Shown: piece after piece, positions 1 to 64,000 of the stretch
Layout of the letters: each line of letters opens with the position of its first letter
Position numbering within the stretch: the stretch's first letter is position 1
DNA from: Aurantiochytrium sp. KH105
Lineage: Eukaryota > Sar > Bigyra > Thraustochytrida > Thraustochytriidae
Direction of reading: 5' to 3'
Length of the DNA: 64,000 nt
Assembly: GCA_003116975.1 (NCBI GenBank)
Contig: BGKB01000070.1
Coordinates: forward strand, 9,810 to 73,809
Made by a program: the position numbers and the translations under genes
Notes under the pieces: model-generated
What the model was told of the DNA's origin: nothing
Database searches by the model: none
The model's input: only the letters and a program-made list of their open reading frames with translations

Positions 1-1437
1 ATCGACTATGATGACGGTGACGCCGAGCGCCGCGTTGCGCCGCACCTCATTCGCTCTTTGGCGACGCCGTCACGAAGCCGATCGCCACGACGAGATGCTC
101 TTGACTCGGAAACGGACGCCGAGCCTGGCTTTAAGCGCGGTGATAAGGTCGAAGCCCGTTTTGGTGGCAAGTCGAAATGGTACAAGGGCACGATCGTACG
201 CGTTTACGCAAGCGGCGCCTGCGATATCGACTACGATGATGGCGATGCGGAACGCCGCGTTGCGCCGCATCTCATTCGCTCTTTGGGGGCGATGCCGTCC
301 CGAAGCCGATCGCCACGACGAGATGCTCTTGACTCGGAAACGGACGCCGAGCCTGGCTTTAAGCGCGGTGATAAGGTCGAAGCCCGTTTTGGTGGCAAGT
401 CGAAATGGTACAAGGGCACGATCGTACGCGTTTACGCAAGCGGCGCCTGCGATATCGACTACGATGATGGCGATGCGGAACGCCGCGTTGCGCCGCATCT
501 CATTCGCTCTTTGGGGGCGATGCCGTCCCGAAGCCGATCGCCACGACGAGATGCTCTTGACTCGGAAACGGACGCCGAGCCTGGCTTTAAGCGCGGTGAT
601 AAGGTCGAAGCCCGTTTTGGTGGCAAGTCGAAATGGTACAAGGGCACGATCGTACGCGTTTACGCAAGCGGCGCCTGCGATATCGACTACGATGATGGCG
701 ATGCGGAACGCCGCGTTGCGCCGCATCTCATTCGCTCTTTGGGGGCGATGCCGTCCCGAAGCCGATCGCCACGACGAGATGTTCTTGACTCTGAGACTGA
801 TGCCGAGCCCGGATTTAAGCGCGGGGACAAGGTCGAAGCTCGTTTTGGCGGTAAGTCGAAATGGTACAAGGGCACGATCGTGCGCGTCCATGCAAGCGGC
901 GCCTGCGATATCGACTATGATGATGGCGATGCCGAACGTCGTGTCGCTCCGCATCTTATTCGTACATCAGTTGCATCTCGTTCACGTTCTCGATCGCGGT
1001 CGCCGCGTCGGGAGCCGAGCGATTCGGAGACAGATGCGGGTCCTTCTTTCAGGCGCGGGGATAAGGTTGAGGCTCGTTTTGGTGGCAAGTCGAAATGGTA
1101 CAAGGGCACGATTGTGCGTGTCCATGCAAGTGGCGCCTGTGACATCGACTACGATGATGGCGATGCGGAGCGTCGCGTTGCTCCTCATCTTATTCGCGCG
1201 TCAAACATATCTCGCTCTCGCTCTCGATCGAGGTCGCCGCGTCGCGAGCCGAGCGATTCGGAGACAGATACGGGCCGTTCTTTCAAGCGCGGCGACAAGG
1301 TCGAGGCCCGCTTTGGTGGCAAGTCGAAATGGTACAAGGGTACGATCGTGCGTGTTCATGCAAGTGGCGCCTGTGACATCAACTATGATGATGGCGATGC
1401 GGAGCGTCGCGTCGCACCAAATCTCATTCGATCGGTG
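1..1437 (+). repeat. Coding tandem repeat, 228-bp unit (76 aa, RS linker plus Tudor-like domain)
   Basis: The unit starts at matching points 226, 454 and 682, a period of 228 bp. Copies 286-513 and 514-741 are identical base for base as read here. The copy before them differs mainly in its first ~20 bases and is 3 bp shorter. The copies at 742-970, about 970-1200 and 1200-1437 are progressively diverged at synonymous and linker sites. More distant Tudor-like units follow at about 1735-1890, 2035-2200, 2220-2370 and 2770-2930. The array is cut by the left edge, so total copy number is unknown. Confidence 0.95.
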
Positions 1438-4400
1438 CCAAACTCTCGAAGCCGATCGAAGCAAGGCAACGCAAGTGCCGAAGACCGACTCCGATATCTC
1501 TTCGATCGTGAATCGCAAGATGTGACTCTTGGCACTGCAGGCGAGCTTTTGCGTAAATTCTCCGGCCGTGCCTTGTCTTCAGCAGAACGAAGACAAATGA
1601 TGAACATGGTCCGACAGCAGGGTTTGCGACCACGAGATCCAATTGAATTTGCGCACTTGGTGGACATATGTCGGGAGCTCGGCCTTTTGGGAGAAAGCAG
1701 TGCAGAGGACGACCATCCACAAAGCGTCGACTTGAGGGAAGGAGACCGGGTCGAAGCAAAATTCGGAGGTGGGGCAAAGTTTTATACCGGTCGGATCGTA
1801 CGCGTCAACCACGATGGAACGTACAACATCGACTATGATGATGGCGACTCGGAGCGACATGTTGACCCTTCTCTCATACGCTCTCTTGCTTCGAAAGCCG
1901 GATCTTCTCCTCGGCGTTCGCGCGCAAGCTCCCGTTCCAGATCTCGGTCTCGGTCCCGGTCCCGGTCTCCGCGAAGGTCACGATCACCTCGAAGGGATGG
2001 AAGTGAGGAGTCTTCTTCGGAGCAGAGTGACTCATTCGAAAAGGGGCAGACCGTGGAGGCCAAGTACGGAGGCGGTTCAGTGTGGTATCAAGGACGTATC
2101 ACCGCCGTGAACCGCGATGGAACGTTTGCCATCGCTTATGACGATGGCGATAAAGAGAATAGGGTTCAGGCGCGCCTCATTCGCGCGGTAAAATCATCTC
2201 GTAGAGCAAGCAGCAAGTCTCCTCTAACAAAGAATGCCAGAGTTAAGGCGCGTTTCAAGGGCTCTGCGGAATACTACACGGGCAAAATCACGGCAGTGAA
2301 CCGAGACGGAACTTATGCAGTGGCCTTTGACGACGGCGATTTCGATGACCAAGTGATTCGAGCAAACATTGAGCTGCTGGACGAAGGCCCAGCGGCCAGC
2401 CGGAAAACGGCGGATGATGGCCAGCTGAAGCGCTTCAAGTACGTGTTTGATCGCGAAGCCAAAGTCACACCGGGAACGGCAGCAGAAGTGATCCGCAAAG
2501 TGACTGGAACAGCTCTTAGCTCTGAGCAGCGCAAACAAGCATATATGTTCTGCAAGCGTAAAGGATTCTCGTCCGCTAAAGCTCTCAGCTTTGGTGAATT
2601 CAAGAGTATCTGCGTCGATCTTGGGGTACTTGACGAGAGTAGCAGCGAGGAGAGCGAGGAGAGCTCGACTGAGCGACACGGAACCAGGAGGCGGAGTCGA
2701 AGCCCTCGAGGTGGCAGGAGCCCTCGTCGAAGTCGGAGCCCTCGAGGAAAAGAGCATAGCAAGTCGTCCGAATTTGTCGTGGGCGATCGCGTAAAAGCGC
2801 AATTCGGGACCGGCACTGCGTGGTACCCGGGACGAATCGTGCGCGTGCATCGAAACGGCAGTGTGGACATCGACTACGACGACGGTGACAAGGAACAGAA
2901 CAAATCACCATCTTTAGTTCGCTCGCTGGATACAAACTCATCGCGAGGCAGAAGCAAGAGCCCTCGCGGCCGGTCTCGCGGGAAGAAGTCTTCCATTTGG
3001 GCCAAAATGCGCCGTGTGGCCTCGCGAGAGGCGGATCGTAATCATCGACCACCTCGATTAAGCGAGATTGAGCGCGAAAAAGACTATCGCGCACGTTGCA
3101 GAGCCATTCTCGGTGCACGTCGCTTTAAAGAACTTCAGCGAGCCTTTGACAAGTACGATCGAGACGGCAACGGGGAGCTCACGGAAAAGGAAGTCGCTCA
3201 AACCTTTCGTGATATGGGCAAAGACTTCTCGCGCGCAGATGTGCAGCGCTGGATTAAAGAAGTTGACGCTGATGGGTCTGGCACCGTGGACCTGGTCGAG
3301 TTCATCCAGGCATACACTGGCATAACCATGGACAGTAGTTCGGAGGACTCCGATTCCGAAAGCGAGTCATCAACTTCCTCCGTGGGTCGAGGTCGCGGTC
3401 GTGGTCGAGGTGGGAGCGCCAGAGGCAGAGGTCGGAGTCGCTCACGGCGGCGCAAAAGACATCACTCGCGCAGCTCGACGAGTTCTGAATCTTCGTTGTC
3501 TAGTGGGAGCGAAGTGGCGGAGCGCAAGTTATGGAAGAGAGAGGCTTGGGCCAAGCGGCTCGATGAAGATGCGATCGGCGCCATCGAAGACGCCTTTGAG
3601 GAGTATTGTTCCAAAACCCGGCGTGGAAGGCGTATTCTTCCTGCAAAGTATGTTCGTGTAGCACTCGTTGACACTGGCAAGGAGGCTTCGGTGTCACAGG
3701 TCAGCGAGTACATGCGTATCATGGGGCTTCAAAAGCACGATGCTCTATCATTGCCTGAATTTGCGCATGCATACGTGTACATGTTTTGCGATCCGGAGCG
3801 CGACGAGTTTGGGCGCGTCGGCTCGTACTACGAAAAACTTTGGGGATCAGGAACCTCGGGGCGCGCTGGCGGCGCGACACTAAGCCAACGCAGCTCCCTT
3901 GGTGACACGGAAACGATCGCTGCGCTTGCTGCGCAGACGTTTCGTTCCGGAGAGTGGAAAGGTTCACGAGAACAGCACGAAGCACTTTTACGCAAGCTTT
4001 CTCTTGGACGCTCGAACGAGGTCATTGACATTTTGAAGAAGCTCGTTCGCGCGTTCGAGGAGCTTGACTCAGACGAGACGGGCGAGGTCAGCGCCTCAGA
4101 TACCGAGGAACTTTTGCGCAAAGCGGGTCGAGATCCAGCGCCGCTCCGGGCAACTCTTGACGCCTTTTGTAAAGCACGAGCACGCACGTCGCTACCAGAG
4201 CTGCTGGCCGCTTTTGGCTTCGTCTTTGAAAGTGTTTCAGGCGAGCCCACTGTGCCTGCTGCCTTTGCAATGCTTCGCCTACACTCTACACCTCGCGATA
4301 CCCGCGTTGCTGCCGAGACTGCTCTGCAGTACTTGAACGACGTCTTGGCGAGGCCTGATGACGCGAACCTATGGCAAATCAGGGTCCGCGATAAAGCATT

Positions 4401-7400
4401 TCAGGCGCGTATTGGACGTCTTCGCGGAGGCATTGAACTTATGCACGCAGTGGGATTCGCCCCTAAGCGAAAGGCGTCTACCACGGACGGTGCTGCTGGG
4501 ACGGATCACGTTCACCTGTTGGCGCTCCGTGGCGTTGCGGACAAGTACGGGCGCACAATGGTGGAGGGAGTGCCTCAAGACACGCTTGCAACCCTTACGG
4601 TACGACGCGAAGAAATCGAAAAGGAGCTTCGGGCTATGGAGGGCGGCTCGAAAACAATCGGAGAGGCCGTTCGTAGTCTTCAACAGGAATGTACGCTAGC
4701 GCAGCTTCGTCTTGCGCTGGAGACGAGTCTCGTCATCGTCACGGATGTGCTGCAGAATCCCAAGGACTCGCGTAAGTGGCGAGTGCGCTGCGCTAACCCG
4801 CGTTTCCTCAAGTGCATAGGGCAGTGGGCTCATGGCTGTCAGCTCATGGAAGCCGTAGGATTTGAAAGAGTGGACGGCGCCGACGTTTACGTTTTGCGCG
4901 GCACGGCCGCAATCCCAAAGGGGGCCACATCAAAAGATTTTCGGTTTCCGCAACTGGAAAAAGATGTGGAGGACATGTTATGGCGTCGCAAGGTCGACAT
5001 TGAGGGTGCTCTTCGCGCTCTGGAAGTCACCATTGTCACAGGGAAGTCAAATGTAGTCAGCAACAGCGATATCGTGCCTCGCTCGCCGCACAAGGCCGCA
5101 CAAACGAGAAAGACTGCCCGCATCGTCTCGCCTATCTCGCGAAGCCCTCGCAGTCGCGAAGCCGATGCCTCCAAGTTCTTTGCGACCGTTCACGCGCGGT
5201 CCGCAACCGAGGATCTTCAGCTGAAGATGATCCAAAAGGTCTTCGAGGACTTTGATGTTGATGGTGATGGCTACATTACCGCGCGGGATCTCAAAGAAGC
5301 TTTACTCAGGCGTGGCCACGACAACAGCGACGCCGCGGTTGCAGCGTGGATCCGCTCCCGAGATATTGACCACGACGGCTCTGTGTCGTTGGCCGAGTTC
5401 ACCGCTTCGTTTGCACATACTGTCCCACCGCGTGTGATGGACGGTCGAGGCCTGGAGAATGTCCCGCTGCAACCTGCAAAGCTAACCGAGAATGGAACGA
5501 CCTCTGCTCGCGCAAAAGGCTGGCGACCAGAGGACGCGATCTCGCCGACGGAGGTTGCGTTTGGCCTTGTTCGTCTCTTTCATACAAAGCGTCGATGCAG
5601 CTCGATTCTGGCAAATCTTTGCGCATTCACTGAGAAGGCTCTTGATCATCGCGCACGGACCTTGGACGCGACGAATAGCAGCAAGCCACAACAACAACAA
5701 GACCGAGGTAAGTCCTTCGTTCTTGCTCCTGACGACTATGTGCGACATGTGGCCAAGACAAAGGGCGCTGCAGAGATTTTGAGTGCGCTGCACTGGACCT
5801 ACGATGGCCGACGTCGATCCTATGTTTCCCATGTCGACGCCGAGGAAATGGAGCAGATGCGCGCACGGCTTCGGGAACTTGACATGCATCGCCGAGGTCT
5901 CGAGTTCCCCGAGGTTGCCAACGCCAAGGCTGTCGGCGGCGCTGTTGCGTCACTTGGTGGGACACCTTCGACGCAGGAGAATCGGCCGTCCTCATGGCTT
6001 GCCGCAATGGAAACGGTTGTGAGGTATCTTGAGAATGTATTGCACGACCCGCAGGCACCGCGCTTTCGTCGCATCAATATTCAAAATGAAACGTTCAGGC
6101 GTCGTATTGGTCGCTTACAGGGTGGTATCGAGATTCTCATCGCGGCCGGCTTTCGCGAAACAGAAGAATCCATGCTTCTGTTACCCGAGAAAGCAAGTCT
6201 ACCAGAAATCAAGGCGCGTCTTGTTGAGATAAAAGCCGGGATCGAGCCTTTGCGGGAGCAGGCGAAACTTGAGCGCAATCGCGTAACCGACAACTCGCTC
6301 GATAAGGCGGGCCAACGTCGAACGAAGGTTGTGCGAGGAAGCGATTTGCCACAACAGCAAAAGGACACGAATGGCAAGAAAGAGTCTCCTCGAAAATCGA
6401 CCGAAACGCCTCATGGGTTCGCGAATCGTCGCATTGAGTCGCTTCGTATCAAGGAGCTCGAGGCCCAAGTGCATGTACTCAAGGAAAAACTTGTGGAGAC
6501 ACGCAAGGTGAAAAAGGCTTCCGAATTGCAGGAATCTGTTGCGTCCTCATACCGAGGCGATGAAACAGCCGACATTCCGTCCGAGCTCGTGACTTACGAG
6601 CTACTCGCGCAAGAACGCTCCCGCAACAGCGGTCCAAGAAGCAAAATGCTGAAGCGTGGATCTGGTCTCGGGGGCGGAGCTCTTCTCGGAACCTCTGCGT
6701 CACGGGCAGCCGGTGGGCGAATTGGGCCACTTTCTCGCTCCGGTGCTCCATTGGTGCGCGCAAGGGTCTCTCGGGGCGCAAGTCGAGGCCAGGGCAAGCT
6801 TTTTGTCACATCAGATCAGGGATTTAGGAACGGTGACATGATTCTTGTGGGCAAAGTGAGCGAGACGCAAGAGGCACGATTTGTCGTTGGATTCTCTGAT
6901 GGCTGCCTCATTCTCGACCGTGTTCTGGAATTTGATCACGAGGAAGGTATACCTGTCATTACAGGACGGGCCAACAAATCGGAAATGAGAGACTTTCGGC
7001 GGCGCGAGATCGCCGACTATGTCGTATCCGACATCCTCTTGCCGCTCGTAGAGAACTGCGTGGACGCAGGCGAGGCCGTCGTTCGCGCTCGAGACTTGCA
7101 GCGGCGCTTTGAGGAAAGGCCGCTGATGAAGCCTGTTTTCGTTAGCCGTCTCGAACATGAAAGCACACTCGGAGAAGATGCACTTCTGGTGGGCGCTTCA
7201 ACTCTCGCACGAGACAATCCGAGTGTCAATGCGGCTTCGTTGCCAAATCGTCTCTGGTATTCTGAAAAGATGGCCACTCTCTATGTTCTGCGCCACGCGA
7301 ACGAAGCACACGTCTGGACGGAGGCAATGTCTCCCTTGGAGCTGCGAGACCTCTTTGAGCTCATTGATGCGGACGGAGACGGCAGAATCTGCCGCGATGA

Positions 7401-10400
7401 GGTTGTTGCGGCAGCAAGTAGCGAGCCGCGCGTCGCGGCTTTACTTTCGGCAGGATGTTTTCGCAACGTGGACGGAGGAGATCATGACTCCTCGCAGGCC
7501 TTTGCTACGATCTTTGACGGTCGTCAAGCAGAGTTGACATGGGAGGAGTTTGCGAGCTTTTTTAGCGCTGGGGCCAGACGCGCGGCTCAGGAGCGCGCAA
7601 CGCCAGGATGGTGGACAACACTTCGTAGATGGTGTGAAGAAGCGTGGGCAAGCGGTCTCTCTGAAGATGACCTGCGCGAGATGCATGTCACCTTTTCGCT
7701 TTTCGACGCCGATGCGGACGGGAAGCTGTCCTTTCAGGAGTGGCGCGCAGCCTGCCAAAGTATGGATGGCATTTTCCCAACGAGCGCCGGGTGGCCAGAT
7801 GCCCCGCGGAGTCAGCTTGCATCAGACGCTGAAGCGGCAGAACTTTGGTCCAGTGCACGAAGAATCAACTTTGCCGAGTTTGGCAAACTTCGTGCTGCGC
7901 AAGCACGTCGTCATGGAGATGTTCATGCCGGCCAAGGAATGTCGGCGTCTTCCGCTCTCGGTGGCCTCGGCATTCTCACTCTTATTCGTAGAAACCTTCG
8001 CAGGCTTCATGCGGAGCTTCTCCGCCAGTACAACGGAAAGTTCACGAAGGCAATCTTCCTTCAAGGGTGCTTTGACGACACCGCGCTTTTAGAGCTCATG
8101 CACTTTCCTTTGGCCCAGAGCGAAGATGCTGGTCAGTCCATGGAAACTTTGGAAACGCGCTTACGGCAATTTGGGGCCCATCCTCGGGCAACCTCAACGC
8201 GTGCAGTGAGCTGGGCTGACATAGCACGCTGTGTTAACGCCTCGTCTTCGCCGACTACGATGATGCCTCTTCGCGCGCCGGCGCTGTTTTCAGGGCGTGC
8301 TCAGCGCACGGTATGCTTTGGTCAGGATGACGCAAAAGTGTACGAGGTCGCGTGCGACCAAGAATTGCAGCGAGTGTTCGTGCTGTACCTCAGTGGGGCA
8401 CTCGTAGTTTGGTCAGCAGACGGCAAGCGAGAACTCTGTCGTACACAAGTAATGTCGCACGCCTCACCCGCCCGACATGCTATGGCAACGGGGTCACGAG
8501 CCATGAGGGTACTTCAATTCGACAGCAAAACATCGCTTCTGATCGTTTGCACTGCGCCGGTCGACAACCGCTTCCAGGTGCTCGAATCCGTAAGTTTACG
8601 CAATTTACGCGATATCACTCTTCATGTAAAGCCAGCCGTTGGCGCGGAACTTGCTCCCGTCATCGAAGTCGCAGAGTTCTCGTCGCGATGGGACGCTGTC
8701 ATTTGCGCCGTTTCAGGCGGGGCGGCGAACATTCAGATTCTCTGCGCCCGATTCGGTCACCCCATAGCGCTCGTGCCCGCTGCCAAGGAATATTCGGGCA
8801 TCCCGCGTCTTCTGTATGTGCCCGATGCGGAATTCCTTGTAGCAGGTGATGCGGGCGGAACGCTCCGTTTCTGGGATCTCGCGGAGCAGCTTCGCTGGCG
8901 ACGTGCTGCGAGCGACGCATCCTCGCAAAGCTTGCAGGCTCTTCTCTCGAAGCTGCGCAAGGCGTTAGCACTTCGCGCTTCGTTGGACGACAACGAAGAC
9001 TCCTCCCGACGCGCCGTGCTCCTCGCGCAAGATCGCGCACATCTCTCGTGGACTGTGCGCTACTCGGACGATCTCGGAGGCACAGAGACGAAGATTGATG
9101 CGTGCAGACTTCGACTTCCTTGGAAGGAAGTCGTAGACAGCGAAGAGATTTCTGGGGTTTCGCAATTCCGCAAAGGCATGGAGGTTATTGTTGTTGGCCA
9201 AAAGCTCGTCGAAGTTGCCATATCTCGGCTCTACCCCTCGCGGCCTGGCCATGCAGACGTTCTCGTTGTTGGCACTGGCGAAGGTTGGACCTCCGTGATG
9301 CTTCCTGAAGAGCTCGGTCACGTGAACGTGGGAGATCGCGTTCGCATTCCTCTGCCAGCCGAACATGGCGACGTGGAGGCTCTTTTCGCGAGACTTGACG
9401 AGAATGGCGACGGCGTGGTTTCGCTTGAGGAGCTCAGCACATTAGTCAGAGAGCACGCTCGACTTGATCTGCATCGCGAAGACCTAGCACGTGTCTTTGA
9501 CTACATCGATGTCAATAAGGACGGCCAGGTGTCACTGCGAGAGCTTTCGGCCGCCCTCAAGGATCGCGACGAAGGTTTTGCAAGAACTCGCGCCGTGAAA
9601 CGTCCGCCCAAAGAACTTGTGTGCCGTCACACCACAGTGCTGCCAGGAAAAGGAAAGAGCACACAAGTCACGGCTCTTGCCTTTTTGCGCATGGCCGGCT
9701 TGGTATGTGCTGCGACCTCGGGAGGTAAAATTCACCTTGTCGACCCGCTAGTGCGTCGTTTTCGACTCACGCATCGTGCCTTTGCCGACCTTCACGCAGA
9801 GACGGGGCCCGAGTTTACCCAGGCGTCGGAAAACTATGCCTGCGTGCATTCCTTCGATGTCCCCCGTGGGGGCGTTGTCTCACAGTTGAGTCCCGTTTAT
9901 TTTCAGTCTGCAGGCAAGGACACGCACGTGCCCGTCACGTTGGATCACGCGCAAGCGGAAGCTGCAAAACGTGCTGATCAAACGCTGCAGGACAGCCTCG
10001 GGCCAGATGACGCTCTGGTGCAGGGCTTTGCCTATATTTCTGCGAACGGTAGTGTACTTGTCGTTGCAGCGTCGGGATTTGACGAAAACATGGTGTTGCT
10101 GCAAGACCAGAGTCTGTTTGGCATGACAGGGGCAATGACGCGCCCTGGGGGCTGGTCTTCAGGCACAGACGACCTTCGCCGAGCGTATCGTCTACGCACC
10201 AGCGTTCGACGCGTGTTTTACTTTGTGTCCAAGGAGGCTCGCGGTCTTCCGGAAATACGGGCTTCACTGGAACGTGGAGGCTTGGCGCTTCTTGACTTGA
10301 TGAGCATCGAGCGCGCTCTCGAAAATCCACATGTACATGTCTTTCCTTTTTACCAGCAGGGCGATGGGCCCAACTCAGTTCTCGCCAATCCTCGCAGCTC

Positions 10401-13400
10401 GTCTTCACTCGAAAGTGTGGCAAATCATGTGGGCATGGTCACTCGAAGGATCGGCAAGAGCATGTACGAAGTTGCTTACGACGCCTCTCGGAGTGTTCTC
10501 AAGCTTCCTCGACACATGCTTGAGCCCCTGACCGACGCGCACGGCTCGCGAGATTTACACACCGGTGAACGGGTTCGTGTGCAGCAGGGCATGCTGTACT
10601 CTGACAACCGCAGTGCTTCTGATGGCGCGGTCGCTCGAGAAGATTCCACGGGATCTCAATTTGGACCCCCAGGTGACGGATCTTCTGTCGAACTGCTCTC
10701 TGCGCTCTTCATCAAACGAGATGGTAGCTTAGGCGTTGGGACGTGGTCTGTCGATCGAATCAACGTGCTCACACCTGCGCGAGACCTTGCTTACCCTCTA
10801 TCGCGAGTGCAACGTCTCGCTGCGGTCCGCTCGGGGGCCAGATGGCGTGCCATGGCGCACCAAAGTGTTCGCGCTGCTGCATCATTGTCCCATCTTCGGG
10901 TTCGATCTTTCCAGGCAGCGGAAGTCGGTCTCTTGGAGAAGATCGGAGAGGTCCTTCGCAATGTTTCGCTTCGATCAGGTCCCGATGACACTGAAACAAG
11001 CGCAGAAGAAGCTTTCCAGCTTGCGAGACTGCTTCCGCAGCGATGGGGTGCGCGTTTCCGGAATATGCTTCGGACATTTCGCGAAATTTTTGATCGAGTT
11101 GCGCAAGGGCAGTCTTGCTCAACGTCAAGCCTGATCGACGCTGTTGAGTACTCTTTTGCCTCGGGCGACGAGGCCAACAATCTCGGCCTCGACTTGGGCC
11201 TCGGCGGCAGTTTCGCGCGCTTTCGAGCGGCAATAACTCGCGACGGGAAGCGACAGACGATCGAGCTCGTTACGTTGCTGGAGTGCGTGGTTCGGCTTCA
11301 CAGCGAAGTCCTGGCGCCGGAAGAGGCCTTTGACGTTTTGCAGCAGGTGCACTTTTTAGACCGTGATACATGCTCCCCTGATCAAGTTCTCGAGGTTTGT
11401 CGAGGTCTTCCTTCCGACGCACCAGGAGAACCCAACTTTGGTTTCTCGGAGGCGAACTTTGTGCTCTTTGCAAGTCGAATTGATCCATTCTGGTCTGTGC
11501 GAGATGCCGTTCAGCGGACCCGAGCGCTTGGCAGCCGCGAGAATTTGCGAAAGCGCGTGCCGCAGCACAAATTAGTACGCCTTGCAAGTCTTGTTGTTGC
11601 AAGAGACTGCACGATGGAACTTGCCGCCTGCAACGAGAATCTCAAAGCGCTCATGGCCAATCTCAAGCAGCGTGCTGTGGGTCACGTTAATGCAAGTGTG
11701 CATGACAATTTGCTGGAAGCCCCTAAAATCGACGGGAACGATGCACAGGAGGATGCTGCCATGCCAGGAAATTCATCCACGACTTTGTGGAACCTTGGAA
11801 CTGAATCGACAGAATTTCTCTTGCGGTCATCGGAACGTGCACTCGCAGCTCTTGACAGTGCAGCGCCGCCGAAATATAGGCTTGCTCTCGACGGCGAGGA
11901 TACATCTTGTGCACAGAGCATGCCTCAGCGAACGGTCTATCGTGCGAAGGGATGGACCCGGCAACAAGGTCATGGCAATCCCCTTGACCTTTGGGTCCAT
12001 GTTGTCGATGAGCAAAAGCTGGCCAGAATTCAGTCATACGATGGCCAGCCTTATGAAGCACATCTAGAGCGAGAGGCAGCAATGTACCGGCTACTCGAGA
12101 AAGATGGGGTGGCTCCTACGATTCTCGACAATGCGCGACCGGTAGAAGACGAATGCAGAAAGACCGTAGCCGACGGCTCTTACACCATGGTATTTGGAGC
12201 TTTGCCAGGTTGGCGAACACTCCGTGAGTGTATGGATGCTCACGGATACCTCGGCCATCCTTCATTGGCGCCGCTACTACTCTCATGGTCCTATCAGTTG
12301 CTTCGCATTCTGAAAATCATTCATGCAAAGGGTATTGTGCTGCGCGGGCCGCGACCTCGGCAGATTCTGGTATCGCCTTGCGGACGTTTTCTCCGTCTGT
12401 CGAGTCTAGCAACTGCGGGTCTGCTTGCCCTCGATGGAGCTACGGAGGGCGAGATGGTGGCCGGACCGGATCTGGGAGAAGTTGTCTCTCCGGAAGAGCG
12501 TGGCTATGATCCCGTAAATGACACTCGCGACGGCGCGCGACCTTCCAAAGCATATGACATGTACTGTTTTGGGTGCCTTCTCATGGAGCTTATTACTGGT
12601 TCCGTCATTCCGCGCGAGTCAAACTCGTTCCCCTATGGCCTCTTTCAACTGAGTGTACCGAATGCAAAGTCATCACTAAGTGCCACAAGTACATTGACAC
12701 TCGGCCCACGAGGAGAATTGCAGCTTCGACGCACGGATGGGGCCCTACCAAACGAAGCTTGTGCGGTTGACGCGAGCATGAAGCAGCTCGCAGAATTCAA
12801 GGCGATGGCATTTGCAATTCAAGCTGGAAGTTACGTAGGCGATGATCTCGTGGCCTCGGGGCCGTTTGTCATCGACATTGCCATGCAATGCCTCAAAGCA
12901 GATCCGGGCTCTCGTCCGCTCCCCCAAGACTTGATGGAAGCAGAGCGACTGTTGATCACCGAGTCCGATTTCATAGAGGCGGGAAAGATTGCTCGTCGAT
13001 GGCTAGCACGCGATCGTATTTGCAGAAATGTGCGGCAGGGCGTTGCCGTTCCGCTCGAGATCCTTATTGCTCAGACACATTCTCAGGATGCCGGCGCAAA
13101 GTGGCACGATGGCGCTATGGATCCTCGAATGCTCTTGGATGCTGTGGAAGCCGTCGTTGACTGCTGCTGCTGTTCCGTGAGCGGCAATGTCGATGGTGAC
13201 AGCGTGCTGGGATCATCTCCATCTCTGTGCGATGAGGTTGTGGCTATGGGGGCCTTGCAATCGGTTGTCAAGTTGACGCTGCGCTTTTTCTCGAGCGGGG
13301 GAGGTGCGGATGTTCCCGGTCGAGGGACCTCGGACCTTGGTTTTTTAGAAGGCGATCCAGGCGAACCGCTTCGACTTCGTGTGCTGAAACGGGTCGTCTT

Positions 13401-16400
13401 TGGTTTTCAGACAATCGGATCCGAGTTTGCTCGACCTGCAACGGCTCATGTGCCGATGGCCAAGCATGTGGGTCCTTATCTTCGAGCGATCCTATGCTTG
13501 TACTTTGGTCGGGAGGATGGTCTCGAAGATGAATCTAAACTGGCGGAACAGTACACAGCGTCAGCCCATCGTCAGGGAACTGTTCACTGGACGCCAGAGC
13601 TTGAAATGTTCGTCGCTCCTCTGCTCCGCCAAATTATCACAGACGAGGGAGGCGGTAACCCAAGGCTTCCAGCAGTAAGGGAATATATTGGGACAAAGAA
13701 TGCCAAGGTCGATGCTGGCAGCGATCTCGCCGATCACTCTGAAGTTTCCGAGTCCAAACGCAGTATCGTCTACCTCCGCGAAGTTCTAAGTCTTGGGCAC
13801 AGCCTTTCGCAGCTTGCGTCTGTGCGGCGCAAGTCCAGGTCACGTTTTGTTGCGGGGAGGCAGGTGCTCTCGCTTCTACGGTCGCCGATCGCGGAACATG
13901 CGCGCCTGTGTCTCGACATGGACATTGCTCCACGCGCGGTCGTCCTCATCGGCGATGAGGATCTCGAACTCGCCCAGCTGGCTCTCGATAGCGCCAAGGG
14001 AATCATGGATGGGCCCTCGGACCTGGCGCACTCTGACACGAATTCCCAGAGTCCACGAGAAGAGCTCTTGCTTCGCCGAGCGCAAGACAAGATGGGCCTC
14101 GTCTTTGCATCTGCATCGTGCGTCTCTATGCTTGTACAGCGTGCTTTGAGCGATGCAGCAAGCCTTCGCGAGTCTGCGCTGGACATTTTGCAGTTGCAAG
14201 TTCGCGGGGGAGAGGCCATGACCGCGGCATGGCAAGCTTGCGACGTTTTCTCTGCCCTCTTTCACGTGCTTCGAAAATTACGCAGTAAAGGTGCTGCGCA
14301 GATTTGTTCAACTATTGCCGTGTACGGAAATCGGGCCCTTCTTACTCAGTTCCATGCGCACGCTGAGCTTGTCGAGCTTGCTCGTGATGACTACAACATC
14401 GAAGTGCCATGTGCTATCGTCGGCGAGGGTGCAGATGATGCCGAGGCTGCCCTGGAGCGTCTTTTGGACGATACCAAAGAGGCGAGTCTTGTAGACGAGG
14501 TGCGCCAACTGCTGGGACGCATCCGTGTCGCTGTCACGGTCGACTTTGTGGCGGACCGCAGTCTCCACGAAATCTATGTGGCCCTTCTTAAGACAGTTTT
14601 TCAGCAGTGGGTATCGGATTTTTGGGCTGCGTCTCTTGACAGCGCTCAGCTCGCGCAAGAGCGTATACCCGTCATCAAGGTTGCACTGGCCATGACGCAG
14701 CAGGTGATCTTGTCAGAAAATCCGCAATTGAACGTTCGGCAAGCGTCCTTTCTCCTGCGCGAATCTGGCTGTTTTGCAGTCTTTGCGCGCATCATGCAGG
14801 AAGACTTTACCGACTTTGCAAGCCTCACCGCTGACATTCTCAGTCTGCAAACGAGCGCGGCAAATTTTCTTCTCTGCGAGTGCGCCGGACAGGACGAGGC
14901 ACTGGAGGCGCTGATGGGGGGGATTAAGGAGGCTTCGTGTGGAGACCTTGCTACGTTATACCGCACATACGTGGAAACGAATGAGGTTCTTTTGCGCGAG
15001 AGCTCCGACGATGCAAAGGGCGACGAGCATCGTGATCTTCTCTTTCAGTGGCCGCAACGAAGTGCAGTGACTCGTCGTGCTTGGCGTGTCCTTTTGCGGG
15101 CAAGCACGGCATGCATGTCTCTTCAGGATGAGCTTGTACGATCCGGATTCGTGCAACACCTATTGACAAATCTCTTGAATGACCGCACGCGACTCGTTGC
15201 TGGTGTGCATCAACTTCGACTTCGCGACATTCTCGGCACCACGTGGAACGAGAGCTGCCCACTTCGCATGGACGCAGTGAACCTCGTTTGCGCTCTTTGC
15301 CAAAAGGCGTCGATCCTGAGCTCACTGCGAGCAGAATTGGTGGCCAACATCAAAGCTGCAGGCGTCATCTCCCGCGAGGCGCGACGGCTGCAGCAGGGCG
15401 CGCAAAGGCAGATTCGCGAGGCACAGGAAGCGCGGTCAGTCCTCACGGCCATTTCTTCCATGAAGGAAAATCAATTGCAGGAACTCCTCGTTCGCGAGCG
15501 AGAAGACCTGAATGACGATTCTATTGTATCAATCTTTGGCAAAGAGCCCCACGCAGAAGCACGAAGACCTCGAGAACATGCTCCATACTTTAAAGAGGTT
15601 CCTGCGCAAAATGAAACAAAGACCTCACAGGAATCGGATCTAGTAGCAGATGATCGAAGGAAAACCAACGCAAGTACGGCTCCCGATCACCTGAGCGATG
15701 AGCGTCAACGCGGTCTTCCTTCAGCGGCACAGACCGCCAACTGTCTCGACAAGCTCGGAGATGCAATTGTCGACGCCGAACAGATATTTCGCGAATACGC
15801 GCGCCAAATAAGGAACCATCGTGCCGGGAAACAACTTACGAAATCTGTTCTGGGGAAGCAGGAGCTACAAAAGCTGCTGCAGTCCATCTCTGCGAGCGCT
15901 GCGACCCGTCGCGCAGCAGCAAATGCAATGCGAGCCGAGCCTCACATGGACTTGCATGGGTTTTACGAGTTTTATGCCACGTACCTGCTTGGATACAATG
16001 GTAAAAACGATCACGTCTTGGAGAAGCGTCCAGCCGCATCTTCGTCCGGGGTGGATGTCAAGACGCTGGACACTCTCTTCAAGCGATTTGATTCGAATCA
16101 GCAAGGGGTGCTGTCGATGCGGCAGACGCAAGCCGCGCTCAGTTCAATGTCTGGCGTTCGTGCGCTTCTCGATGGCGAGGTTGAGACGCTGGCGCGTTCT
16201 CTCAGTTTTGGGTCCTCCACAACGATCTCGTTTGCAGAATTCTGTAAACTCGCGGACACAATCAACTTGCACGCTGACTTACACATCGGAGAGGAAGATG
16301 ACTCGTCAGTGTCCTCCTCGACACGGGATGTCTTTGCTGGGTACAGTGATGCCCTAAATCTCCTGAGTGGTGGCAAGCGCATCTATGCTTTTCTCGTGGA

Positions 16401-17031
16401 GTGTCTTGCGCTTGTGGGCGAGAGCAAGAGCCTCCCATCAAAGGAGGATGTCGCCGCATGGCTTCTTGTACAAACAGGCGAAAGGAGTGCCTCAATTGAT
16501 TGGTGGCAGGCACAAAAGCTAATCGCCTGGGCGAAATCTGGCGCGCCTCCCATTCTGCCAAGCTCAGAGGCCTCAATGACGACGTCTCCTCGTCTTGGCG
16601 GTGGTGCCGCAAAAGGCGGCGAAGGCGACGACAACACAAAATCTGACTTACAGTCAGTCCAACTTAGACAGCTTGCCGCTTCGTCTCGGATGCCGCCCGG
16701 CCAGCTTGACGAATCTTCTCAAGCAGGACCGAGCGTGATCACTCTCGAGGAAGCGATCGCACGCATTCCTGGTAAGCTTGCCCGCAAGGTTGGCGAAATC
16801 AAACTTGCTGCTTTGTGGCGCGCTTTCTGTCGCTATGGCGGCGGGCGAGATGGAAGTGTACGCTTTGTGACTCTTCGCGCAGCATTTAACGACATGGGTC
16901 GAGCGTCGGTTCCAGACGGAGATCTTTACCAGTGGATCCGCAAGCACGACGCATCGGGGACTGGCACTGTTCGTTTCCGCGATTTCGTCGCTTCATATTC
17001 TTCTTCTTCTTCTTCTTCTTCTTCTTTGTAA
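1..17031 (+). CDS. Giant Tudor-repeat / EF-hand / PUB / WD-like / pseudokinase protein (5' end outside window)
   Basis: One frame runs open from base 1 to a TAA at 17029-17031 with no intron, so the N-terminus lies upstream; the first bases already encode the end of a Tudor-like unit. Order by nucleotide: about ten full Tudor/agenet-like units (1-2930) with a YDDGD motif, separated by RS-rich linkers and two degenerate EF-hand-like segments (about 1470-1700 and 2420-2630); a canonical EF-hand pair (3115-3320); two PUB domains (4270-4545, 4705-4900); an EF pair (5215-5420); a weaker PUB-like segment and a further PUB domain (5560-5880, 5995-6230); coiled coil (6420-6530); EF-hands (7330-7420, 7660-7770); WD-like blades (8320-8900, 9620-10110) around another EF pair (9370-9570); a kinase-like domain (11930-12990); an ARM-like helical region (13100-15330); coiled coil (15360-15500); C-terminal EF-hand-like segments and a serine run. 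A scaffold that links Ca2+, methyl-mark or RS-protein binding and p97-type partners is inference from the domains only. Confidence 0.9.
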   Translation: MDYDDGDAERRVAPHLIRSLATPSRSRSPRRDALDSETDAEPGFKRGDKVEARFGGKSKWYKGTIVRVYASGACDIDYDDGDAERRVAPHLIRSLGAMPSRSRSPRRDALDSETDAEPGFKRGDKVEARFGGKSKWYKGTIVRVYASGACDIDYDDGDAERRVAPHLIRSLGAMPSRSRSPRRDALDSETDAEPGFKRGDKVEARFGGKSKWYKGTIVRVYASGACDIDYDDGDAERRVAPHLIRSLGAMPSRSRSPRRDVLDSETDAEPGFKRGDKVEARFGGKSKWYKGTIVRVHASGACDIDYDDGDAERRVAPHLIRTSVASRSRSRSRSPRREPSDSETDAGPSFRRGDKVEARFGGKSKWYKGTIVRVHASGACDIDYDDGDAERRVAPHLIRASNISRSRSRSRSPRREPSDSETDTGRSFKRGDKVEARFGGKSKWYKGTIVRVHASGACDINYDDGDAERRVAPNLIRSVPNSRSRSKQGNASAEDRLRYLFDRESQDVTLGTAGELLRKFSGRALSSAERRQMMNMVRQQGLRPRDPIEFAHLVDICRELGLLGESSAEDDHPQSVDLREGDRVEAKFGGGAKFYTGRIVRVNHDGTYNIDYDDGDSERHVDPSLIRSLASKAGSSPRRSRASSRSRSRSRSRSRSPRRSRSPRRDGSEESSSEQSDSFEKGQTVEAKYGGGSVWYQGRITAVNRDGTFAIAYDDGDKENRVQARLIRAVKSSRRASSKSPLTKNARVKARFKGSAEYYTGKITAVNRDGTYAVAFDDGDFDDQVIRANIELLDEGPAASRKTADDGQLKRFKYVFDREAKVTPGTAAEVIRKVTGTALSSEQRKQAYMFCKRKGFSSAKALSFGEFKSICVDLGVLDESSSEESEESSTERHGTRRRSRSPRGGRSPRRSRSPRGKEHSKSSEFVVGDRVKAQFGTGTAWYPGRIVRVHRNGSVDIDYDDGDKEQNKSPSLVRSLDTNSSRGRSKSPRGRSRGKKSSIWAKMRRVASREADRNHRPPRLSEIEREKDYRARCRAILGARRFKELQRAFDKYDRDGNGELTEKEVAQTFRDMGKDFSRADVQRWIKEVDADGSGTVDLVEFIQAYTGITMDSSSEDSDSESESSTSSVGRGRGRGRGGSARGRGRSRSRRRKRHHSRSSTSSESSLSSGSEVAERKLWKREAWAKRLDEDAIGAIEDAFEEYCSKTRRGRRILPAKYVRVALVDTGKEASVSQVSEYMRIMGLQKHDALSLPEFAHAYVYMFCDPERDEFGRVGSYYEKLWGSGTSGRAGGATLSQRSSLGDTETIAALAAQTFRSGEWKGSREQHEALLRKLSLGRSNEVIDILKKLVRAFEELDSDETGEVSASDTEELLRKAGRDPAPLRATLDAFCKARARTSLPELLAAFGFVFESVSGEPTVPAAFAMLRLHSTPRDTRVAAETALQYLNDVLARPDDANLWQIRVRDKAFQARIGRLRGGIELMHAVGFAPKRKASTTDGAAGTDHVHLLALRGVADKYGRTMVEGVPQDTLATLTVRREEIEKELRAMEGGSKTIGEAVRSLQQECTLAQLRLALETSLVIVTDVLQNPKDSRKWRVRCANPRFLKCIGQWAHGCQLMEAVGFERVDGADVYVLRGTAAIPKGATSKDFRFPQLEKDVEDMLWRRKVDIEGALRALEVTIVTGKSNVVSNSDIVPRSPHKAAQTRKTARIVSPISRSPRSREADASKFFATVHARSATEDLQLKMIQKVFEDFDVDGDGYITARDLKEALLRRGHDNSDAAVAAWIRSRDIDHDGSVSLAEFTASFAHTVPPRVMDGRGLENVPLQPAKLTENGTTSARAKGWRPEDAISPTEVAFGLVRLFHTKRRCSSILANLCAFTEKALDHRARTLDATNSSKPQQQQDRGKSFVLAPDDYVRHVAKTKGAAEILSALHWTYDGRRRSYVSHVDAEEMEQMRARLRELDMHRRGLEFPEVANAKAVGGAVASLGGTPSTQENRPSSWLAAMETVVRYLENVLHDPQAPRFRRINIQNETFRRRIGRLQGGIEILIAAGFRETEESMLLLPEKASLPEIKARLVEIKAGIEPLREQAKLERNRVTDNSLDKAGQRRTKVVRGSDLPQQQKDTNGKKESPRKSTETPHGFANRRIESLRIKELEAQVHVLKEKLVETRKVKKASELQESVASSYRGDETADIPSELVTYELLAQERSRNSGPRSKMLKRGSGLGGGALLGTSASRAAGGRIGPLSRSGAPLVRARVSRGASRGQGKLFVTSDQGFRNGDMILVGKVSETQEARFVVGFSDGCLILDRVLEFDHEEGIPVITGRANKSEMRDFRRREIADYVVSDILLPLVENCVDAGEAVVRARDLQRRFEERPLMKPVFVSRLEHESTLGEDALLVGASTLARDNPSVNAASLPNRLWYSEKMATLYVLRHANEAHVWTEAMSPLELRDLFELIDADGDGRICRDEVVAAASSEPRVAALLSAGCFRNVDGGDHDSSQAFATIFDGRQAELTWEEFASFFSAGARRAAQERATPGWWTTLRRWCEEAWASGLSEDDLREMHVTFSLFDADADGKLSFQEWRAACQSMDGIFPTSAGWPDAPRSQLASDAEAAELWSSARRINFAEFGKLRAAQARRHGDVHAGQGMSASSALGGLGILTLIRRNLRRLHAELLRQYNGKFTKAIFLQGCFDDTALLELMHFPLAQSEDAGQSMETLETRLRQFGAHPRATSTRAVSWADIARCVNASSSPTTMMPLRAPALFSGRAQRTVCFGQDDAKVYEVACDQELQRVFVLYLSGALVVWSADGKRELCRTQVMSHASPARHAMATGSRAMRVLQFDSKTSLLIVCTAPVDNRFQVLESVSLRNLRDITLHVKPAVGAELAPVIEVAEFSSRWDAVICAVSGGAANIQILCARFGHPIALVPAAKEYSGIPRLLYVPDAEFLVAGDAGGTLRFWDLAEQLRWRRAASDASSQSLQALLSKLRKALALRASLDDNEDSSRRAVLLAQDRAHLSWTVRYSDDLGGTETKIDACRLRLPWKEVVDSEEISGVSQFRKGMEVIVVGQKLVEVAISRLYPSRPGHADVLVVGTGEGWTSVMLPEELGHVNVGDRVRIPLPAEHGDVEALFARLDENGDGVVSLEELSTLVREHARLDLHREDLARVFDYIDVNKDGQVSLRELSAALKDRDEGFARTRAVKRPPKELVCRHTTVLPGKGKSTQVTALAFLRMAGLVCAATSGGKIHLVDPLVRRFRLTHRAFADLHAETGPEFTQASENYACVHSFDVPRGGVVSQLSPVYFQSAGKDTHVPVTLDHAQAEAAKRADQTLQDSLGPDDALVQGFAYISANGSVLVVAASGFDENMVLLQDQSLFGMTGAMTRPGGWSSGTDDLRRAYRLRTSVRRVFYFVSKEARGLPEIRASLERGGLALLDLMSIERALENPHVHVFPFYQQGDGPNSVLANPRSSSSLESVANHVGMVTRRIGKSMYEVAYDASRSVLKLPRHMLEPLTDAHGSRDLHTGERVRVQQGMLYSDNRSASDGAVAREDSTGSQFGPPGDGSSVELLSALFIKRDGSLGVGTWSVDRINVLTPARDLAYPLSRVQRLAAVRSGARWRAMAHQSVRAAASLSHLRVRSFQAAEVGLLEKIGEVLRNVSLRSGPDDTETSAEEAFQLARLLPQRWGARFRNMLRTFREIFDRVAQGQSCSTSSLIDAVEYSFASGDEANNLGLDLGLGGSFARFRAAITRDGKRQTIELVTLLECVVRLHSEVLAPEEAFDVLQQVHFLDRDTCSPDQVLEVCRGLPSDAPGEPNFGFSEANFVLFASRIDPFWSVRDAVQRTRALGSRENLRKRVPQHKLVRLASLVVARDCTMELAACNENLKALMANLKQRAVGHVNASVHDNLLEAPKIDGNDAQEDAAMPGNSSTTLWNLGTESTEFLLRSSERALAALDSAAPPKYRLALDGEDTSCAQSMPQRTVYRAKGWTRQQGHGNPLDLWVHVVDEQKLARIQSYDGQPYEAHLEREAAMYRLLEKDGVAPTILDNARPVEDECRKTVADGSYTMVFGALPGWRTLRECMDAHGYLGHPSLAPLLLSWSYQLLRILKIIHAKGIVLRGPRPRQILVSPCGRFLRLSSLATAGLLALDGATEGEMVAGPDLGEVVSPEERGYDPVNDTRDGARPSKAYDMYCFGCLLMELITGSVIPRESNSFPYGLFQLSVPNAKSSLSATSTLTLGPRGELQLRRTDGALPNEACAVDASMKQLAEFKAMAFAIQAGSYVGDDLVASGPFVIDIAMQCLKADPGSRPLPQDLMEAERLLITESDFIEAGKIARRWLARDRICRNVRQGVAVPLEILIAQTHSQDAGAKWHDGAMDPRMLLDAVEAVVDCCCCSVSGNVDGDSVLGSSPSLCDEVVAMGALQSVVKLTLRFFSSGGGADVPGRGTSDLGFLEGDPGEPLRLRVLKRVVFGFQTIGSEFARPATAHVPMAKHVGPYLRAILCLYFGREDGLEDESKLAEQYTASAHRQGTVHWTPELEMFVAPLLRQIITDEGGGNPRLPAVREYIGTKNAKVDAGSDLADHSEVSESKRSIVYLREVLSLGHSLSQLASVRRKSRSRFVAGRQVLSLLRSPIAEHARLCLDMDIAPRAVVLIGDEDLELAQLALDSAKGIMDGPSDLAHSDTNSQSPREELLLRRAQDKMGLVFASASCVSMLVQRALSDAASLRESALDILQLQVRGGEAMTAAWQACDVFSALFHVLRKLRSKGAAQICSTIAVYGNRALLTQFHAHAELVELARDDYNIEVPCAIVGEGADDAEAALERLLDDTKEASLVDEVRQLLGRIRVAVTVDFVADRSLHEIYVALLKTVFQQWVSDFWAASLDSAQLAQERIPVIKVALAMTQQVILSENPQLNVRQASFLLRESGCFAVFARIMQEDFTDFASLTADILSLQTSAANFLLCECAGQDEALEALMGGIKEASCGDLATLYRTYVETNEVLLRESSDDAKGDEHRDLLFQWPQRSAVTRRAWRVLLRASTACMSLQDELVRSGFVQHLLTNLLNDRTRLVAGVHQLRLRDILGTTWNESCPLRMDAVNLVCALCQKASILSSLRAELVANIKAAGVISREARRLQQGAQRQIREAQEARSVLTAISSMKENQLQELLVREREDLNDDSIVSIFGKEPHAEARRPREHAPYFKEVPAQNETKTSQESDLVADDRRKTNASTAPDHLSDERQRGLPSAAQTANCLDKLGDAIVDAEQIFREYARQIRNHRAGKQLTKSVLGKQELQKLLQSISASAATRRAAANAMRAEPHMDLHGFYEFYATYLLGYNGKNDHVLEKRPAASSSGVDVKTLDTLFKRFDSNQQGVLSMRQTQAALSSMSGVRALLDGEVETLARSLSFGSSTTISFAEFCKLADTINLHADLHIGEEDDSSVSSSTRDVFAGYSDALNLLSGGKRIYAFLVECLALVGESKSLPSKEDVAAWLLVQTGERSASIDWWQAQKLIAWAKSGAPPILPSSEASMTTSPRLGGGAAKGGEGDDNTKSDLQSVQLRQLAASSRMPPGQLDESSQAGPSVITLEEAIARIPGKLARKVGEIKLAALWRAFCRYGGGRDGSVRFVTLRAAFNDMGRASVPDGDLYQWIRKHDASGTGTVRFRDFVASYSSSSSSSSSL
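16998..17026 (+). repeat. (TTC)n trinucleotide run coding a C-terminal serine tract
   Basis: A pure TTC/TCT run just before the stop codon of the giant gene encodes about nine consecutive serines. A similar serine run of the same codon occurs in the O-fucosyltransferase-like gene near 57137-57180. Confidence 0.9.
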
Positions 17032-17106
17032 AAGATCAAAGCTGACTTTATTCTTTCAAAAGCTCGACGACGACGAGAACGGGACAAGAAGCAGAGAAAG
17101 TATACG

Positions 17107-17114
17107 TAGGCCTA
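17107..17114. promoter_or_regulatory. TAGGCCTA palindrome in the giant gene/sirtuin intergenic region
   Basis: An 8-bp perfect palindrome. The same sequence occurs at 42129-42136, 42892-42899, 47010-47017 and 47020-47027, always outside the coding regions called here. A regulatory role is inference from recurrence only. Confidence 0.3.
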
Positions 17115-17251
17115 GGCTCGTAAAAAGTACACCATTGAAAATTGCGTTTCGCGCCGTTTTCGCTCAACCGACGATCAACGTCATTTCGCGGTTCGCGGCA
17201 TCAACGTCAGACCCGCATCCCAATCCATCACCGCGACCTGGATCTCGCGAG

Positions 17252-17278
17252 CGCGAGTGCGAGTGCGAGTGCGAGTGC
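17252..17278 (+). repeat. (GCGAGT)n hexanucleotide repeat in sirtuin 5' region
   Basis: About four and a half copies of GCGAGT lie upstream of the chosen ATG of the sirtuin gene. The frame stays open through it, but the nearest upstream in-frame start would be a TTG, so I treat the repeat as 5' UTR. Confidence 0.7.
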
Positions 17279-17383
17279 GCGCGCGGTGCGGCTCCGTCCC
17301 AGCGCGCCGCCTCGCGGCCGACCGGCGCGCCCTCGTCTGCCTGCGGACGCTCCAAGGAGAAGCGAGAGAGCGGCGCAGGATCG

Positions 17384-19273
17384 ATGGAGATGAAGCCGCC
17401 GCACCGCGAGACCACCGCGGTCAAGAGCAGCGTCGAGAGCGCGCCGCGCCAGCAGGACGTCGACGGGAGCCTCGCGGGGCGAGCAGCAGACGAGAGCGCG
17501 GCAGAGCGTCCGCACAGTACTCCTGCGGATGTCAAGCCCGGCGACTTTGCTGGGATGCGCAGCGGCAACGGCAGCGGTGGCGGTGTCGATCAGGACGACG
17601 ACAAAAGCAAGAGTGATATCGCTAAACCCCAGCCTGTCGCTGAAGGAGGGACCTCCGAAGCAACGGGCGAGGCAGCAATGCGTGACGCCGCGCCTGTACC
17701 GATGTCAGGCGTGCAAGGCGCGGCGACGCCGTCACAACCTCTAGCTCCGATGCAGCAGCTTCCGTCATCGTCGGCGAAGTCACAAGCCGGGTCGGACGTC
17801 GCGAAAAAAAATGTCCTCGAAACCTCTCACATTGCTGAGCCTGCTGCTAACCAAGAGTCGCATGAAGCATTGCTCGGGGTCTCTGGTACAAATGGTCTGC
17901 AACATGGGGAAAAGCCTTCCGCTTCTGCTCACTCTGAGCCGACTTCCGACAACGGATTAGCAAAAGACGCTTTCCTGACCAATCTTGCGCTGAGGGCAAA
18001 CATTGAAGCAAACCTAGCAAATCCTCTCAATCCTGTCGTTCCAATTGCCGCGCCACAAGGCTCCATGGGAAATTCATCTGCAGGTGCTCCTGAAAGCATT
18101 ATTGCAGCAATCACGACAAATGCCCAAACCACAAACATGCCCCTCGACGATTCGAGTGTAGGCAAGCAAGAAAACGAAGATGCAAACGAGGAGCACGCGA
18201 AAGAATCAGCAAAGGCGGACGAGTCGAACATGACAGATGACGAGACGACAGCAGAGGAAGCGAAACGCGAAAGCATCAAAGCCAAGAAGCGTGAAGCGAC
18301 CCGCAGGCTGCGCGCGAAATGGAAGAAACCCAAAGAGGTGTCCGAGTTTTCCCGTGCGCGGCCGAAACGCGGATCTCACGGTGCTGCGGTGGATCCTGCT
18401 GAGCCGCCCATTTCCAAATTGGCGAGCATGATTCTCGAAGGCAAACGTGTCGTTTTCGTGACAGGCGCCGGACTTTCCGTTGCGAGTGGCATTCCTCCTT
18501 TTCGCGGCCAACACGACGCTGTATGGGAGGAAAGCGTGTATACATGGGGCACGCGTGAAAAGTTTGAGGAAGACCCGCTTGCGTGGTACAACACCTTTTG
18601 GCTGCGACATTTTGATGAAGGAAAAGCTGCGTCATACTTTCCGAATTTGGGACATGTTGCACTGGCGCGCATTTGTGGCAATTATCCGGACTCTGCGCAT
18701 CTCATTACGCAGAACATTGACCGCCTTCACAGACACTCGAATGGAAGTATCGCGGATGATCAGCTCATCGAGATTCATGGCTATTCTGGCGGGTTCAAAT
18801 GTTACTCGGACAGGTGCCCGTACTCGCTGGAAAGGGTATGGCATGCCAAGCTTGGCGACAAGGTTCATCGTCCCGACGATGGCGGGCGGCCCCGCATTCG
18901 TGCACTGGCGGACTTGCCGAGGTGTCCTGAATGCTCCGAGATTTTGTGCCCAAATTGTCTTCTCTTTGACGAGGACTATACGGATCACGAATCGTACCAG
19001 TTTGACAAAGCAAAACAGTGGTTCCGTAGCGCTGACGCCTTTGTATTTGTTGGGACTTCCTTTGCCGTGCAGATCACCAATCTGGCTTTCATTGCTGCTG
19101 CCACAAATTTGGCTCCCATCTTCAACTTTAACATGGTCGATAATGTACCAGAGCACTTTCGTCTCCGTGTTAACTGCCATTTTATTCCGGGCCGCTCGGA
19201 GGTGACTTTACCGCAGCTTGCGGATCTCGTCTGTGCCTCCACCGCGGAAGTGTCTACAGACTCTACTATGTAA
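17384..19273 (+). CDS. Sir2-family NAD-dependent protein deacylase (sirtuin) with long N-terminal extension
   Basis: A 629-residue protein from the first in-frame ATG. The N-terminal ~340 residues are low-complexity, rich in Ala/Ser/Glu/Asp, and end in a basic, NLS-like stretch (about 18270-18330). The sirtuin core spans roughly 18400-19230. It has the NAD-binding motif GAGLSVASGIPPFRG, the TQNIDRLH motif, the catalytic His in IEIHG, a four-Cys zinc site (CYSDRC and CPEC, with an extra CPNC nearby) and the GTSF nucleotide-binding motif. All core catalytic elements are present, so an active NAD+-dependent deacylase is expected, probably nuclear. The PPFRG variant does not let me assign a human SIRT class. 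The gene is co-directional with the giant gene and with ORC3 downstream. Confidence 0.9.
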   Translation: MEMKPPHRETTAVKSSVESAPRQQDVDGSLAGRAADESAAERPHSTPADVKPGDFAGMRSGNGSGGGVDQDDDKSKSDIAKPQPVAEGGTSEATGEAAMRDAAPVPMSGVQGAATPSQPLAPMQQLPSSSAKSQAGSDVAKKNVLETSHIAEPAANQESHEALLGVSGTNGLQHGEKPSASAHSEPTSDNGLAKDAFLTNLALRANIEANLANPLNPVVPIAAPQGSMGNSSAGAPESIIAAITTNAQTTNMPLDDSSVGKQENEDANEEHAKESAKADESNMTDDETTAEEAKRESIKAKKREATRRLRAKWKKPKEVSEFSRARPKRGSHGAAVDPAEPPISKLASMILEGKRVVFVTGAGLSVASGIPPFRGQHDAVWEESVYTWGTREKFEEDPLAWYNTFWLRHFDEGKAASYFPNLGHVALARICGNYPDSAHLITQNIDRLHRHSNGSIADDQLIEIHGYSGGFKCYSDRCPYSLERVWHAKLGDKVHRPDDGGRPRIRALADLPRCPECSEILCPNCLLFDEDYTDHESYQFDKAKQWFRSADAFVFVGTSFAVQITNLAFIAAATNLAPIFNFNMVDNVPEHFRLRVNCHFIPGRSEVTLPQLADLVCASTAEVSTDSTM

Positions 19274-19567
19274 GCTTTGTCCTTTTCTTTCCTTTACTTT
19301 ATCTTACGAAAATGATCAACCAAATGCTCTCATTGCGTCCTTTTGAAGTTGAAAGTAGTTTGCAAGAGTGAAATTGTCCCTACGCTAGCTGTGATTGCCT
19401 CGAAGTCCTCCACTTCCATCGCCACAAACCCCCTCGCAGAGAGTCTGAAAATTTCAGTGCCCAAGATTCGTAATTTTGAGTGCCTGGTGGTCGTTAGATG
19501 CCGAGGTGGCAAACCCAGAAGAAAACAACACGTGCGCGAGAAGCCACCCAGCCGGCCAGCAAGGGCG

Positions 19568-21979
19568 ATGACGGAGAGCATGACGACCACGGCCGCTGCG
19601 GACGGCTGTCTCTTCATGCCGCAGGGTTTTGATGCAGACGCACAGGCCATCTTTGACGTCGACGCAGACCGCGCCGCAGAAAGACTCCTGGGGGGCGAGG
19701 GCGCCGAGGACCAGGACGATGACAAGGACAAGGACAACAGCGAGGACGAGGCTGCAATCTCTGAGGCAGAAAACGACGGACGACAGAAGCGCGGCCGGAG
19801 ACGCAGGGCAGAAAGCGTCTCGCCTGAGTCCCGCGCAAGAACCAAAAAGAAGCTCAAGGGGTCCCCGCGCGAAGACGCTCTTCAGGACCTTAACGGCGAG
19901 GCGCTGCGTGCAGCTGTACAAACGGGAGAAGATGCAGGCAAGGCAGCAGCGACTTGGTTCAGACAGCGCGTCACAAACATGAACCTCGAGGCCTACGAAC
20001 GCTGCTGGGCTCGCACCGAAAAGGCGATCAACGAGGTGATCGAATCGACGATGCGCGAAGCCTTCGCTGGTATTAGTGAGTTTCTTGAAGATGCGGCGCA
20101 AGCAGACTACGTGCGCATGGCTGCTCTTTCAACGGGCTTAGACGTGGGCGATCATCAAATTACCTGCGCCAAATTGTGCGCAAGCCTTCGCGAAAACGTG
20201 TCACCTCGCCTTGCTCTCGTGGGCCCTGATGATTGCGCGACCGTGCAGACCGGAATTGAGGCCATTGTACGCAAACTCGCCGAGGGCGTCGAAGAAAGGA
20301 CCTCCGGTGCATTAGGCGAAACCCTAGACAGCGAAGCTACAAGACTAGCGCCAGCTGGCGTCTCGCGAACCGGTTTAGGCAAACGTGTGCGAAATTCTAC
20401 CTTGGTGCAGCGTCTCGAGAAAAGCGCGCGTCACCAGCAGCTCCGTCGCGGGGCTACCACCAAACGCAAACGCCGCCTCAAGACTTTTCTCGAGCTCGAA
20501 TCCGCGCTTGAAGTACAGGGTGCAGGACAATCGCCAGTCACTTTGGTGGTCCTTGATGATGCTGAAAACATTGATGTAGCCGTGTTGCGCAGCATCATTC
20601 GCATTCTCTTGACTTATCACGAAGACCCCATGCGCCGGCCTTTTCGCTTTGGCGTGGTTCTCGGACTCCGAAGCTCCAGTTTTCAAGGTGTTCACGGACT
20701 GCTTTCCCGCGCCGAGACAGCGCGCATGCAAATCATGCGGTTTAAGATTGAACAAGGGCGCGCGCTTCTCGATAAGATCACAGACGACATTCTGATGAGC
20801 TCCCGGGTGCCTCTTCGCCTCGGACCTCGGGTGCTCGACCGCCTCTCCCAGGTCTTTTTGCAGGAGGAATACTCTTTTCGCTCATTCTTGCGCTCGCTCA
20901 AGGTGCTCACAATTGTGCACTTTCTGAAAACCCGCTGTGCGTACCTAAGCTGCCGGCGAGAGGGCGAGACTGTGTCGATGCTGACACCCGATGATTGCGA
21001 ATACCTCCTTTCTTTGCCGAGCATGGCGCAGGAGGCGCAAAAGGTAAAAGGAAAGGGTGAGGATCAAAAATTTAAGCTCGTCATGGATCTCGTCGCGAAC
21101 CAAGAGACCAATCGCAAGGATCAGCCCGACGCCTTTAAACGACTCTTCGAAGCAAATCGCATTCTTCAGCCAAATTTGTATGCGGGTTTCCACGGCAGTA
21201 TGCGTGCTGCATATATCGAGCTTCTCAGTGACCCGAAAGGGACATGTCGTGACTTGCGTACGCGGATGGAAAAGTGTTCGTTGGACACGCTGCAGAGTCT
21301 CCTTTCTTCATGGGGAGACGCAGACGACGTCGCCGAATTTACAAGGTTGCGCAAGGCAGATCAAGAAGTCGCCGAGGCAGTGGAATCCAGTGGGCGTGCC
21401 GGGACTGCGATTGCATCCGCGGCAGTAGGGACGAGTTCATCTTCGTCCAAGGCTGCTTCATCCCCCCGCGTGGGCGGTTTGCGTGGAGACGCACTTCGTG
21501 CAGCGGCAATGAAGAAGAACAAGCGCATGGAGCTTTTACAGGCTGGCATGAGTTCTGAAGACCGCGTGGGTCAACGTAGCGAGGCTCGGAAATTTCTCTT
21601 GCAGCGCTGGGAAAAGACCGTCGAGCGTGTCGTCTGCAATGGCCTGCGGCCTCTGGACGAGATCTTTTCCTTGCAAAGTGCAAAAGCGCTCAACAAGCTT
21701 CTTGCACCCTCACACCGCGACGTGGTTCTTTCAGGTCTGTCGGATCCGCGCGCGACGCATGATACGAGCGTTGCTTTTCAGATTCTTCGAGGTCATGGTC
21801 GTAGGAAACAACTCAGCATGCTTGAATGGTATGAGGAGTTTTGTGCTGCCCAGGACGTGAGCGACGAGGCGATCCAGCGCGCGCGCTTTATGCAGGCCAG
21901 CACGGAGTTGCGCCTCTTGGGTGTCTGTAAGCCTTCGGCTCGGAATGCTGCCAATGTGGTCAAGCTCGTTTTCGACTAA
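19568..21979 (+). CDS. ORC3: Origin recognition complex subunit 3
   Basis: 803 residues from the first in-frame ATG. Recognised from the order of ORC3 blocks: an N-terminal CLFMPQGF segment followed by an acidic/basic linker; an AAA+-like core with a Walker-B-like LVVLDDAENID strand and the downstream VVLGL strand (about 20540-20660); a lid-type helical segment (DRLSQVFLQEEYSFRSFLR) typical of ORC3; and a C-terminal winged-helix region ending with MQASTELRLLGVCKPSARNA, which matches the family C-terminus. ORC3 binds ORC2 and ORC5 in the replication origin complex and is not itself an ATPase; I see no P-loop, as expected. The upstream frame is open to a TTG at 19343 but has no ATG. Acidic and basic insertions near 19720-19850 are lineage-specific. 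Confidence 0.88.
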   Translation: MTESMTTTAAADGCLFMPQGFDADAQAIFDVDADRAAERLLGGEGAEDQDDDKDKDNSEDEAAISEAENDGRQKRGRRRRAESVSPESRARTKKKLKGSPREDALQDLNGEALRAAVQTGEDAGKAAATWFRQRVTNMNLEAYERCWARTEKAINEVIESTMREAFAGISEFLEDAAQADYVRMAALSTGLDVGDHQITCAKLCASLRENVSPRLALVGPDDCATVQTGIEAIVRKLAEGVEERTSGALGETLDSEATRLAPAGVSRTGLGKRVRNSTLVQRLEKSARHQQLRRGATTKRKRRLKTFLELESALEVQGAGQSPVTLVVLDDAENIDVAVLRSIIRILLTYHEDPMRRPFRFGVVLGLRSSSFQGVHGLLSRAETARMQIMRFKIEQGRALLDKITDDILMSSRVPLRLGPRVLDRLSQVFLQEEYSFRSFLRSLKVLTIVHFLKTRCAYLSCRREGETVSMLTPDDCEYLLSLPSMAQEAQKVKGKGEDQKFKLVMDLVANQETNRKDQPDAFKRLFEANRILQPNLYAGFHGSMRAAYIELLSDPKGTCRDLRTRMEKCSLDTLQSLLSSWGDADDVAEFTRLRKADQEVAEAVESSGRAGTAIASAAVGTSSSSSKAASSPRVGGLRGDALRAAAMKKNKRMELLQAGMSSEDRVGQRSEARKFLLQRWEKTVERVVCNGLRPLDEIFSLQSAKALNKLLAPSHRDVVLSGLSDPRATHDTSVAFQILRGHGRRKQLSMLEWYEEFCAAQDVSDEAIQRARFMQASTELRLLGVCKPSARNAANVVKLVFD

Positions 21980-22086
21980 ACTTCTGAAATTAGATGTATT
22001 GCAACAATTTATTCTTTCAGCGGGGGCACAGGAGGTTGAGAGTGGCAGCAAGGATTGAGGTGAATCAGAGATAGAGAATATCGAAA

Positions 22087-22356
22087 ATGTCATATTATTG
22101 TCCCAAAGACGGAAAAAATGTTGATGTCATTCGTCGCTTTCGTGTTGGTCACCCAGCAAGTAAGGCCTACTTCGTAACAATTGAAGCCATGAAAGATAAA
22201 GGAGCCAAAGAACGCCCCTTTTACTTCGACACGAATCAAAGGATTGCGCGCAGCGTTCTGTATGACTTTGTCAATCAACGAGACGTCGAACGAATCCAAG
22301 CCGACCTGGAGCTTCATCTGAGAACCTCCTCCATCGAACGATACCGCGTTTCTTGA
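22087..22356 (+). CDS. Small orphan protein, 89 aa
   Basis: A short ATG-to-TGA frame 107 bp downstream of ORC3, visibly more AT-rich than its neighbours. It encodes a compact mixed-charge protein (starts MSYYCPKDGK, contains YFDTNQRIARSVLYDF) without signal peptide or membrane segment. I do not recognise a family. It could be a real small gene, the remnant of a larger one, or chance coding in an AT-richer spacer. Confidence 0.4.
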   Translation: MSYYCPKDGKNVDVIRRFRVGHPASKAYFVTIEAMKDKGAKERPFYFDTNQRIARSVLYDFVNQRDVERIQADLELHLRTSSIERYRVS

Positions 22357-22591
22357 TAAAGATCTGCTAGCGGGGAACAAATTCATGCTCAGAGCGGAGA
22401 AACCTTTGAAAATCCGCAAACGTACTATATCATGATTACGTTACTTCGAATCGCGCCCAGCACACCCTTGCAGGCAGCTGACCATAATTTTCTGGCCCAC
22501 CCTTCGCGGCTATTTTCAGGCTCGCGATGTGCTCATTTATCTCCAAGCCTTGGCGTGTGTATACCTATTTGGCCTTTTGATCTGGGGAGTC

Positions 22592-23575
22592 CTAGAGCTC
22601 CTTGGCGTTGAAGCTTCCTAGCTGCGACGCTCGGATCTTGCGATTGATCTCATCCATATCCAACTCTTGCTGGGTCTTGGCAATGAAGTTGTCCCCGCCA
22701 GGCTCGCGCGACTCCGGGACTGATGGATATGGCTTGCCACAGGCGCCCTTCATTCTTCGAATACCTTTTTGACAAAATCGTGTTTTGAGCGCATCGAGGT
22801 CGGAGCGCATGAGATACAGGGCCTCGACAAGATCTGTGTTGATCTCCTCAAAGACCTTGGCGCAGGCACCCTCAATAGTCTTGCACTCGAGCATGCACCG
22901 GCCGACCTTGCCCTGGTCGACGAGACGAATGCGGTCATCCGCTTCGACCATGTCCAGACGGGCGATCCATTCGCCAGCCTCTTCCTTGCTCGTACAGATC
23001 TTCTCAAGAGCATCGTCGATGCGGTCCTCGCTGATCTTGGTGTTGGGGAACTTGGCTCGCAGCGCCGCAGTTTGTTTCCAGGCATTCTCGACAAGGTTCT
23101 CGCAGGTCTCGCAAATAATGAACTTGAAATCGCTGGCGACGGGCTCGGTGTCGCGCACCATGGCCATGTCGCCCATGCCGCCAAAGTCTTGCATCCCCAT
23201 CACATCCCCGCCCATGCTGCCCAGCATCTGCGAGAGGTCCATTTCGCCGTCGCCGCCCATACCACCAAAGTCACCAAAACCGCCGGCGCCGAGGTCACCG
23301 AAGCCGCCTTCGCCGCCCCCGGCTTGCTTGAGGATCTCCGCCATCTGCTCCTCGGTGAGGGACTCGGGTGGCCCATCATTGCCGTCTTCCTCGCTGGCCT
23401 CGCCCTGTGGATTTTGGGCCCCGAAGGCAGCTTGGCTCGGGCCGACCAGCGTGGCGAGCGCCACCGCCACGAGCACGCCCGCGACGGCCCCGCGCAGGGC
23501 CTTTTTCGCCCCGGCGCCGCGCGTCGCCAGCGTGGCCTCGCGCGCCGTGCCCATCTCCTCCATCATCTGCTCCAT
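22592..23575 (-). CDS. Saposin/canopy-like Cys-rich protein of the secretory pathway
   Basis: 327 residues. A basic, Met-rich N-terminus is followed by a hydrophobic segment (about residues 29-48, ALRGAVAGVLVAVALATLVG), then an acidic Gly/Met/Phe-rich linker with GGFGDFGGMGG-type repeats. The C-terminal half has spaced cysteines (CETC; later ICTS, RCMLEC, GAC, RFC, GAC) in amphipathic helices, a pattern like saposin-B or canopy (DUF3456) domains. The hydrophobic segment would act as a signal peptide or signal anchor and put the Cys domain in the ER lumen. The family call rests on the Cys/helix pattern only. The frame is open upstream of this ATG without another ATG. Confidence 0.65.
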   Translation of the reverse strand: MEQMMEEMGTAREATLATRGAGAKKALRGAVAGVLVAVALATLVGPSQAAFGAQNPQGEASEEDGNDGPPESLTEEQMAEILKQAGGGEGGFGDLGAGGFGDFGGMGGDGEMDLSQMLGSMGGDVMGMQDFGGMGDMAMVRDTEPVASDFKFIICETCENLVENAWKQTAALRAKFPNTKISEDRIDDALEKICTSKEEAGEWIARLDMVEADDRIRLVDQGKVGRCMLECKTIEGACAKVFEEINTDLVEALYLMRSDLDALKTRFCQKGIRRMKGACGKPYPSVPESREPGGDNFIAKTQQELDMDEINRKIRASQLGSFNAKEL

Positions 23576-24100
23576 CTCCCGCTTCTTCTGCGCCTGCTCC
23601 TGCGCCTGCTTTTGCCCGCGCGCAGCTTCCGCCGCGCCCGTCCCCGTTTGCAGCTGCTCGCGCGCGGAGAGGCCTCTCCTGCCTCGGCTGCCGCGGTTCT
23701 GCTCTTGCCTCGAAGCCGCTCTGCGCGGCCACGATCATCATCCTCGTAAACGTTGACGATGCTCACATGTAGGACACGTAGTAGCACTGGGCCTAGTCTA
23801 GTGTACGTATGAAGGTACCAGTGGTGGGATGTCTACCCGTATCATCATAACCGCGCTTCTCTTCTGCGACGCGCGGGTCCCTCTCGGACGCCCTCTTGGA
23901 CGCCCTCCGCGCATCGAGGTCAGACTGGATCGTTGCGGATACGCTCGAGCTCGAGCTGCTGCTTCGCAACGGCGCGGGGTGGTGGATTAGGTGTGAGAGG
24001 GGGGGGGGTGCTGACCGAGATCGAACGAAGGCCATTTCCATGGGGAAGAGCGCAACGTTGCGCATTCCGCCGCGGCATTCTCGGAGCAGCGACACGATGC

Positions 24101-24124
24101 GAGCGAGCGAGCGAGCGAGCGAGC
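24101..24124 (+). repeat. (GAGC)6 tetranucleotide repeat
   Basis: Six perfect GAGC units in the divergent intergenic region. Confidence 0.9.
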
Positions 24125-24575
24125 ATTGACCGTGCCTGCGTTGCACGTTCGCTCGAAGCGGCAGGGCACTTCACAGGGTCGACGTCTACCGCCGCTGAGG
24201 TCGCTGCCGATGATGACGACGATGCTGCCAAACGGCTTGCTTGGGATCGCAACAAATCGATCGTTCCTGCCATCTCCTTCAGTTTCTTTCTTTCTGCGTG
24301 CTCTTGCTTTGCTTGCTAAGCCCAGACTTCGCTCGCAGCTTTTAGGCCTCCTCGGCTCGCCTCGACCCGACTCGTCCCAGCACCGACCCGACTCGACTCA
24401 CAATCGCCGTCGCTGTCGAGGCCGTCCGGATCCAGGTCCGCCTCGGTCCACATCAGCCAGAGGCCGCCGCGTCGCGCAAGCTCTGCCCTTGCTCTTGCTC
24501 TTGCTCCTCGTGCTCCTGTTGTCGTCGTCGTTGTTCTACTTATTCCTATCGCGGCACAGTGTTTCCAGGGACGCA

Positions 24576-24628
24576 AGCAGAGCAGAGCAGAGCAGAGCAG
24601 AGCAGAGCAGAGCAGAGCAGAGCAGAGA
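24576..24628 (+). repeat. (AGCAG)n pentanucleotide repeat, about 10 copies
   Basis: A perfect AGCAG tandem array in the 5' region of the gene beginning at 24908. A period of five shifts frame with each unit, consistent with non-coding DNA. Confidence 0.95.
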
Positions 24629-24824
24629 CTCTTTCTCGTCTTTCTTGTCTTGTCTAGTCTTGGCTTGTCTCGATCGCGAGGTCGACCCCGAGCCGCCGCA
24701 GAACCCCAACGCGAGCGCGCCGGCGAGGCCAGCGGCGAGTCGCAGCGCAGCCGCAGAGAGCCCGAGCGCAGCGCGGAGCAGAGCAGGGCGGGCCGGTCGC
24801 GTCGGGCGGAGTCGCGGCGGCGCA

Positions 24825-24873
24825 TTCATCCATCCATCGATCCATCCATCCATCGATCCATCCCTCCGTCCAT
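24825..24873 (+). repeat. (ATCC)n imperfect tetranucleotide repeat
   Basis: CATC/ATCC units with ATCGATCC interruptions, 35-80 bp upstream of the chosen start codon at 24908. Confidence 0.85.
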
Positions 24874-24907
24874 CGCAGCGCGAGGCGCCGCTCTCTCGCC
24901 GCGCAGG

Positions 24908-26302
24908 ATGGCCAAGGAGCGCGAGCAGCTGCAGAGGTTCGCGGCGACCGTGGGCTTCGCGTGCGCGCTGGTGGCGGCCGCCTCGGTGTACCTGGGCGGC
25001 CAGCTGCCGGTGGAGCTGGAGAAGGAGTTCGTCAAGGCCCCGCGCAAGCCCAAGAGCGTCTCGCGCAAGGCCGACGCTGGGAAGCGCCAGGTTTCCACGC
25101 CCGCCGCCGCCGCCCCCGCCGAGGCCGCCGCGGACGCGGACGCCCGCGGCCCCGCGCGAGACGCGGCCGCCGCGGACGCGCGAGGTGAAGACGCCCTGGG
25201 AGACGCGCGAGAAGAAGCCGCCCGAGAAGACGCCCAAGACGCCGCGCGAGACGCTCAGTCCGCGCCCCCCGTGCAGGACGCGGCGCCGGACGACGCCGTG
25301 CAGGAGGACCGCGCGGGGGCCCGGGAGCAGGAAACGGTCCAGGATACCACCGTCCCCGCGACCTCCGGCGAGGACCAGCAGCAGCAGCAGCAGCAGCAGG
25401 ACCAGCAGGACCAGCAGGAGGAGCCCGAGGTGACGTCAGCGGCGCAGGCGCAAGAGCAGGAGGTCAAGGCCAAGGGGACGGAGGAGGTCAAGTCGCAGGA
25501 GACCAAGCCCGAGACCGAGACCGAGGCCGAGGTCGAGACCGAGACCGAGACCGAGGCGGTGGAGCCGCAGGGAGAGCCCCGGGTGGAGGCGGATGTCGTG
25601 CAGGAAGAGCTGGCGAAGCGGCTCCTGCCCAAGTTCGTCGAGCTCAAGAAGGCCAAGGAATCGCGCAAGTCCACCCCGAGCGAGGTGGATGCTGACGCCA
25701 AAGAGCTTATTGCAAAGGATCTGGAAACCTTTGCGTCCATGATCAAGGCGTCCGATGCCGCCGAGCTGGAAGAGGTCATCTCGCGGAAAGAAATGAACCT
25801 AGACGCGCGCATCGAGTATCACACGGGTCTTCACGCGTGCGCACAGGAATTCCAAGACGTGATCGCATCCGCTATCAAAGCAAAAGACACCTTGGATGCA
25901 TCCGCACAAGAAGTCCTTCGGTACCTTGTCGATCCTGACGAGGTGCACCCCGATGGCGCCGCCTTTGTCGACGTCGCTCGCGGCACATTGTTGAATCTGC
26001 AGAGCGAGGACGCCAAGACAGAGGCATCAAGATCTGCTACGCCTGCCGACGCCAATGCCGACGCGGACGAAGGATCCTCGAACCCGGCGCTGGAGTCGGC
26101 TTCCTCCTCTCCCGGCCCTGCCGAGGACGGAGGAAAGCCCGCTGTGTCTCCATCCAGTGACCGTTCTGCTGATGCCTCTGCTTCAACGTCGAAGGCGGAG
26201 ACAGCATCGTCGACTGAAGCCGCTCCCGGCACTGAGGCGAAAACCACTTCTTCTTCTTCTTCGCGTCGCCGACGACGCAAAGGAAAGAAGTCTAAGAAAT
26301 AA
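24908..26302 (+). CDS. Membrane-anchored low-complexity protein of unknown function, 464 aa
   Basis: Starts at an ATG in good context (AGGATGGCC). Residues about 9-29 form a single hydrophobic segment, suggesting a signal anchor. A long Ala/Glu/Asp/Gln-rich region follows, with an eight-codon CAG glutamine run (25376-25399) and repeated ETET-type acidic pairs. A helical, conserved-looking block lies at about 25600-26010 (contains LAKRLLPKFVELKKAK and YHTGLHACAQEFQDVI). The tail is Ser/Ala-rich and ends in a Lys/Arg cluster. I do not recognise the helical block. It is not a clean KKxx ER-retrieval signal, because the residue at -3 is Ser. Confidence 0.75.
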   Translation: MAKEREQLQRFAATVGFACALVAAASVYLGGQLPVELEKEFVKAPRKPKSVSRKADAGKRQVSTPAAAAPAEAAADADARGPARDAAAADARGEDALGDAREEAAREDAQDAARDAQSAPPVQDAAPDDAVQEDRAGAREQETVQDTTVPATSGEDQQQQQQQQDQQDQQEEPEVTSAAQAQEQEVKAKGTEEVKSQETKPETETEAEVETETETEAVEPQGEPRVEADVVQEELAKRLLPKFVELKKAKESRKSTPSEVDADAKELIAKDLETFASMIKASDAAELEEVISRKEMNLDARIEYHTGLHACAQEFQDVIASAIKAKDTLDASAQEVLRYLVDPDEVHPDGAAFVDVARGTLLNLQSEDAKTEASRSATPADANADADEGSSNPALESASSSPGPAEDGGKPAVSPSSDRSADASASTSKAETASSTEAAPGTEAKTTSSSSSRRRRRKGKKSKK

Positions 26303-26593
26303 CCAAAAAAACTCCACATCGGAAATCTCCACCGTTAAATTGATAACTTATCTGCTTCGGATAGTTGAGTTGCTGCAAGCCCCGAGGCCCCATTGCTATC
26401 TTTGCTGTCGTACTTGCTGCAAGCCCAGATCTCCTTTTTCCCTTGCAAAGGAAAAATATCCGTTGACAGTGAGTGAAAAAGACTTTGGCAGGTTGAGTGA
26501 CAGTCAGCGGGAACTTGACTAACGTTCAGATTGAGCAAGCACTGAAGACACCACCAACAAAGGGCCAAGACGCACCACGACAGCTCGCTCATC

Positions 26594-27682
26594 ATGGCCG
26601 ACGACACCAAGACGAGCGCACTGAGTGCAAGCACGGTGCACCCCCATCCAGGCGCACTAGAGGCCAAGATGCAAAAGCTTCGTGTCCAAGAGCTCACGCA
26701 CGCCCATCGTCTCCAGCAAGCTGCTCGCTCAGGGCCAAGAAGACCAATCGGCGCCAAACGCCAGCGAAGGGAGCTACGATTTTCGGGCTCAGTCTTTCCA
26801 CAGGACCCGTGGCGGCGCGCACCCTTCAAAGGGCATCGCGAGATCTCCTCAGTGGCACATTCACGAGCTCCAGTCACATCACGTCCCCAAAGTAACAGCA
26901 GCAGCAGCAACAACGACAGCCACCCCCAAGGACGACTTTTGCAGGTGCCTGACATTGCCGAGCCCGCCGGCGAAGGATCTGAGAGAGACGCGTTCAGATC
27001 TGCTTCGCTCGCGTGCGAAATGGTTTTTCGCGAGGCAAAGAATGCCCTAGAGCTGCAACAGGACGACTCGAGCGAGAGAAAGCCCAACACAGATTTCATC
27101 TCGATATGTTGCCGCGTGCTTGGGGAATTAGCACCGACTTGTGGGACCTCGCGCAGACTTGTCACCGAGCTGCGCGAAGAATTCGCACGACATATTTATG
27201 CCGACTTTGCCAAGCCGGCACCAGGTCGAACGACGCTCTGTCAACAACCTTACTTTGAGATTGTCGACAGTCACAAGGCACAAGTCGAAGACCTGCTAGA
27301 GGAAACAGCGCGACAGCGTGAACAAATCCAGCAAGAGATTACTCGCCGCAGAGACACTGAGCTCGTCCTTCAGCGTCTTAGCTCACAACTGAGCGAACGG
27401 GACCGCGCTTTGCAGGATACACGTGAGGCGTTAGCGCGTCTCGTGCATTCCACCGAGGCATCACGGGACAACTACAATCGGATGCGACAAGATCATGAGG
27501 ACATTGCGCGAGAGTTACAGGTCGTAGTTCGGGCCAAGGAAGAGGCGGAATTAGAATCTCAGCAAAAGATCGAGATTCACCAAATTCGACTTGCTCAGCT
27601 CGCTGCGGACCTCAACAAGGCGCTACAGGAACTCAAGCAAAAGAACGAGGAAATTCATCGTCTTAAAGTGGTGCAACGCTGA
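26594..27682 (+). CDS. Coiled-coil protein, TSNAXIP1-N-like
   Basis: 362 residues from ATG in a good context (ATCATGGCC). The first ~130 residues are basic and disordered. Residues about 130-225 form a helical block with SLACEMVFREAKNALEL, VTELREEFARHIY and YFEIVDSHKAQVEDL. Its spacing resembles the N-terminal domain of translin-associated factor X-interacting protein 1 (TSNAXIP1). Residues about 225-360 are a continuous heptad-like coiled coil ending IHRLKVVQR. TSNAXIP1-like proteins are associated with sperm or cilia in animals; a ciliary role here is inference. It converges on the LRR gene with a 178-bp gap. Confidence 0.7.
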   Translation: MADDTKTSALSASTVHPHPGALEAKMQKLRVQELTHAHRLQQAARSGPRRPIGAKRQRRELRFSGSVFPQDPWRRAPFKGHREISSVAHSRAPVTSRPQSNSSSSNNDSHPQGRLLQVPDIAEPAGEGSERDAFRSASLACEMVFREAKNALELQQDDSSERKPNTDFISICCRVLGELAPTCGTSRRLVTELREEFARHIYADFAKPAPGRTTLCQQPYFEIVDSHKAQVEDLLEETARQREQIQQEITRRRDTELVLQRLSSQLSERDRALQDTREALARLVHSTEASRDNYNRMRQDHEDIARELQVVVRAKEEAELESQQKIEIHQIRLAQLAADLNKALQELKQKNEEIHRLKVVQR

Positions 27683-27860
27683 TCATTGATATAACTTGAA
27701 AAACGTCTTTGCATTCAAGGATTTATTTTTTTCCTTCGTGGGGAGAGCGGAAATCGATGCCGGATAACACAAAGTAAAAATGAAACAGCTGGTGCAGTGC
27801 AATTGCTTCGTTTCAATCTTCGATATGAAATGATACTTGAGCATGCGTTAGTTGACGACG

Positions 27861-30800
27861 CTACCTTCTGCCAAAAGAATCCAGAAGCTGATTGATGACG
27901 AGCTCGAGACGCGTCGCAAGGCTGTCCTCGGCCTTGGTCTCTTTTAGACTACAAGGCGAACATCCTGCACCAGCCTCTTCGAAAGCTTGCAGTACTGCCA
28001 CTGCAAGGTTGTCCAAATGCGCCAATCGTGCTAGACACTCGAGGAATTCGAGAAAGCAAAGCCCTGGAGCAAAGTCAACATCATCGAAATCCACAAAGGT
28101 GCTCTTGCTCAGAACAAACATGCGACGAAGGGGGACTTTCGAGTACCCTGGATGGATTTGATGAAAAATGTCCTCCCAAGAGTTGCTGGGAATAAAGTCG
28201 TGCAAGACATGACCTTTGACAGAATGCGCATCAAAGATGCGTCGAAGATCGTCAATTCGCCGCGCAAAGACATTCACCACATCTTGGAAAAACATGTGCC
28301 CACGCCGGAAGACATCTCGATGGATATAGGGCTCACCCGGCTTTTGCAAAGCGCGCTGGAGCAAGTGATGCAGCGCGGCAAAAGGACTCTTGAAACACGG
28401 CGTACCGAACTCTGGATGCCCTTGATCCGCCTGCGATGAGTTATGCGAACGAGCAGCAAGAGAAAGCGGCGAGCCGTGCAGCGGGAGTCCCGCTGCCCCA
28501 CTCCCTTGATTGAAGCTTGATTGGAGCGAGCTGGGCCGCCGCGGCGCCACGCGTCGCAATTGTGATCGAGCAATCTCTTGGTCCTGATGTGAAGCCACAA
28601 AAGATGTGAGACTGACGGTGGAAAAGACACGACCTGCCAGCAAGATGAGAAACTGCAATAGGTGATGCCGTAGCATGCCGGAATCTGTTTCCACACTCTC
28701 CCCAGAGCGTTTCACCATAAAGCTATAGTGACGACCGAACTGATTGGTGGCGTGGCGAGCCTCGATGAGAGCGCTTTTATCGTAGACTTCGTACAAGACC
28801 TCATCACTCACATGCTCGGGTAGAATGGGCTCATCTCCAGAGCGTGCCCACACTTTGACTTCGGCGAAATCGAGGGCAAAATTATTCTCACCTTCGCAGG
28901 AATGGAGCGCAAATAATGTGCAGATGTCTGCAAAATGGGCCCACATGAGCTCCCGAATAAAGGGAAGCTCGTCGCCTCCTGCCTTGACAACGTAGTGGTT
29001 TTCCAGAACCCGCTCCCAGTCACTGTTGAAGGCTTCGGCGAGCTTACGCGCGTTGTCACAGTGATGATGTCGAAACAAGGAACGCTTGATCGACCAGGCT
29101 GGTGCGGGCTGCGGTCGCTCCGAGCCAGGATCCGGGTCGGCGAGACCTCCCACGGGTTTCCCGGGCCAACTCAGGTCAACAAAGTTGGCAACGGTGGGAA
29201 ACTCTTGCGCACGAAGCGCTGAAGCAGGTTTCTCAACTACCCACGAGCGCGCCGCCAGTTCGCTGTGTTTGTGAAGAGGCCAGAGTGTCCAGCACGTGTC
29301 CGCATCGCGCGCAAAGATTTCACGTCCTCGCACAATAAACTTAAAGTACACTCGTCCCGGAGGCAGCATGAGCGTGGCGAATGCAGGGCATACGGGCTCA
29401 TTTTGGCTGAGCGAAAGCCCGCAGGCGTTCTCGAGCAGCTTCTTTGAATTAGCCTCTTGAACATCGGCCAGTGGGCCGCCTGTTTGAATCGACTGGAGCA
29501 AAGCGTTGCTGAGACTCGAGGGTCGAGCCAGGGCTTGCGCCTTGAGCACCCTATAGTCATATTTTGCCATGCTCGTCCGCCTGTCCTGCGAGCTTGCGGC
29601 AAGCATTGATGGCGCTGCGCGTGGAGCCATGAGAGAAGGCCTGGATGGCGCGCTCAGACCAGGGCCGTTCCCGGAAGGCGGGCAGGGCTGAAATGCCTTG
29701 GATTCAAGCGAGCTGGTGATCTGAGAGCCATTTCCTCGCCCACGAAGTTGCGCTTTGCTCAAGAGCCTGCCACGCTGCCCGTTCAGAACGCTGTTACCTT
29801 CGTGAGCAGCACTTGTTCTCTGCGCAGCAAACATACGCGTGGACTGGCGACTGCGGGCTGGACCTTTGTTAACGCTGTTTCTCTCTGTTCCCCGCATGCT
29901 AGATGCCATTGAGGCCCGCGACGTACGAGTATGATCGGCCGCGCCGGCGCAAGATTGCAATTCTGGGGCAAACGTCATTTTGGTCACCATGGCTCCCCCG
30001 CCTGGGAGGTGAATCTCCAAAAAAACTTCGCTTGATGGCGGCCCACTTATTCCTGGGTAGTACCAAATGGTATGTGGCGTCCATCGACGCTCAAGCCAGC
30101 ACACCCCGCGTCGCTTCCACACGTTGGCGTCGAGGACTTCGTCGGCCTGCGAGGTGCTTTCTTTTGCTCCCAAGCTGCTCTCCTCCTCCTTTGCCACTGC
30201 CGCCGCGGCAGATGTGGATGGCGACGAAGAAGGAGAGTCTGGGGTTTGTTCGACGTCGTTGGCTTCCGTTTGCTCTTCGTTGTTTGCCGCCACCACATCT
30301 TCTTTCGGAGCAAGATGTTTCTCTACATCGGGCTCGACGCGTTGCTGTTGGCGAGTGCACGGTAGGCATTCGTAGCGGCTGTAGATGAACGAGCGTCCAT
30401 CGATGCTTGCAGCTTGAGCGGACCAGCTCTCGGCTACTTTGTCTTCGTTCGATTCGTCTGCGAAAGGAACCTCATGATCTTCATTGCCACTCAGATCGAG
30501 ACACAAAAGACTTGCATTGAAAGGAAGCTGCTCTAGGAAAGCGACACAGTGCGATGCAGCAATGCGATTGTGAGCGAAATTGACCTTACGCAGAATTGTC
30601 GAATGACGAAGCATGTCCTTTGCCGCCTCCATGCTTGGCTCATGTGCGCCAATTCCATTCCATGCGAGGGATATTTCCCGCAAGACGGTATTTGTTGTGA
30701 TCGCTTGCAAAAGCTGACCCGCCTCGGAGCCCTGGATTCGGTTCCAGTCAATAATGAGAGTAGATAACGGACAGTGGTGCGCTTGCTCCTCGTCCTCGGA

Positions 30801-32570
30801 ATCCTCGTCGATAATTTCACCGGCAGAACGAGTTTCATCCCCTGACATGGCGCTGACAAAGCTCGGAGCGTCCTCCAAGTCGAAAAATGAACGAGAACCT
30901 GCCTTTTGCAGCAACGACATTCCATTGGGGGACCCTCCCGAAAGTGTGGCTCCAAGGTCAGATGGGTGATGTGTACGCTCTGCGTGTGTGTCGTTGCCCC
31001 TCCTCGTTGACGTCTGATGCCGGGGATGGCGCTGACGCTGGAGAAAGGAGGCAATTTCCAGCGCACCGCGTGACGAAATTTCATTCTTGGTAAGATTCAA
31101 ATGTTCCACGACAGAACGTTCGAGCGCTTGGAAGAGGTTCGCAATGGCCAGATCTCCGAGACCATTGTGGCTTAAATCGAGAGCCGTCAGCGTGCAAGAT
31201 GCCGGCATTGATGGCGCGAAGATAGCGCAGAGTGGTTCAGCTGCCCACGGGCCCAAGGCGTTTCGCGAGAGATCGATGCGATTGACTCGAGGATGCTCGC
31301 GGAGACTGGGCGCGAGGCTTTTGATTCCTCTCGCGCTGATGCGACAACCTGCGAGCTGGAGGCGGCAGAATGCACGCTTTCCCTGAAGAGCGTGCTTGGC
31401 ATCAGCCACGAGCGCTTCGGCCAGCGCAGGCATGTACCTGTCTCCCATGCCGAAATGCTCAAGTCGGAGCTCGTCAGGTGTGCGGCCTTTGGCGATTGCG
31501 CGCCAATCCCAAAGAATCACATCGCGCGACTCGAGTTTCAAGAGGTCCTTTTTGGTGCGCACATTCAAGTTCTGGTGCATCTTGCTCGCCTCCATGGTGC
31601 TCTCGGGTTCTTTCCGCGGAACAAGGAGGGGTTCCGGGACGATGTCTGCCTTTCGACATGCGCTAACAAAAACCTGCTGTGAGGTGGACGCCGTGAGAGA
31701 CGCGTTGTGTTTTGCAATGAGTAGCTCTGGCGCTGCGTCAAGTCTGACTCGGTCTTGTTCGGGGTCTCCAGTAGCTTCTTCGCTCAGTCCAAGGGCCCGG
31801 AGTGGTGGTGTTGGTGCACGTTCGAGATCAAGGTCACGTCGACTTGCATACCCGTTGGACTTTTCGCTGGCAAGAGCAGCAACTTTGCGTTCGGCTTGCG
31901 CAGCTTTTTCTCGCTCCATGGCTGCTTTTTTACGATAATTTTTCACCAAGCTGAAACGACGAGCTTTCTTTCCTTGATTCTCTCCTCCCGGAACTGTGTC
32001 GCCTTTGAGAGCTTTCTGTTTACCCTTTGCTCCATCTCGAATAGCGCGCCGAATGTCTGCGGTAGCCATCAGCTGCTCATGTATGGAGGTACGTAAGCTT
32101 GGGGCTTTGCGCAACTGATTTGATCCAACGTTGGTGTGATCATGACCAGAGATCTGACTAGCGTCGCCGATGCCACTGTTTGCAGCAGCAAGATCTTGCG
32201 TCGAGGACTCGTTCAAGGAAACTTGGAGCTGCGTGGCCTTGAAAAAGTCTTTTCGAAAGCTTTCGTTCTCACCATCTTCTGCTCCCGACCACTCCCAAAT
32301 ATCTTTTCGTGGAAAGTGCCTGCTTGATGGCGACGTCCAAGGGTTCTTGACAACGTTGATGCGCACCCCTGGGCGCTTGTACTGTCCTGAATCTGGCCGT
32401 CGCCTCAGTCCTCGTCTCGCCGTGTGTTCGATCTTATCATTTGTCTCCCATTCCGCAGAAATCTTCGCCTCGAGCTCCGCAAGCTCATTGTCGCCCCTTC
32501 GCTCGTTGCCTGTCAAGTTGCTCACCTCGCTTGCGAACCCGGAAAGATGATCATCGCTTGCCTCGTACAT
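27861..32570 (-). CDS. Large leucine-rich repeat protein with probable split CBM-like fold and EF-hand-like C-terminus
   Basis: 1,569 residues, intronless. The N-terminus is charged, with a basic coiled-coil segment (about residues 190-240). RI-type LRRs follow (about 350-720; NRIDLSRNALGPWAAEPL, LTALDLSHNGLGDLAIANL, VNFAHNRIAASHCVAFL). An E-set/AMPK-glycogen-binding-like fold seems to be split: a first half near FLEIHLPGGGAMVTKMTF and, after ~200 low-complexity residues, a second half with PPGRVYFKFIVRGREIFARD. The C-terminal ~430 residues contain a helical region and end in an EF-hand-like module (LCFLEFLECLARLAHLDN), a motif common in large protist LRR or flagellar proteins. Function unknown; the CBM call is moderate and a scaffold role is inference. 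Confidence 0.85.
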   Translation of the reverse strand: MYEASDDHLSGFASEVSNLTGNERRGDNELAELEAKISAEWETNDKIEHTARRGLRRRPDSGQYKRPGVRINVVKNPWTSPSSRHFPRKDIWEWSGAEDGENESFRKDFFKATQLQVSLNESSTQDLAAANSGIGDASQISGHDHTNVGSNQLRKAPSLRTSIHEQLMATADIRRAIRDGAKGKQKALKGDTVPGGENQGKKARRFSLVKNYRKKAAMEREKAAQAERKVAALASEKSNGYASRRDLDLERAPTPPLRALGLSEEATGDPEQDRVRLDAAPELLIAKHNASLTASTSQQVFVSACRKADIVPEPLLVPRKEPESTMEASKMHQNLNVRTKKDLLKLESRDVILWDWRAIAKGRTPDELRLEHFGMGDRYMPALAEALVADAKHALQGKRAFCRLQLAGCRISARGIKSLAPSLREHPRVNRIDLSRNALGPWAAEPLCAIFAPSMPASCTLTALDLSHNGLGDLAIANLFQALERSVVEHLNLTKNEISSRGALEIASFLQRQRHPRHQTSTRRGNDTHAERTHHPSDLGATLSGGSPNGMSLLQKAGSRSFFDLEDAPSFVSAMSGDETRSAGEIIDEDSEDEEQAHHCPLSTLIIDWNRIQGSEAGQLLQAITTNTVLREISLAWNGIGAHEPSMEAAKDMLRHSTILRKVNFAHNRIAASHCVAFLEQLPFNASLLCLDLSGNEDHEVPFADESNEDKVAESWSAQAASIDGRSFIYSRYECLPCTRQQQRVEPDVEKHLAPKEDVVAANNEEQTEANDVEQTPDSPSSSPSTSAAAAVAKEEESSLGAKESTSQADEVLDANVWKRRGVCWLERRWTPHTIWYYPGISGPPSSEVFLEIHLPGGGAMVTKMTFAPELQSCAGAADHTRTSRASMASSMRGTERNSVNKGPARSRQSTRMFAAQRTSAAHEGNSVLNGQRGRLLSKAQLRGRGNGSQITSSLESKAFQPCPPSGNGPGLSAPSRPSLMAPRAAPSMLAASSQDRRTSMAKYDYRVLKAQALARPSSLSNALLQSIQTGGPLADVQEANSKKLLENACGLSLSQNEPVCPAFATLMLPPGRVYFKFIVRGREIFARDADTCWTLWPLHKHSELAARSWVVEKPASALRAQEFPTVANFVDLSWPGKPVGGLADPDPGSERPQPAPAWSIKRSLFRHHHCDNARKLAEAFNSDWERVLENHYVVKAGGDELPFIRELMWAHFADICTLFALHSCEGENNFALDFAEVKVWARSGDEPILPEHVSDEVLYEVYDKSALIEARHATNQFGRHYSFMVKRSGESVETDSGMLRHHLLQFLILLAGRVFSTVSLTSFVASHQDQEIARSQLRRVAPRRPSSLQSSFNQGSGAAGLPLHGSPLSLAARSHNSSQADQGHPEFGTPCFKSPFAALHHLLQRALQKPGEPYIHRDVFRRGHMFFQDVVNVFARRIDDLRRIFDAHSVKGHVLHDFIPSNSWEDIFHQIHPGYSKVPLRRMFVLSKSTFVDFDDVDFAPGLCFLEFLECLARLAHLDNLAVAVLQAFEEAGAGCSPCSLKETKAEDSLATRLELVINQLLDSFGRR

Positions 32571-33020
32571 ACTGCGCGGCGTGTATACTCGAAGGAGGCG
32601 TGCCTGCCAGCGTCAAGGCTTCGACCAGCCCTTTCTACGCCTTGCCCGTGCGCGCGTAGCCTCGGTTTTACGCTCGCGTTCATTCCTCCCCCATGCATCA
32701 TCTCCTCCATCGCGAGCGCTCTCAGCTTTCGTTCTCCTCCCGCGTTCCCATCTCCTCCGCGGCGCACTTCTTTTCTCTTACAAGACTCCGCTCACATCCA
32801 ATCTACAATCATAAAAAGTCTGCACGTGTTCTCGTTCGTTCGCACCAATAAGGTGTGCGCGGCCGGGAACGTCTGCATGTCTCCCTCTAGCCGTGCTCTG
32901 TCTGCGACGCACGTGAGCGAGCTCTGCTCTGTCCGCCGAGGGCTCGCGCGCCTCGCGACGCGGCCCGCCCCGGAGCCCGGCAGCGCCCGCGTCGACGCCC
33001 GGCCGTGTTCTGCTCTGCTC

Positions 33021-33040
33021 TGGCCTGGCCTGGCCTGGCC
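33021..33040 (+). repeat. (TGGCC)4 pentanucleotide repeat
   Basis: Four perfect TGGCC units in the 5' leader of the PX-RMDN gene, preceded by TGCTC units. Confidence 0.85.
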
Positions 33041-33261
33041 TGTGCGGAGAGGCGAGCGGCCGGTCTTTGCGACGATGTGGGAGGGGCCGCGGCTGCGGCT
33101 GCTTGCGATGGCGACGAAGACGGAGTCGACGACCCGGACCTGGCAGGCAGACCACGTATTCAGACAGAGCGCGCATACCTTCCTCGCGAGGGAGCGCGCC
33201 GAGGCGAGGGCGAGGGCGAGGGCTTTGGCGGAGAGAGGCGGGGGCTTCGGCGGGGCGGAGG

Positions 33262-34752
33262 ATGATCAGGGTCCTGTCCGTGCAGCGCGTGCGGCCGCGG
33301 GGCGCCGCGGAGTTCACGAGCGTGTACGTGCAGTTCGAGGACGAAGACACGGTCTCCGGCTGCTGGCGCGTCCATGACGACCTCGTCGCGCTCGACGCCA
33401 AGCTCACGGCCGCAGGGTGCGCGCCCGTGCGCGCACCCCCGCTGACGCGCATGCTCGTCGACGCGGGCGCCCGCGCCGCCGTCGACAAGGAGCTCGCGAG
33501 GGTTCTACAGATCGCCACCAAGGACGACAAGGTGCGCTCCGCTCTCGGGAGATTTCTAGGCGTGCGGGATCTCCCCGTCGCCAAGGCGCGGCCCCCTATT
33601 GTATCGCCCGACAAGGCCCGCGCGTTCTACGTTGCCCGAATGCACGCCCGCGCCATCGTCAAAGCTCTCTCGGCGCTGCAAAAGGTGCGCCAAGCTGTCG
33701 GGGCCAGTGCTGGAATCCTCGCGCTCACCGCGCTTGTGGCAGTGTGGGCGCAGTACAAGCAACTTCGAAGTGCCCTCTTTGGCGCTCTTGCCGGTCTCAT
33801 GTCTTCTACTCTTGCGTACGAGCTCTCACTTCGCCAGGCAGGCAAAACCGCGCAGCAAGAAGCTCAAGTTGCGGCCAAGGCGATCGGCAAGGGAGAAGAG
33901 GCCATCGAGGCCACAGACGAAAATGCCGATATGAAAGTGCTTCGCAAAGCCATGGATACAGAATACGAAGCCAAGTACGCCCCGCAAGACGAAGAAGAAG
34001 TGACCGAAGAGGATCTCGAAGCGGCTCGCGCAATCGAGGAGGCTCTCGTTGACGAACTCGATGCTCTGGACGCCAAGCATGAACACACGCAAGCATGGGA
34101 GCGTGTGCAGGGATACCTTGAGAAACCTCCAAGGGAACAAACACTTGCGGTCCTTTGGCGTGCTGCTCGTGCGGGCTATTACACGGCGAGCATCATGAAG
34201 ACGGAGTTGGGGGAGACTGACCCTGCGCGGCTAGCAACATTGAAGCGCGCACTTAATATTGTAGAAGATCTCCTCGAGCGGTTTCCAGATGCCTCGGCGA
34301 CTCACAAGTACTACGCGATCATTGCGCAGGATTGGACGAATCACCAAGGCACCAAAGAGAAGATTATTGGAGGCTTTACTTTCGAAAAGCACACGCTCCG
34401 CGCGATCGAGCTGAACCCGAATGATCCTACTTTGCAGTACATGTACGGCATGTTTTGCTTTGAGGTCGCCAAGTTGTCGTGGGCGGAGCGCGTGGGCGCT
34501 AAAGCTGTTTTCGGTCGCGAGCCGCCCAAAACTACCTTTGCTCAGGCTTTGCAGCACTTTCAAAAGGCGCATGCGCTACGCAGTCCCGATCTTGCAGCCC
34601 TCTTTGAGACTGCACGCTGTTACCAAAAGCTTGGAAAAAAGGCCGAGGCTCGGGCCGCGCTCAAGGAGCTCCGTAGCTACCCCGAAGACGCTTCGAATCC
34701 AGAATGGACAGCCGTCATGAATGCCGCAGACGAATTTGAGGCAAGTCTTTAG
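33262..34752 (+). CDS. PX-like domain fused to regulator of microtubule dynamics (RMDN/FAM82) TPR domain
   Basis: 496 residues from the first in-frame ATG. Residues 1-105 look like a PX phosphoinositide-binding domain: three-strand start, then WRVHDDLVALDAKL, Pro-rich loop, and an LARVLQIA...LGRFLGV helix pair. A hydrophobic stretch follows (about 150-200; ILALTALVAVWAQY and LFGALAGLMSSTLAYE), probably membrane-associated. From about 280 to the end the sequence matches RMDN proteins: LWRAARAGYY, SATHKYYAIIAQDW, IELNPNDPTLQYMYGMFCFEV, LSWAERVGAKAVFG, and a final TPR pair. RMDN proteins associate with microtubules, mitochondria or ER contact sites. The frame extends upstream only to a TTG at 33067. 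It is divergent from the LRR gene, 691 bp apart. Confidence 0.82.
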   Translation: MIRVLSVQRVRPRGAAEFTSVYVQFEDEDTVSGCWRVHDDLVALDAKLTAAGCAPVRAPPLTRMLVDAGARAAVDKELARVLQIATKDDKVRSALGRFLGVRDLPVAKARPPIVSPDKARAFYVARMHARAIVKALSALQKVRQAVGASAGILALTALVAVWAQYKQLRSALFGALAGLMSSTLAYELSLRQAGKTAQQEAQVAAKAIGKGEEAIEATDENADMKVLRKAMDTEYEAKYAPQDEEEVTEEDLEAARAIEEALVDELDALDAKHEHTQAWERVQGYLEKPPREQTLAVLWRAARAGYYTASIMKTELGETDPARLATLKRALNIVEDLLERFPDASATHKYYAIIAQDWTNHQGTKEKIIGGFTFEKHTLRAIELNPNDPTLQYMYGMFCFEVAKLSWAERVGAKAVFGREPPKTTFAQALQHFQKAHALRSPDLAALFETARCYQKLGKKAEARAALKELRSYPEDASNPEWTAVMNAADEFEASL

Positions 34753-35280
34753 GGGGCAGAGGGAGTTACGATAGTTGCTCGTAATCTACTGCATGTTTTG
34801 TGTGTTTGTCTACCTGCTGCTGGTGATTGAGACGACCCATCGACCCATCGACCCATCAATGAAGGCCTTGCTCGATTCTTCTCTTGAATGAATGTTCTTT
34901 CGTCAGAGCCCGCTCACTGGCAATGCTAGCCAGCTGCCCGGCTGGTGTGAAGCAGCAATAAGCACAAATAACAAGGTGGGGGGAACAAAGGAAACAGGAA
35001 GGGGAAAAAAAGAAAATAGAAATGGGCCTCCATGGTCGGGCGTTACGTTTTTCGGGGTTGCGCACATGGCGATTGATTCGTGGCAAGCCCATAACCGATC
35101 GGAAAGGACGTCGGAGGTGCTAGCTTGCTAGCAAGCTGTTGCTTGCTTGCTTGCTTGCTCAGCAACTCGCGCGCGCGGTCGTCGCAAGTGCGGCACTTGC
35201 CAAAAGGGTCGCGGCTGCTGTGATTTTTGCTGTTCTGGTCGCACGGTCTCTCCCTTTCTGTCTGTCTTGGAGCACGCACG

Positions 35281-36282
35281 ATGCACATGTTGCTCGACGA
35301 CCTCGACGTGAGCCCTGTGCGCGCCAAGGAGGCCCAAACCAGTAACAATGAGACCTTTAGCAAGGACGCAAAGGAGAACTGCAGCTATGAGATCAACATC
35401 GGGCCTACAGCAAGTGCGAGTGATGCCAGCGAAGAGAATCTCATCGCTGAGATCAAGAGCCTTGCAGCAGAGCTGGACGCCGTGGAGGAGAAGGAGCTGC
35501 TGCAGTCGCCCCAGCAATACAAAGACACGGCACACCTTCGAACTCCGCGTCGTGACATAAAAACCGAAGGCGACGGCGATGACAACGATGATGAAAGCAA
35601 AGAGGACGAGGTGGTGGAAGAAAAGCAATTCGAACGTTGCTCGCCCCGATTGCAGCCTATCTTTGAGGACAAGGTCGTCGACTGCCATAAAAGTGAGCGC
35701 CGCGCTTCAATGACGCCTGCCGCGGGTGGCTGGCGTCTCAAGTACGATTCTGCCTTGCAGCAGATTGGTCAACTTCAGACAAGCAACAGCGAGCTACAAA
35801 ATGAGGTAAGCAAACTCAAGCTTTCCTTGGCGCTCAAGGAAGCAGAGTTTGTCACGATGCAAGAGACGCCGCGTCGCTCCGAGTCTGCACGCAAGCCTCC
35901 TTTGCCGCCCAAGTCGTCGACAAAGCGTGCCTCTGCTCGAAAGGCTCCAACGAGCGCACGCGACGCGATGACCTCACGAGTTCATGCCCAGCGCCGAGCA
36001 CAGCGCGCGCTTTCATCTCCCGCAGCGGTCAAGGCAAGGTCCACGCGTCGTCGTCGGGAGGAAGGTCACTTGAAACAGTCTTCTCGTCCGGCGGATGCCG
36101 AAGACACTGCGAGAGACTACTCTGAGCTTTTCCACGATCTCATCGAGAGCGAATCGTTTCAACTTGTTGGATCTGGCGAGTCTGTGCTCGATCAGCTTTC
36201 AGAGGACTGCCGTCGCGATGTTGTCCTTCGCTACTGTGATATTCTCGACTCGATCTCGAACTCCTTTCTCCATGATACCTAA
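35281..36282 (+). CDS. Coiled-coil protein of unknown function, 333 aa
   Basis: Begins at the first ATG of the frame. The N-terminal 140 residues are acidic and disordered. A short coiled coil lies around residues 160-200 (IGQLQTSNSELQNEVSKLKL). An Arg/Ser/Ala/Pro-rich basic linker follows. The C-terminal ~55 residues form a compact helical block (YSELFHDLIESESFQL, LDQLSEDCRRDVVLRYCDIL). No family recognised. It converges on the aminodeoxychorismate synthase gene with a 203-bp gap. Confidence 0.72.
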   Translation: MHMLLDDLDVSPVRAKEAQTSNNETFSKDAKENCSYEINIGPTASASDASEENLIAEIKSLAAELDAVEEKELLQSPQQYKDTAHLRTPRRDIKTEGDGDDNDDESKEDEVVEEKQFERCSPRLQPIFEDKVVDCHKSERRASMTPAAGGWRLKYDSALQQIGQLQTSNSELQNEVSKLKLSLALKEAEFVTMQETPRRSESARKPPLPPKSSTKRASARKAPTSARDAMTSRVHAQRRAQRALSSPAAVKARSTRRRREEGHLKQSSRPADAEDTARDYSELFHDLIESESFQLVGSGESVLDQLSEDCRRDVVLRYCDILDSISNSFLHDT

Positions 36283-36324
36283 AAGGCCCAGATACGGTCT
36301 TTGCAAGCACTCAACGAATTTATT

Positions 36325-36354
36325 TTGTATTGTATTGTATTGTATTGTATTGTA
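36325..36354 (+). repeat. (TTGTA)6 pentanucleotide repeat
   Basis: Six perfect TTGTA units about 45 bp downstream of the stop codon of the gene ending at 36282, in the convergent intergenic spacer. Confidence 0.95.
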
Positions 36355-36485
36355 TGATGTAGCGTTTAGCATTTAGCATTTACATTCACGGATGACAGAC
36401 AGTGCCAGTTCCAGTGTCCATTCGTCCGTCCGTCAGTCAGTACAGACGACACAATGGACACCAAAGATATGAGTATATGTGAGAT

Positions 36486-39325
36486 TTAAGACGCAGCGTC
36501 GAGCGCGCCAAGAAATGATGAAAATACAGTCTGCAGGCGATTCGCCTTGAGCTTGGTCTCGTCGAGCTCGCCTTGAGGGTCAGAAAGGGCAACAATGGCC
36601 CCGCCCGTGCCCACACTAATTCCCGCTGGCGTCACCACCGCGGTTCGAATGACAATGTTGAGGTCAGATGCGCCCGTAAGCGACACAAACCCAAGGGCAC
36701 CAGAATAGACGCCGCGCTCTTTGGGTTCGAGTTGATCGATGATCTGCATCGTGCGAAGCTTGGGCGCCCCCGTCATGGAGCCGCCCGGAAATGCGGCCTG
36801 AATCGCACGAAGCGTGGGCGGGAAACGCTGCGCGCGGGGAGCATGTGGCCGACCAAAATCATCTTCATCGAGACTCAGTTGCCCACGCACCGTAGAAACT
36901 AGCTGGTGCACAGTGGTAAAAGACTCGATCTGCATGAGCTTGGGAACGCTCACGGTGCCGACCTTGCAAACTTTGCCAAGGTCGTTGCGCACCAAGTCGA
37001 CAATCATGAGGTTCTCTGCGCGGTCTTTGACGCTGGTGCGGAGCTCCTCGGCGAGTGCAGCGTCCTCTTCGGGAGTCTCGCCTCGATGAATCGTTCCCTT
37101 GATGGGTTTTGACTCGACAACGCCATGTGCGCTCGCGCGCAGGAACCGTTCCGGAGAGCTACAGCAAACAGCAAAGTTGGAAGTCGGCTCGCCCCCCTCG
37201 TACTTGCTGCTAGGAGCCTTTACTTCAAGAAAAGCGGCATACGGCGCCGGATTCGCTTGACGCAACATCTTGTATGTGTCAAAAGCACGATCACGAATGC
37301 GCTTGTCCTCGAGACTAAGCTGCTTTGTAAGGCAAACCTCGTACGTTTCGCCAGCGCGAATCTCCTCAATGCAAGACTTAACAAGACCGATATAGCCTGG
37401 GTCGTCCACCGTGCTGCGAAGCGGACCGCCTCCCAAAGATGAAGAGGCCGCTGTCTGACGAACTGACACAACGCCGGGTCCCGCCGACACGGTGCCGTCT
37501 GCGGTTTCCGGCGCGGCGCTGCCGCGAGCAAGCGCCTTGAGTGTGCTGTGCGCATTGACTCGCCATTCCATCTGAGCAGACTTTGTCGAAGCTTCGTCAT
37601 TCTCGAAGGTGACGAGCCAGCACATGTTGGTGTCATGGTCCCACGCGACGAGACGGTCAGCAAAGAGAAAACTGGCATCTGGGACATGGGTATCGCCTTC
37701 GCAGCACTGCGTCTTTGATGATTCTGGTGCTGGAGATGGCTGGCCGCTGTCTGCGTCAACGGTGGCTGGAGAAGGAGCTCGCGCGCGCTTGCGAGAGACG
37801 GTTTTTTCCTCGAGGGAGTCTCCGAGCGTTTCACTTTCAGCAGAGTCTGTCGAGACGGACGATCGTCGCGGCAGTGTCTTCTTCACACCACAGAATCGAC
37901 GCAGACCATAGCCAAAGAAACCAACATACCCAGAGGCGAGAGCAAAAGGGAGATCCCAATCCTGAAGAGGCCTCGGCGCGCCGTCTGAACGGGAGGATTC
38001 TGGGCCACACGGGTCAGACTGCACGACAAGAAAATCTGCGTCGTGGCGTTTGCTCTCCATGTCGTGTGCCAGAAATTCGAAAACGTCCTCCGTTTCGGTG
38101 CACTGAGGTTGCGACCATGTTCCGTCGCTTGCAGCACGGTAGGCGCGAAGTTCATGAGGCGGGCGTCCGTGATCGGTGCTGTCTGCGATCGCGCGGCTCT
38201 CAGGGTCCACGTAGAACTCCACTAGCTCTGCAAGGGGACCATTGGCATTACCCATGAAAGAGAATCGTGTCTGGGAGGGGTCCCCGGGCCGCGGCACCCC
38301 GCCATCGAGGTCGCGCGTGGCAGAGTCCAGCCAGAAGCGCGACTCGGACCGCTCTGCAGCGTCTTCAACGGGAAAGAGCGTGGAAAAGACCTTTTCGGTG
38401 CTGATGCGAGCTGCTGGTGCGTTGTCATTCGCTGTAAAGTATGATACAGGCTCTACAACAACACGGTGCGCTCCCAGCGCCAGCTGCGCGCCAGGTGTAG
38501 ACGTGGTCTCGGCCTCTGTGAGGCTCTGATGAAGATAGGGCGTTTCTACAACTGGCTGTTGCCCCATTTGGGTGCCATTCTGACGCGCCCAAAAGTCGAC
38601 AGAGAGCTTCAAGAAATTACGGACAAGATCCGCGCCGTGCTCGGAGCAAATGGATTCCGGATGGAATTGCACACCCACGCTAATTCGGTCGCCCGAGACG
38701 GCAAGGGCCATGATGGCCCCATCGTCCGAGCGCGCCGTGACACGGACGTTTTCCGGGAGCGTGTCCTCTTGAACAACAAGCGAATGGTAGCGCACAACGT
38801 CAAAGGCCGAAGGGATGCCCTGAAAAAGGCCATTGTCTTGCGAATCGAGCACATTGACTTTGGTGACGCGACCGTGCATGGGTTCTTGACCCCGTACAAC
38901 GCGGGCGCCAAAGGTCGCGGCGAGGAGCTGATGACCCAAGCACACACCAAAGACGGGCACGGATGCGTCGCGCGCGGCGCCGGCGCTGAGCCCTACATCG
39001 GAAGGCGTGTGCGGAGAACCGGGGCCGGGCGAGATGACAACCTGGTGGAAATCTTTCCCGGGCTTCAACGTCTTGCACAAAGTGTCCCAGTCGGCGCCAA
39101 AGTCGTCGTTCTGCACGACCACGGGTTCCCGCCCGCTCACGGTGGCGATAAGCTACGTCCGTCCAAGCACCGCACGTACTTTGTGAGTTAGTCAACCTGC
39201 TACTACTTGTCTGCTCGACATCGTCGAGTCCCTCTTTCTCCTTGCCTTCATTCACCTACCTGGAACAGGTTGAACGTGTAGCTGTCATAGTTGTCCACGA
39301 GCAGCGTCGTCGACGGCGTCGCCAT
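36486..39325 (-). CDS. Aminodeoxychorismate synthase, fused glutamine amidotransferase and PabB-type synthase (two exons)
   Basis: Exon 1 is 39325-39260 (22 codons), exon 2 is 39152-36486; total 910 residues. Exon 1 begins ATG GCG ACG and encodes LLVDNYDSYTFNLFQ, the conserved start of class-I amidotransferases. Exon 2 continues LIATVSGREPVVVQNDDF. The amidotransferase part has the catalytic FGVCLGHQ and the QFHPES His/Glu. The C-terminal chorismate-binding domain has TYEVCLTKQL, RAENLMIVDLVRNDLGKVC, PGGSMTGAPKLRTM and VGTGGAIVALSD. PIKGT, with the Lys diagnostic of aminodeoxychorismate synthase rather than the PIAGT of anthranilate synthase, gives the specificity. The enzyme makes 4-amino-4-deoxychorismate from chorismate and glutamine for p-aminobenzoate and folate. 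No PabC lyase domain is fused. Confidence 0.93.
39153..39259 (-). other. Spliceosomal intron in the aminodeoxychorismate synthase gene (107 nt)
   Basis: On the minus strand the intron starts GTAGGTGAAT and ends GGACGTAG. A TTGACTAAC branch-like motif lies about 35 nt before the acceptor. It is phase 0 and contains in-frame stops. Removing it joins NLFQ to LIATVSG exactly as expected for the amidotransferase fold. Confidence 0.9.
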
Positions 39326-40610
39326 TCTTGCTTGCTTTTTGGCTTGCGTGCAAGTCGTACTCCTGGAGCGTCTACGCTACGCGCGGACGACGCGACACGG
39401 AGCGCGTGGCGCCAGCCAGCCAGCCGGCCAGCCTCGATCGATCGATCGCCCGCCCGCCCGCCCCTGTCCTCCGCGCTGCGGCTCTCGAAGCGGGTCTGCG
39501 CGTCTGGTCTGCCCGAGTCTCCCTTGGTTGGGCGGGCCACGTAGTACTAGCTAGCTAGCGAGCACGCGAGGCGCCGACAAGTCGCGCCGGGCGCTATACC
39601 CGACTTGCGGCGACGCGGCGCAACACGAGAATGCGCCGCCTTCAGTGGCCTTCGGCTGGCCGCGCAAGCACGAGCGAGGAGAAGAAAAGTGATAGGCAAG
39701 GAGGGGCGGGGCGGAGAACGGGGAGAGAACGGCAGAAAGAACGAAAGAAAAGACGGGCGCCCGCTCCGGCCGGGCGCCCGCATACAAGGCAGCAGGCGCG
39801 CGCCCTGCAGCTCGTATCCCGAGAGAAGCCGCGGCGGAAGCCATAGAACGCGGCGGAACTTCACCGGGCGCCGGCGTCGCGGGGTTCTCGCTCGTCGCCG
39901 AGGTTAGTTTTTTCCTGTCGTTGTTGCCACCGCTGGCGCGCCGCGCCACAAAAAAGAAACGAAGAAGAAAACACCTTCCACGGTTTAGTAAGGCGGGGCG
40001 ACTTCACCTTTCATGGCTTCAGGCGGGAGAAGACATTGGTGAGGACATTGATCGACTTTGTAGAATACAGGCCTGTAGCAGAAGGCCTGTGTATAGTGCT
40101 GCAGCTGCAGCTGCCGAGAACGAGGTCTCGATCTGAGTCACAAGCTTGCTCTGACAGCTACGGAGAGATGGGATCATGGTCATATTCTTCTTTTAGAGGT
40201 GATGGATGGATGGATGGATGATCGATCGCCTTCTTCACTACCTACAGTCAAATCGACCAATTCGACTCAGCCGCTCCCGGTAAGGGAAGAGCAAGTTTTG
40301 ATTGCTCGACGCCTTGGGAAGGGACCAATTATAGCCACTATACTCCAGAGCACATCGGAACGGGTGGCCAGAAAGAGAACGCAAAGAACGTTCAAGTTGG
40401 AGAAAGAAAAACCGAGAGAACGTTCTTCTCGCCGACGAGTGGCGCGAGGCCATACGAGCAAGCAGCAGGGCGCGAGAGCGCGGAGAAGCACGCCCGAGCG
40501 GGACGTGGCTGGCCGGAGCGCGCCCAAGGACCTTGGTCGAGCGGAAGCCAGGATTCAGAAGAAGAAATCGAAGAAGAGGAGGTAGAAGAAGAAGTTGCAA
40601 GCAGTCGAAG
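39326..40610. other. Divergent intergenic region without a supported gene
   Basis: About 1.3 kb between aminodeoxychorismate synthase (-) and YbeY (+). It holds short CCAG, ATCG and GCCC repeats near 39410-39470, an AGGCCTGT duplication near 40070-40090 and purine-rich DNA near 40550-40600. The open frames here are low-complexity and unrelated to known proteins. Confidence 0.55.
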
Positions 40611-41549
40611 ATGGCCGCGAAGGGATGGCGCAAAGGCGCGGCGGGCTGGGGGACCCTGGTCTCACTCGCCTCGGAGAGTAAGCTGCCAAGACTTGATAAC
40701 GCGCTGCTGCGCTGGCCCCCGGGCGCCAGCGGTCGTCAGGCCCGCGCGGAAATCCTCGCCGATGCGCAGCGCGTTGTCAGCCTCCTGTGCAAAAGGTCGC
40801 TCCTGGAAAAGCCCAAGTCCCCGGTCGACAAGCATCTCGGGGCCTGCGTTGGTCTGCATGCCCTCGTGCACGCGCAAATGGAAACTGAAAGGCCTACCAT
40901 GGGCGTGAGCTTGAGTTTGGTCTGCGACGAGACCATTGCAGAGCTCAACGAAAACGACCGGGATGTACCCATGCCCACGGACGTGCTTTCGTACCCCATG
41001 TTCGCAATGCACGCCGACTTTGAAAGCAACGGCGGTAGCATCTCCATGAATGGCAACGCGGCAGCGAGGATGTCGAGCGAAGAACTGCTCAAAGACATGT
41101 TCGACCCATCACTCATGATGAAGAATGGCCCCGATGGCAATATGCAAGCGTTTGACGAGGAGTTTCGCAAGGAGCTCGACAAGTGGGGAAGTGAGGAGGA
41201 TGACGAGGACATTGACTTGTCCAAGTACGAAGCCGCGGCGGCAGACACGGAATACTACGAAGGCGCTGACGCTCTCAAGGAAGTGGACTTGTCTGCAAGT
41301 GAGGACGCCACTGCCTTTCTCGGCGACCTCATCATTTCCGCTGACACGGCCGCTCTTCAGGCGGAGGAGCGCGGTCATAGTCTGCGCGATGAGATTCGTA
41401 TCCTGCTCGTCCATGGCGCATTGCATTTGGCGCTCTTTGACCACGAGACGAAAAAGGACGCCAAGTTAATGCGTCAGGCCGAGGACTCTTTTCTCGAGGA
41501 GCTTGGCTGGAACCGTTCCAAGGGCCTGGTTACGCTGGGCCTGGACTGA
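40611..41549 (+). CDS. YbeY-type endoribonuclease / rRNA maturation factor, with acidic insertion
   Basis: 312 residues from the first in-frame ATG (AAGATGGCC context). Conserved parts: the beta strands MGVSLSLVCDETIAELNENDR and PTDVLSYPMF, the LGDLIIS strand, and the zinc motif HGALHLALFDH with its three histidines, followed by the usual AEDSFLEELGW helix. Between DVLSYPMF and LGDLIIS there is an extra ~100-residue acidic segment (41013-41318) absent from bacterial YbeY. The first ~35 residues are basic and amphipathic, compatible with an organelle-targeting presequence. YbeY proteins act in rRNA 3'-end processing and ribosome quality control in bacteria and organelles; a mitochondrial role here is inference. 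Confidence 0.9.
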   Translation: MAAKGWRKGAAGWGTLVSLASESKLPRLDNALLRWPPGASGRQARAEILADAQRVVSLLCKRSLLEKPKSPVDKHLGACVGLHALVHAQMETERPTMGVSLSLVCDETIAELNENDRDVPMPTDVLSYPMFAMHADFESNGGSISMNGNAAARMSSEELLKDMFDPSLMMKNGPDGNMQAFDEEFRKELDKWGSEEDDEDIDLSKYEAAAADTEYYEGADALKEVDLSASEDATAFLGDLIISADTAALQAEERGHSLRDEIRILLVHGALHLALFDHETKKDAKLMRQAEDSFLEELGWNRSKGLVTLGLD

Positions 41550-41734
41550 TAGGTCTCCATTATCGATTGTTAGTCATTGTATTTTCCCTCTCTTTTTTTC
41601 TTTTTGCTGCTTTGCTTTTGCTATGATGAGCAACCAACATGACGGTTAAAATGTAGCCCTAGGCGTGCTATTGCTGTACGGTAGCGTTTGTCTGCGTATA
41701 CGTCAGCTAGCCAGCCAGCCGGCCAGCCAGCCAG

Positions 41735-41769
41735 CCAATCAGCCAATCAGCTAGCTAGCGCTTGATTGG
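41735..41769. promoter_or_regulatory. CCAAT-box cluster
   Basis: CCAAT at 41735-41739 and 41743-41747, and the reverse complement ATTGG at 41765-41769. CCAAT is the NF-Y core site in eukaryotes. Functional relevance here is inference. Confidence 0.3.
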
Positions 41770-41958
41770 CCCTCCTTGCGAGCCCGACCGCACCGCAGAC
41801 TAGATCTTTCGTTGCTACGTAGGTTACCCGTCGCTCGCTCGCTGCCATCCAGGCTTGTCGCACGATCGCTATGCCAGCGTTCGTTGCGTCGAAGGTAGGC
41901 AGGCGCTTGAACCCTTGGTAAACCCATACAGGCTCTGGCGCGCTGCTCGTCCCCTGCT

Positions 41959-41982
41959 GCTCGTGCTCGTGCTCGTGCTCGT
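41959..41982 (+). repeat. (GCTCGT)4 hexanucleotide repeat
   Basis: Four perfect units in the intergenic region upstream of the LRR gene. Confidence 0.9.
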
Positions 41983-43515
41983 GCTGCTGCTGCGCGCAGA
42001 CGCAACGACGACCGCGACCGAGGCTCCATCAGCGAATCACTGAAAACTTTAGCGGCTATCACGGTGATCGCCAGAATCATGCGCACGCACTCACTGTCAC
42101 GGCTCGGGTCATGAACAAGAACAATTAGTAGGCCTATTTGTCTCGTGCGGACTTCGGCCGTGGGCGAGAGCCAATCCTTCTGCGCCGCGCACTACTGGCA
42201 CGCGCAGCCATTGAAGAAAGGGCTGCAGCGAGAGCAGCACGAGCGAACAGCGGCAGTGGTGGCGCCCGACCTCTGGCTGCCTGCCTGTCGCCGAGCTGCG
42301 CCACGAACTGGAGTGCTGTTCCCTCGCGCGCGCGCAAGAGCACTTTATCGACCGTCGACCTACCAGGCAAAGAGAGCGTCTTTCGCCGCCGGCCCTTACG
42401 TCACGCCGGAAAAGTCTTTTCCCGCACCCCCCTCTACCAACACTGTGTTTCTCTCTGCATATCCGATCCGGCAGCAACTCCCACAGCTCAGGCAGCGGAA
42501 GTCTGCGGCCACTGGAACGAGCGCCTCTCGCAACTCGCAGAGGAGGCCAGAGGCCAACGGGCGCGGGAAGCACAGGGCGCGTCCGCGGCGCCTCCGTCCT
42601 CCACTGCGGCCCGCCCCGCGCGGCCCAGACTTCCCTCTCTTTCAGCCTGAGAGAAAGCCTCGTGCGCTGCAGCACTTGCGTGCCCTTTCCGTGCCTGGCC
42701 TCGCCTTCCGCGTCCTCGAAGCCATCACCTGCAGCTCGTCTCCGCGCTCCCCGTCCCGGTCTCGCGACCGCTCTTCTTGCGTCAGTCTTCTCTCGCGTCC
42801 TCGAGCTCGAGTCCCATGGCATCGCCGCGCGAGGCGTGGGCAGGACTGGCACGCGTGCGCCCACGTCTCTACGCGATTAGGCTACTAACAGTAGGCCTAA
42901 GCCAGAAAAATTACCTCGCGTCTCCTTGTACGTATCCATCGTCTTCGGCAGCAGCGCGCGAGCAAAGCCGAGCGAAGACGCAGGCCGGCCGGCGCTCGCT
43001 GCGCGGTCTTCATCGGCCGCGTCCCGGGAGGCCTTTGCTCTGTGCTGGTCATGCGCCATTTCCTCTCCTCATCTTATCTCATCAACCAACTGATCCTCCT
43101 TCCCTTCCCTTCACTAACCCGAAGCAGCAGCAGCAGCAGCAGACCCGAAAGAAACGAGAAATCCCTCGCGCCACGCCGCGCCCGCGCGACGCCGGCCCGC
43201 CCGCGCAGGACCTCGGCGCGAGCGCAGCGCAGACGCGCGGCGGCAGCGCGGCCCGAGCGCGCGGCCCGGCGCGAGGCTCGGCTCGGCCGGCCGGACCGCG
43301 CGAGGGAGGAGGGGGGAGGTCCAGACGCAGGCAAGAAAGGTCGCGCATCAGGGATCCTCGAGCTCGCGCAGAACTCGAACTCGAACTCGAACAAGGGCGA
43401 GAGCGACAAGCGCGAGGGCGACAAGCGCGAGGGCGACAAGCGCGAGGGGGGCGAGGAGACGGAGGCGGAGGCGGAGTCGGAGACGAACGTCGCGAAGCCT
43501 GGGGGCGAGGAGAGG

Positions 43516-46500
43516 ATGGGCGCGTCCATGAGCGGGGGAGACGCGGGAACGGTCCGGCGCAGAGCGCGGCCGACGCACGGAGGCGTGGTCTTCGCGGGGG
43601 AGCTTGACGTGGGCGGCGCCGACGTGCACAATATCGTGCGCCAGCTCCGCGCTCAGCAGCGGATGCAGACCCAGACTTTGCCCCAGCAGCATCAGCAGCT
43701 GCCGCCGCAGCAGCAGCAGCAGCAGCAGCAACGACGGACGCATGACCAACCGATGCAATCCGCGCGTCGCGCCACTCGCGCTGCGCACGGCCAGGAGCGA
43801 CGTCCGCAGTTGCGTTGGCAGACAGCGCAGCACGCCAATCAGAGACGACAACAAGAACAACAAGACCAACCAGTTCAGCAACAGAATCAGAGTCAGAATC
43901 AGAATCAAGAGCAGCAGAAGAAACCTCGCACACGAACGTATCGCGTGCAAACCAACTCTTCCGAAGTGATCAAGTCCGTCGCACAGCGAAACGTTCTACC
44001 CCTTGGCATGCCGAGACGCCCGAGCGTGAGCGCCTTGCCCTCCCAAATTGCATTCACAGCGCCCGTCACGGGCGCTGTGAATGATGCTACGCAACCGGCG
44101 CTTGCCTCATTCGCGGATCGCGCGACGCGGTCCATCTCCGTCCCCAGCCGCCCGCCGCCATCGTCGCTCCTCGAGGCAGAAAGCGATTATGCACGGACTG
44201 CCGCCGAGACGCTTCTGGCGGTCCAGGATCACGACCTCGTCTCTAGCCCACTCAGCCTCGTCGATCTCTGCATGCGCACCCTTTGCCAGCACACGGAAGA
44301 CTGGGTCGCGCGCGACGGCACTCCGCGCATGAATCTGCGCGCTTTGCCCAAGGAAATCGCTTTACAACTCTTTGAAATGGCGCGCAAACACAAGCTCTTG
44401 CGCGAAGACATTCTCGCCGCCTTTCACCGCTGCGAGATTGCAGAGGTACGTCTTGCTCAGTATCCCGGCATTACCGACAATTGGCTCCCGGACATGACGC
44501 GGCTCGTCGGCCTGCGCATCCTTGACCTCTCGCATTGCACAAGCATCACCGACGAAGGTTTGCGCAGCATCGGCGCCCTCGGCTTTGGTAAAGGGGTGCT
44601 CGAGGTCCTTCGTCTCGAGTCTTGTGTAGCGCTCACAGATGCCAGCGTCGCTTTTGTCGTGTCTGCCTTGTCGAACACGCTTCGGGAACTTAACCTTTCG
44701 GGCTGCCCGCGCCTCACCGACGCCACGCTTGCACGGATCATCATGGCTAAAGAACTGCGCACCCTGAATCTGAATCGCTGCCAACTCTTTACGCCAGTCT
44801 ACCTTTGCCAGCTCGCGCTGCTTTGTAATCTGCGCAGTCTTAACGTTGGCCTCATCCCAAACGTGGACCACAACGTTCTTTCCGCCTTCCGGCCTAACCT
44901 TCAGCGCGGGGCTCCGCTCCTGCTCGACGCCATCGAGCGTTGCTATGACGCCACCGACCATTCCTTCTTTCCGAGACAACAGCGCCAGGCTCCTTCCATC
45001 GAAGCCGTCTTTCAAGATAATGCCTCGTATCGCTCCATGGCCTCGTTCTTCGAAAGCGATGATGACGACATTGAAGAAGAAGATGACTTGGACGAAGATG
45101 CAACTTTGATGGAAGAGGTCGGCGATGTACATGGTCTTATCGAAGACCCGCGCGCGAACTCGAGGCTCCGCGATCCGATTCATTCATCGGCAAGTGATCT
45201 TGAAGATGCGCGCGGGTACGCAGATGCAGGCTTTGTCATGGAGAGTGATGAGTTCGACATTAGCGATGACAATAGCGACCCACGTAGCAGTAGCAGTAGG
45301 AGCAGCACGTCCTCAGCCACTGCGCTGTCAGCAATGTCGTCGCGACGCGTCTCGCTCAACTCCATGCTCTCCTCGCCGCTCAGTGGATCCACTCGCACTC
45401 TTTCGTTGTCCCCGCAAAGCACGGCGTTCTCGCACGATGACCACGACGCTGAGGAAGCGTCCTCCTTGCGACTCCAAAGACAAGAGCCACGAGGAGGTCA
45501 AGGAAGCGGCGCTCGCGCGACGTCAAGCCTCGAAAGCGAAGAAGAGCCGACAATGGAGTCGCTTGGCCATGAACTTCGTGGAGGTAGTCCTCAGCCCCAG
45601 CACCAGCTGCCACCGCAATCTTCCCAGGGAAGTTCGCCTGACCCGTTCTTGCGCCGTGTCTTGCGCCCACTCAAGTCTTCTGGATCAATGAGTCGTCGCC
45701 GATCAGCATGGAAGCGGCGCAAGTCGCGCGCTCGCCAGGATTCATACAGCTCTTTTGCCTCGTCGAGCACGAGCCCAAATCTGGATACCGGTGCTTCCGT
45801 GAAACCCTTTTCCTCGTCGCGCGGATCGTGCCCGTCCATCGTTTCCACGTTGACTCGTGCGCCATACGATCTTGCAACCATCTCGTCTCAATTCGAGAAT
45901 GCAGACCGCTGCGGGCTCTATAACCTCGAGCACCTGGACGCAGGGTTTTGCAGCGTCGACGATCTTGGTGCGCAGCATCTTTCTTGCCTGCGAAATCTCC
46001 GCTCGCTTGTGCTTGCGCAAAACCCGATCACAGCTGCGGCCGTTCCATGCCTCACGCAACTGGTTGCGCTCGAGCACCTCGACGTGACACAGTGCTCTTC
46101 GTTGGGCAATGGCGCAGCGCAGCTGTTGTCTTTGCCCAGCTTGAAGAGTCTCAGCCTCGAATACGTCCCCGTGGTTCGTCTCGCTGATGACGAGAACTTT
46201 GGGCAGCTTCAGGAACTCAATCTGTCCAATACCTCCGTGGACGACCGCTCGCTCGCCATTTTGGCCAAGCGTGCACGTTCGCTGCGGAGCCTCAAGCTCG
46301 AATCGTGTCGCATCACCGCGAGCGGACTCGCGCATCTCGTCGCTCTCGTCCACTTGCACACGCTCGATCTGAGCGAGACCGATTTGGACGACGACTCCAT
46401 GCGCCATGTCGCGGTGCTTCCTGCGCTTGTAGACTTGAACCTTTTTCAGTCTGGCGTTTCGGACGCGGGCGTGAGCATTCTTACACAGCGTCTTTACAGT

Positions 46501-46974
46501 CTGGAGCGGCTTAACATTGACACCGGCGATATTTCCGGTCCCTGTCTCTTGCGTTTGCGCTCGCTTCGCAATCTCAAGCACCTCGATCTTTTTGGGGCCC
46601 ATGTGACGGACCGAGGCTGCCGCGACCTCATGGCCGCTGGCCTCGCCCATCTTGAGTCGCTGGAGATTTGCGGGGGTCTCATCACCAACACCGGGGTTTC
46701 TCACTTGTGTTCGATGCGCGCCAAGCTCAAGCGCCTGAACCTCTCGCAAAACGCAGGTATTGGCGATGAGGCTGTCAAATGTCTCGCGCAAGCTTTTGGC
46801 ATGAGCATGCGTTCCCTCTCGCTCTCTGGCACACGAATCACGAAGCGCTCCATCACTCTCATGTATTCATTTGTATATCTCGAGGAGCTCGTGGTTCGTG
46901 GCTGCAAGCTGCCAAGTATGGCGCTCCTTAGTTTGCGTCAAAACCTTGCAAATCTTTGGTTTGTGATCCAGTAG
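43516..46974 (+). CDS. Large FBXL/AMN1-type leucine-rich repeat protein
   Basis: 1,152 residues from ATG 43516. An earlier in-frame ATG at 43051 would add 155 low-complexity residues, and I cannot exclude it. The N-terminal third is Gln/Arg-rich with a CAG glutamine run near 43708. A helical block (SLVDLCMRTLC, RALPKEIALQLFEMA; 44240-44430) resembles the segment that precedes LRRs in adaptor proteins. Cysteine-containing LRRs follow (44450-44880; LDLSHCTSITDEGLRSIG, LNLSGCPRLTDATLARI). A ~340-residue acidic/Ser-rich insertion comes next, then a second LRR array (45890-46960; LKSLSLEYVP, LHTLDLSETDLDDDSMRHV, LKRLNLSQNAGIGDEAVKCL). These LRRs are of the type found in F-box ubiquitin-ligase adaptors and AMN1, but I see no clear F-box. 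Substrate unknown. Confidence 0.85.
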   Translation: MGASMSGGDAGTVRRRARPTHGGVVFAGELDVGGADVHNIVRQLRAQQRMQTQTLPQQHQQLPPQQQQQQQQRRTHDQPMQSARRATRAAHGQERRPQLRWQTAQHANQRRQQEQQDQPVQQQNQSQNQNQEQQKKPRTRTYRVQTNSSEVIKSVAQRNVLPLGMPRRPSVSALPSQIAFTAPVTGAVNDATQPALASFADRATRSISVPSRPPPSSLLEAESDYARTAAETLLAVQDHDLVSSPLSLVDLCMRTLCQHTEDWVARDGTPRMNLRALPKEIALQLFEMARKHKLLREDILAAFHRCEIAEVRLAQYPGITDNWLPDMTRLVGLRILDLSHCTSITDEGLRSIGALGFGKGVLEVLRLESCVALTDASVAFVVSALSNTLRELNLSGCPRLTDATLARIIMAKELRTLNLNRCQLFTPVYLCQLALLCNLRSLNVGLIPNVDHNVLSAFRPNLQRGAPLLLDAIERCYDATDHSFFPRQQRQAPSIEAVFQDNASYRSMASFFESDDDDIEEEDDLDEDATLMEEVGDVHGLIEDPRANSRLRDPIHSSASDLEDARGYADAGFVMESDEFDISDDNSDPRSSSSRSSTSSATALSAMSSRRVSLNSMLSSPLSGSTRTLSLSPQSTAFSHDDHDAEEASSLRLQRQEPRGGQGSGARATSSLESEEEPTMESLGHELRGGSPQPQHQLPPQSSQGSSPDPFLRRVLRPLKSSGSMSRRRSAWKRRKSRARQDSYSSFASSSTSPNLDTGASVKPFSSSRGSCPSIVSTLTRAPYDLATISSQFENADRCGLYNLEHLDAGFCSVDDLGAQHLSCLRNLRSLVLAQNPITAAAVPCLTQLVALEHLDVTQCSSLGNGAAQLLSLPSLKSLSLEYVPVVRLADDENFGQLQELNLSNTSVDDRSLAILAKRARSLRSLKLESCRITASGLAHLVALVHLHTLDLSETDLDDDSMRHVAVLPALVDLNLFQSGVSDAGVSILTQRLYSLERLNIDTGDISGPCLLRLRSLRNLKHLDLFGAHVTDRGCRDLMAAGLAHLESLEICGGLITNTGVSHLCSMRAKLKRLNLSQNAGIGDEAVKCLAQAFGMSMRSLSLSGTRITKRSITLMYSFVYLEELVVRGCKLPSMALLSLRQNLANLWFVIQ
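44051..44083 (+). repeat. Perfect 15-bp inverted repeat with 3-nt loop inside a coding region
   Basis: The arms CATTCACAGCGCCCG (44051-44065) and its exact reverse complement (44069-44083) flank TCA. They lie in frame in the LRR gene and encode the local peptide AFTAPVTGAVN. A GC-rich 15-bp stem with a 3-nt loop would be stable in mRNA. Confidence 0.95.
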
Positions 46975-47009
46975 GCCTTCAGCTATTCTTACACACATAC
47001 ATACCTTCG

Positions 47010-47027
47010 TAGGCCTACATAGGCCTA
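47010..47027. promoter_or_regulatory. Paired TAGGCCTA palindromes in a convergent gene spacer
   Basis: Two copies (47010-47017 and 47020-47027) 2 bp apart, about 36 bp after the LRR gene stop codon. Confidence 0.35.
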
Positions 47028-47043
47028 CATTCAAAAATTTACA

Positions 47044-47072
47044 CATTCATTCATTCATTCATTCATACATAC
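47044..47072 (+). repeat. (CATT)n / CATA tetranucleotide repeat
   Basis: About five CATT units followed by CATA units, in the 161-bp spacer between convergent genes. Confidence 0.85.
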
Positions 47073-47135
47073 AAAAACATGAGTTTTCTTTTCCATTTCC
47101 TTTACTCCGCACAAATCAACTATAGCTCTGACACA

Positions 47136-47588
47136 TCAAAAGGCGAGGTCCTCGTTTGGTGCCGACTTGATAGCCTGGCCGTTCTCGCCAAGTGTGCAAG
47201 CGCCGCCCGTGCACGAGGTTGCGTCGAGCGAGGTGACCAAATTCTCGAATTTACAGCGACCGCCCGAACAGCTCGGAAACTCTGAAGCATCAAAGACACA
47301 GTTCCCGCCCTTGCACGTGGGCCTGAAACATCGCGTCATCTCGCACGCCCCTCCCGCGCACGAGACGGGCTCCTTGCAGTCCTCAAACTTGCATCTGCCT
47401 TCATCGCAAGTCTTTCGCGCGCACGGAGTCTCTGTTAAAGCTCGCGTCACCGTTGGCCGTGCCACAATTCCTTCGGCGCTATGCGTCGTCCACAAGCCCA
47501 TGACCGCCACGATGACGACCATCGCTCTCGCCGCGCCGCCTGACACCATCGTCCGTCGCGCTCGCTCTCCGCCCAACTTGCTGCTCAC
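47136..47588 (-). CDS. Small secreted Cys-rich repeat protein, 150 aa
   Basis: The N-terminus is basic, with a hydrophobic core (about residues 22-36, AMVVIVAVMGLW) and a small-residue cleavage region (THSAEG), which fits a signal peptide. The mature part has five spaced Cys motifs (CDEGRCKFEDC, CAGGACEMTRC, CKGGNCVFD, CSGGRCKFEN, CTGGACTLGE) that look like degenerate copies of a ~22-residue C-x-G-G-x-C repeat. Cysteines are evenly paired, so disulfides in the secretory pathway or cell wall are expected. I do not recognise a named family. No toxin-type catalytic motif is visible. Confidence 0.75.
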   Translation of the reverse strand: MSSKLGGERARRTMVSGGAARAMVVIVAVMGLWTTHSAEGIVARPTVTRALTETPCARKTCDEGRCKFEDCKEPVSCAGGACEMTRCFRPTCKGGNCVFDASEFPSCSGGRCKFENLVTSLDATSCTGGACTLGENGQAIKSAPNEDLAF

Positions 47589-48166
47589 AGAAACCCGTTA
47601 CGTTTCTGGACGACTCGGCCCGTCGGTGACTCGGACTCACGTCACAGTGCCTCTATTTCACTCTCACAGGCTCGACCTTGGACTGGGCTTCTTCTTCTCT
47701 CACTTGCAGACTCGAACAGGGAGTCATCGGTTCTGGCACATTGTCACTGTCTGTCACATTGTCGCTTGAGGCCAAGTGTGGTTGAAGATTGGGTGAAGCA
47801 CGACATGGGTGGAGTCGTTGGTGTGAGTCATCTTTGTCATCCTCAGTAAGCCCCTCCGAGCTTGGTCAGCCATAGCGCGCATTCTTCTCGAATTCTGACG
47901 TTGGCGCTGTGTCACTCGAACCTGGACAAGATCTGCAGTATAAAGCCGTGTACTTCCGCCGTGCATCTACAATTTTGCTCTGGCTTTCACAAGTCGAAAG
48001 ATGACGAAAATGCTACTGAGAGCAAGGTCTAGGTAATTGAACACGGACGGATGCATTAGCGTAAATAAACGCTGCTTAGAACCACGCCGGTGGCCCAGCA
48101 GTGGCGACAAGCAAGAGCAGTTCGTGAAGAGAAAAGGAGTCCTGATGAAGGAAAACTAAAATGTTG
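47589..48166. other. Intergenic spacer
   Basis: About 580 bp between two minus-strand genes. It should hold the promoter of the Cys-rich gene and the 3' UTR of the glycosyltransferase. No open frame with recognisable content and no RNA gene seen. Confidence 0.5.
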
Positions 48167-49346
48167 CTAGGTAAAGTGATAGTAGTCACGGCCTTCTGTG
48201 AGACTAAGTGAGGCCAGATTAGCCTCGAACTCGCCGCCACGATCCATGGCAACACAACAAACAATGGGGACCTTGGCTTGGCTGAAATGAACGACAGGAA
48301 GATGTTTCGTGGGCAAGCCAGGATTAAAGTATCCACGTTTGATCTTTTCCTCATCAATGTCGCAAAAACCACGCACACGCTTTTGAAATTCAGGACTGAG
48401 ATTCTTGAGAAAGTCTCTTCCATCCCGACCTGCATTCCAAATAGTGAACTCTTTCCAATCTCTGAGCACGCTTCGCTCCATTGCCTTAGCCTTGATGCGA
48501 AAAAGCAACTTGCGTGGTGTCTTGCTGCTCACGGAACCGCTCAAGTGCCGGTACTTGAGAAGTGGTTCTTCAATTTTGTACAAGAGCTCGCGCGGGGAAA
48601 ATCCGGCTGCATCGCCCGCTTCGAGATGTTGGTAATAAAAACGTAAATCCTCGGCGAGAGCTCGGCGACCATCATCCTCCGTTTCAATGTACCCACCTGC
48701 GCGTTCGAATGTCTTTCGCGTCATTGCCCACGTCGGCTGAATAAGCGTCACTTCGCGGAATCGCTGCAAATAAAGACCATCTGCGTCCAGCTCGTTACAC
48801 CATCGGGTGTACCTCGCCGTTGCATCTTCAGGTATGCGTGTGAATCGCGATCCTACAATGGCTTCAGGGAGATTTGCAAGGGCTGCGACCTGCTCTGCCA
48901 CGCGAGAGGGTAAGCTCACGTCATCGGCGTCGTGCATGCAAAGTATAGTGCCTGAACTCTGGCGGACGGCATGGTTGCGCGCAGCACCTGCACCCTGCGC
49001 GATTTCTGCAGCAGAAAGAACAAATGAAAACCCTTTGTTGTTCGCCTCCTCAAAACGTTTGCTCCACCTTGCGCATACCGCTGCGGACCCGTCTGAGCAG
49101 CCGTCGAGACGGACGGAGACCTCAATTTCGCCCTCGTATGTCTGGGCGAGGATCCCCTCGAAAGCCTCATCGAGGTAGGCCTCTGCATTGTGAACGGGCA
49201 TAGCCACCGTCACCTTGGGCCGAAGTTGCAATTCGTTTGATGTTGCTTTTTTATCGCGGTTCGAGCTCTCATTGACCTTGTCGCGCTTCGTCTCCATCGC
49301 GCTTTGCTCTTGCTGCTCCTGCTGCTGCTCCTGCTGCTTCTCCTCC

Positions 49347-49378
<32 letters not shown>

Positions 49379-49567
49379 GCCCTCCTCGTCCAGATGCTCG
49401 ACCGTCTGTGGTGCCGGACGAGCGCGCTTCCGTGAGGGTTCGTCTGCCTCTGTTGCGCTGAGGACGTCCGGCGGCGCAGATGCGTCCATCGCGGGCGGTA
49501 GTCTACACGGGTCCGGTCTCCGGTCTCCGGGTTGTTTGGGGTGATGGACGAGATGAGCTTGCTGCAT
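48167..49567 (-). CDS. B3GNTL1: GT2-family glycosyltransferase, B3GNTL1-like
   Basis: 466 residues (440 if the second Met at 49489 is used). The N-terminus is polar with a Gln-rich tract encoded by CTG/CAG repeats (49290-49380). The GT-A domain has VTVAMPVHNAEAYLDEAF, RLDGCSDGS, and the metal-binding HDADDVSLPSR, and a QPTWAMTRKTFERAGGY acceptor-side motif. The C-terminal ~100 residues (FTIWNAGRDGRDFLKNLS, FCDIDEEKIKRGYF, LPVVHFSQAKVP, TEGRDYYHF) match the tail specific to B3GNTL1 (UDP-GlcNAc:betaGal beta-1,3-N-acetylglucosaminyltransferase-like protein 1). No membrane segment is visible, so it may be cytosolic. The donor and acceptor are unproven for this family. Confidence 0.88.
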
Positions 49568-49728
49568 CCGTCATTCGTGTTCAACTCTTGGTTGGCTAGA
49601 GGGATCCTCGCAAGCCGCTGGGGTGTGTGCGCGGGGACTGGGACTCTCTTGTATAGGATAGATACGGTGGTTAGACCGACAGGACTCCAAAGCCCGAGCA
49701 GAAAGACAATCTGCTCCTGAGCAGCACG
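49568..49728. promoter_or_regulatory. Short bidirectional promoter region between B3GNTL1-like and PHAX genes
   Basis: Only 161 bp separate the two divergent start codons, so both transcripts must start within or very near it. No canonical TATA is obvious. Confidence 0.55.
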
Positions 49729-50310
49729 ATGGCAACGTCGGTCGAGGTCTCGGAGGCTGAGCTGGAGGCCGAGCTCCGAAGACTCGAGGCCGAGCTCCGT
49801 GAGCTCGAAAGAAACGAAGAACATAATGCGAGCGATGGCGGAGGTGGTCCTGGCGATGACACGCGGGGCAACAATGCAAAGAAGACGCAGACTCAAGCAG
49901 GCTCGAAACCTCCGGAGGCACTCGTCGCGACCAACGACGAGCCCGCCCGCCAGGGCGAAGTCGCCGACGCTCGCGCTAGCCAAACAATGAGTTGTGAAGA
50001 GATAAATGTGCTCACCGCCAAGCTTTGCCAAGCGCTGCACGAGGTCAACGATCTCTTTGTTGCAGACATTGTGCGAGAAGTTGGCGCTAAAATTGCGCAG
50101 CAGCTTCTTGATAAGACAGAGCGCGTGGTCGCCGCTGGCGGCGTGCCGACTGCAGACGGTAAGAGGAAGCGGAGTCCTGGGGGAACCTATTTTTACTTTG
50201 CTCGAGAGGCGATCGGTCCGAAGCGCTTCGCACGTATGCGTACGCTTGACAGCAAACGTAGGAAACAGCAAGAACGCGGACGGCGAAACAACAGGCAGTA
50301 TCGCAGATGA
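49729..50310 (+). CDS. PHAX: PHAX-type RNA export adapter (RNA_GG_bind domain)
   Basis: 193 residues. The N-terminus is a short coiled coil (SEAELEAELRRLEAELRELE) followed by a disordered linker. Residues about 95-170 match the PHAX RNA-binding domain: IVREVGAKIAQQLLDKT, VVAAGGVPTADGKRKRSPGG and TYFYFAREA, including the hallmark basic-SPGG turn. The C-terminus is Arg/Lys/Gln-rich. PHAX bridges capped snRNA to the nuclear cap-binding complex and CRM1 for export. This protein is about half the size of animal PHAX, so the export-signal and cap-complex contacts may be reduced. Confidence 0.85.
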   Translation: MATSVEVSEAELEAELRRLEAELRELERNEEHNASDGGGGPGDDTRGNNAKKTQTQAGSKPPEALVATNDEPARQGEVADARASQTMSCEEINVLTAKLCQALHEVNDLFVADIVREVGAKIAQQLLDKTERVVAAGGVPTADGKRKRSPGGTYFYFAREAIGPKRFARMRTLDSKRRKQQERGRRNNRQYRR

Positions 50311-50519
50311 ACAAATGAAAACCTCGTGTGCCTCTCTCCCTCTCTCTCTCACCCTCTCTCTGGCGCTGCAATTGACAAACAGAAACACTCCAAATAAGAT
50401 ACTATACCTCAAACTGAACAAGGCAAACGAATGCGCGCCCCGATCAAGAATTTTGATTCAAACTTCCACTCCAGGCTAGATAGAAACAAAAACACAAACA
50501 AACAAAAAAGGTCATTCAT

Positions 50520-53453
50520 TTACTGGAGTTCCGATGCCGCACAGTGCCGCAGACTGAGCCAGACGAATTTGCTGGACAGCGTAGACTCTGACGTGGTGCG
50601 ACTAAAGTCAATATCGACGTCGTCGTCCATGGCCACATTAGGCATGCGCAATGCCGACGCCTCAGGAAGGGGATCTGTGCGCCATTGCGGCGTGTACAAA
50701 AGATCCAGGTAAGCCTCTGGCAAATGCGGACAAAGAACTTTGTCGTTGCCATAGAGCGAGTGCGGACAAGGCTTTGTGGGCAAGACAAAGTCGAGTGGCA
50801 CGGGCTTGTTCTTTGGGCCAGAAACGCATTTGCGTGCCGCACGCGAAGTGACGCGAGGGTAGATGCGCAGCTTGGCCGCTTCGGGCTCGTTCATATTGAC
50901 GACCTCGTAGTACACGATGGTGTGCTTTGACGAGATCTTGGACAGTGATTTGCACGAGTAGCGGCTGGCCGAAAGCGAAGTCGAGGAAGATGCGGAGGCC
51001 AAAAGCGAACTTGCACCCGGTGCCGCCAGCCCCTCATTCTGAGAGGCCAAAGCAGCAAGGTCAGCTTCGGGGATTCCTTCGACAGCCCTGCCTGCATCAT
51101 CGCCACTTGCCCCGCTCGATGACGATTTGCGCTTTGACTTGGACGTGCGAATCTCGCACCCTCGAATAGAATACGGTCGATAGAAGAAACCCTTGTTGAA
51201 CTTGTCAAGCAGTGAACGGATCGAGCGCGCACTCTTATGCGCCACGCTCACCGACGGCGAGGTCAGCCATGGAGGCATGACGCCGTTGAAACGGTACATG
51301 CCCAGTGCGAGACCCTCGTCAAGCCACCAATCCGAAAAGGAGAGCGCCATAAAGTGCGTTGTCACCGCGCGCATCATCTTGAGGATTTCGTCATGGGCAT
51401 CGCAGCATCGAGATACCTTGAAGCCAGTGGTTGAGGTGAGGAAGCTTGGCGCAACGCTCAGTTGTGGCGCAAGCACTCCTGGGTCCTGGCACTCAAGATT
51501 CTTCGGGCACTCGTAGCGGTTGGGGCGCGCCGGCGCGTCTGTGAGCGTGATAGGGACCACGGCGGGCGGCGAGAGCACGAGACCATCCTCGTAACGCGGG
51601 AAGATTTCGTGGAGCTCTCGCGCGGCTTCCTTGAGATTCACAACGCGATCGCAGTAGCGTCCCGTGGTTTTGGCCGACCGCCATTCGCAGGCGAGTTGCG
51701 TCTCGCACTTGGTCTTGGAGCGCAAAATCGAGCATTTCGTGCCCAGTTCCTCTGGATTGTCGAGATAGTAGCGGTCGACGCAATACTTGCCCTTGGTCAG
51801 CGTTTTGGCTGTCCAGATGCAATGCTTGAGCGTGTCGCAGGTCGGGCGCACCTTTGTCGAGGAACACGGCAAGAACTCCATCTCGGTCAAGCATTGGCCT
51901 TCCTTCCAGTAGCAGTGAGTGTTGCCTGCACAAGCTCCCTCTTCCGCGTACGTTTTGCATTGCGTGAGCAAATGCGTTGTGTTGCCAATGCGCACGCGCG
52001 TCAAGTGAGGGGCAATGGACTCTTCAGCGTCATCCGCGGCGTCCGCGTAGCTGGACGCAACGGCAGAAGCGGCGTCGCCATCAGAGCTACTGTCGAGTGC
52101 ATCCACGGCCGAGCTGCCATCACCAGATATTGACACACAGTAGCGACCCTTGGTCTTGCGGGAAGATGCCCATCTACAGTTGGGAATTTTGCCGCAAGTC
52201 GAACGAACCTTGGTCATGTTGCACGTCATCGCCCAAGGTTCGGTGCGGCAAGCCTTCACCTCAGTGTTCCAGAAACAGCGGTCAATCTGATCACAGCCAT
52301 CCTGCGTGGGCACTTTGTAGCAAGGGGTGGTGTTGGGGTCAATCAAGTCAACAATGGCGTCTGCGACTTCCTCTTCCTCCTCCTTTTTCATGTTTTCGAC
52401 ACAGTACCGTCCGCGCGACCTCGAGTGCGATGCCCACGTGCACCTGGGGAGCTTTGCGCACGTCGACTTGACCTTGGTCATGGAGCACTCCATGGCCCAG
52501 AGTTCGGTGCGACAGCTGCGCGTATCGGTGCCCCAGTAGCAATGTGGAATCTCGCCGCACCGCGCCTTGGAGCTCACATCCTTGCAGAGGATGTCTGCTG
52601 GTTTTAGCAAGGTGAGGTCCACGGGAATGACGTCACGTGCACTGCCCAGCTCCACGCCGTTTTCGTTCTTGGCAGGGGCCTCGGTGAGGGCCTCGTCGTT
52701 GACGGCGAACCCGGACCAAGCATCGTTGTCACTGTCGCTCTCATCTAGCAGCTCGGATCTCTCGTCGAGGATATCGTTTGGCAGCACGTGGCCCGTAAGC
52801 GAGAAGACGTCTTCACTCTCTGTTTCCTCGGCTTGGTCCTCTTCCTTTTCTTGCTCTGCGTCATCCGCGCTGCTGTCGTCATCAATGTTGTTGTCGTCAA
52901 CGTTGTCGCTGCTTACTTCCTTCTCCTCGACATTTTCATTGCTGTCTGCAGAGACAACCTCGTCGTTTGCCGTCTCACCTTCGCCTTGGTCCTGATCCAT
53001 GTCCTGGACATCAGCCTTCTCTGGGGCGACCACGGATGACTTTGTCTCGCTTGCTTCGGCCTCCTCGTCAAAGGTGAGATCCAGTTCTAGGGCCTCGTAT
53101 TCGTCCTTTTCCTTGACTGGCGCAGGCGTCTCAGCCTGGCGCACTTGGTCGATGGCGTCGTAGGCGTCTTGGCGTCGACTGTCGCTGCTGTGAGCTTTTG
53201 GGCTTATCGCAGAGTGGGCTGCCGAGGCGGCATGTTTTGGCAGGTCTGTGGCGACGGCGTCTCCCAGGGAGACGAGCACGTAGCGCACGCCATCCTGGCC
53301 CTCTGCCGGGAGACCAAAGGACCCGAGCATCGACTTCATCATCACGTGGTACACGCCAAGGACCGCGAGGAGCGCGGCGGCTAGTTTGGCCTTGTGCCAC
53401 GCCGAGGTCTGGGCGCCCTGGGCCCTGGGGCTGGTCGGCGGCATGCTCGGCAT
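50520..53453 (-). CDS. LicD/fukutin-like type II membrane protein with Cys-rich modules
   Basis: 977 residues. A type II signal anchor lies at about residues 22-44 (AKLAAALLAVLGVYHVMM). A long acidic stem follows (about 120-270). Then come three full and one half ~65-residue Cys modules (nt 52600-51640), each with the pattern CSMTKVKSTC...LPRCTWA...GRYC. The C-terminal part (about 51450-50560) resembles LicD/fukutin/FKRP phosphotransferases: ILKMMRAVTTHFMAL, SDWWLDEGLALGMYRFNG, then LDFVLPTKPCPHSLYG and LPEAYLDLLYTPQW. The metal-binding Asp triad expected after the GMYRFNG turn is replaced by PPWLTSPSV; an acidic AMDDDVDIDFS lies near the C-terminus instead. A Golgi-lumen role in glycan phosphate or polyol-phosphate transfer is inference, and activity is doubtful. 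Confidence 0.82.
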   Translation of the reverse strand: MPSMPPTSPRAQGAQTSAWHKAKLAAALLAVLGVYHVMMKSMLGSFGLPAEGQDGVRYVLVSLGDAVATDLPKHAASAAHSAISPKAHSSDSRRQDAYDAIDQVRQAETPAPVKEKDEYEALELDLTFDEEAEASETKSSVVAPEKADVQDMDQDQGEGETANDEVVSADSNENVEEKEVSSDNVDDNNIDDDSSADDAEQEKEEDQAEETESEDVFSLTGHVLPNDILDERSELLDESDSDNDAWSGFAVNDEALTEAPAKNENGVELGSARDVIPVDLTLLKPADILCKDVSSKARCGEIPHCYWGTDTRSCRTELWAMECSMTKVKSTCAKLPRCTWASHSRSRGRYCVENMKKEEEEEVADAIVDLIDPNTTPCYKVPTQDGCDQIDRCFWNTEVKACRTEPWAMTCNMTKVRSTCGKIPNCRWASSRKTKGRYCVSISGDGSSAVDALDSSSDGDAASAVASSYADAADDAEESIAPHLTRVRIGNTTHLLTQCKTYAEEGACAGNTHCYWKEGQCLTEMEFLPCSSTKVRPTCDTLKHCIWTAKTLTKGKYCVDRYYLDNPEELGTKCSILRSKTKCETQLACEWRSAKTTGRYCDRVVNLKEAARELHEIFPRYEDGLVLSPPAVVPITLTDAPARPNRYECPKNLECQDPGVLAPQLSVAPSFLTSTTGFKVSRCCDAHDEILKMMRAVTTHFMALSFSDWWLDEGLALGMYRFNGVMPPWLTSPSVSVAHKSARSIRSLLDKFNKGFFYRPYSIRGCEIRTSKSKRKSSSSGASGDDAGRAVEGIPEADLAALASQNEGLAAPGASSLLASASSSTSLSASRYSCKSLSKISSKHTIVYYEVVNMNEPEAAKLRIYPRVTSRAARKCVSGPKNKPVPLDFVLPTKPCPHSLYGNDKVLCPHLPEAYLDLLYTPQWRTDPLPEASALRMPNVAMDDDVDIDFSRTTSESTLSSKFVWLSLRHCAASELQ

Positions 53454-54042
53454 CGGCTCGCAGGATCTCCTACGCCTTTTCGCGGTCGGGTGAGGAAGCC
53501 TTTCCCAAGCGCCGCCTACGCGGGCTCAAGCCCCGGTGCTCCCTTTCCCCGCGCCTTCGGGGTCTGCTCGCCCCGCCGCGAGGCCGCCGTCAGTCACGGT
53601 CTTCGCGCCGAGTAAGTCGCAAGATGGAGCCGCCGTGCGCTCGATGCCTGCGATGGCGGTCTCGCGATGCCTCGCGATGCCCTGCGCTCGATGCGATGCC
53701 CTGCGACGCCTTGCGGCGCGGCGTTCCGCCTGCCTTGCGACGCCCGCGACGCCGCTGCCCGCGCCTCCTCCCTCTGCGCAAGCGAGCGCCGTGCTCGCGG
53801 GCGGGGTTGGCGGTCTGCGCGGCCCGTGTCTGTTTGGGGCCGCGTGCGTGACGCCGGCCCGTGCCCCTTCCTTCCCTGCGATCGATCGCTGGGCGGCAGA
53901 ACCAGAGAAAGCAGGGCCAGCTAACAGCGGAAACCCGCGCGGAAACAGGGACGAACAGCGGCGCAAGTGGGGTAAAGGGGAAGACCGAGGCCACAGTGAG
54001 GAGATCGAGAGCGTGGCGCCCTTAGAGAGAGATGGAGAGCGA

Positions 54043-54070
54043 GCTGCTGCTGCTGCTGCTGCTGCTGCTG
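54043..54070 (+). repeat. (GCT)n trinucleotide repeat, about 9 copies
   Basis: A perfect GCT/CTG run in the intergenic region. Confidence 0.9.
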
Positions 54071-54557
54071 CGGCCGGCGACCACGGACGCCGAGGGCGAG
54101 GCCGAAGCCCCAGGTGCGCGGGGCGACCAGGCGGCAGGCGGCGAGAGACGCGGGCTCCGCTCGGCCGCGGCCCGTGGACTCGGCCTGGGCGAGGGACACT
54201 GTAGGTTAGTTACGACAGAGGCTAATTGGACACGTGGGAGGCGAGATATCGTCGAAGTTGACAGGCCTCGCAAGTCCAAGTGCAAGGTGGCGAGGCTGGC
54301 GGGGCCGCGCGCGGCGGGACCGAGACGAGACGCCTCGTCGAGGCCATACCTCAGCCGCCCGCGAGGCAGACGTGGACGAACTCGAAACACGAAGGGAGAA
54401 CTCCAAGAATTCCAGGCCTAAGAGGAGTCGACCTGGCTGGGGCAGGTCGTTGACACTGTGTGGCGCCCAAGTTGGCCGAGGCCGCTCTTACGCGACCGAG
54501 AGCTATAAGAGGCTGCTGGCCGCACCGGCTGCACGCACGCAAATGAATGCTGCCAGC

Positions 54558-54582
54558 GGAGTGGAGTGGAGTGGAGTGGAGT
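54558..54582 (+). repeat. (GGAGT)5 pentanucleotide repeat
   Basis: Five perfect GGAGT units about 490 bp upstream of the proteasome alpha-7 start codon. Confidence 0.95.
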
Positions 54583-55074
54583 AGACGGCGCGGCGAACCG
54601 TCGGCCGGCCGGGCCTGCGAATCTGTACCGTTCGCGCGACCTGGGGAATCGACGGGACCTGGAACCCGCCACGACTGACTGTGACCACGGCAATATTTTT
54701 GCACCCACCTTGGTCGCAATTTAAGTTGGGGATATCCTGGATTATGGGATGATGAAAGATGGAGGAAGAAATGGAAGAATTAAGAGGCCCAAACGAGGCG
54801 GATATAGACCACTTCACAGCGAATCCCATCGAAGACGCTCGCGCGCTGCGAGCGCGACAGTTCCGCTTGCCCGAGGCCCTGCGCGCGAAGGATCGCACGC
54901 GCAGCCCGGCATCGTCGTGGAGGAAAGCCGCCCGGCGAAGCTTTCTTGCGCCCGCAAAGTACCTGGCGCCGCGCGTTTATACCCCCGCGCAAAGCGTTGC
55001 GAGAGGAGCAGACGGAGGCGCCAACCGCCTAAGATCAGCAAGTCCGAAGCGCGGCTTCGGCCACTTCAGAGACC

Positions 55075-56134
55075 ATGAGCTCAACGGGAGCGGGCGTACG
55101 TTGATGAGGCGAGAGGGTGAGGACGGGGCGTCGCCGCTGCCATGAGTGCTGACGTTTTTAAATATTGACGTGACGGATGTGAACCCTTGCAAACGACAGT
55201 ACGATCTTGGCTGCAACATTTACTCGCCAGATGGCCGTGTGTTCCAGATCGAGTACGCCGCCAAGGCGGTGGAGAATAGCGGGTAAGTCGTTTCGATGGG
55301 AACTGGTGCTTGAACCGCGCTCGGGGGCTCCGTCCGCAAATGGAGGCCTGCTGGGCAACTTTCTTTCCTCTTCACTCCCCCCACGTCACGCATCATCATA
55401 CAACCTATCCTACCGCCACGTGACCTCAGACACTGACTATCAGCGCTCTTCACTCAATCCACAGTGCCTTGATCGGGCTCAAGTGCAAGGATGGTGTCAT
55501 TATTGGCGCCGAGAAGCTCATGCCTTCGCGACTGCTCATGGAATCCAGCGGCCGAAGGGTTCACCCCGTGGGCATGCACGCCGGCATTGCCTTTACCGGT
55601 TACGCCGCGGACGGACGGCCCGTAGTCAACGCTGCGCGCCAGGAAGTAGAAAACTACCACGATTACTACGGTGTGGACATGCCACCGCACACCCTCGCAG
55701 AGCGTCTCGGACACTATTTCCACGCTTACACTACGTATGGCGGGTACCGGCCCTTTGGCCTCACCACCATGGTGACCTCCTTCGACGAGGTCACGCAAGA
55801 GCCCTTTCTCCACATGATCGACCCCTCTGGCACGCAGTTTCGTTTCCATGGTGCCGCCGCGGGCAAATCCAAGCAGGCCGCCAAGACAGAGATCGAAAAG
55901 CTCAACCTCAAGGCGCTCACGTGCGCCGAGGCACTCAAGCGCATCTCTCTCATCATCCACACCATCCGCGAGGAGGAAAAGGACAAGCCTTTTGTCTTGG
56001 AAGCCGGTTGGATCACCGCCGATACCGACTGGAAGTTCCAGCTTGTCCCCAAGAACCTCCGCGACGAGGCCTTTGAGTGGGGCAAGGCTGAGTTCGATAA
56101 GATGGACGACGACGATGATGACGATGAGGACTAA
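55075..56134 (+). CDS. PSMA3: 20S proteasome subunit alpha-7 (PSMA3 type), three exons
   Basis: Exons 55075-55095, 55200-55282 and 55465-56134 give 257 residues, close to the usual 255. Exon 1 encodes only MSSTGAG. Exon 2 gives [20 protein letters not shown], the alpha-subunit signature. Exon 3 continues [18 protein letters not shown]. The sequence [32 protein letters not shown] and [10 protein letters not shown], and the acidic tail of Asp/Glu, identify alpha-7. It is a structural ring subunit that gates the 20S core and has no catalytic Thr, as expected for an alpha subunit. Confidence 0.95.
55096..55199 (+). other. Intron 1 of the proteasome alpha-7 gene (104 nt)
   Basis: Donor GTACGT after GGC, acceptor ACGACAG before TACGAT. 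A GCTGAC branch-like motif lies near 55147. It is phase 0, and removing it joins GAG to YDLG as in the family. Confidence 0.9.
55283..55464 (+). other. Intron 2 of the proteasome alpha-7 gene (182 nt)
   Basis: Donor GTAAGTCG, acceptor CAATCCACAG. An ACTGAC branch-like motif lies near 55431-55437. It is phase 2, splitting a Gly codon, and removing it gives [15 protein letters not shown] in register with the family. Confidence 0.9.
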
Positions 56135-56870
56135 TTGTAAGTGCGGAATCCCAGGACTCACTGCCTGTGTGCTCCTTTTTTCTCGCACGCATTTAACTTT
56201 CTCCTTTTACCCCGCTCCTTTGCCTTTTCCACTTTCTAAACAAACCAAGTATACCATCCAGTTTGATCTTGCTTGCTTGTTTTCCCGTCTCTCTTGTCGT
56301 ACGCAATGCATGACCCATGCAAGTGACAACGGCAGTGACAGTGACAGTACAAAAATCACATCTTCAACTTGCTTGCGCAAGAACAGGGACGTGACAAAAT
56401 TTGTCGTGATTTTCATCAATGATTGCGAAAATTGGGTCGAGGCAGTCAGAGTGAGAAAACCAGACCTTGGGCGCGCAGAGCGCGCGCGGAGACGCCGAGC
56501 CCGCGTCGAGCGACGTTGCCTGTAACGACGCAGCTCTTGCCCTTTTCGCGCGCGCGCGCTTTCGCGGCGGCGCATGGAGCGACGATAGTCTGAAGCAAGA
56601 CGTTAGAAACAACTTGAAGTCTGACGCGGAGGGACTCGCTCAACAGGCGGGCGCCAACGCGCGCAAGTGATAACACGAGTGGCTGGCTGGTTGGACAAAA
56701 GTGCTGCCTTTGTAGCAGCAATCACGAGCGAGCTCTCCAAAGGAAAGACATCGAGGAAGTAGGAAGCAGAGAAACTGGCGTTCAGACGCAAGGGCTCGCG
56801 CTCCGTGCCGTCGACGCCAGAAGGCTCGACGGCACGGACCCCTGCGCTCCCTTTTACAAATTTTACACAA
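56135..56870. other. 3' UTR of alpha-7 and leader of the O-fucosyltransferase-like gene
   Basis: AT-richer at first, then G/C-rich from about 56460. No conserved coding segment. A TTTACAAATTTTACACAAG tract ending at 56871 resembles a splice acceptor. An undetected 5' exon of the next gene may lie in this region. Confidence 0.4.
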
Positions 56871-58640
56871 GTGGCACATCCACCGCGACGTGCGTCACGA
56901 TTCTTCACCTGGTTGTCGCTTTCTGGCTTGTTCTTTTTCGGCTTGTACATTGGTAGAATCTCGGCAATCGGGCGAGGAGAGCTGTCGCTCGATGCCACGT
57001 CTTCCGGCATTGGCAAAGATGCCGAGCAACACGCTCTCGCGGATGCTATAGCAAGCCTTGAACGAGAAGCTGCCGCGTGGGCATGGAACACCGCGCCCTC
57101 GAAACTTCTTGAAGACACTCCGGAAGAAACTACAACAACTTCTTCTTCTTCTTCTTCTTCTTCCTCTTCCTCTTCTTCGACAAAGCAAAACGCTGCTCAA
57201 CGACCATGCCCCGAAGAAAACCTCGCAGCTGGATTTCGAGAGCTCGCAAAGCGAGCTGAGCGCGATGGAGCCGTCGTTGTAGGAGCAGACGAACTTGTGC
57301 GCATCATGACCGCTGATGGCCCCTCACGCGAGAGTCAAACCGTCAAAGCACCCAACGAACCCGAGATCTCCACGGGCCTCCGAAGCTTTGCGGAAAGTTT
57401 GAATGCCGGGTCGAAAGAGAACAATGCTCTTGATATTGATACGTACGAACGCAGTCCTGATCAGCGATCTCCCTCGGGGGTGCAGCAAGCCGGAGACGAG
57501 GAAGGATCAGACGAAGTAGAGGACAATGGCGACGATGCATCGGACGAAACTTTCAAAACCTATCACGAGCTCGCCGCCCTTGCCGGCATCGACCTCGATA
57601 GCACGCTCTATCGGGACTCGGCTCGCTGGTCTAGAGTTCCAGAACGTTATAAGCTTCGCAATGACGAAGTCGGGCGCTTCTTTTTATATCAGCCTTCCGG
57701 GGGCTGGGGTAACCAGCGTCTCATCCTGCGCTGGGCTGTTCTGGCAGCCAATGCGCTTAATCGCACACTCGTGCTACCACCTGTCGCGCCACACGCCAAC
57801 TTTTACCTTGGCTTCAACAAATTCGAAAAGTCGCAAATTTTACACATGGGCCAAGTCTTGGACCTCGATTTGCTCGCATCTCGCGTTTACGCCGGCATTC
57901 GTGTTCACGAAGGAGACATGAACGAGTATGAGAATCTCATATTTCGCAACCGTACCTGGCGTATGTACGAAAAACCTGCGGCGATTTCCTTTATGCAGGA
58001 AAAAACGATCAACCGACGATGGTCAAACGAAAAGGCTGACGTCGTGTATTGGCACAAGACTGGCATGTGGAAGTGCTGCGCGACCATGGACGCCCAATAC
58101 TATGCTTTCATTCAGTACGGCATGGAATTCTCCAAGACGCTGCAAGCTTTGGCCCTTCGAGCGGCGGCCCCGATGGCCCCGCGTTACAACGCCATCCACT
58201 TTCGTCGGGGCGACAGTCAGATTATGGAGCGTCGAAGCGTTCACAAGTACATCAAGTACCATGGCGCAACCATGCGCCACATGAATAGAAGTCTCCCGCT
58301 TTACATTGCAACGGATGAGCGCGACAGGGCGCTTTTCAAGCCATTCGTCACGACTTACGGGTTCTCTCGTCTTGTGTTTCCGGAGGATCTTCATCAAGAC
58401 ATCATCGAACCCTTTCTCGCTAAAGTGCCTACGGCAATGCGCGGTGATGTGCGAGGCTTTATTGATCAGATCATTTGCCTCTATGCTGAGCGTTGGTCCG
58501 GGTCCGCACTCTCTACCTTTTCCTACGTCATTTCTGCAATGCGAAACAAACGTCTGCGTCGAGGCAAGTATTTTACAAAGTTGAAACAGCGTGGTGGCGA
58601 GGAGAACTTTTTACCGCGGGACCCGCGTCGTTTAGCGTGA
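56871..58640 (+). CDS. O-fucosyltransferase-like (GT65/68-type fold) membrane protein; start uncertain
   Basis: The frame is open from a TAG at 56760 to TGA at 58638-58640 but has no ATG before 57306. I start at a GTG (56871) because a type II anchor (FFTWLSLSGLFFFGLYIG) follows immediately; the true start may be an ATG split or supplied by an upstream exon. A disordered stem has a Ser run. The catalytic region (57680-58600) has QPSGGWGNQRLILRWAVLAA, the GDP-fucose-type first motif, then AIHFRRGDSQIMERR with the Arg-Arg-Gly-Asp donor loop, LYIATDERD, and GSALSTFSYVISAMR. This matches the protein O-fucosyltransferase superfamily. The acceptor is unknown; Golgi or ER location is inferred from the anchor. 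Confidence 0.82.
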   Translation: MAHPPRRASRFFTWLSLSGLFFFGLYIGRISAIGRGELSLDATSSGIGKDAEQHALADAIASLEREAAAWAWNTAPSKLLEDTPEETTTTSSSSSSSSSSSSSTKQNAAQRPCPEENLAAGFRELAKRAERDGAVVVGADELVRIMTADGPSRESQTVKAPNEPEISTGLRSFAESLNAGSKENNALDIDTYERSPDQRSPSGVQQAGDEEGSDEVEDNGDDASDETFKTYHELAALAGIDLDSTLYRDSARWSRVPERYKLRNDEVGRFFLYQPSGGWGNQRLILRWAVLAANALNRTLVLPPVAPHANFYLGFNKFEKSQILHMGQVLDLDLLASRVYAGIRVHEGDMNEYENLIFRNRTWRMYEKPAAISFMQEKTINRRWSNEKADVVYWHKTGMWKCCATMDAQYYAFIQYGMEFSKTLQALALRAAAPMAPRYNAIHFRRGDSQIMERRSVHKYIKYHGATMRHMNRSLPLYIATDERDRALFKPFVTTYGFSRLVFPEDLHQDIIEPFLAKVPTAMRGDVRGFIDQIICLYAERWSGSALSTFSYVISAMRNKRLRRGKYFTKLKQRGGEENFLPRDPRRLA

Positions 58641-58900
58641 GAGCTTTCTTTCTGTAAACTGACCAATATTTGGTTTCTTTTATTCCCTTACTCTTCGAGA
58701 CAACAAAGTGTGTATTCAAAAAAGAAGAAGGGAAAAGAAAAAAAGTAAAGTAAGGTGAAAACTGTTTCTAGTGGCACACCGGCAACTTGGCAGAGCGCAT
58801 CGGCTTGGACTGTGATTTATCACACACATGAGTGTGGAACGTACAGTCTTGGGAAAAGATTTTCTCCATTGCAAAGAGTTACTCGAAGGACTCTGCAACT
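58641..58900. other. Convergent 3' spacer
   Basis: 260 bp between convergent stop codons, with AT-rich and purine-rich A/G tracts near 58720-58750. No gene. Confidence 0.5.
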
Positions 58901-60300
58901 TTACTTCAACTCCACATCGCCGACGGGTTGGGACTCGCGGGCCAGTTTTGCTGCCTTCTCAGCCGCCGCCTTTTGCTGACGATCGCTGTTTTGGCGGTAG
59001 ATACGGTATCCGACGGCTCCGAAGACAATCACAGCGCCCATGAGGGATGGGCCACTGATGGTGTGGCCGTAGATAATGCAAGAGATGACAATACTTGTGA
59101 GCTGACGGCAAGTCATAATGATTGTGAAGACCAGGGGGCCAAAGGTCTTGATAGTGTAGAAAATGAACATTTGGCCGGTGGCACCTGTGACACTGAACAT
59201 GAGAATGTCCTGCGCGATGGTCGAGTCCTTCATGATAAAATCGAGCGAGGAAAACAGTTCTCCAGACTCGAGGAGACTGCAAACAGTAAAGAAGCAGCTG
59301 AAAGCGTTGACACCGAACATCATCTGGTACGAGCTCATCTTGTACTCCTTGAAGAGGTGGCCCTGCCACTCTGTAGTTTGTAATGACGATTTTGCCGAAA
59401 ACGATTTGTCAGTTGGTCAGTTTTGTATCTTTTCTTCGACAGATGGCCGAACTGTCGAACTGTCGAACGAACGCCCAAACGCCGGTATTTAATCAAGGGG
59501 AACTTACGAGAAGTGAACGAGTCAAAAGTCAAATAGCAGGCAATAAGAAGGATGCCAGAAAAACTGGTGGTCTTTTCGGCCCCGTTGCCGCCCTCGCTGT
59601 TGTTGAGCGTGAAAACGGAAACACCAAAGCCGATCACAATGGCCACCACATAATCGTACGTCGGATACGACTTGCCGGAAATGACCTTGCCCATGAGCAT
59701 GACAGGAATGAGCTTGCTCGACTTGGCGAGCACCTGAGTCGGAAAGGAAATGTATTTGAGAGCCTCCAACTGGCTCCAGCTGCTCAGCACGTTGGACAAC
59801 GACGTGAAGGAGAACTTGTAGAAAGGCGCTCGCATCGACGACTTTTCTGTAAAGCTAATTACGGTGCCTGCCGTGACAAGGGCCAAAAGACGGTTGCAAA
59901 AGACCAGAAAGATAGACGAGTCGAACTTGCCCTGGTCGTACTCTTTGGTCATGATGCGCTCCTGGAGCACGCCCCACAAAAGGTACGAGCCCAAAAGACC
60001 ACCTGCGCAGAACAGCAGCATCATGGCGCGCAGAGCAAAGGTCGGCTCCGGCTTAGGATCCTCCGACTTCTTCTCATTGCTATCCGTGGGCACCTGCTCG
60101 TATGCACTCTCGCCAAACACCATGAAGCGAACAAATTTGGCATAAAGGCTGTGGTCCGAGGGCGCCACAGGGTACTTGCGAACCTGCTGAATGGCCACGT
60201 ATCCAATGGCGAAAATAAGAAAGTACAGACCCAGGTTCGTCACCAGGCTTTCGGCCCACTCGGGCAGAAAAGAACTCGTGGAAAGCGTCGCGTCCGCCAT
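58901..60300 (-). CDS. SLC35B2: Golgi PAPS transporter, SLC35B2/PAPST1 type (two exons)
   Basis: Exon 1 60300-59508 and exon 2 59370-58901 give 420 residues, near the usual ~430. About ten membrane segments are visible. Family landmarks: SSWSQLEALKYISFPTQVLAK, KLIPVMLMGKVISGKSY, then across the splice site DSFTS-QWQGHLFKEYKMSS, YQMMFGVNAFSCFFT, and GQMFIFYTIKTFGPLVFTII. These match the 3'-phosphoadenosine 5'-phosphosulfate transporter that supplies Golgi sulfotransferases. The chosen ATG (60300) begins MADATLSTSSF; the frame continues upstream but the sequence there is low complexity. The enzyme implies Golgi sulfation of glycans or proteins. Confidence 0.92.
59371..59507 (-). other. Intron in the PAPS transporter gene (137 nt)
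   Basis: On the minus strand the donor is GTAAGTTC and the acceptor ACAAACTACAG. A tandem AACTGACCAACTGAC branch-like motif lies inside. It is phase 1; joining C with AG gives Gln in FTSQWQG, matching the family. Confidence 0.9.
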
Positions 60301-61271
60301 GGTGTCTACTGCGGCGGCGCCTTCGTCGCAGGTCTCAACGGGTGTCGGCACGGTGGATACCGTGAAGTTTCCTCGCTCTCCTTCCCTCCCGCGTCTCTCC
60401 TGTTGCCCCCTCCCTCGCGCCCGTCCTTGCCTGCTTGTCTGCTTGCCAGTCTGCCTGCGTGTGCGTCCGTCGGAGTGGATTGCGGTTTGGTCGCAGCACT
60501 TGCGATTGCCCTTGGCCACCTGCGAAGAGACGATAAAAGAGGGCGCGGCGGCCCAGCCAGGCTCGCGGCCAATCCGCACTTGCGCTTGCCCGCCGCAAGT
60601 GCACAAACGGCTCTCCACAAGTGTACAATGGCCGCGCAAGTCGAGCAGAAGGGCGATCGACTCCTTGCCCTATTATTTATTATCAGCGGGGGCCAGCCAA
60701 CTGACCAACAACAGCAAGGCTCTTTCCGGCTGATCGCCAGGCTATATACCTTGGCCCGGAGGCCAGAAACTGCTGCAGCATGCACGAGAACCATGACCAG
60801 ACTCTCGACGTCAAGGCCGAGCAAGAGCGGGCTTCGTCTTTCCATCATCATGGAGGCCGCACCGCTGGACACACCGAGCCGAGCCTCGACTCATCCATGA
60901 TGCTTGGAAAAAAAGAAAGCTACGCAGCCACTGATCGGGCGAGCCCATAGTTGCAAACTAGTTTCCGCGTCTTTCGCAACGTGCGTGCGTCTAGTTGTGG
61001 GGACTGTGGAATAAGGACGGCGCGCAGGATCTCGCCGACCCTGGCGAGCGAGCTCGTCAGAGCAGCTCGCAATCGACTTTGCGCCGCGTCGAACGGAGAG
61101 GCGCGCGCGCAGGCGACCGAGCCGCGCAGCAGGCCGAGACGGCCTGCCGGGGCGCGGACGCCAAAGGCGCGCCGAGGCAGCCCGGCCGCCCCCTCGGACC
61201 GACCGCGCGGCGCGAGTGAGTCTTCGGCACGGCTCGGGTTTGACTTGACCTGCTTTCGAAGGGAAGGGGCA

Positions 61272-61281
61272 ACCACGTGGT
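61272..61281. promoter_or_regulatory. ACCACGTGGT palindrome, copy 1 (E-box/G-box core CACGTG)
   Basis: A 10-bp perfect palindrome with the CACGTG core bound by bHLH or bZIP factors in other eukaryotes; 202 bp before the BIG start codon. Confidence 0.45.
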
Positions 61282-61366
61282 GCGGTGGGAGAGCGGCTAC
61301 TTCATCGATTATCAGCACATCGCAGCGGGGTAAAAAGGGAAAGGAGATAGATAGCAAGCAGACCAC

Positions 61367-61376
61367 ACCACGTGGT
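61367..61376. promoter_or_regulatory. ACCACGTGGT palindrome, copy 2
   Basis: Identical to the copy at 61272-61281, 95 bp downstream of it and 107 bp before the BIG start codon. Confidence 0.45.
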
Positions 61377-61482
61377 CCAAGCGCAAGCCCAAGGCCCTTC
61401 CGCCCGAGCGCGGTCCGTGTGCCGCCCAGAGCATAGCCAGATTCATTTCCCCCAACACAAGGCTTGAAGGGGCCTCGTGACA

Positions 61483-64000
61483 ATGCGCGATACGCTCGAA
61501 ACGACCCTGAAGCGGATCCTCAAAGATGCTGGACGCAAGCAGACTGCGCTCAAGGAGGCCGCAAACGAGGGGCTCAAGCGGCTCGAAGAGACTTCGGACG
61601 AGAACCTCGAAGCTGGGTCATCGCCTGCCGACGCTTACCTGAAACCCTTGCTCTTGGCGCTCGCGGCACCGCAGCCCAAAGTTGCCGTGGCCTCACTCGA
61701 CTGCTTGCAAAAACTCATGTCTTACGGGTTCTTGCAAGGCCAGGCCAAAGCCCGTGACGCCGGCTTTGAGACCGAGGAACCAGACATCTCTGTCATGGAC
61801 CTTGTCGTTCGGGCCATTTGTGCGTGCGAGGACACCGAAGGCAAGGGTAACACCACCGACGACTCGGTCCAACTGCAAGTCATTAAAGCGCTACTCACAG
61901 CCGTAACGAGCGCAGGCTGTGGCGTGCACGAGACGTCGCTGCTCAACTCCGTTCGCGCTTGCTACCACATTCATCTATACTCACGCAATCCGGTCAACAA
62001 GACCACTGCCAAGGCCACTCTTACGCAGATGATGAGCGCTATTTTTCAGCAAATGGAAGTGGCCGACGCTCGCCTCCCTTCCGGAGGGTCAAGTCGCGCA
62101 CGCGCCTCGACGGCGTCGTCTCTCGCGCCTGCGGATCAGCAACCTTCCTCTCCGCCAGAACCGAACGACTCGCGCCCGAGTGCCACGTCTGATGCCACGG
62201 CCGCAGCCGAAGCCACCGAAGACCCAGACGATGCAGACAACGACAGCGCACAGATTGCTGCTACAGCAGCTTCGTCTTCGGAGAGCGGCCCAGACATCCC
62301 TCCTGTCTCTGCAGACTCTCCTCGCGTTGCGCCGCCAGCAGACGATTTTGACGCTTGCATGTATCGCGAGGTGGCCGAGCAGCTCGAGATGGACAGCCTT
62401 TCAGTTGGAGGGTCCATCCCAGGGGGGTCGCCGGTGGCCCGGAATGGGACCCTGAAGACCGTTTCCGAAGGCGCGAATGGCAAGAGCGGCCACAAGGCCA
62501 GAAAGCAGGCGAAGGGAAAGTCTGCCCCCTTCAAATCGATCCAGCACAAGGACGCATATCTCTTGTTTCGAGCGCTCTGTAAGCTCTCGATGAAGAATCA
62601 GAACCTGGTGGACGGGACGGGCGCCGCTGGAGACAATCACATTCCGGACCCTATTGCTCTTCGATCCAAGATTCTCTCTCTTGACCTCGTTCTCAGCATC
62701 CTGGAGGCCAGCGGTCCAGCCTTTCGCAATAACAAGGACTTTGTCTACGCCATCAAAAACTACTTGACCTCTTCGCTGGTCAAGAATTCTGTTTCCAGCA
62801 ACACACAGGTCGTCGGGCTGTCGCTGCGCATCTTCGTTGCGCTGCAGTCCCGCTTTGCTGAGCATCTCAAGGAGGAAATTGAGCTCGTCATCTCCAAGAT
62901 CTTTCTCCCTCTTCTCGAATCCTCCAATTCTCCCCACGAACACAAAGTCCTCGTTTTGGAGGTGTTCTTGCAAATCGCAAAAGACGTCGAAACTCTTGTG
63001 AGCATCTTTCTCAACTATGACTGTGACTGGGACAGCATTGACCTGTACTCGCGCATCGTCAAGGTTCTTTCCAAGCTTGCATCGGATCCTCGCCCCACTT
63101 CGCCCAATGGCGTGCTCTCACAAGATGACCAGCAAAAGGTCGCCTTGCATGAAATGTCTCTCACCTCCATGGTGTCCATCCTCCATTCGCTCGCAGAGTT
63201 CACACACGTCCAGGAAAATCTTCCAGGCAGTAGCGCGCGCTTGGGCCCGGAGAATCCTCAAGAAGAGTCTGCCGGTGCTGGAGGCGACAATGCAGGTGCA
63301 ACCACCACCGACTCGGAGCCTGTTGCGCCTTTGCCGACCACTGGCGAGGCGGGTGTTCAGGAAATAGGAGAGGAGGACGAGAGCACTACGCAACCCAATG
63401 TCTCGCGCCACGGCGGCTCCGTGCATGCACCGAGTCGGACAAGTGTCGGGGGCGACTCTGCCACGCTGGCCCCGAGCGTTGCTGCCGCCGGCGCGCAGAG
63501 CTTGCGACGCCTCAAGGTGGACTCCTTCCAGCAAAAGCAAAAGTATCGTCGCGACATCGAAAGCGCCGCTTCCAAGTTTCTTATCAAACCCAAACGTGGC
63601 ATCGACTTTCTCGTCAAGGAGGGCTACATTGACCGCACACCCGATGATGTCGCCTCGGCTCTGCTAGAGTTTCAAGATGTCTTTTCCAAGACTAAGATTG
63701 GCGAATTTCTGGGAGAGGACGATGAATTCAACGTGGAGACGCTCTATTGCTATGTGGATCAACTCAATTTCACCGATCAGGTTATTGACGAGGCGCTCCG
63801 TGTCTTCTTGGCAGGATTCCGAATCCCTGGCGAGGCGCAAAAGATCGACCGTATCATCGAAAAGTTCGCGGCTCGCTATTTTGAAAACAACCCAAAGAGC
63901 TTTCCCAGCGCTGACACCGCGTATGTCCTTGCATTTGCCATTATTATGCTTCACACCGACCTGCACAGCCCGAACATTCCCGTGGAAAAGAAAATGACCG
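61483..64000 (+). CDS. BIG-type ARF guanine-nucleotide exchange factor, Sec7 domain (3' end outside window)
   Basis: The frame is open from ATG 61483 to the right edge, 839 codons. The DCB region has SLDCLQKLMSYGFL, LQVIKALLTAV and TTAKATLTQMMSAIFQQME. A ~130-residue disordered linker follows. The HUS region begins AYLLFRALCKLSMK and contains the HUS-box LNYDCDWD (near 63015). The Sec7 domain starts at about 63530 and includes KPKRGIDFLVKEGYI, KIGEFLGEDDEFN, the exchange-catalytic FRIPGEAQKIDR with its glutamate, and ADTAYVLAFAIIMLHTDLHS. This order is diagnostic of the large BIG/Sec7p family, which activates ARF at the trans-Golgi. The HDS C-terminal domains lie outside the window. Confidence 0.95.
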   Translation, partial: MRDTLETTLKRILKDAGRKQTALKEAANEGLKRLEETSDENLEAGSSPADAYLKPLLLALAAPQPKVAVASLDCLQKLMSYGFLQGQAKARDAGFETEEPDISVMDLVVRAICACEDTEGKGNTTDDSVQLQVIKALLTAVTSAGCGVHETSLLNSVRACYHIHLYSRNPVNKTTAKATLTQMMSAIFQQMEVADARLPSGGSSRARASTASSLAPADQQPSSPPEPNDSRPSATSDATAAAEATEDPDDADNDSAQIAATAASSSESGPDIPPVSADSPRVAPPADDFDACMYREVAEQLEMDSLSVGGSIPGGSPVARNGTLKTVSEGANGKSGHKARKQAKGKSAPFKSIQHKDAYLLFRALCKLSMKNQNLVDGTGAAGDNHIPDPIALRSKILSLDLVLSILEASGPAFRNNKDFVYAIKNYLTSSLVKNSVSSNTQVVGLSLRIFVALQSRFAEHLKEEIELVISKIFLPLLESSNSPHEHKVLVLEVFLQIAKDVETLVSIFLNYDCDWDSIDLYSRIVKVLSKLASDPRPTSPNGVLSQDDQQKVALHEMSLTSMVSILHSLAEFTHVQENLPGSSARLGPENPQEESAGAGGDNAGATTTDSEPVAPLPTTGEAGVQEIGEEDESTTQPNVSRHGGSVHAPSRTSVGGDSATLAPSVAAAGAQSLRRLKVDSFQQKQKYRRDIESAASKFLIKPKRGIDFLVKEGYIDRTPDDVASALLEFQDVFSKTKIGEFLGEDDEFNVETLYCYVDQLNFTDQVIDEALRVFLAGFRIPGEAQKIDRIIEKFAARYFENNPKSFPSADTAYVLAFAIIMLHTDLHSPNIPVEKKMT

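Follow-up and report, generated by a model that had tools for sequence, protein, structure and literature searches.

A large open reading frame combining Tudor repeats, EF-hands, PUB domains and a pseudokinase in the thraustochytrid Aurantiochytrium sp. KH105

The locus

The window, by which we mean the whole stretch of 64,000 bases that was analysed, corresponds to C70:9810-73809 of the Aurantiochytrium sp. KH105 assembly (C denotes a contig), which comprises 76.0 Mb in 367 contigs. Many kinase matches in this assembly are repeated almost identically on a second contig, as expected if both haplotypes of a diploid were retained. The G+C content of the window is about 0.57, and half of the assembly amounts to 38 Mb; two published thraustochytrid genomes are described as having a size of about 62 Mb and 45-46% G+C (PMC7262427, PMC7073664), so they are not especially close to this one. 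The first 17 kb of the window are occupied by one open frame with the following features.

1-17031, forward strand: one uninterrupted frame, 5,676 codons and a stop, its 5' end open at the edge of the window
1-1443, forward strand: Tudor array with RS linkers, six complete units preceded by a partial one at the edge of the window; period about 228 bases
1471-1700, forward strand: spacer unit with no assigned fold and a look-alike at about 2407-2640; from a reading of the translation, possibly a degenerate EF-hand pair
1729-2922, forward strand: four more divergent Tudor units at 1729-1872, 2035-2196, 2224-2385 and 2779-2922 (alignment A3)
3124-3318, forward strand: EF-hand pair A, with one canonical loop at residue 1053 and another at 1089 (EF-hand_7 E 4.6e-17)
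3385-3444, forward strand: RG/RS-rich stretch with runs at residues 1129 and 1141, a possible arginine-methylation substrate
4303-4473, forward strand: PUB1 (Pfam 41.3 bits; PNGase PUB E 7.9e-5), two of five p97-tail pocket positions
4702-4899, forward strand: PUB2 (Pfam stretch of 31.9 bits alone, below cut-off), two of five pocket positions
5227-5406, forward strand: EF-hand pair B, two canonical loops (Pfam and loop pattern)
5542-5925, forward strand: PUB3, probable and divergent (from the alignment, with no Pfam match of its own), none of five pocket positions
6001-6213, forward strand: PUB4, the best preserved (Pfam 65.7 bits; PNGase PUB E 4.3e-11), four of five pocket positions
7330-7900, forward strand: two EF-hand regions, canonical loops at 7366-7401 and 7705-7740 (Pfam and loop pattern)
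8287-9111, forward strand: possibly WD-like region, best blade at 8815-8877 (a single PF00400 stretch with E 0.05, under the cut-off)
9379-9555, forward strand: EF-hand pair, two canonical loops (Pfam and loop pattern; PDB EF-hand chain E 8e-7)
11932-12990, forward strand: pseudokinase (Pfam similarity at 12283-12939)
13000-15720, forward strand: long region with no assigned fold
16066-17025, forward strand: C-terminal EF-hand-like region (EF-hand_7 E 1.9e-10)

A second open frame of 507 codons (window 2-1525, frame 2) overlaps the Tudor array and is probably a by-product of the repeat. Directly downstream, at 17135-21976, lie two uninterrupted frames, the first with a SIR2 domain and the second ORC3-like. 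The reverse strand encodes a fusion of a chorismate-binding enzyme with a glutamine amidotransferase domain (36489-39140), presumably an aminodeoxychorismate-synthase-like product, and an ARF exchange factor of the Sec7/BIG1 type begins within 61477-63999 and runs off the window. Elsewhere in the assembly, PUFA-synthase-like matches are located near each other on opposite strands of C72 and of C155, a layout that marks thraustochytrids, and additional pieces are found on C61 and C290. The A-like frame has 1,253-1,267 codons, and the PfaA model used here also matches 11 of 14 control genomes, none of which, nor the genome itself, passes its cut-off.

Coding evidence and extent of the frame

The uninterrupted frame of more than 17 kb described in the earlier note was confirmed. 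Given the stop-trinucleotide frequency of the window itself, a stop-free frame over 1-17031 would arise by chance with P ~10^-54, and none of the other five frames of this DNA is open for more than 507 codons. The counterpart on the second haplotype (C274) has no stop over its whole fetched length and shares 96-97% protein identity with the window. Comparison of window 1471-17028 with C274, which leaves out the Tudor repeat array, gave a dS of 0.104, a dN of 0.016 and a dN/dS of 0.156 over 5,183 aligned codons, with only three gap columns, all whole codons. Because the same frame is present on the second haplotype and dN/dS is 0.16, we conclude that 1-17031 is one real coding unit kept by purifying selection; the same two observations rule out an assembly artefact or a chance frame. 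The divergence between the haplotypes of this gene is strong (dS 0.10).

Position 1 is unsupported as the start of the gene, and the N-terminus is not part of the visible 5,676 residues. Tudor-type matches continue upstream on C274, where the frame measures 6,656 codons from stop to stop, a figure from the search tool that does not imply a start codon.

Relatives in the genome

The earlier note described the gene as giant and intronless. We discounted both features as evidence, as other single frames of 5,708 and 7,318 codons are present in the genome and introns are few in a thraustochytrid, for which 4,623 introns in 14,145 genes are reported (PMC7073664). One giant frame of 7,319 codons (C59:201730-223686, reverse strand) carries SPRY, ANAPC10, Cul7 and HECT domains and resembles a giant ubiquitin-ligase gene. 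Giant Tudor-repeat single frames were found at C8:575434-583116, C29:282560-289534, C44:843954-850202 and C33:524696-533728, with SAM, EF-hand or TBCC domains. Those on C8/C218, C29/C39 and C44/C108 match the Tudor part of the window with up to 65% identity (C218), and that on C33 is related by the Tudor profile only. EF-hands are present in the C29 and C44 Tudor frames, and C8 has a weak EF-hand match. Of the eight frames fetched, a domain scan covered the giant frames on C8, C29, C44, C33 and C59, those on C102, C6 and C70:261178-265008 lying outside it, and it listed neither a PUB nor a kinase family in these five.

The Tudor part thus has many relatives in the genome; for the half that starts at 8401, a genome search in which only the best candidates were scored gave nothing beyond matches at the level of EF-hands, so that this half is otherwise single-copy. 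Judged from sequence, the domain combination is unique among what was searched, and its novelty would lie in the combination and order of known domains, not in size, with no implication that it is absent from other eukaryotes. In the open literature searched, no paper combined a PUB domain, EF-hand and Tudor. The earlier note knew of no named family with this order, and our searches, which covered Pfam, the PDB, this genome and open literature, are in agreement.

Tudor array and EF-hands

Tudor-like repeats with RS linkers had been proposed, and both elements were recovered. Tudor_5 (Pfam) matches in ten stretches with E 3.9e-49, RS and RG runs are present, and the units belong to the Tudor domain by profile. 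A profile of the ten Tudor units (A3) matches the Tudor domains of PHF20, PHF20L1, KDM4A and 53BP1 with E 1e-4 to 0.005; its best PDB match, 2ldm (6.2e-5), is named merely 'uncharacterized protein'. The alignment keeps aromatic residues at F/Y11, Y18 and Y/F35, which may form an aromatic cage for a methylated residue. The likeness to PHF20/PHF20L1, KDM4A and 53BP1 is that of the same domain by profile, but here it occurs as a long tandem array with RS linkers, and PHD, JmjC and BRCT are not among the domains listed. Between the array and the more divergent units, window 1441-1770 gave no convincing Pfam match at E<=10. The array differs between the haplotypes, with six complete units after a partial Tudor in the window and six after a different spacer on C274; from these sequences, Tudor copy number probably varies.

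The several EF-hand pairs noted earlier were likewise confirmed, and belong to the EF-hand family. Eight canonical Dx[DN]xDG loops were found by pattern, all eight identical in the other haplotype, and EF-hand_7 (Pfam) was above cut-off in all four segments scanned, with values up to E 1.3e-28. Near the C-terminus, residues 5597-5675 share 32% identity with the stretch around EF-hand pair A.

WD-like and ARM-like regions

Two elements of the earlier description were not confirmed. For the WD-like blades, the Pfam match was marginal, and structure prediction for 8248-10920 (two sequences; mean pLDDT 27.5) was uninformative on a WD propeller. For the ARM-like repeats assigned to 13000-15720, no ARM or HEAT match was obtained in Pfam at E<=10, and the best PDB match (E 1.5) was not meaningful; prediction for 11878-15390 (two sequences) was mostly helical at low confidence (mean pLDDT 33.8).

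PUB domains

The presence of PUB domains was borne out. PF09409 matches in three stretches with E 2.4e-36, and the 124 bits for segment 2, compared with a curated cut-off of 34.3, place this segment in the family. Taken singly, PUB1 and PUB4 are above the 34.3-bit cut-off and PUB2 is below it; PUB2 alone retrieved no PUB chain from the PDB at E<=1. PUB4 resembles the PNGase PUB across 79 residues (E 4.3e-11).

The pocket of PUB domains that holds the p97 tail is described as YxxN(x)9Y plus [KR]xxN, corresponding to Y38, N41, Y51, R55 and N58 of PNGase (PMC6995525). The same report describes abolished tail binding on loss of R55 in PNGase, and counts UBXD1 N201D and Y194F, which correspond to N58 and Y51 of PNGase, among the three changes most damaging to binding (PMC6995525). 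At PNGase positions 38/41/51/55/58, one MAFFT alignment, scored with F allowed at position 51, gave Y-D-L-R-D for PUB1, I-D-K-R-N for PUB2, F-K-G-V-P for PUB3 and Y-N-F-N-N for PUB4, and none of the four window PUBs keeps all five positions.

The genome contains 26 PUB matches, six of them in the Tudor-EF-hand-PUB gene and its allele and 20 in frames of 214-1,167 codons. From these 20 we compared 13 PUB regions, two of which look like second haplotype copies. Five pocket positions are kept in one, four in five, three in five and one in two of these regions, so PUB4 with its four positions is preserved on a par with the better half. Asn58 is present in all 13, versus two of the four window PUBs. 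Tyr38 is absent from 11 of the 13; therefore, the textbook pocket may be the wrong yardstick in this lineage. The p97 of the host ends in DDDDEEDLYS, and thus has the tail motif. On these residues, p97 docking through PUB4 appears possible and docking through PUB1-3 unlikely, and the link to AAA+ machinery (p97/VCP) as a whole appears weakly supported.

The likeness to PNGase (NGLY1) and UBXD1 lies in the PNGase-type PUB4, but several PUBs are present here in place of one, the pocket is incomplete, and no glycanase or UBX domain is listed in the visible frame. The PUB of SPATA2 is described as having an altered tail pocket and another partner (PMC6995525), and we propose that the same may apply to PUB1-3.

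Pseudokinase

The kinase-like domain lacking catalytic residues, as described earlier, was also confirmed. Window 11878-13200 matches FUS3 in the PDB (E 5.2e-4); Pfam Pkinase, with E 0.002 and 18 bits, is under its cut-off of 31.7. In the alignment to FUS3, which excludes the front part with the ATP-binding lysine, HRD is replaced by LRG, the catalytic-loop Asn by Gln and DFG by SLA. The active-kinase motifs are thus missing, which rules out an active kinase. The motif stretches are identical in the other haplotype and dN/dS is 0.095 (26 synonymous and 8 other changes), from which we conclude that the pseudokinase is kept and not decaying. A scan of viral contigs with window 11878-14400 gave 16 pattern matches, none of which was confirmed.

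Selection by region

Regional dN/dS values, several of which rest on 10 or fewer changes, were low for PUB2 (0.04), EF-hand pair A (0.05, six changes), PUB4 (0.06) and EF-hand pair B (0.07). Higher values were obtained for two of the PUBs, PUB1 (0.22) and PUB3 (0.20), for the segment that holds the last EF pair (0.20) and the EF-hand region at the C-terminus (0.23), for 13000-15720 with no assigned fold (0.22-0.34) and for a coil linker (0.31). This contrast loosely backs the domain borders.

Discussion

From our analyses, the observation in the earlier note was partly confirmed and its interpretation partly supported. The segment-wise Pfam search that it suggested returned Tudor, EF-hand and PUB, with Pkinase and WD below cut-off and no ARM match at E<=10. 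The note read the gene as a Ca2+-controlled scaffold linking RS-type or methylated partners with AAA+ machinery; a multidomain scaffold, Ca2+ loops and Tudors fit the sequence, and the p97/VCP link is the part that fared less well.

The reading that we prefer, with about even confidence, is that the gene encodes one very large protein that would act as a Ca2+-responsive multivalent scaffold. Its N-terminal Tudor array could offer many weak sites for partners with methylated Lys or Arg, possibly including its own RG-rich stretch, and the RS linkers would be likely substrates of RS-type kinases. EF-hand pairs between the binding modules may shift the shape of the protein with Ca2+. The PUB domains would dock partners: PUB4 may retain binding of the p97 tail, and PUB1-3 probably have other partners, like the SPATA2 PUB. 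The pseudokinase could serve as a non-catalytic docking or switch module. A scaffold is consistent with the Pfam scans, in which no catalytic domain was above cut-off; an undetected enzyme is possible in the roughly 2,700 bases of 13000-15720 that have no assigned fold. Against a uniform picture of selection on a scaffold, the dN/dS contrast is uneven and based on few changes, with PUB1 and PUB3 at 0.22 and 0.20, and against its p97 part, PUB4 is without the basic residue on which tail binding by PNGase depends.

A different role, which we consider rather unlikely, is that of a cytoskeletal or flagellar/centrosomal scaffold among giant Tudor proteins organising microtubule structures, in which PUB and pseudokinase would be structural and p97 would have no part. 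The presence of SAM, EF-hand or TBCC (tubulin-binding cofactor C) domains in further giant Tudor frames of this genome agrees with such a role. EF-hands are found in CFAP337-type axonemal proteins, and EF-hands beside possible WD blades recall CFAP337/WDR49-type proteins. CFAP337 is described as having two WD40 propellers, however, whereas two such propellers are not detectable here by Pfam, and no CFAP337 chain was among the best 60 of 275 PDB matches for the EF/WD region. Two further, weak matches point in the same direction, a CEP104-like TOG in 13000-15720 (E 0.043) and axonemal EFHB for the EF/WD region (E 0.024), but the WD and TOG matches are below cut-off, the EFHB match is one EF-hand match among many, and nothing places the protein in the flagellum.

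The view taken in the earlier note, that of a p97/Cdc48 cofactor which, controlled by Ca2+, would recruit p97 to partners that are methylated or rich in RS, seems unlikely to us. PUB4 is clearly PNGase-type, with Y38, N41 and N58 kept and F at position 51, the host p97 has the tail motif, and the absence of Tyr38 from most other PUB regions suggests that the textbook pocket may set too strict a standard in this genome. On the other hand, PUB4 has no basic residue at the pocket, PUB1-3 keep two, two and none of the five positions while at least three are kept in 11 of the 13 other regions, and changes at two pocket places are reported to impair UBXD1 strongly (PMC6995525). In addition, the scans listed neither a UBX domain nor any other domain that binds p97.

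That neighbouring genes are fused or read through in a run-on frame, and expressed as several transcripts or processed proteins, is highly improbable: the half from 8401 is single-copy bar EF-hand-level matches, unlike the Tudor part, and the locus is compact, with the SIR2-domain frame opening 104 bases past the stop, but 17 kb run without a stop on either haplotype, EF-hands are spread along the frame from its N-terminal to its C-terminal part, and the three gap columns after the array are all whole codons.

A more far-reaching reading, which we consider quite improbable, is a lineage-specific class of giant Ca2+-gated adaptor that would deliver p97 to methylated assemblies on a rise in Ca2+. 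In it, the Tudor array would read methylated RS/RG partners, one member of the PUB cluster would dock p97, and the pseudokinase would act as a switch, all within one chain. Should thraustochytrids in general share this domain order, a single protein would combine Ca2+ sensing with methyl reading and perhaps with p97 docking. The PUB cluster, in which most copies appear to have drifted from the p97-tail pocket, would help in finding out which other partners PUB domains have.
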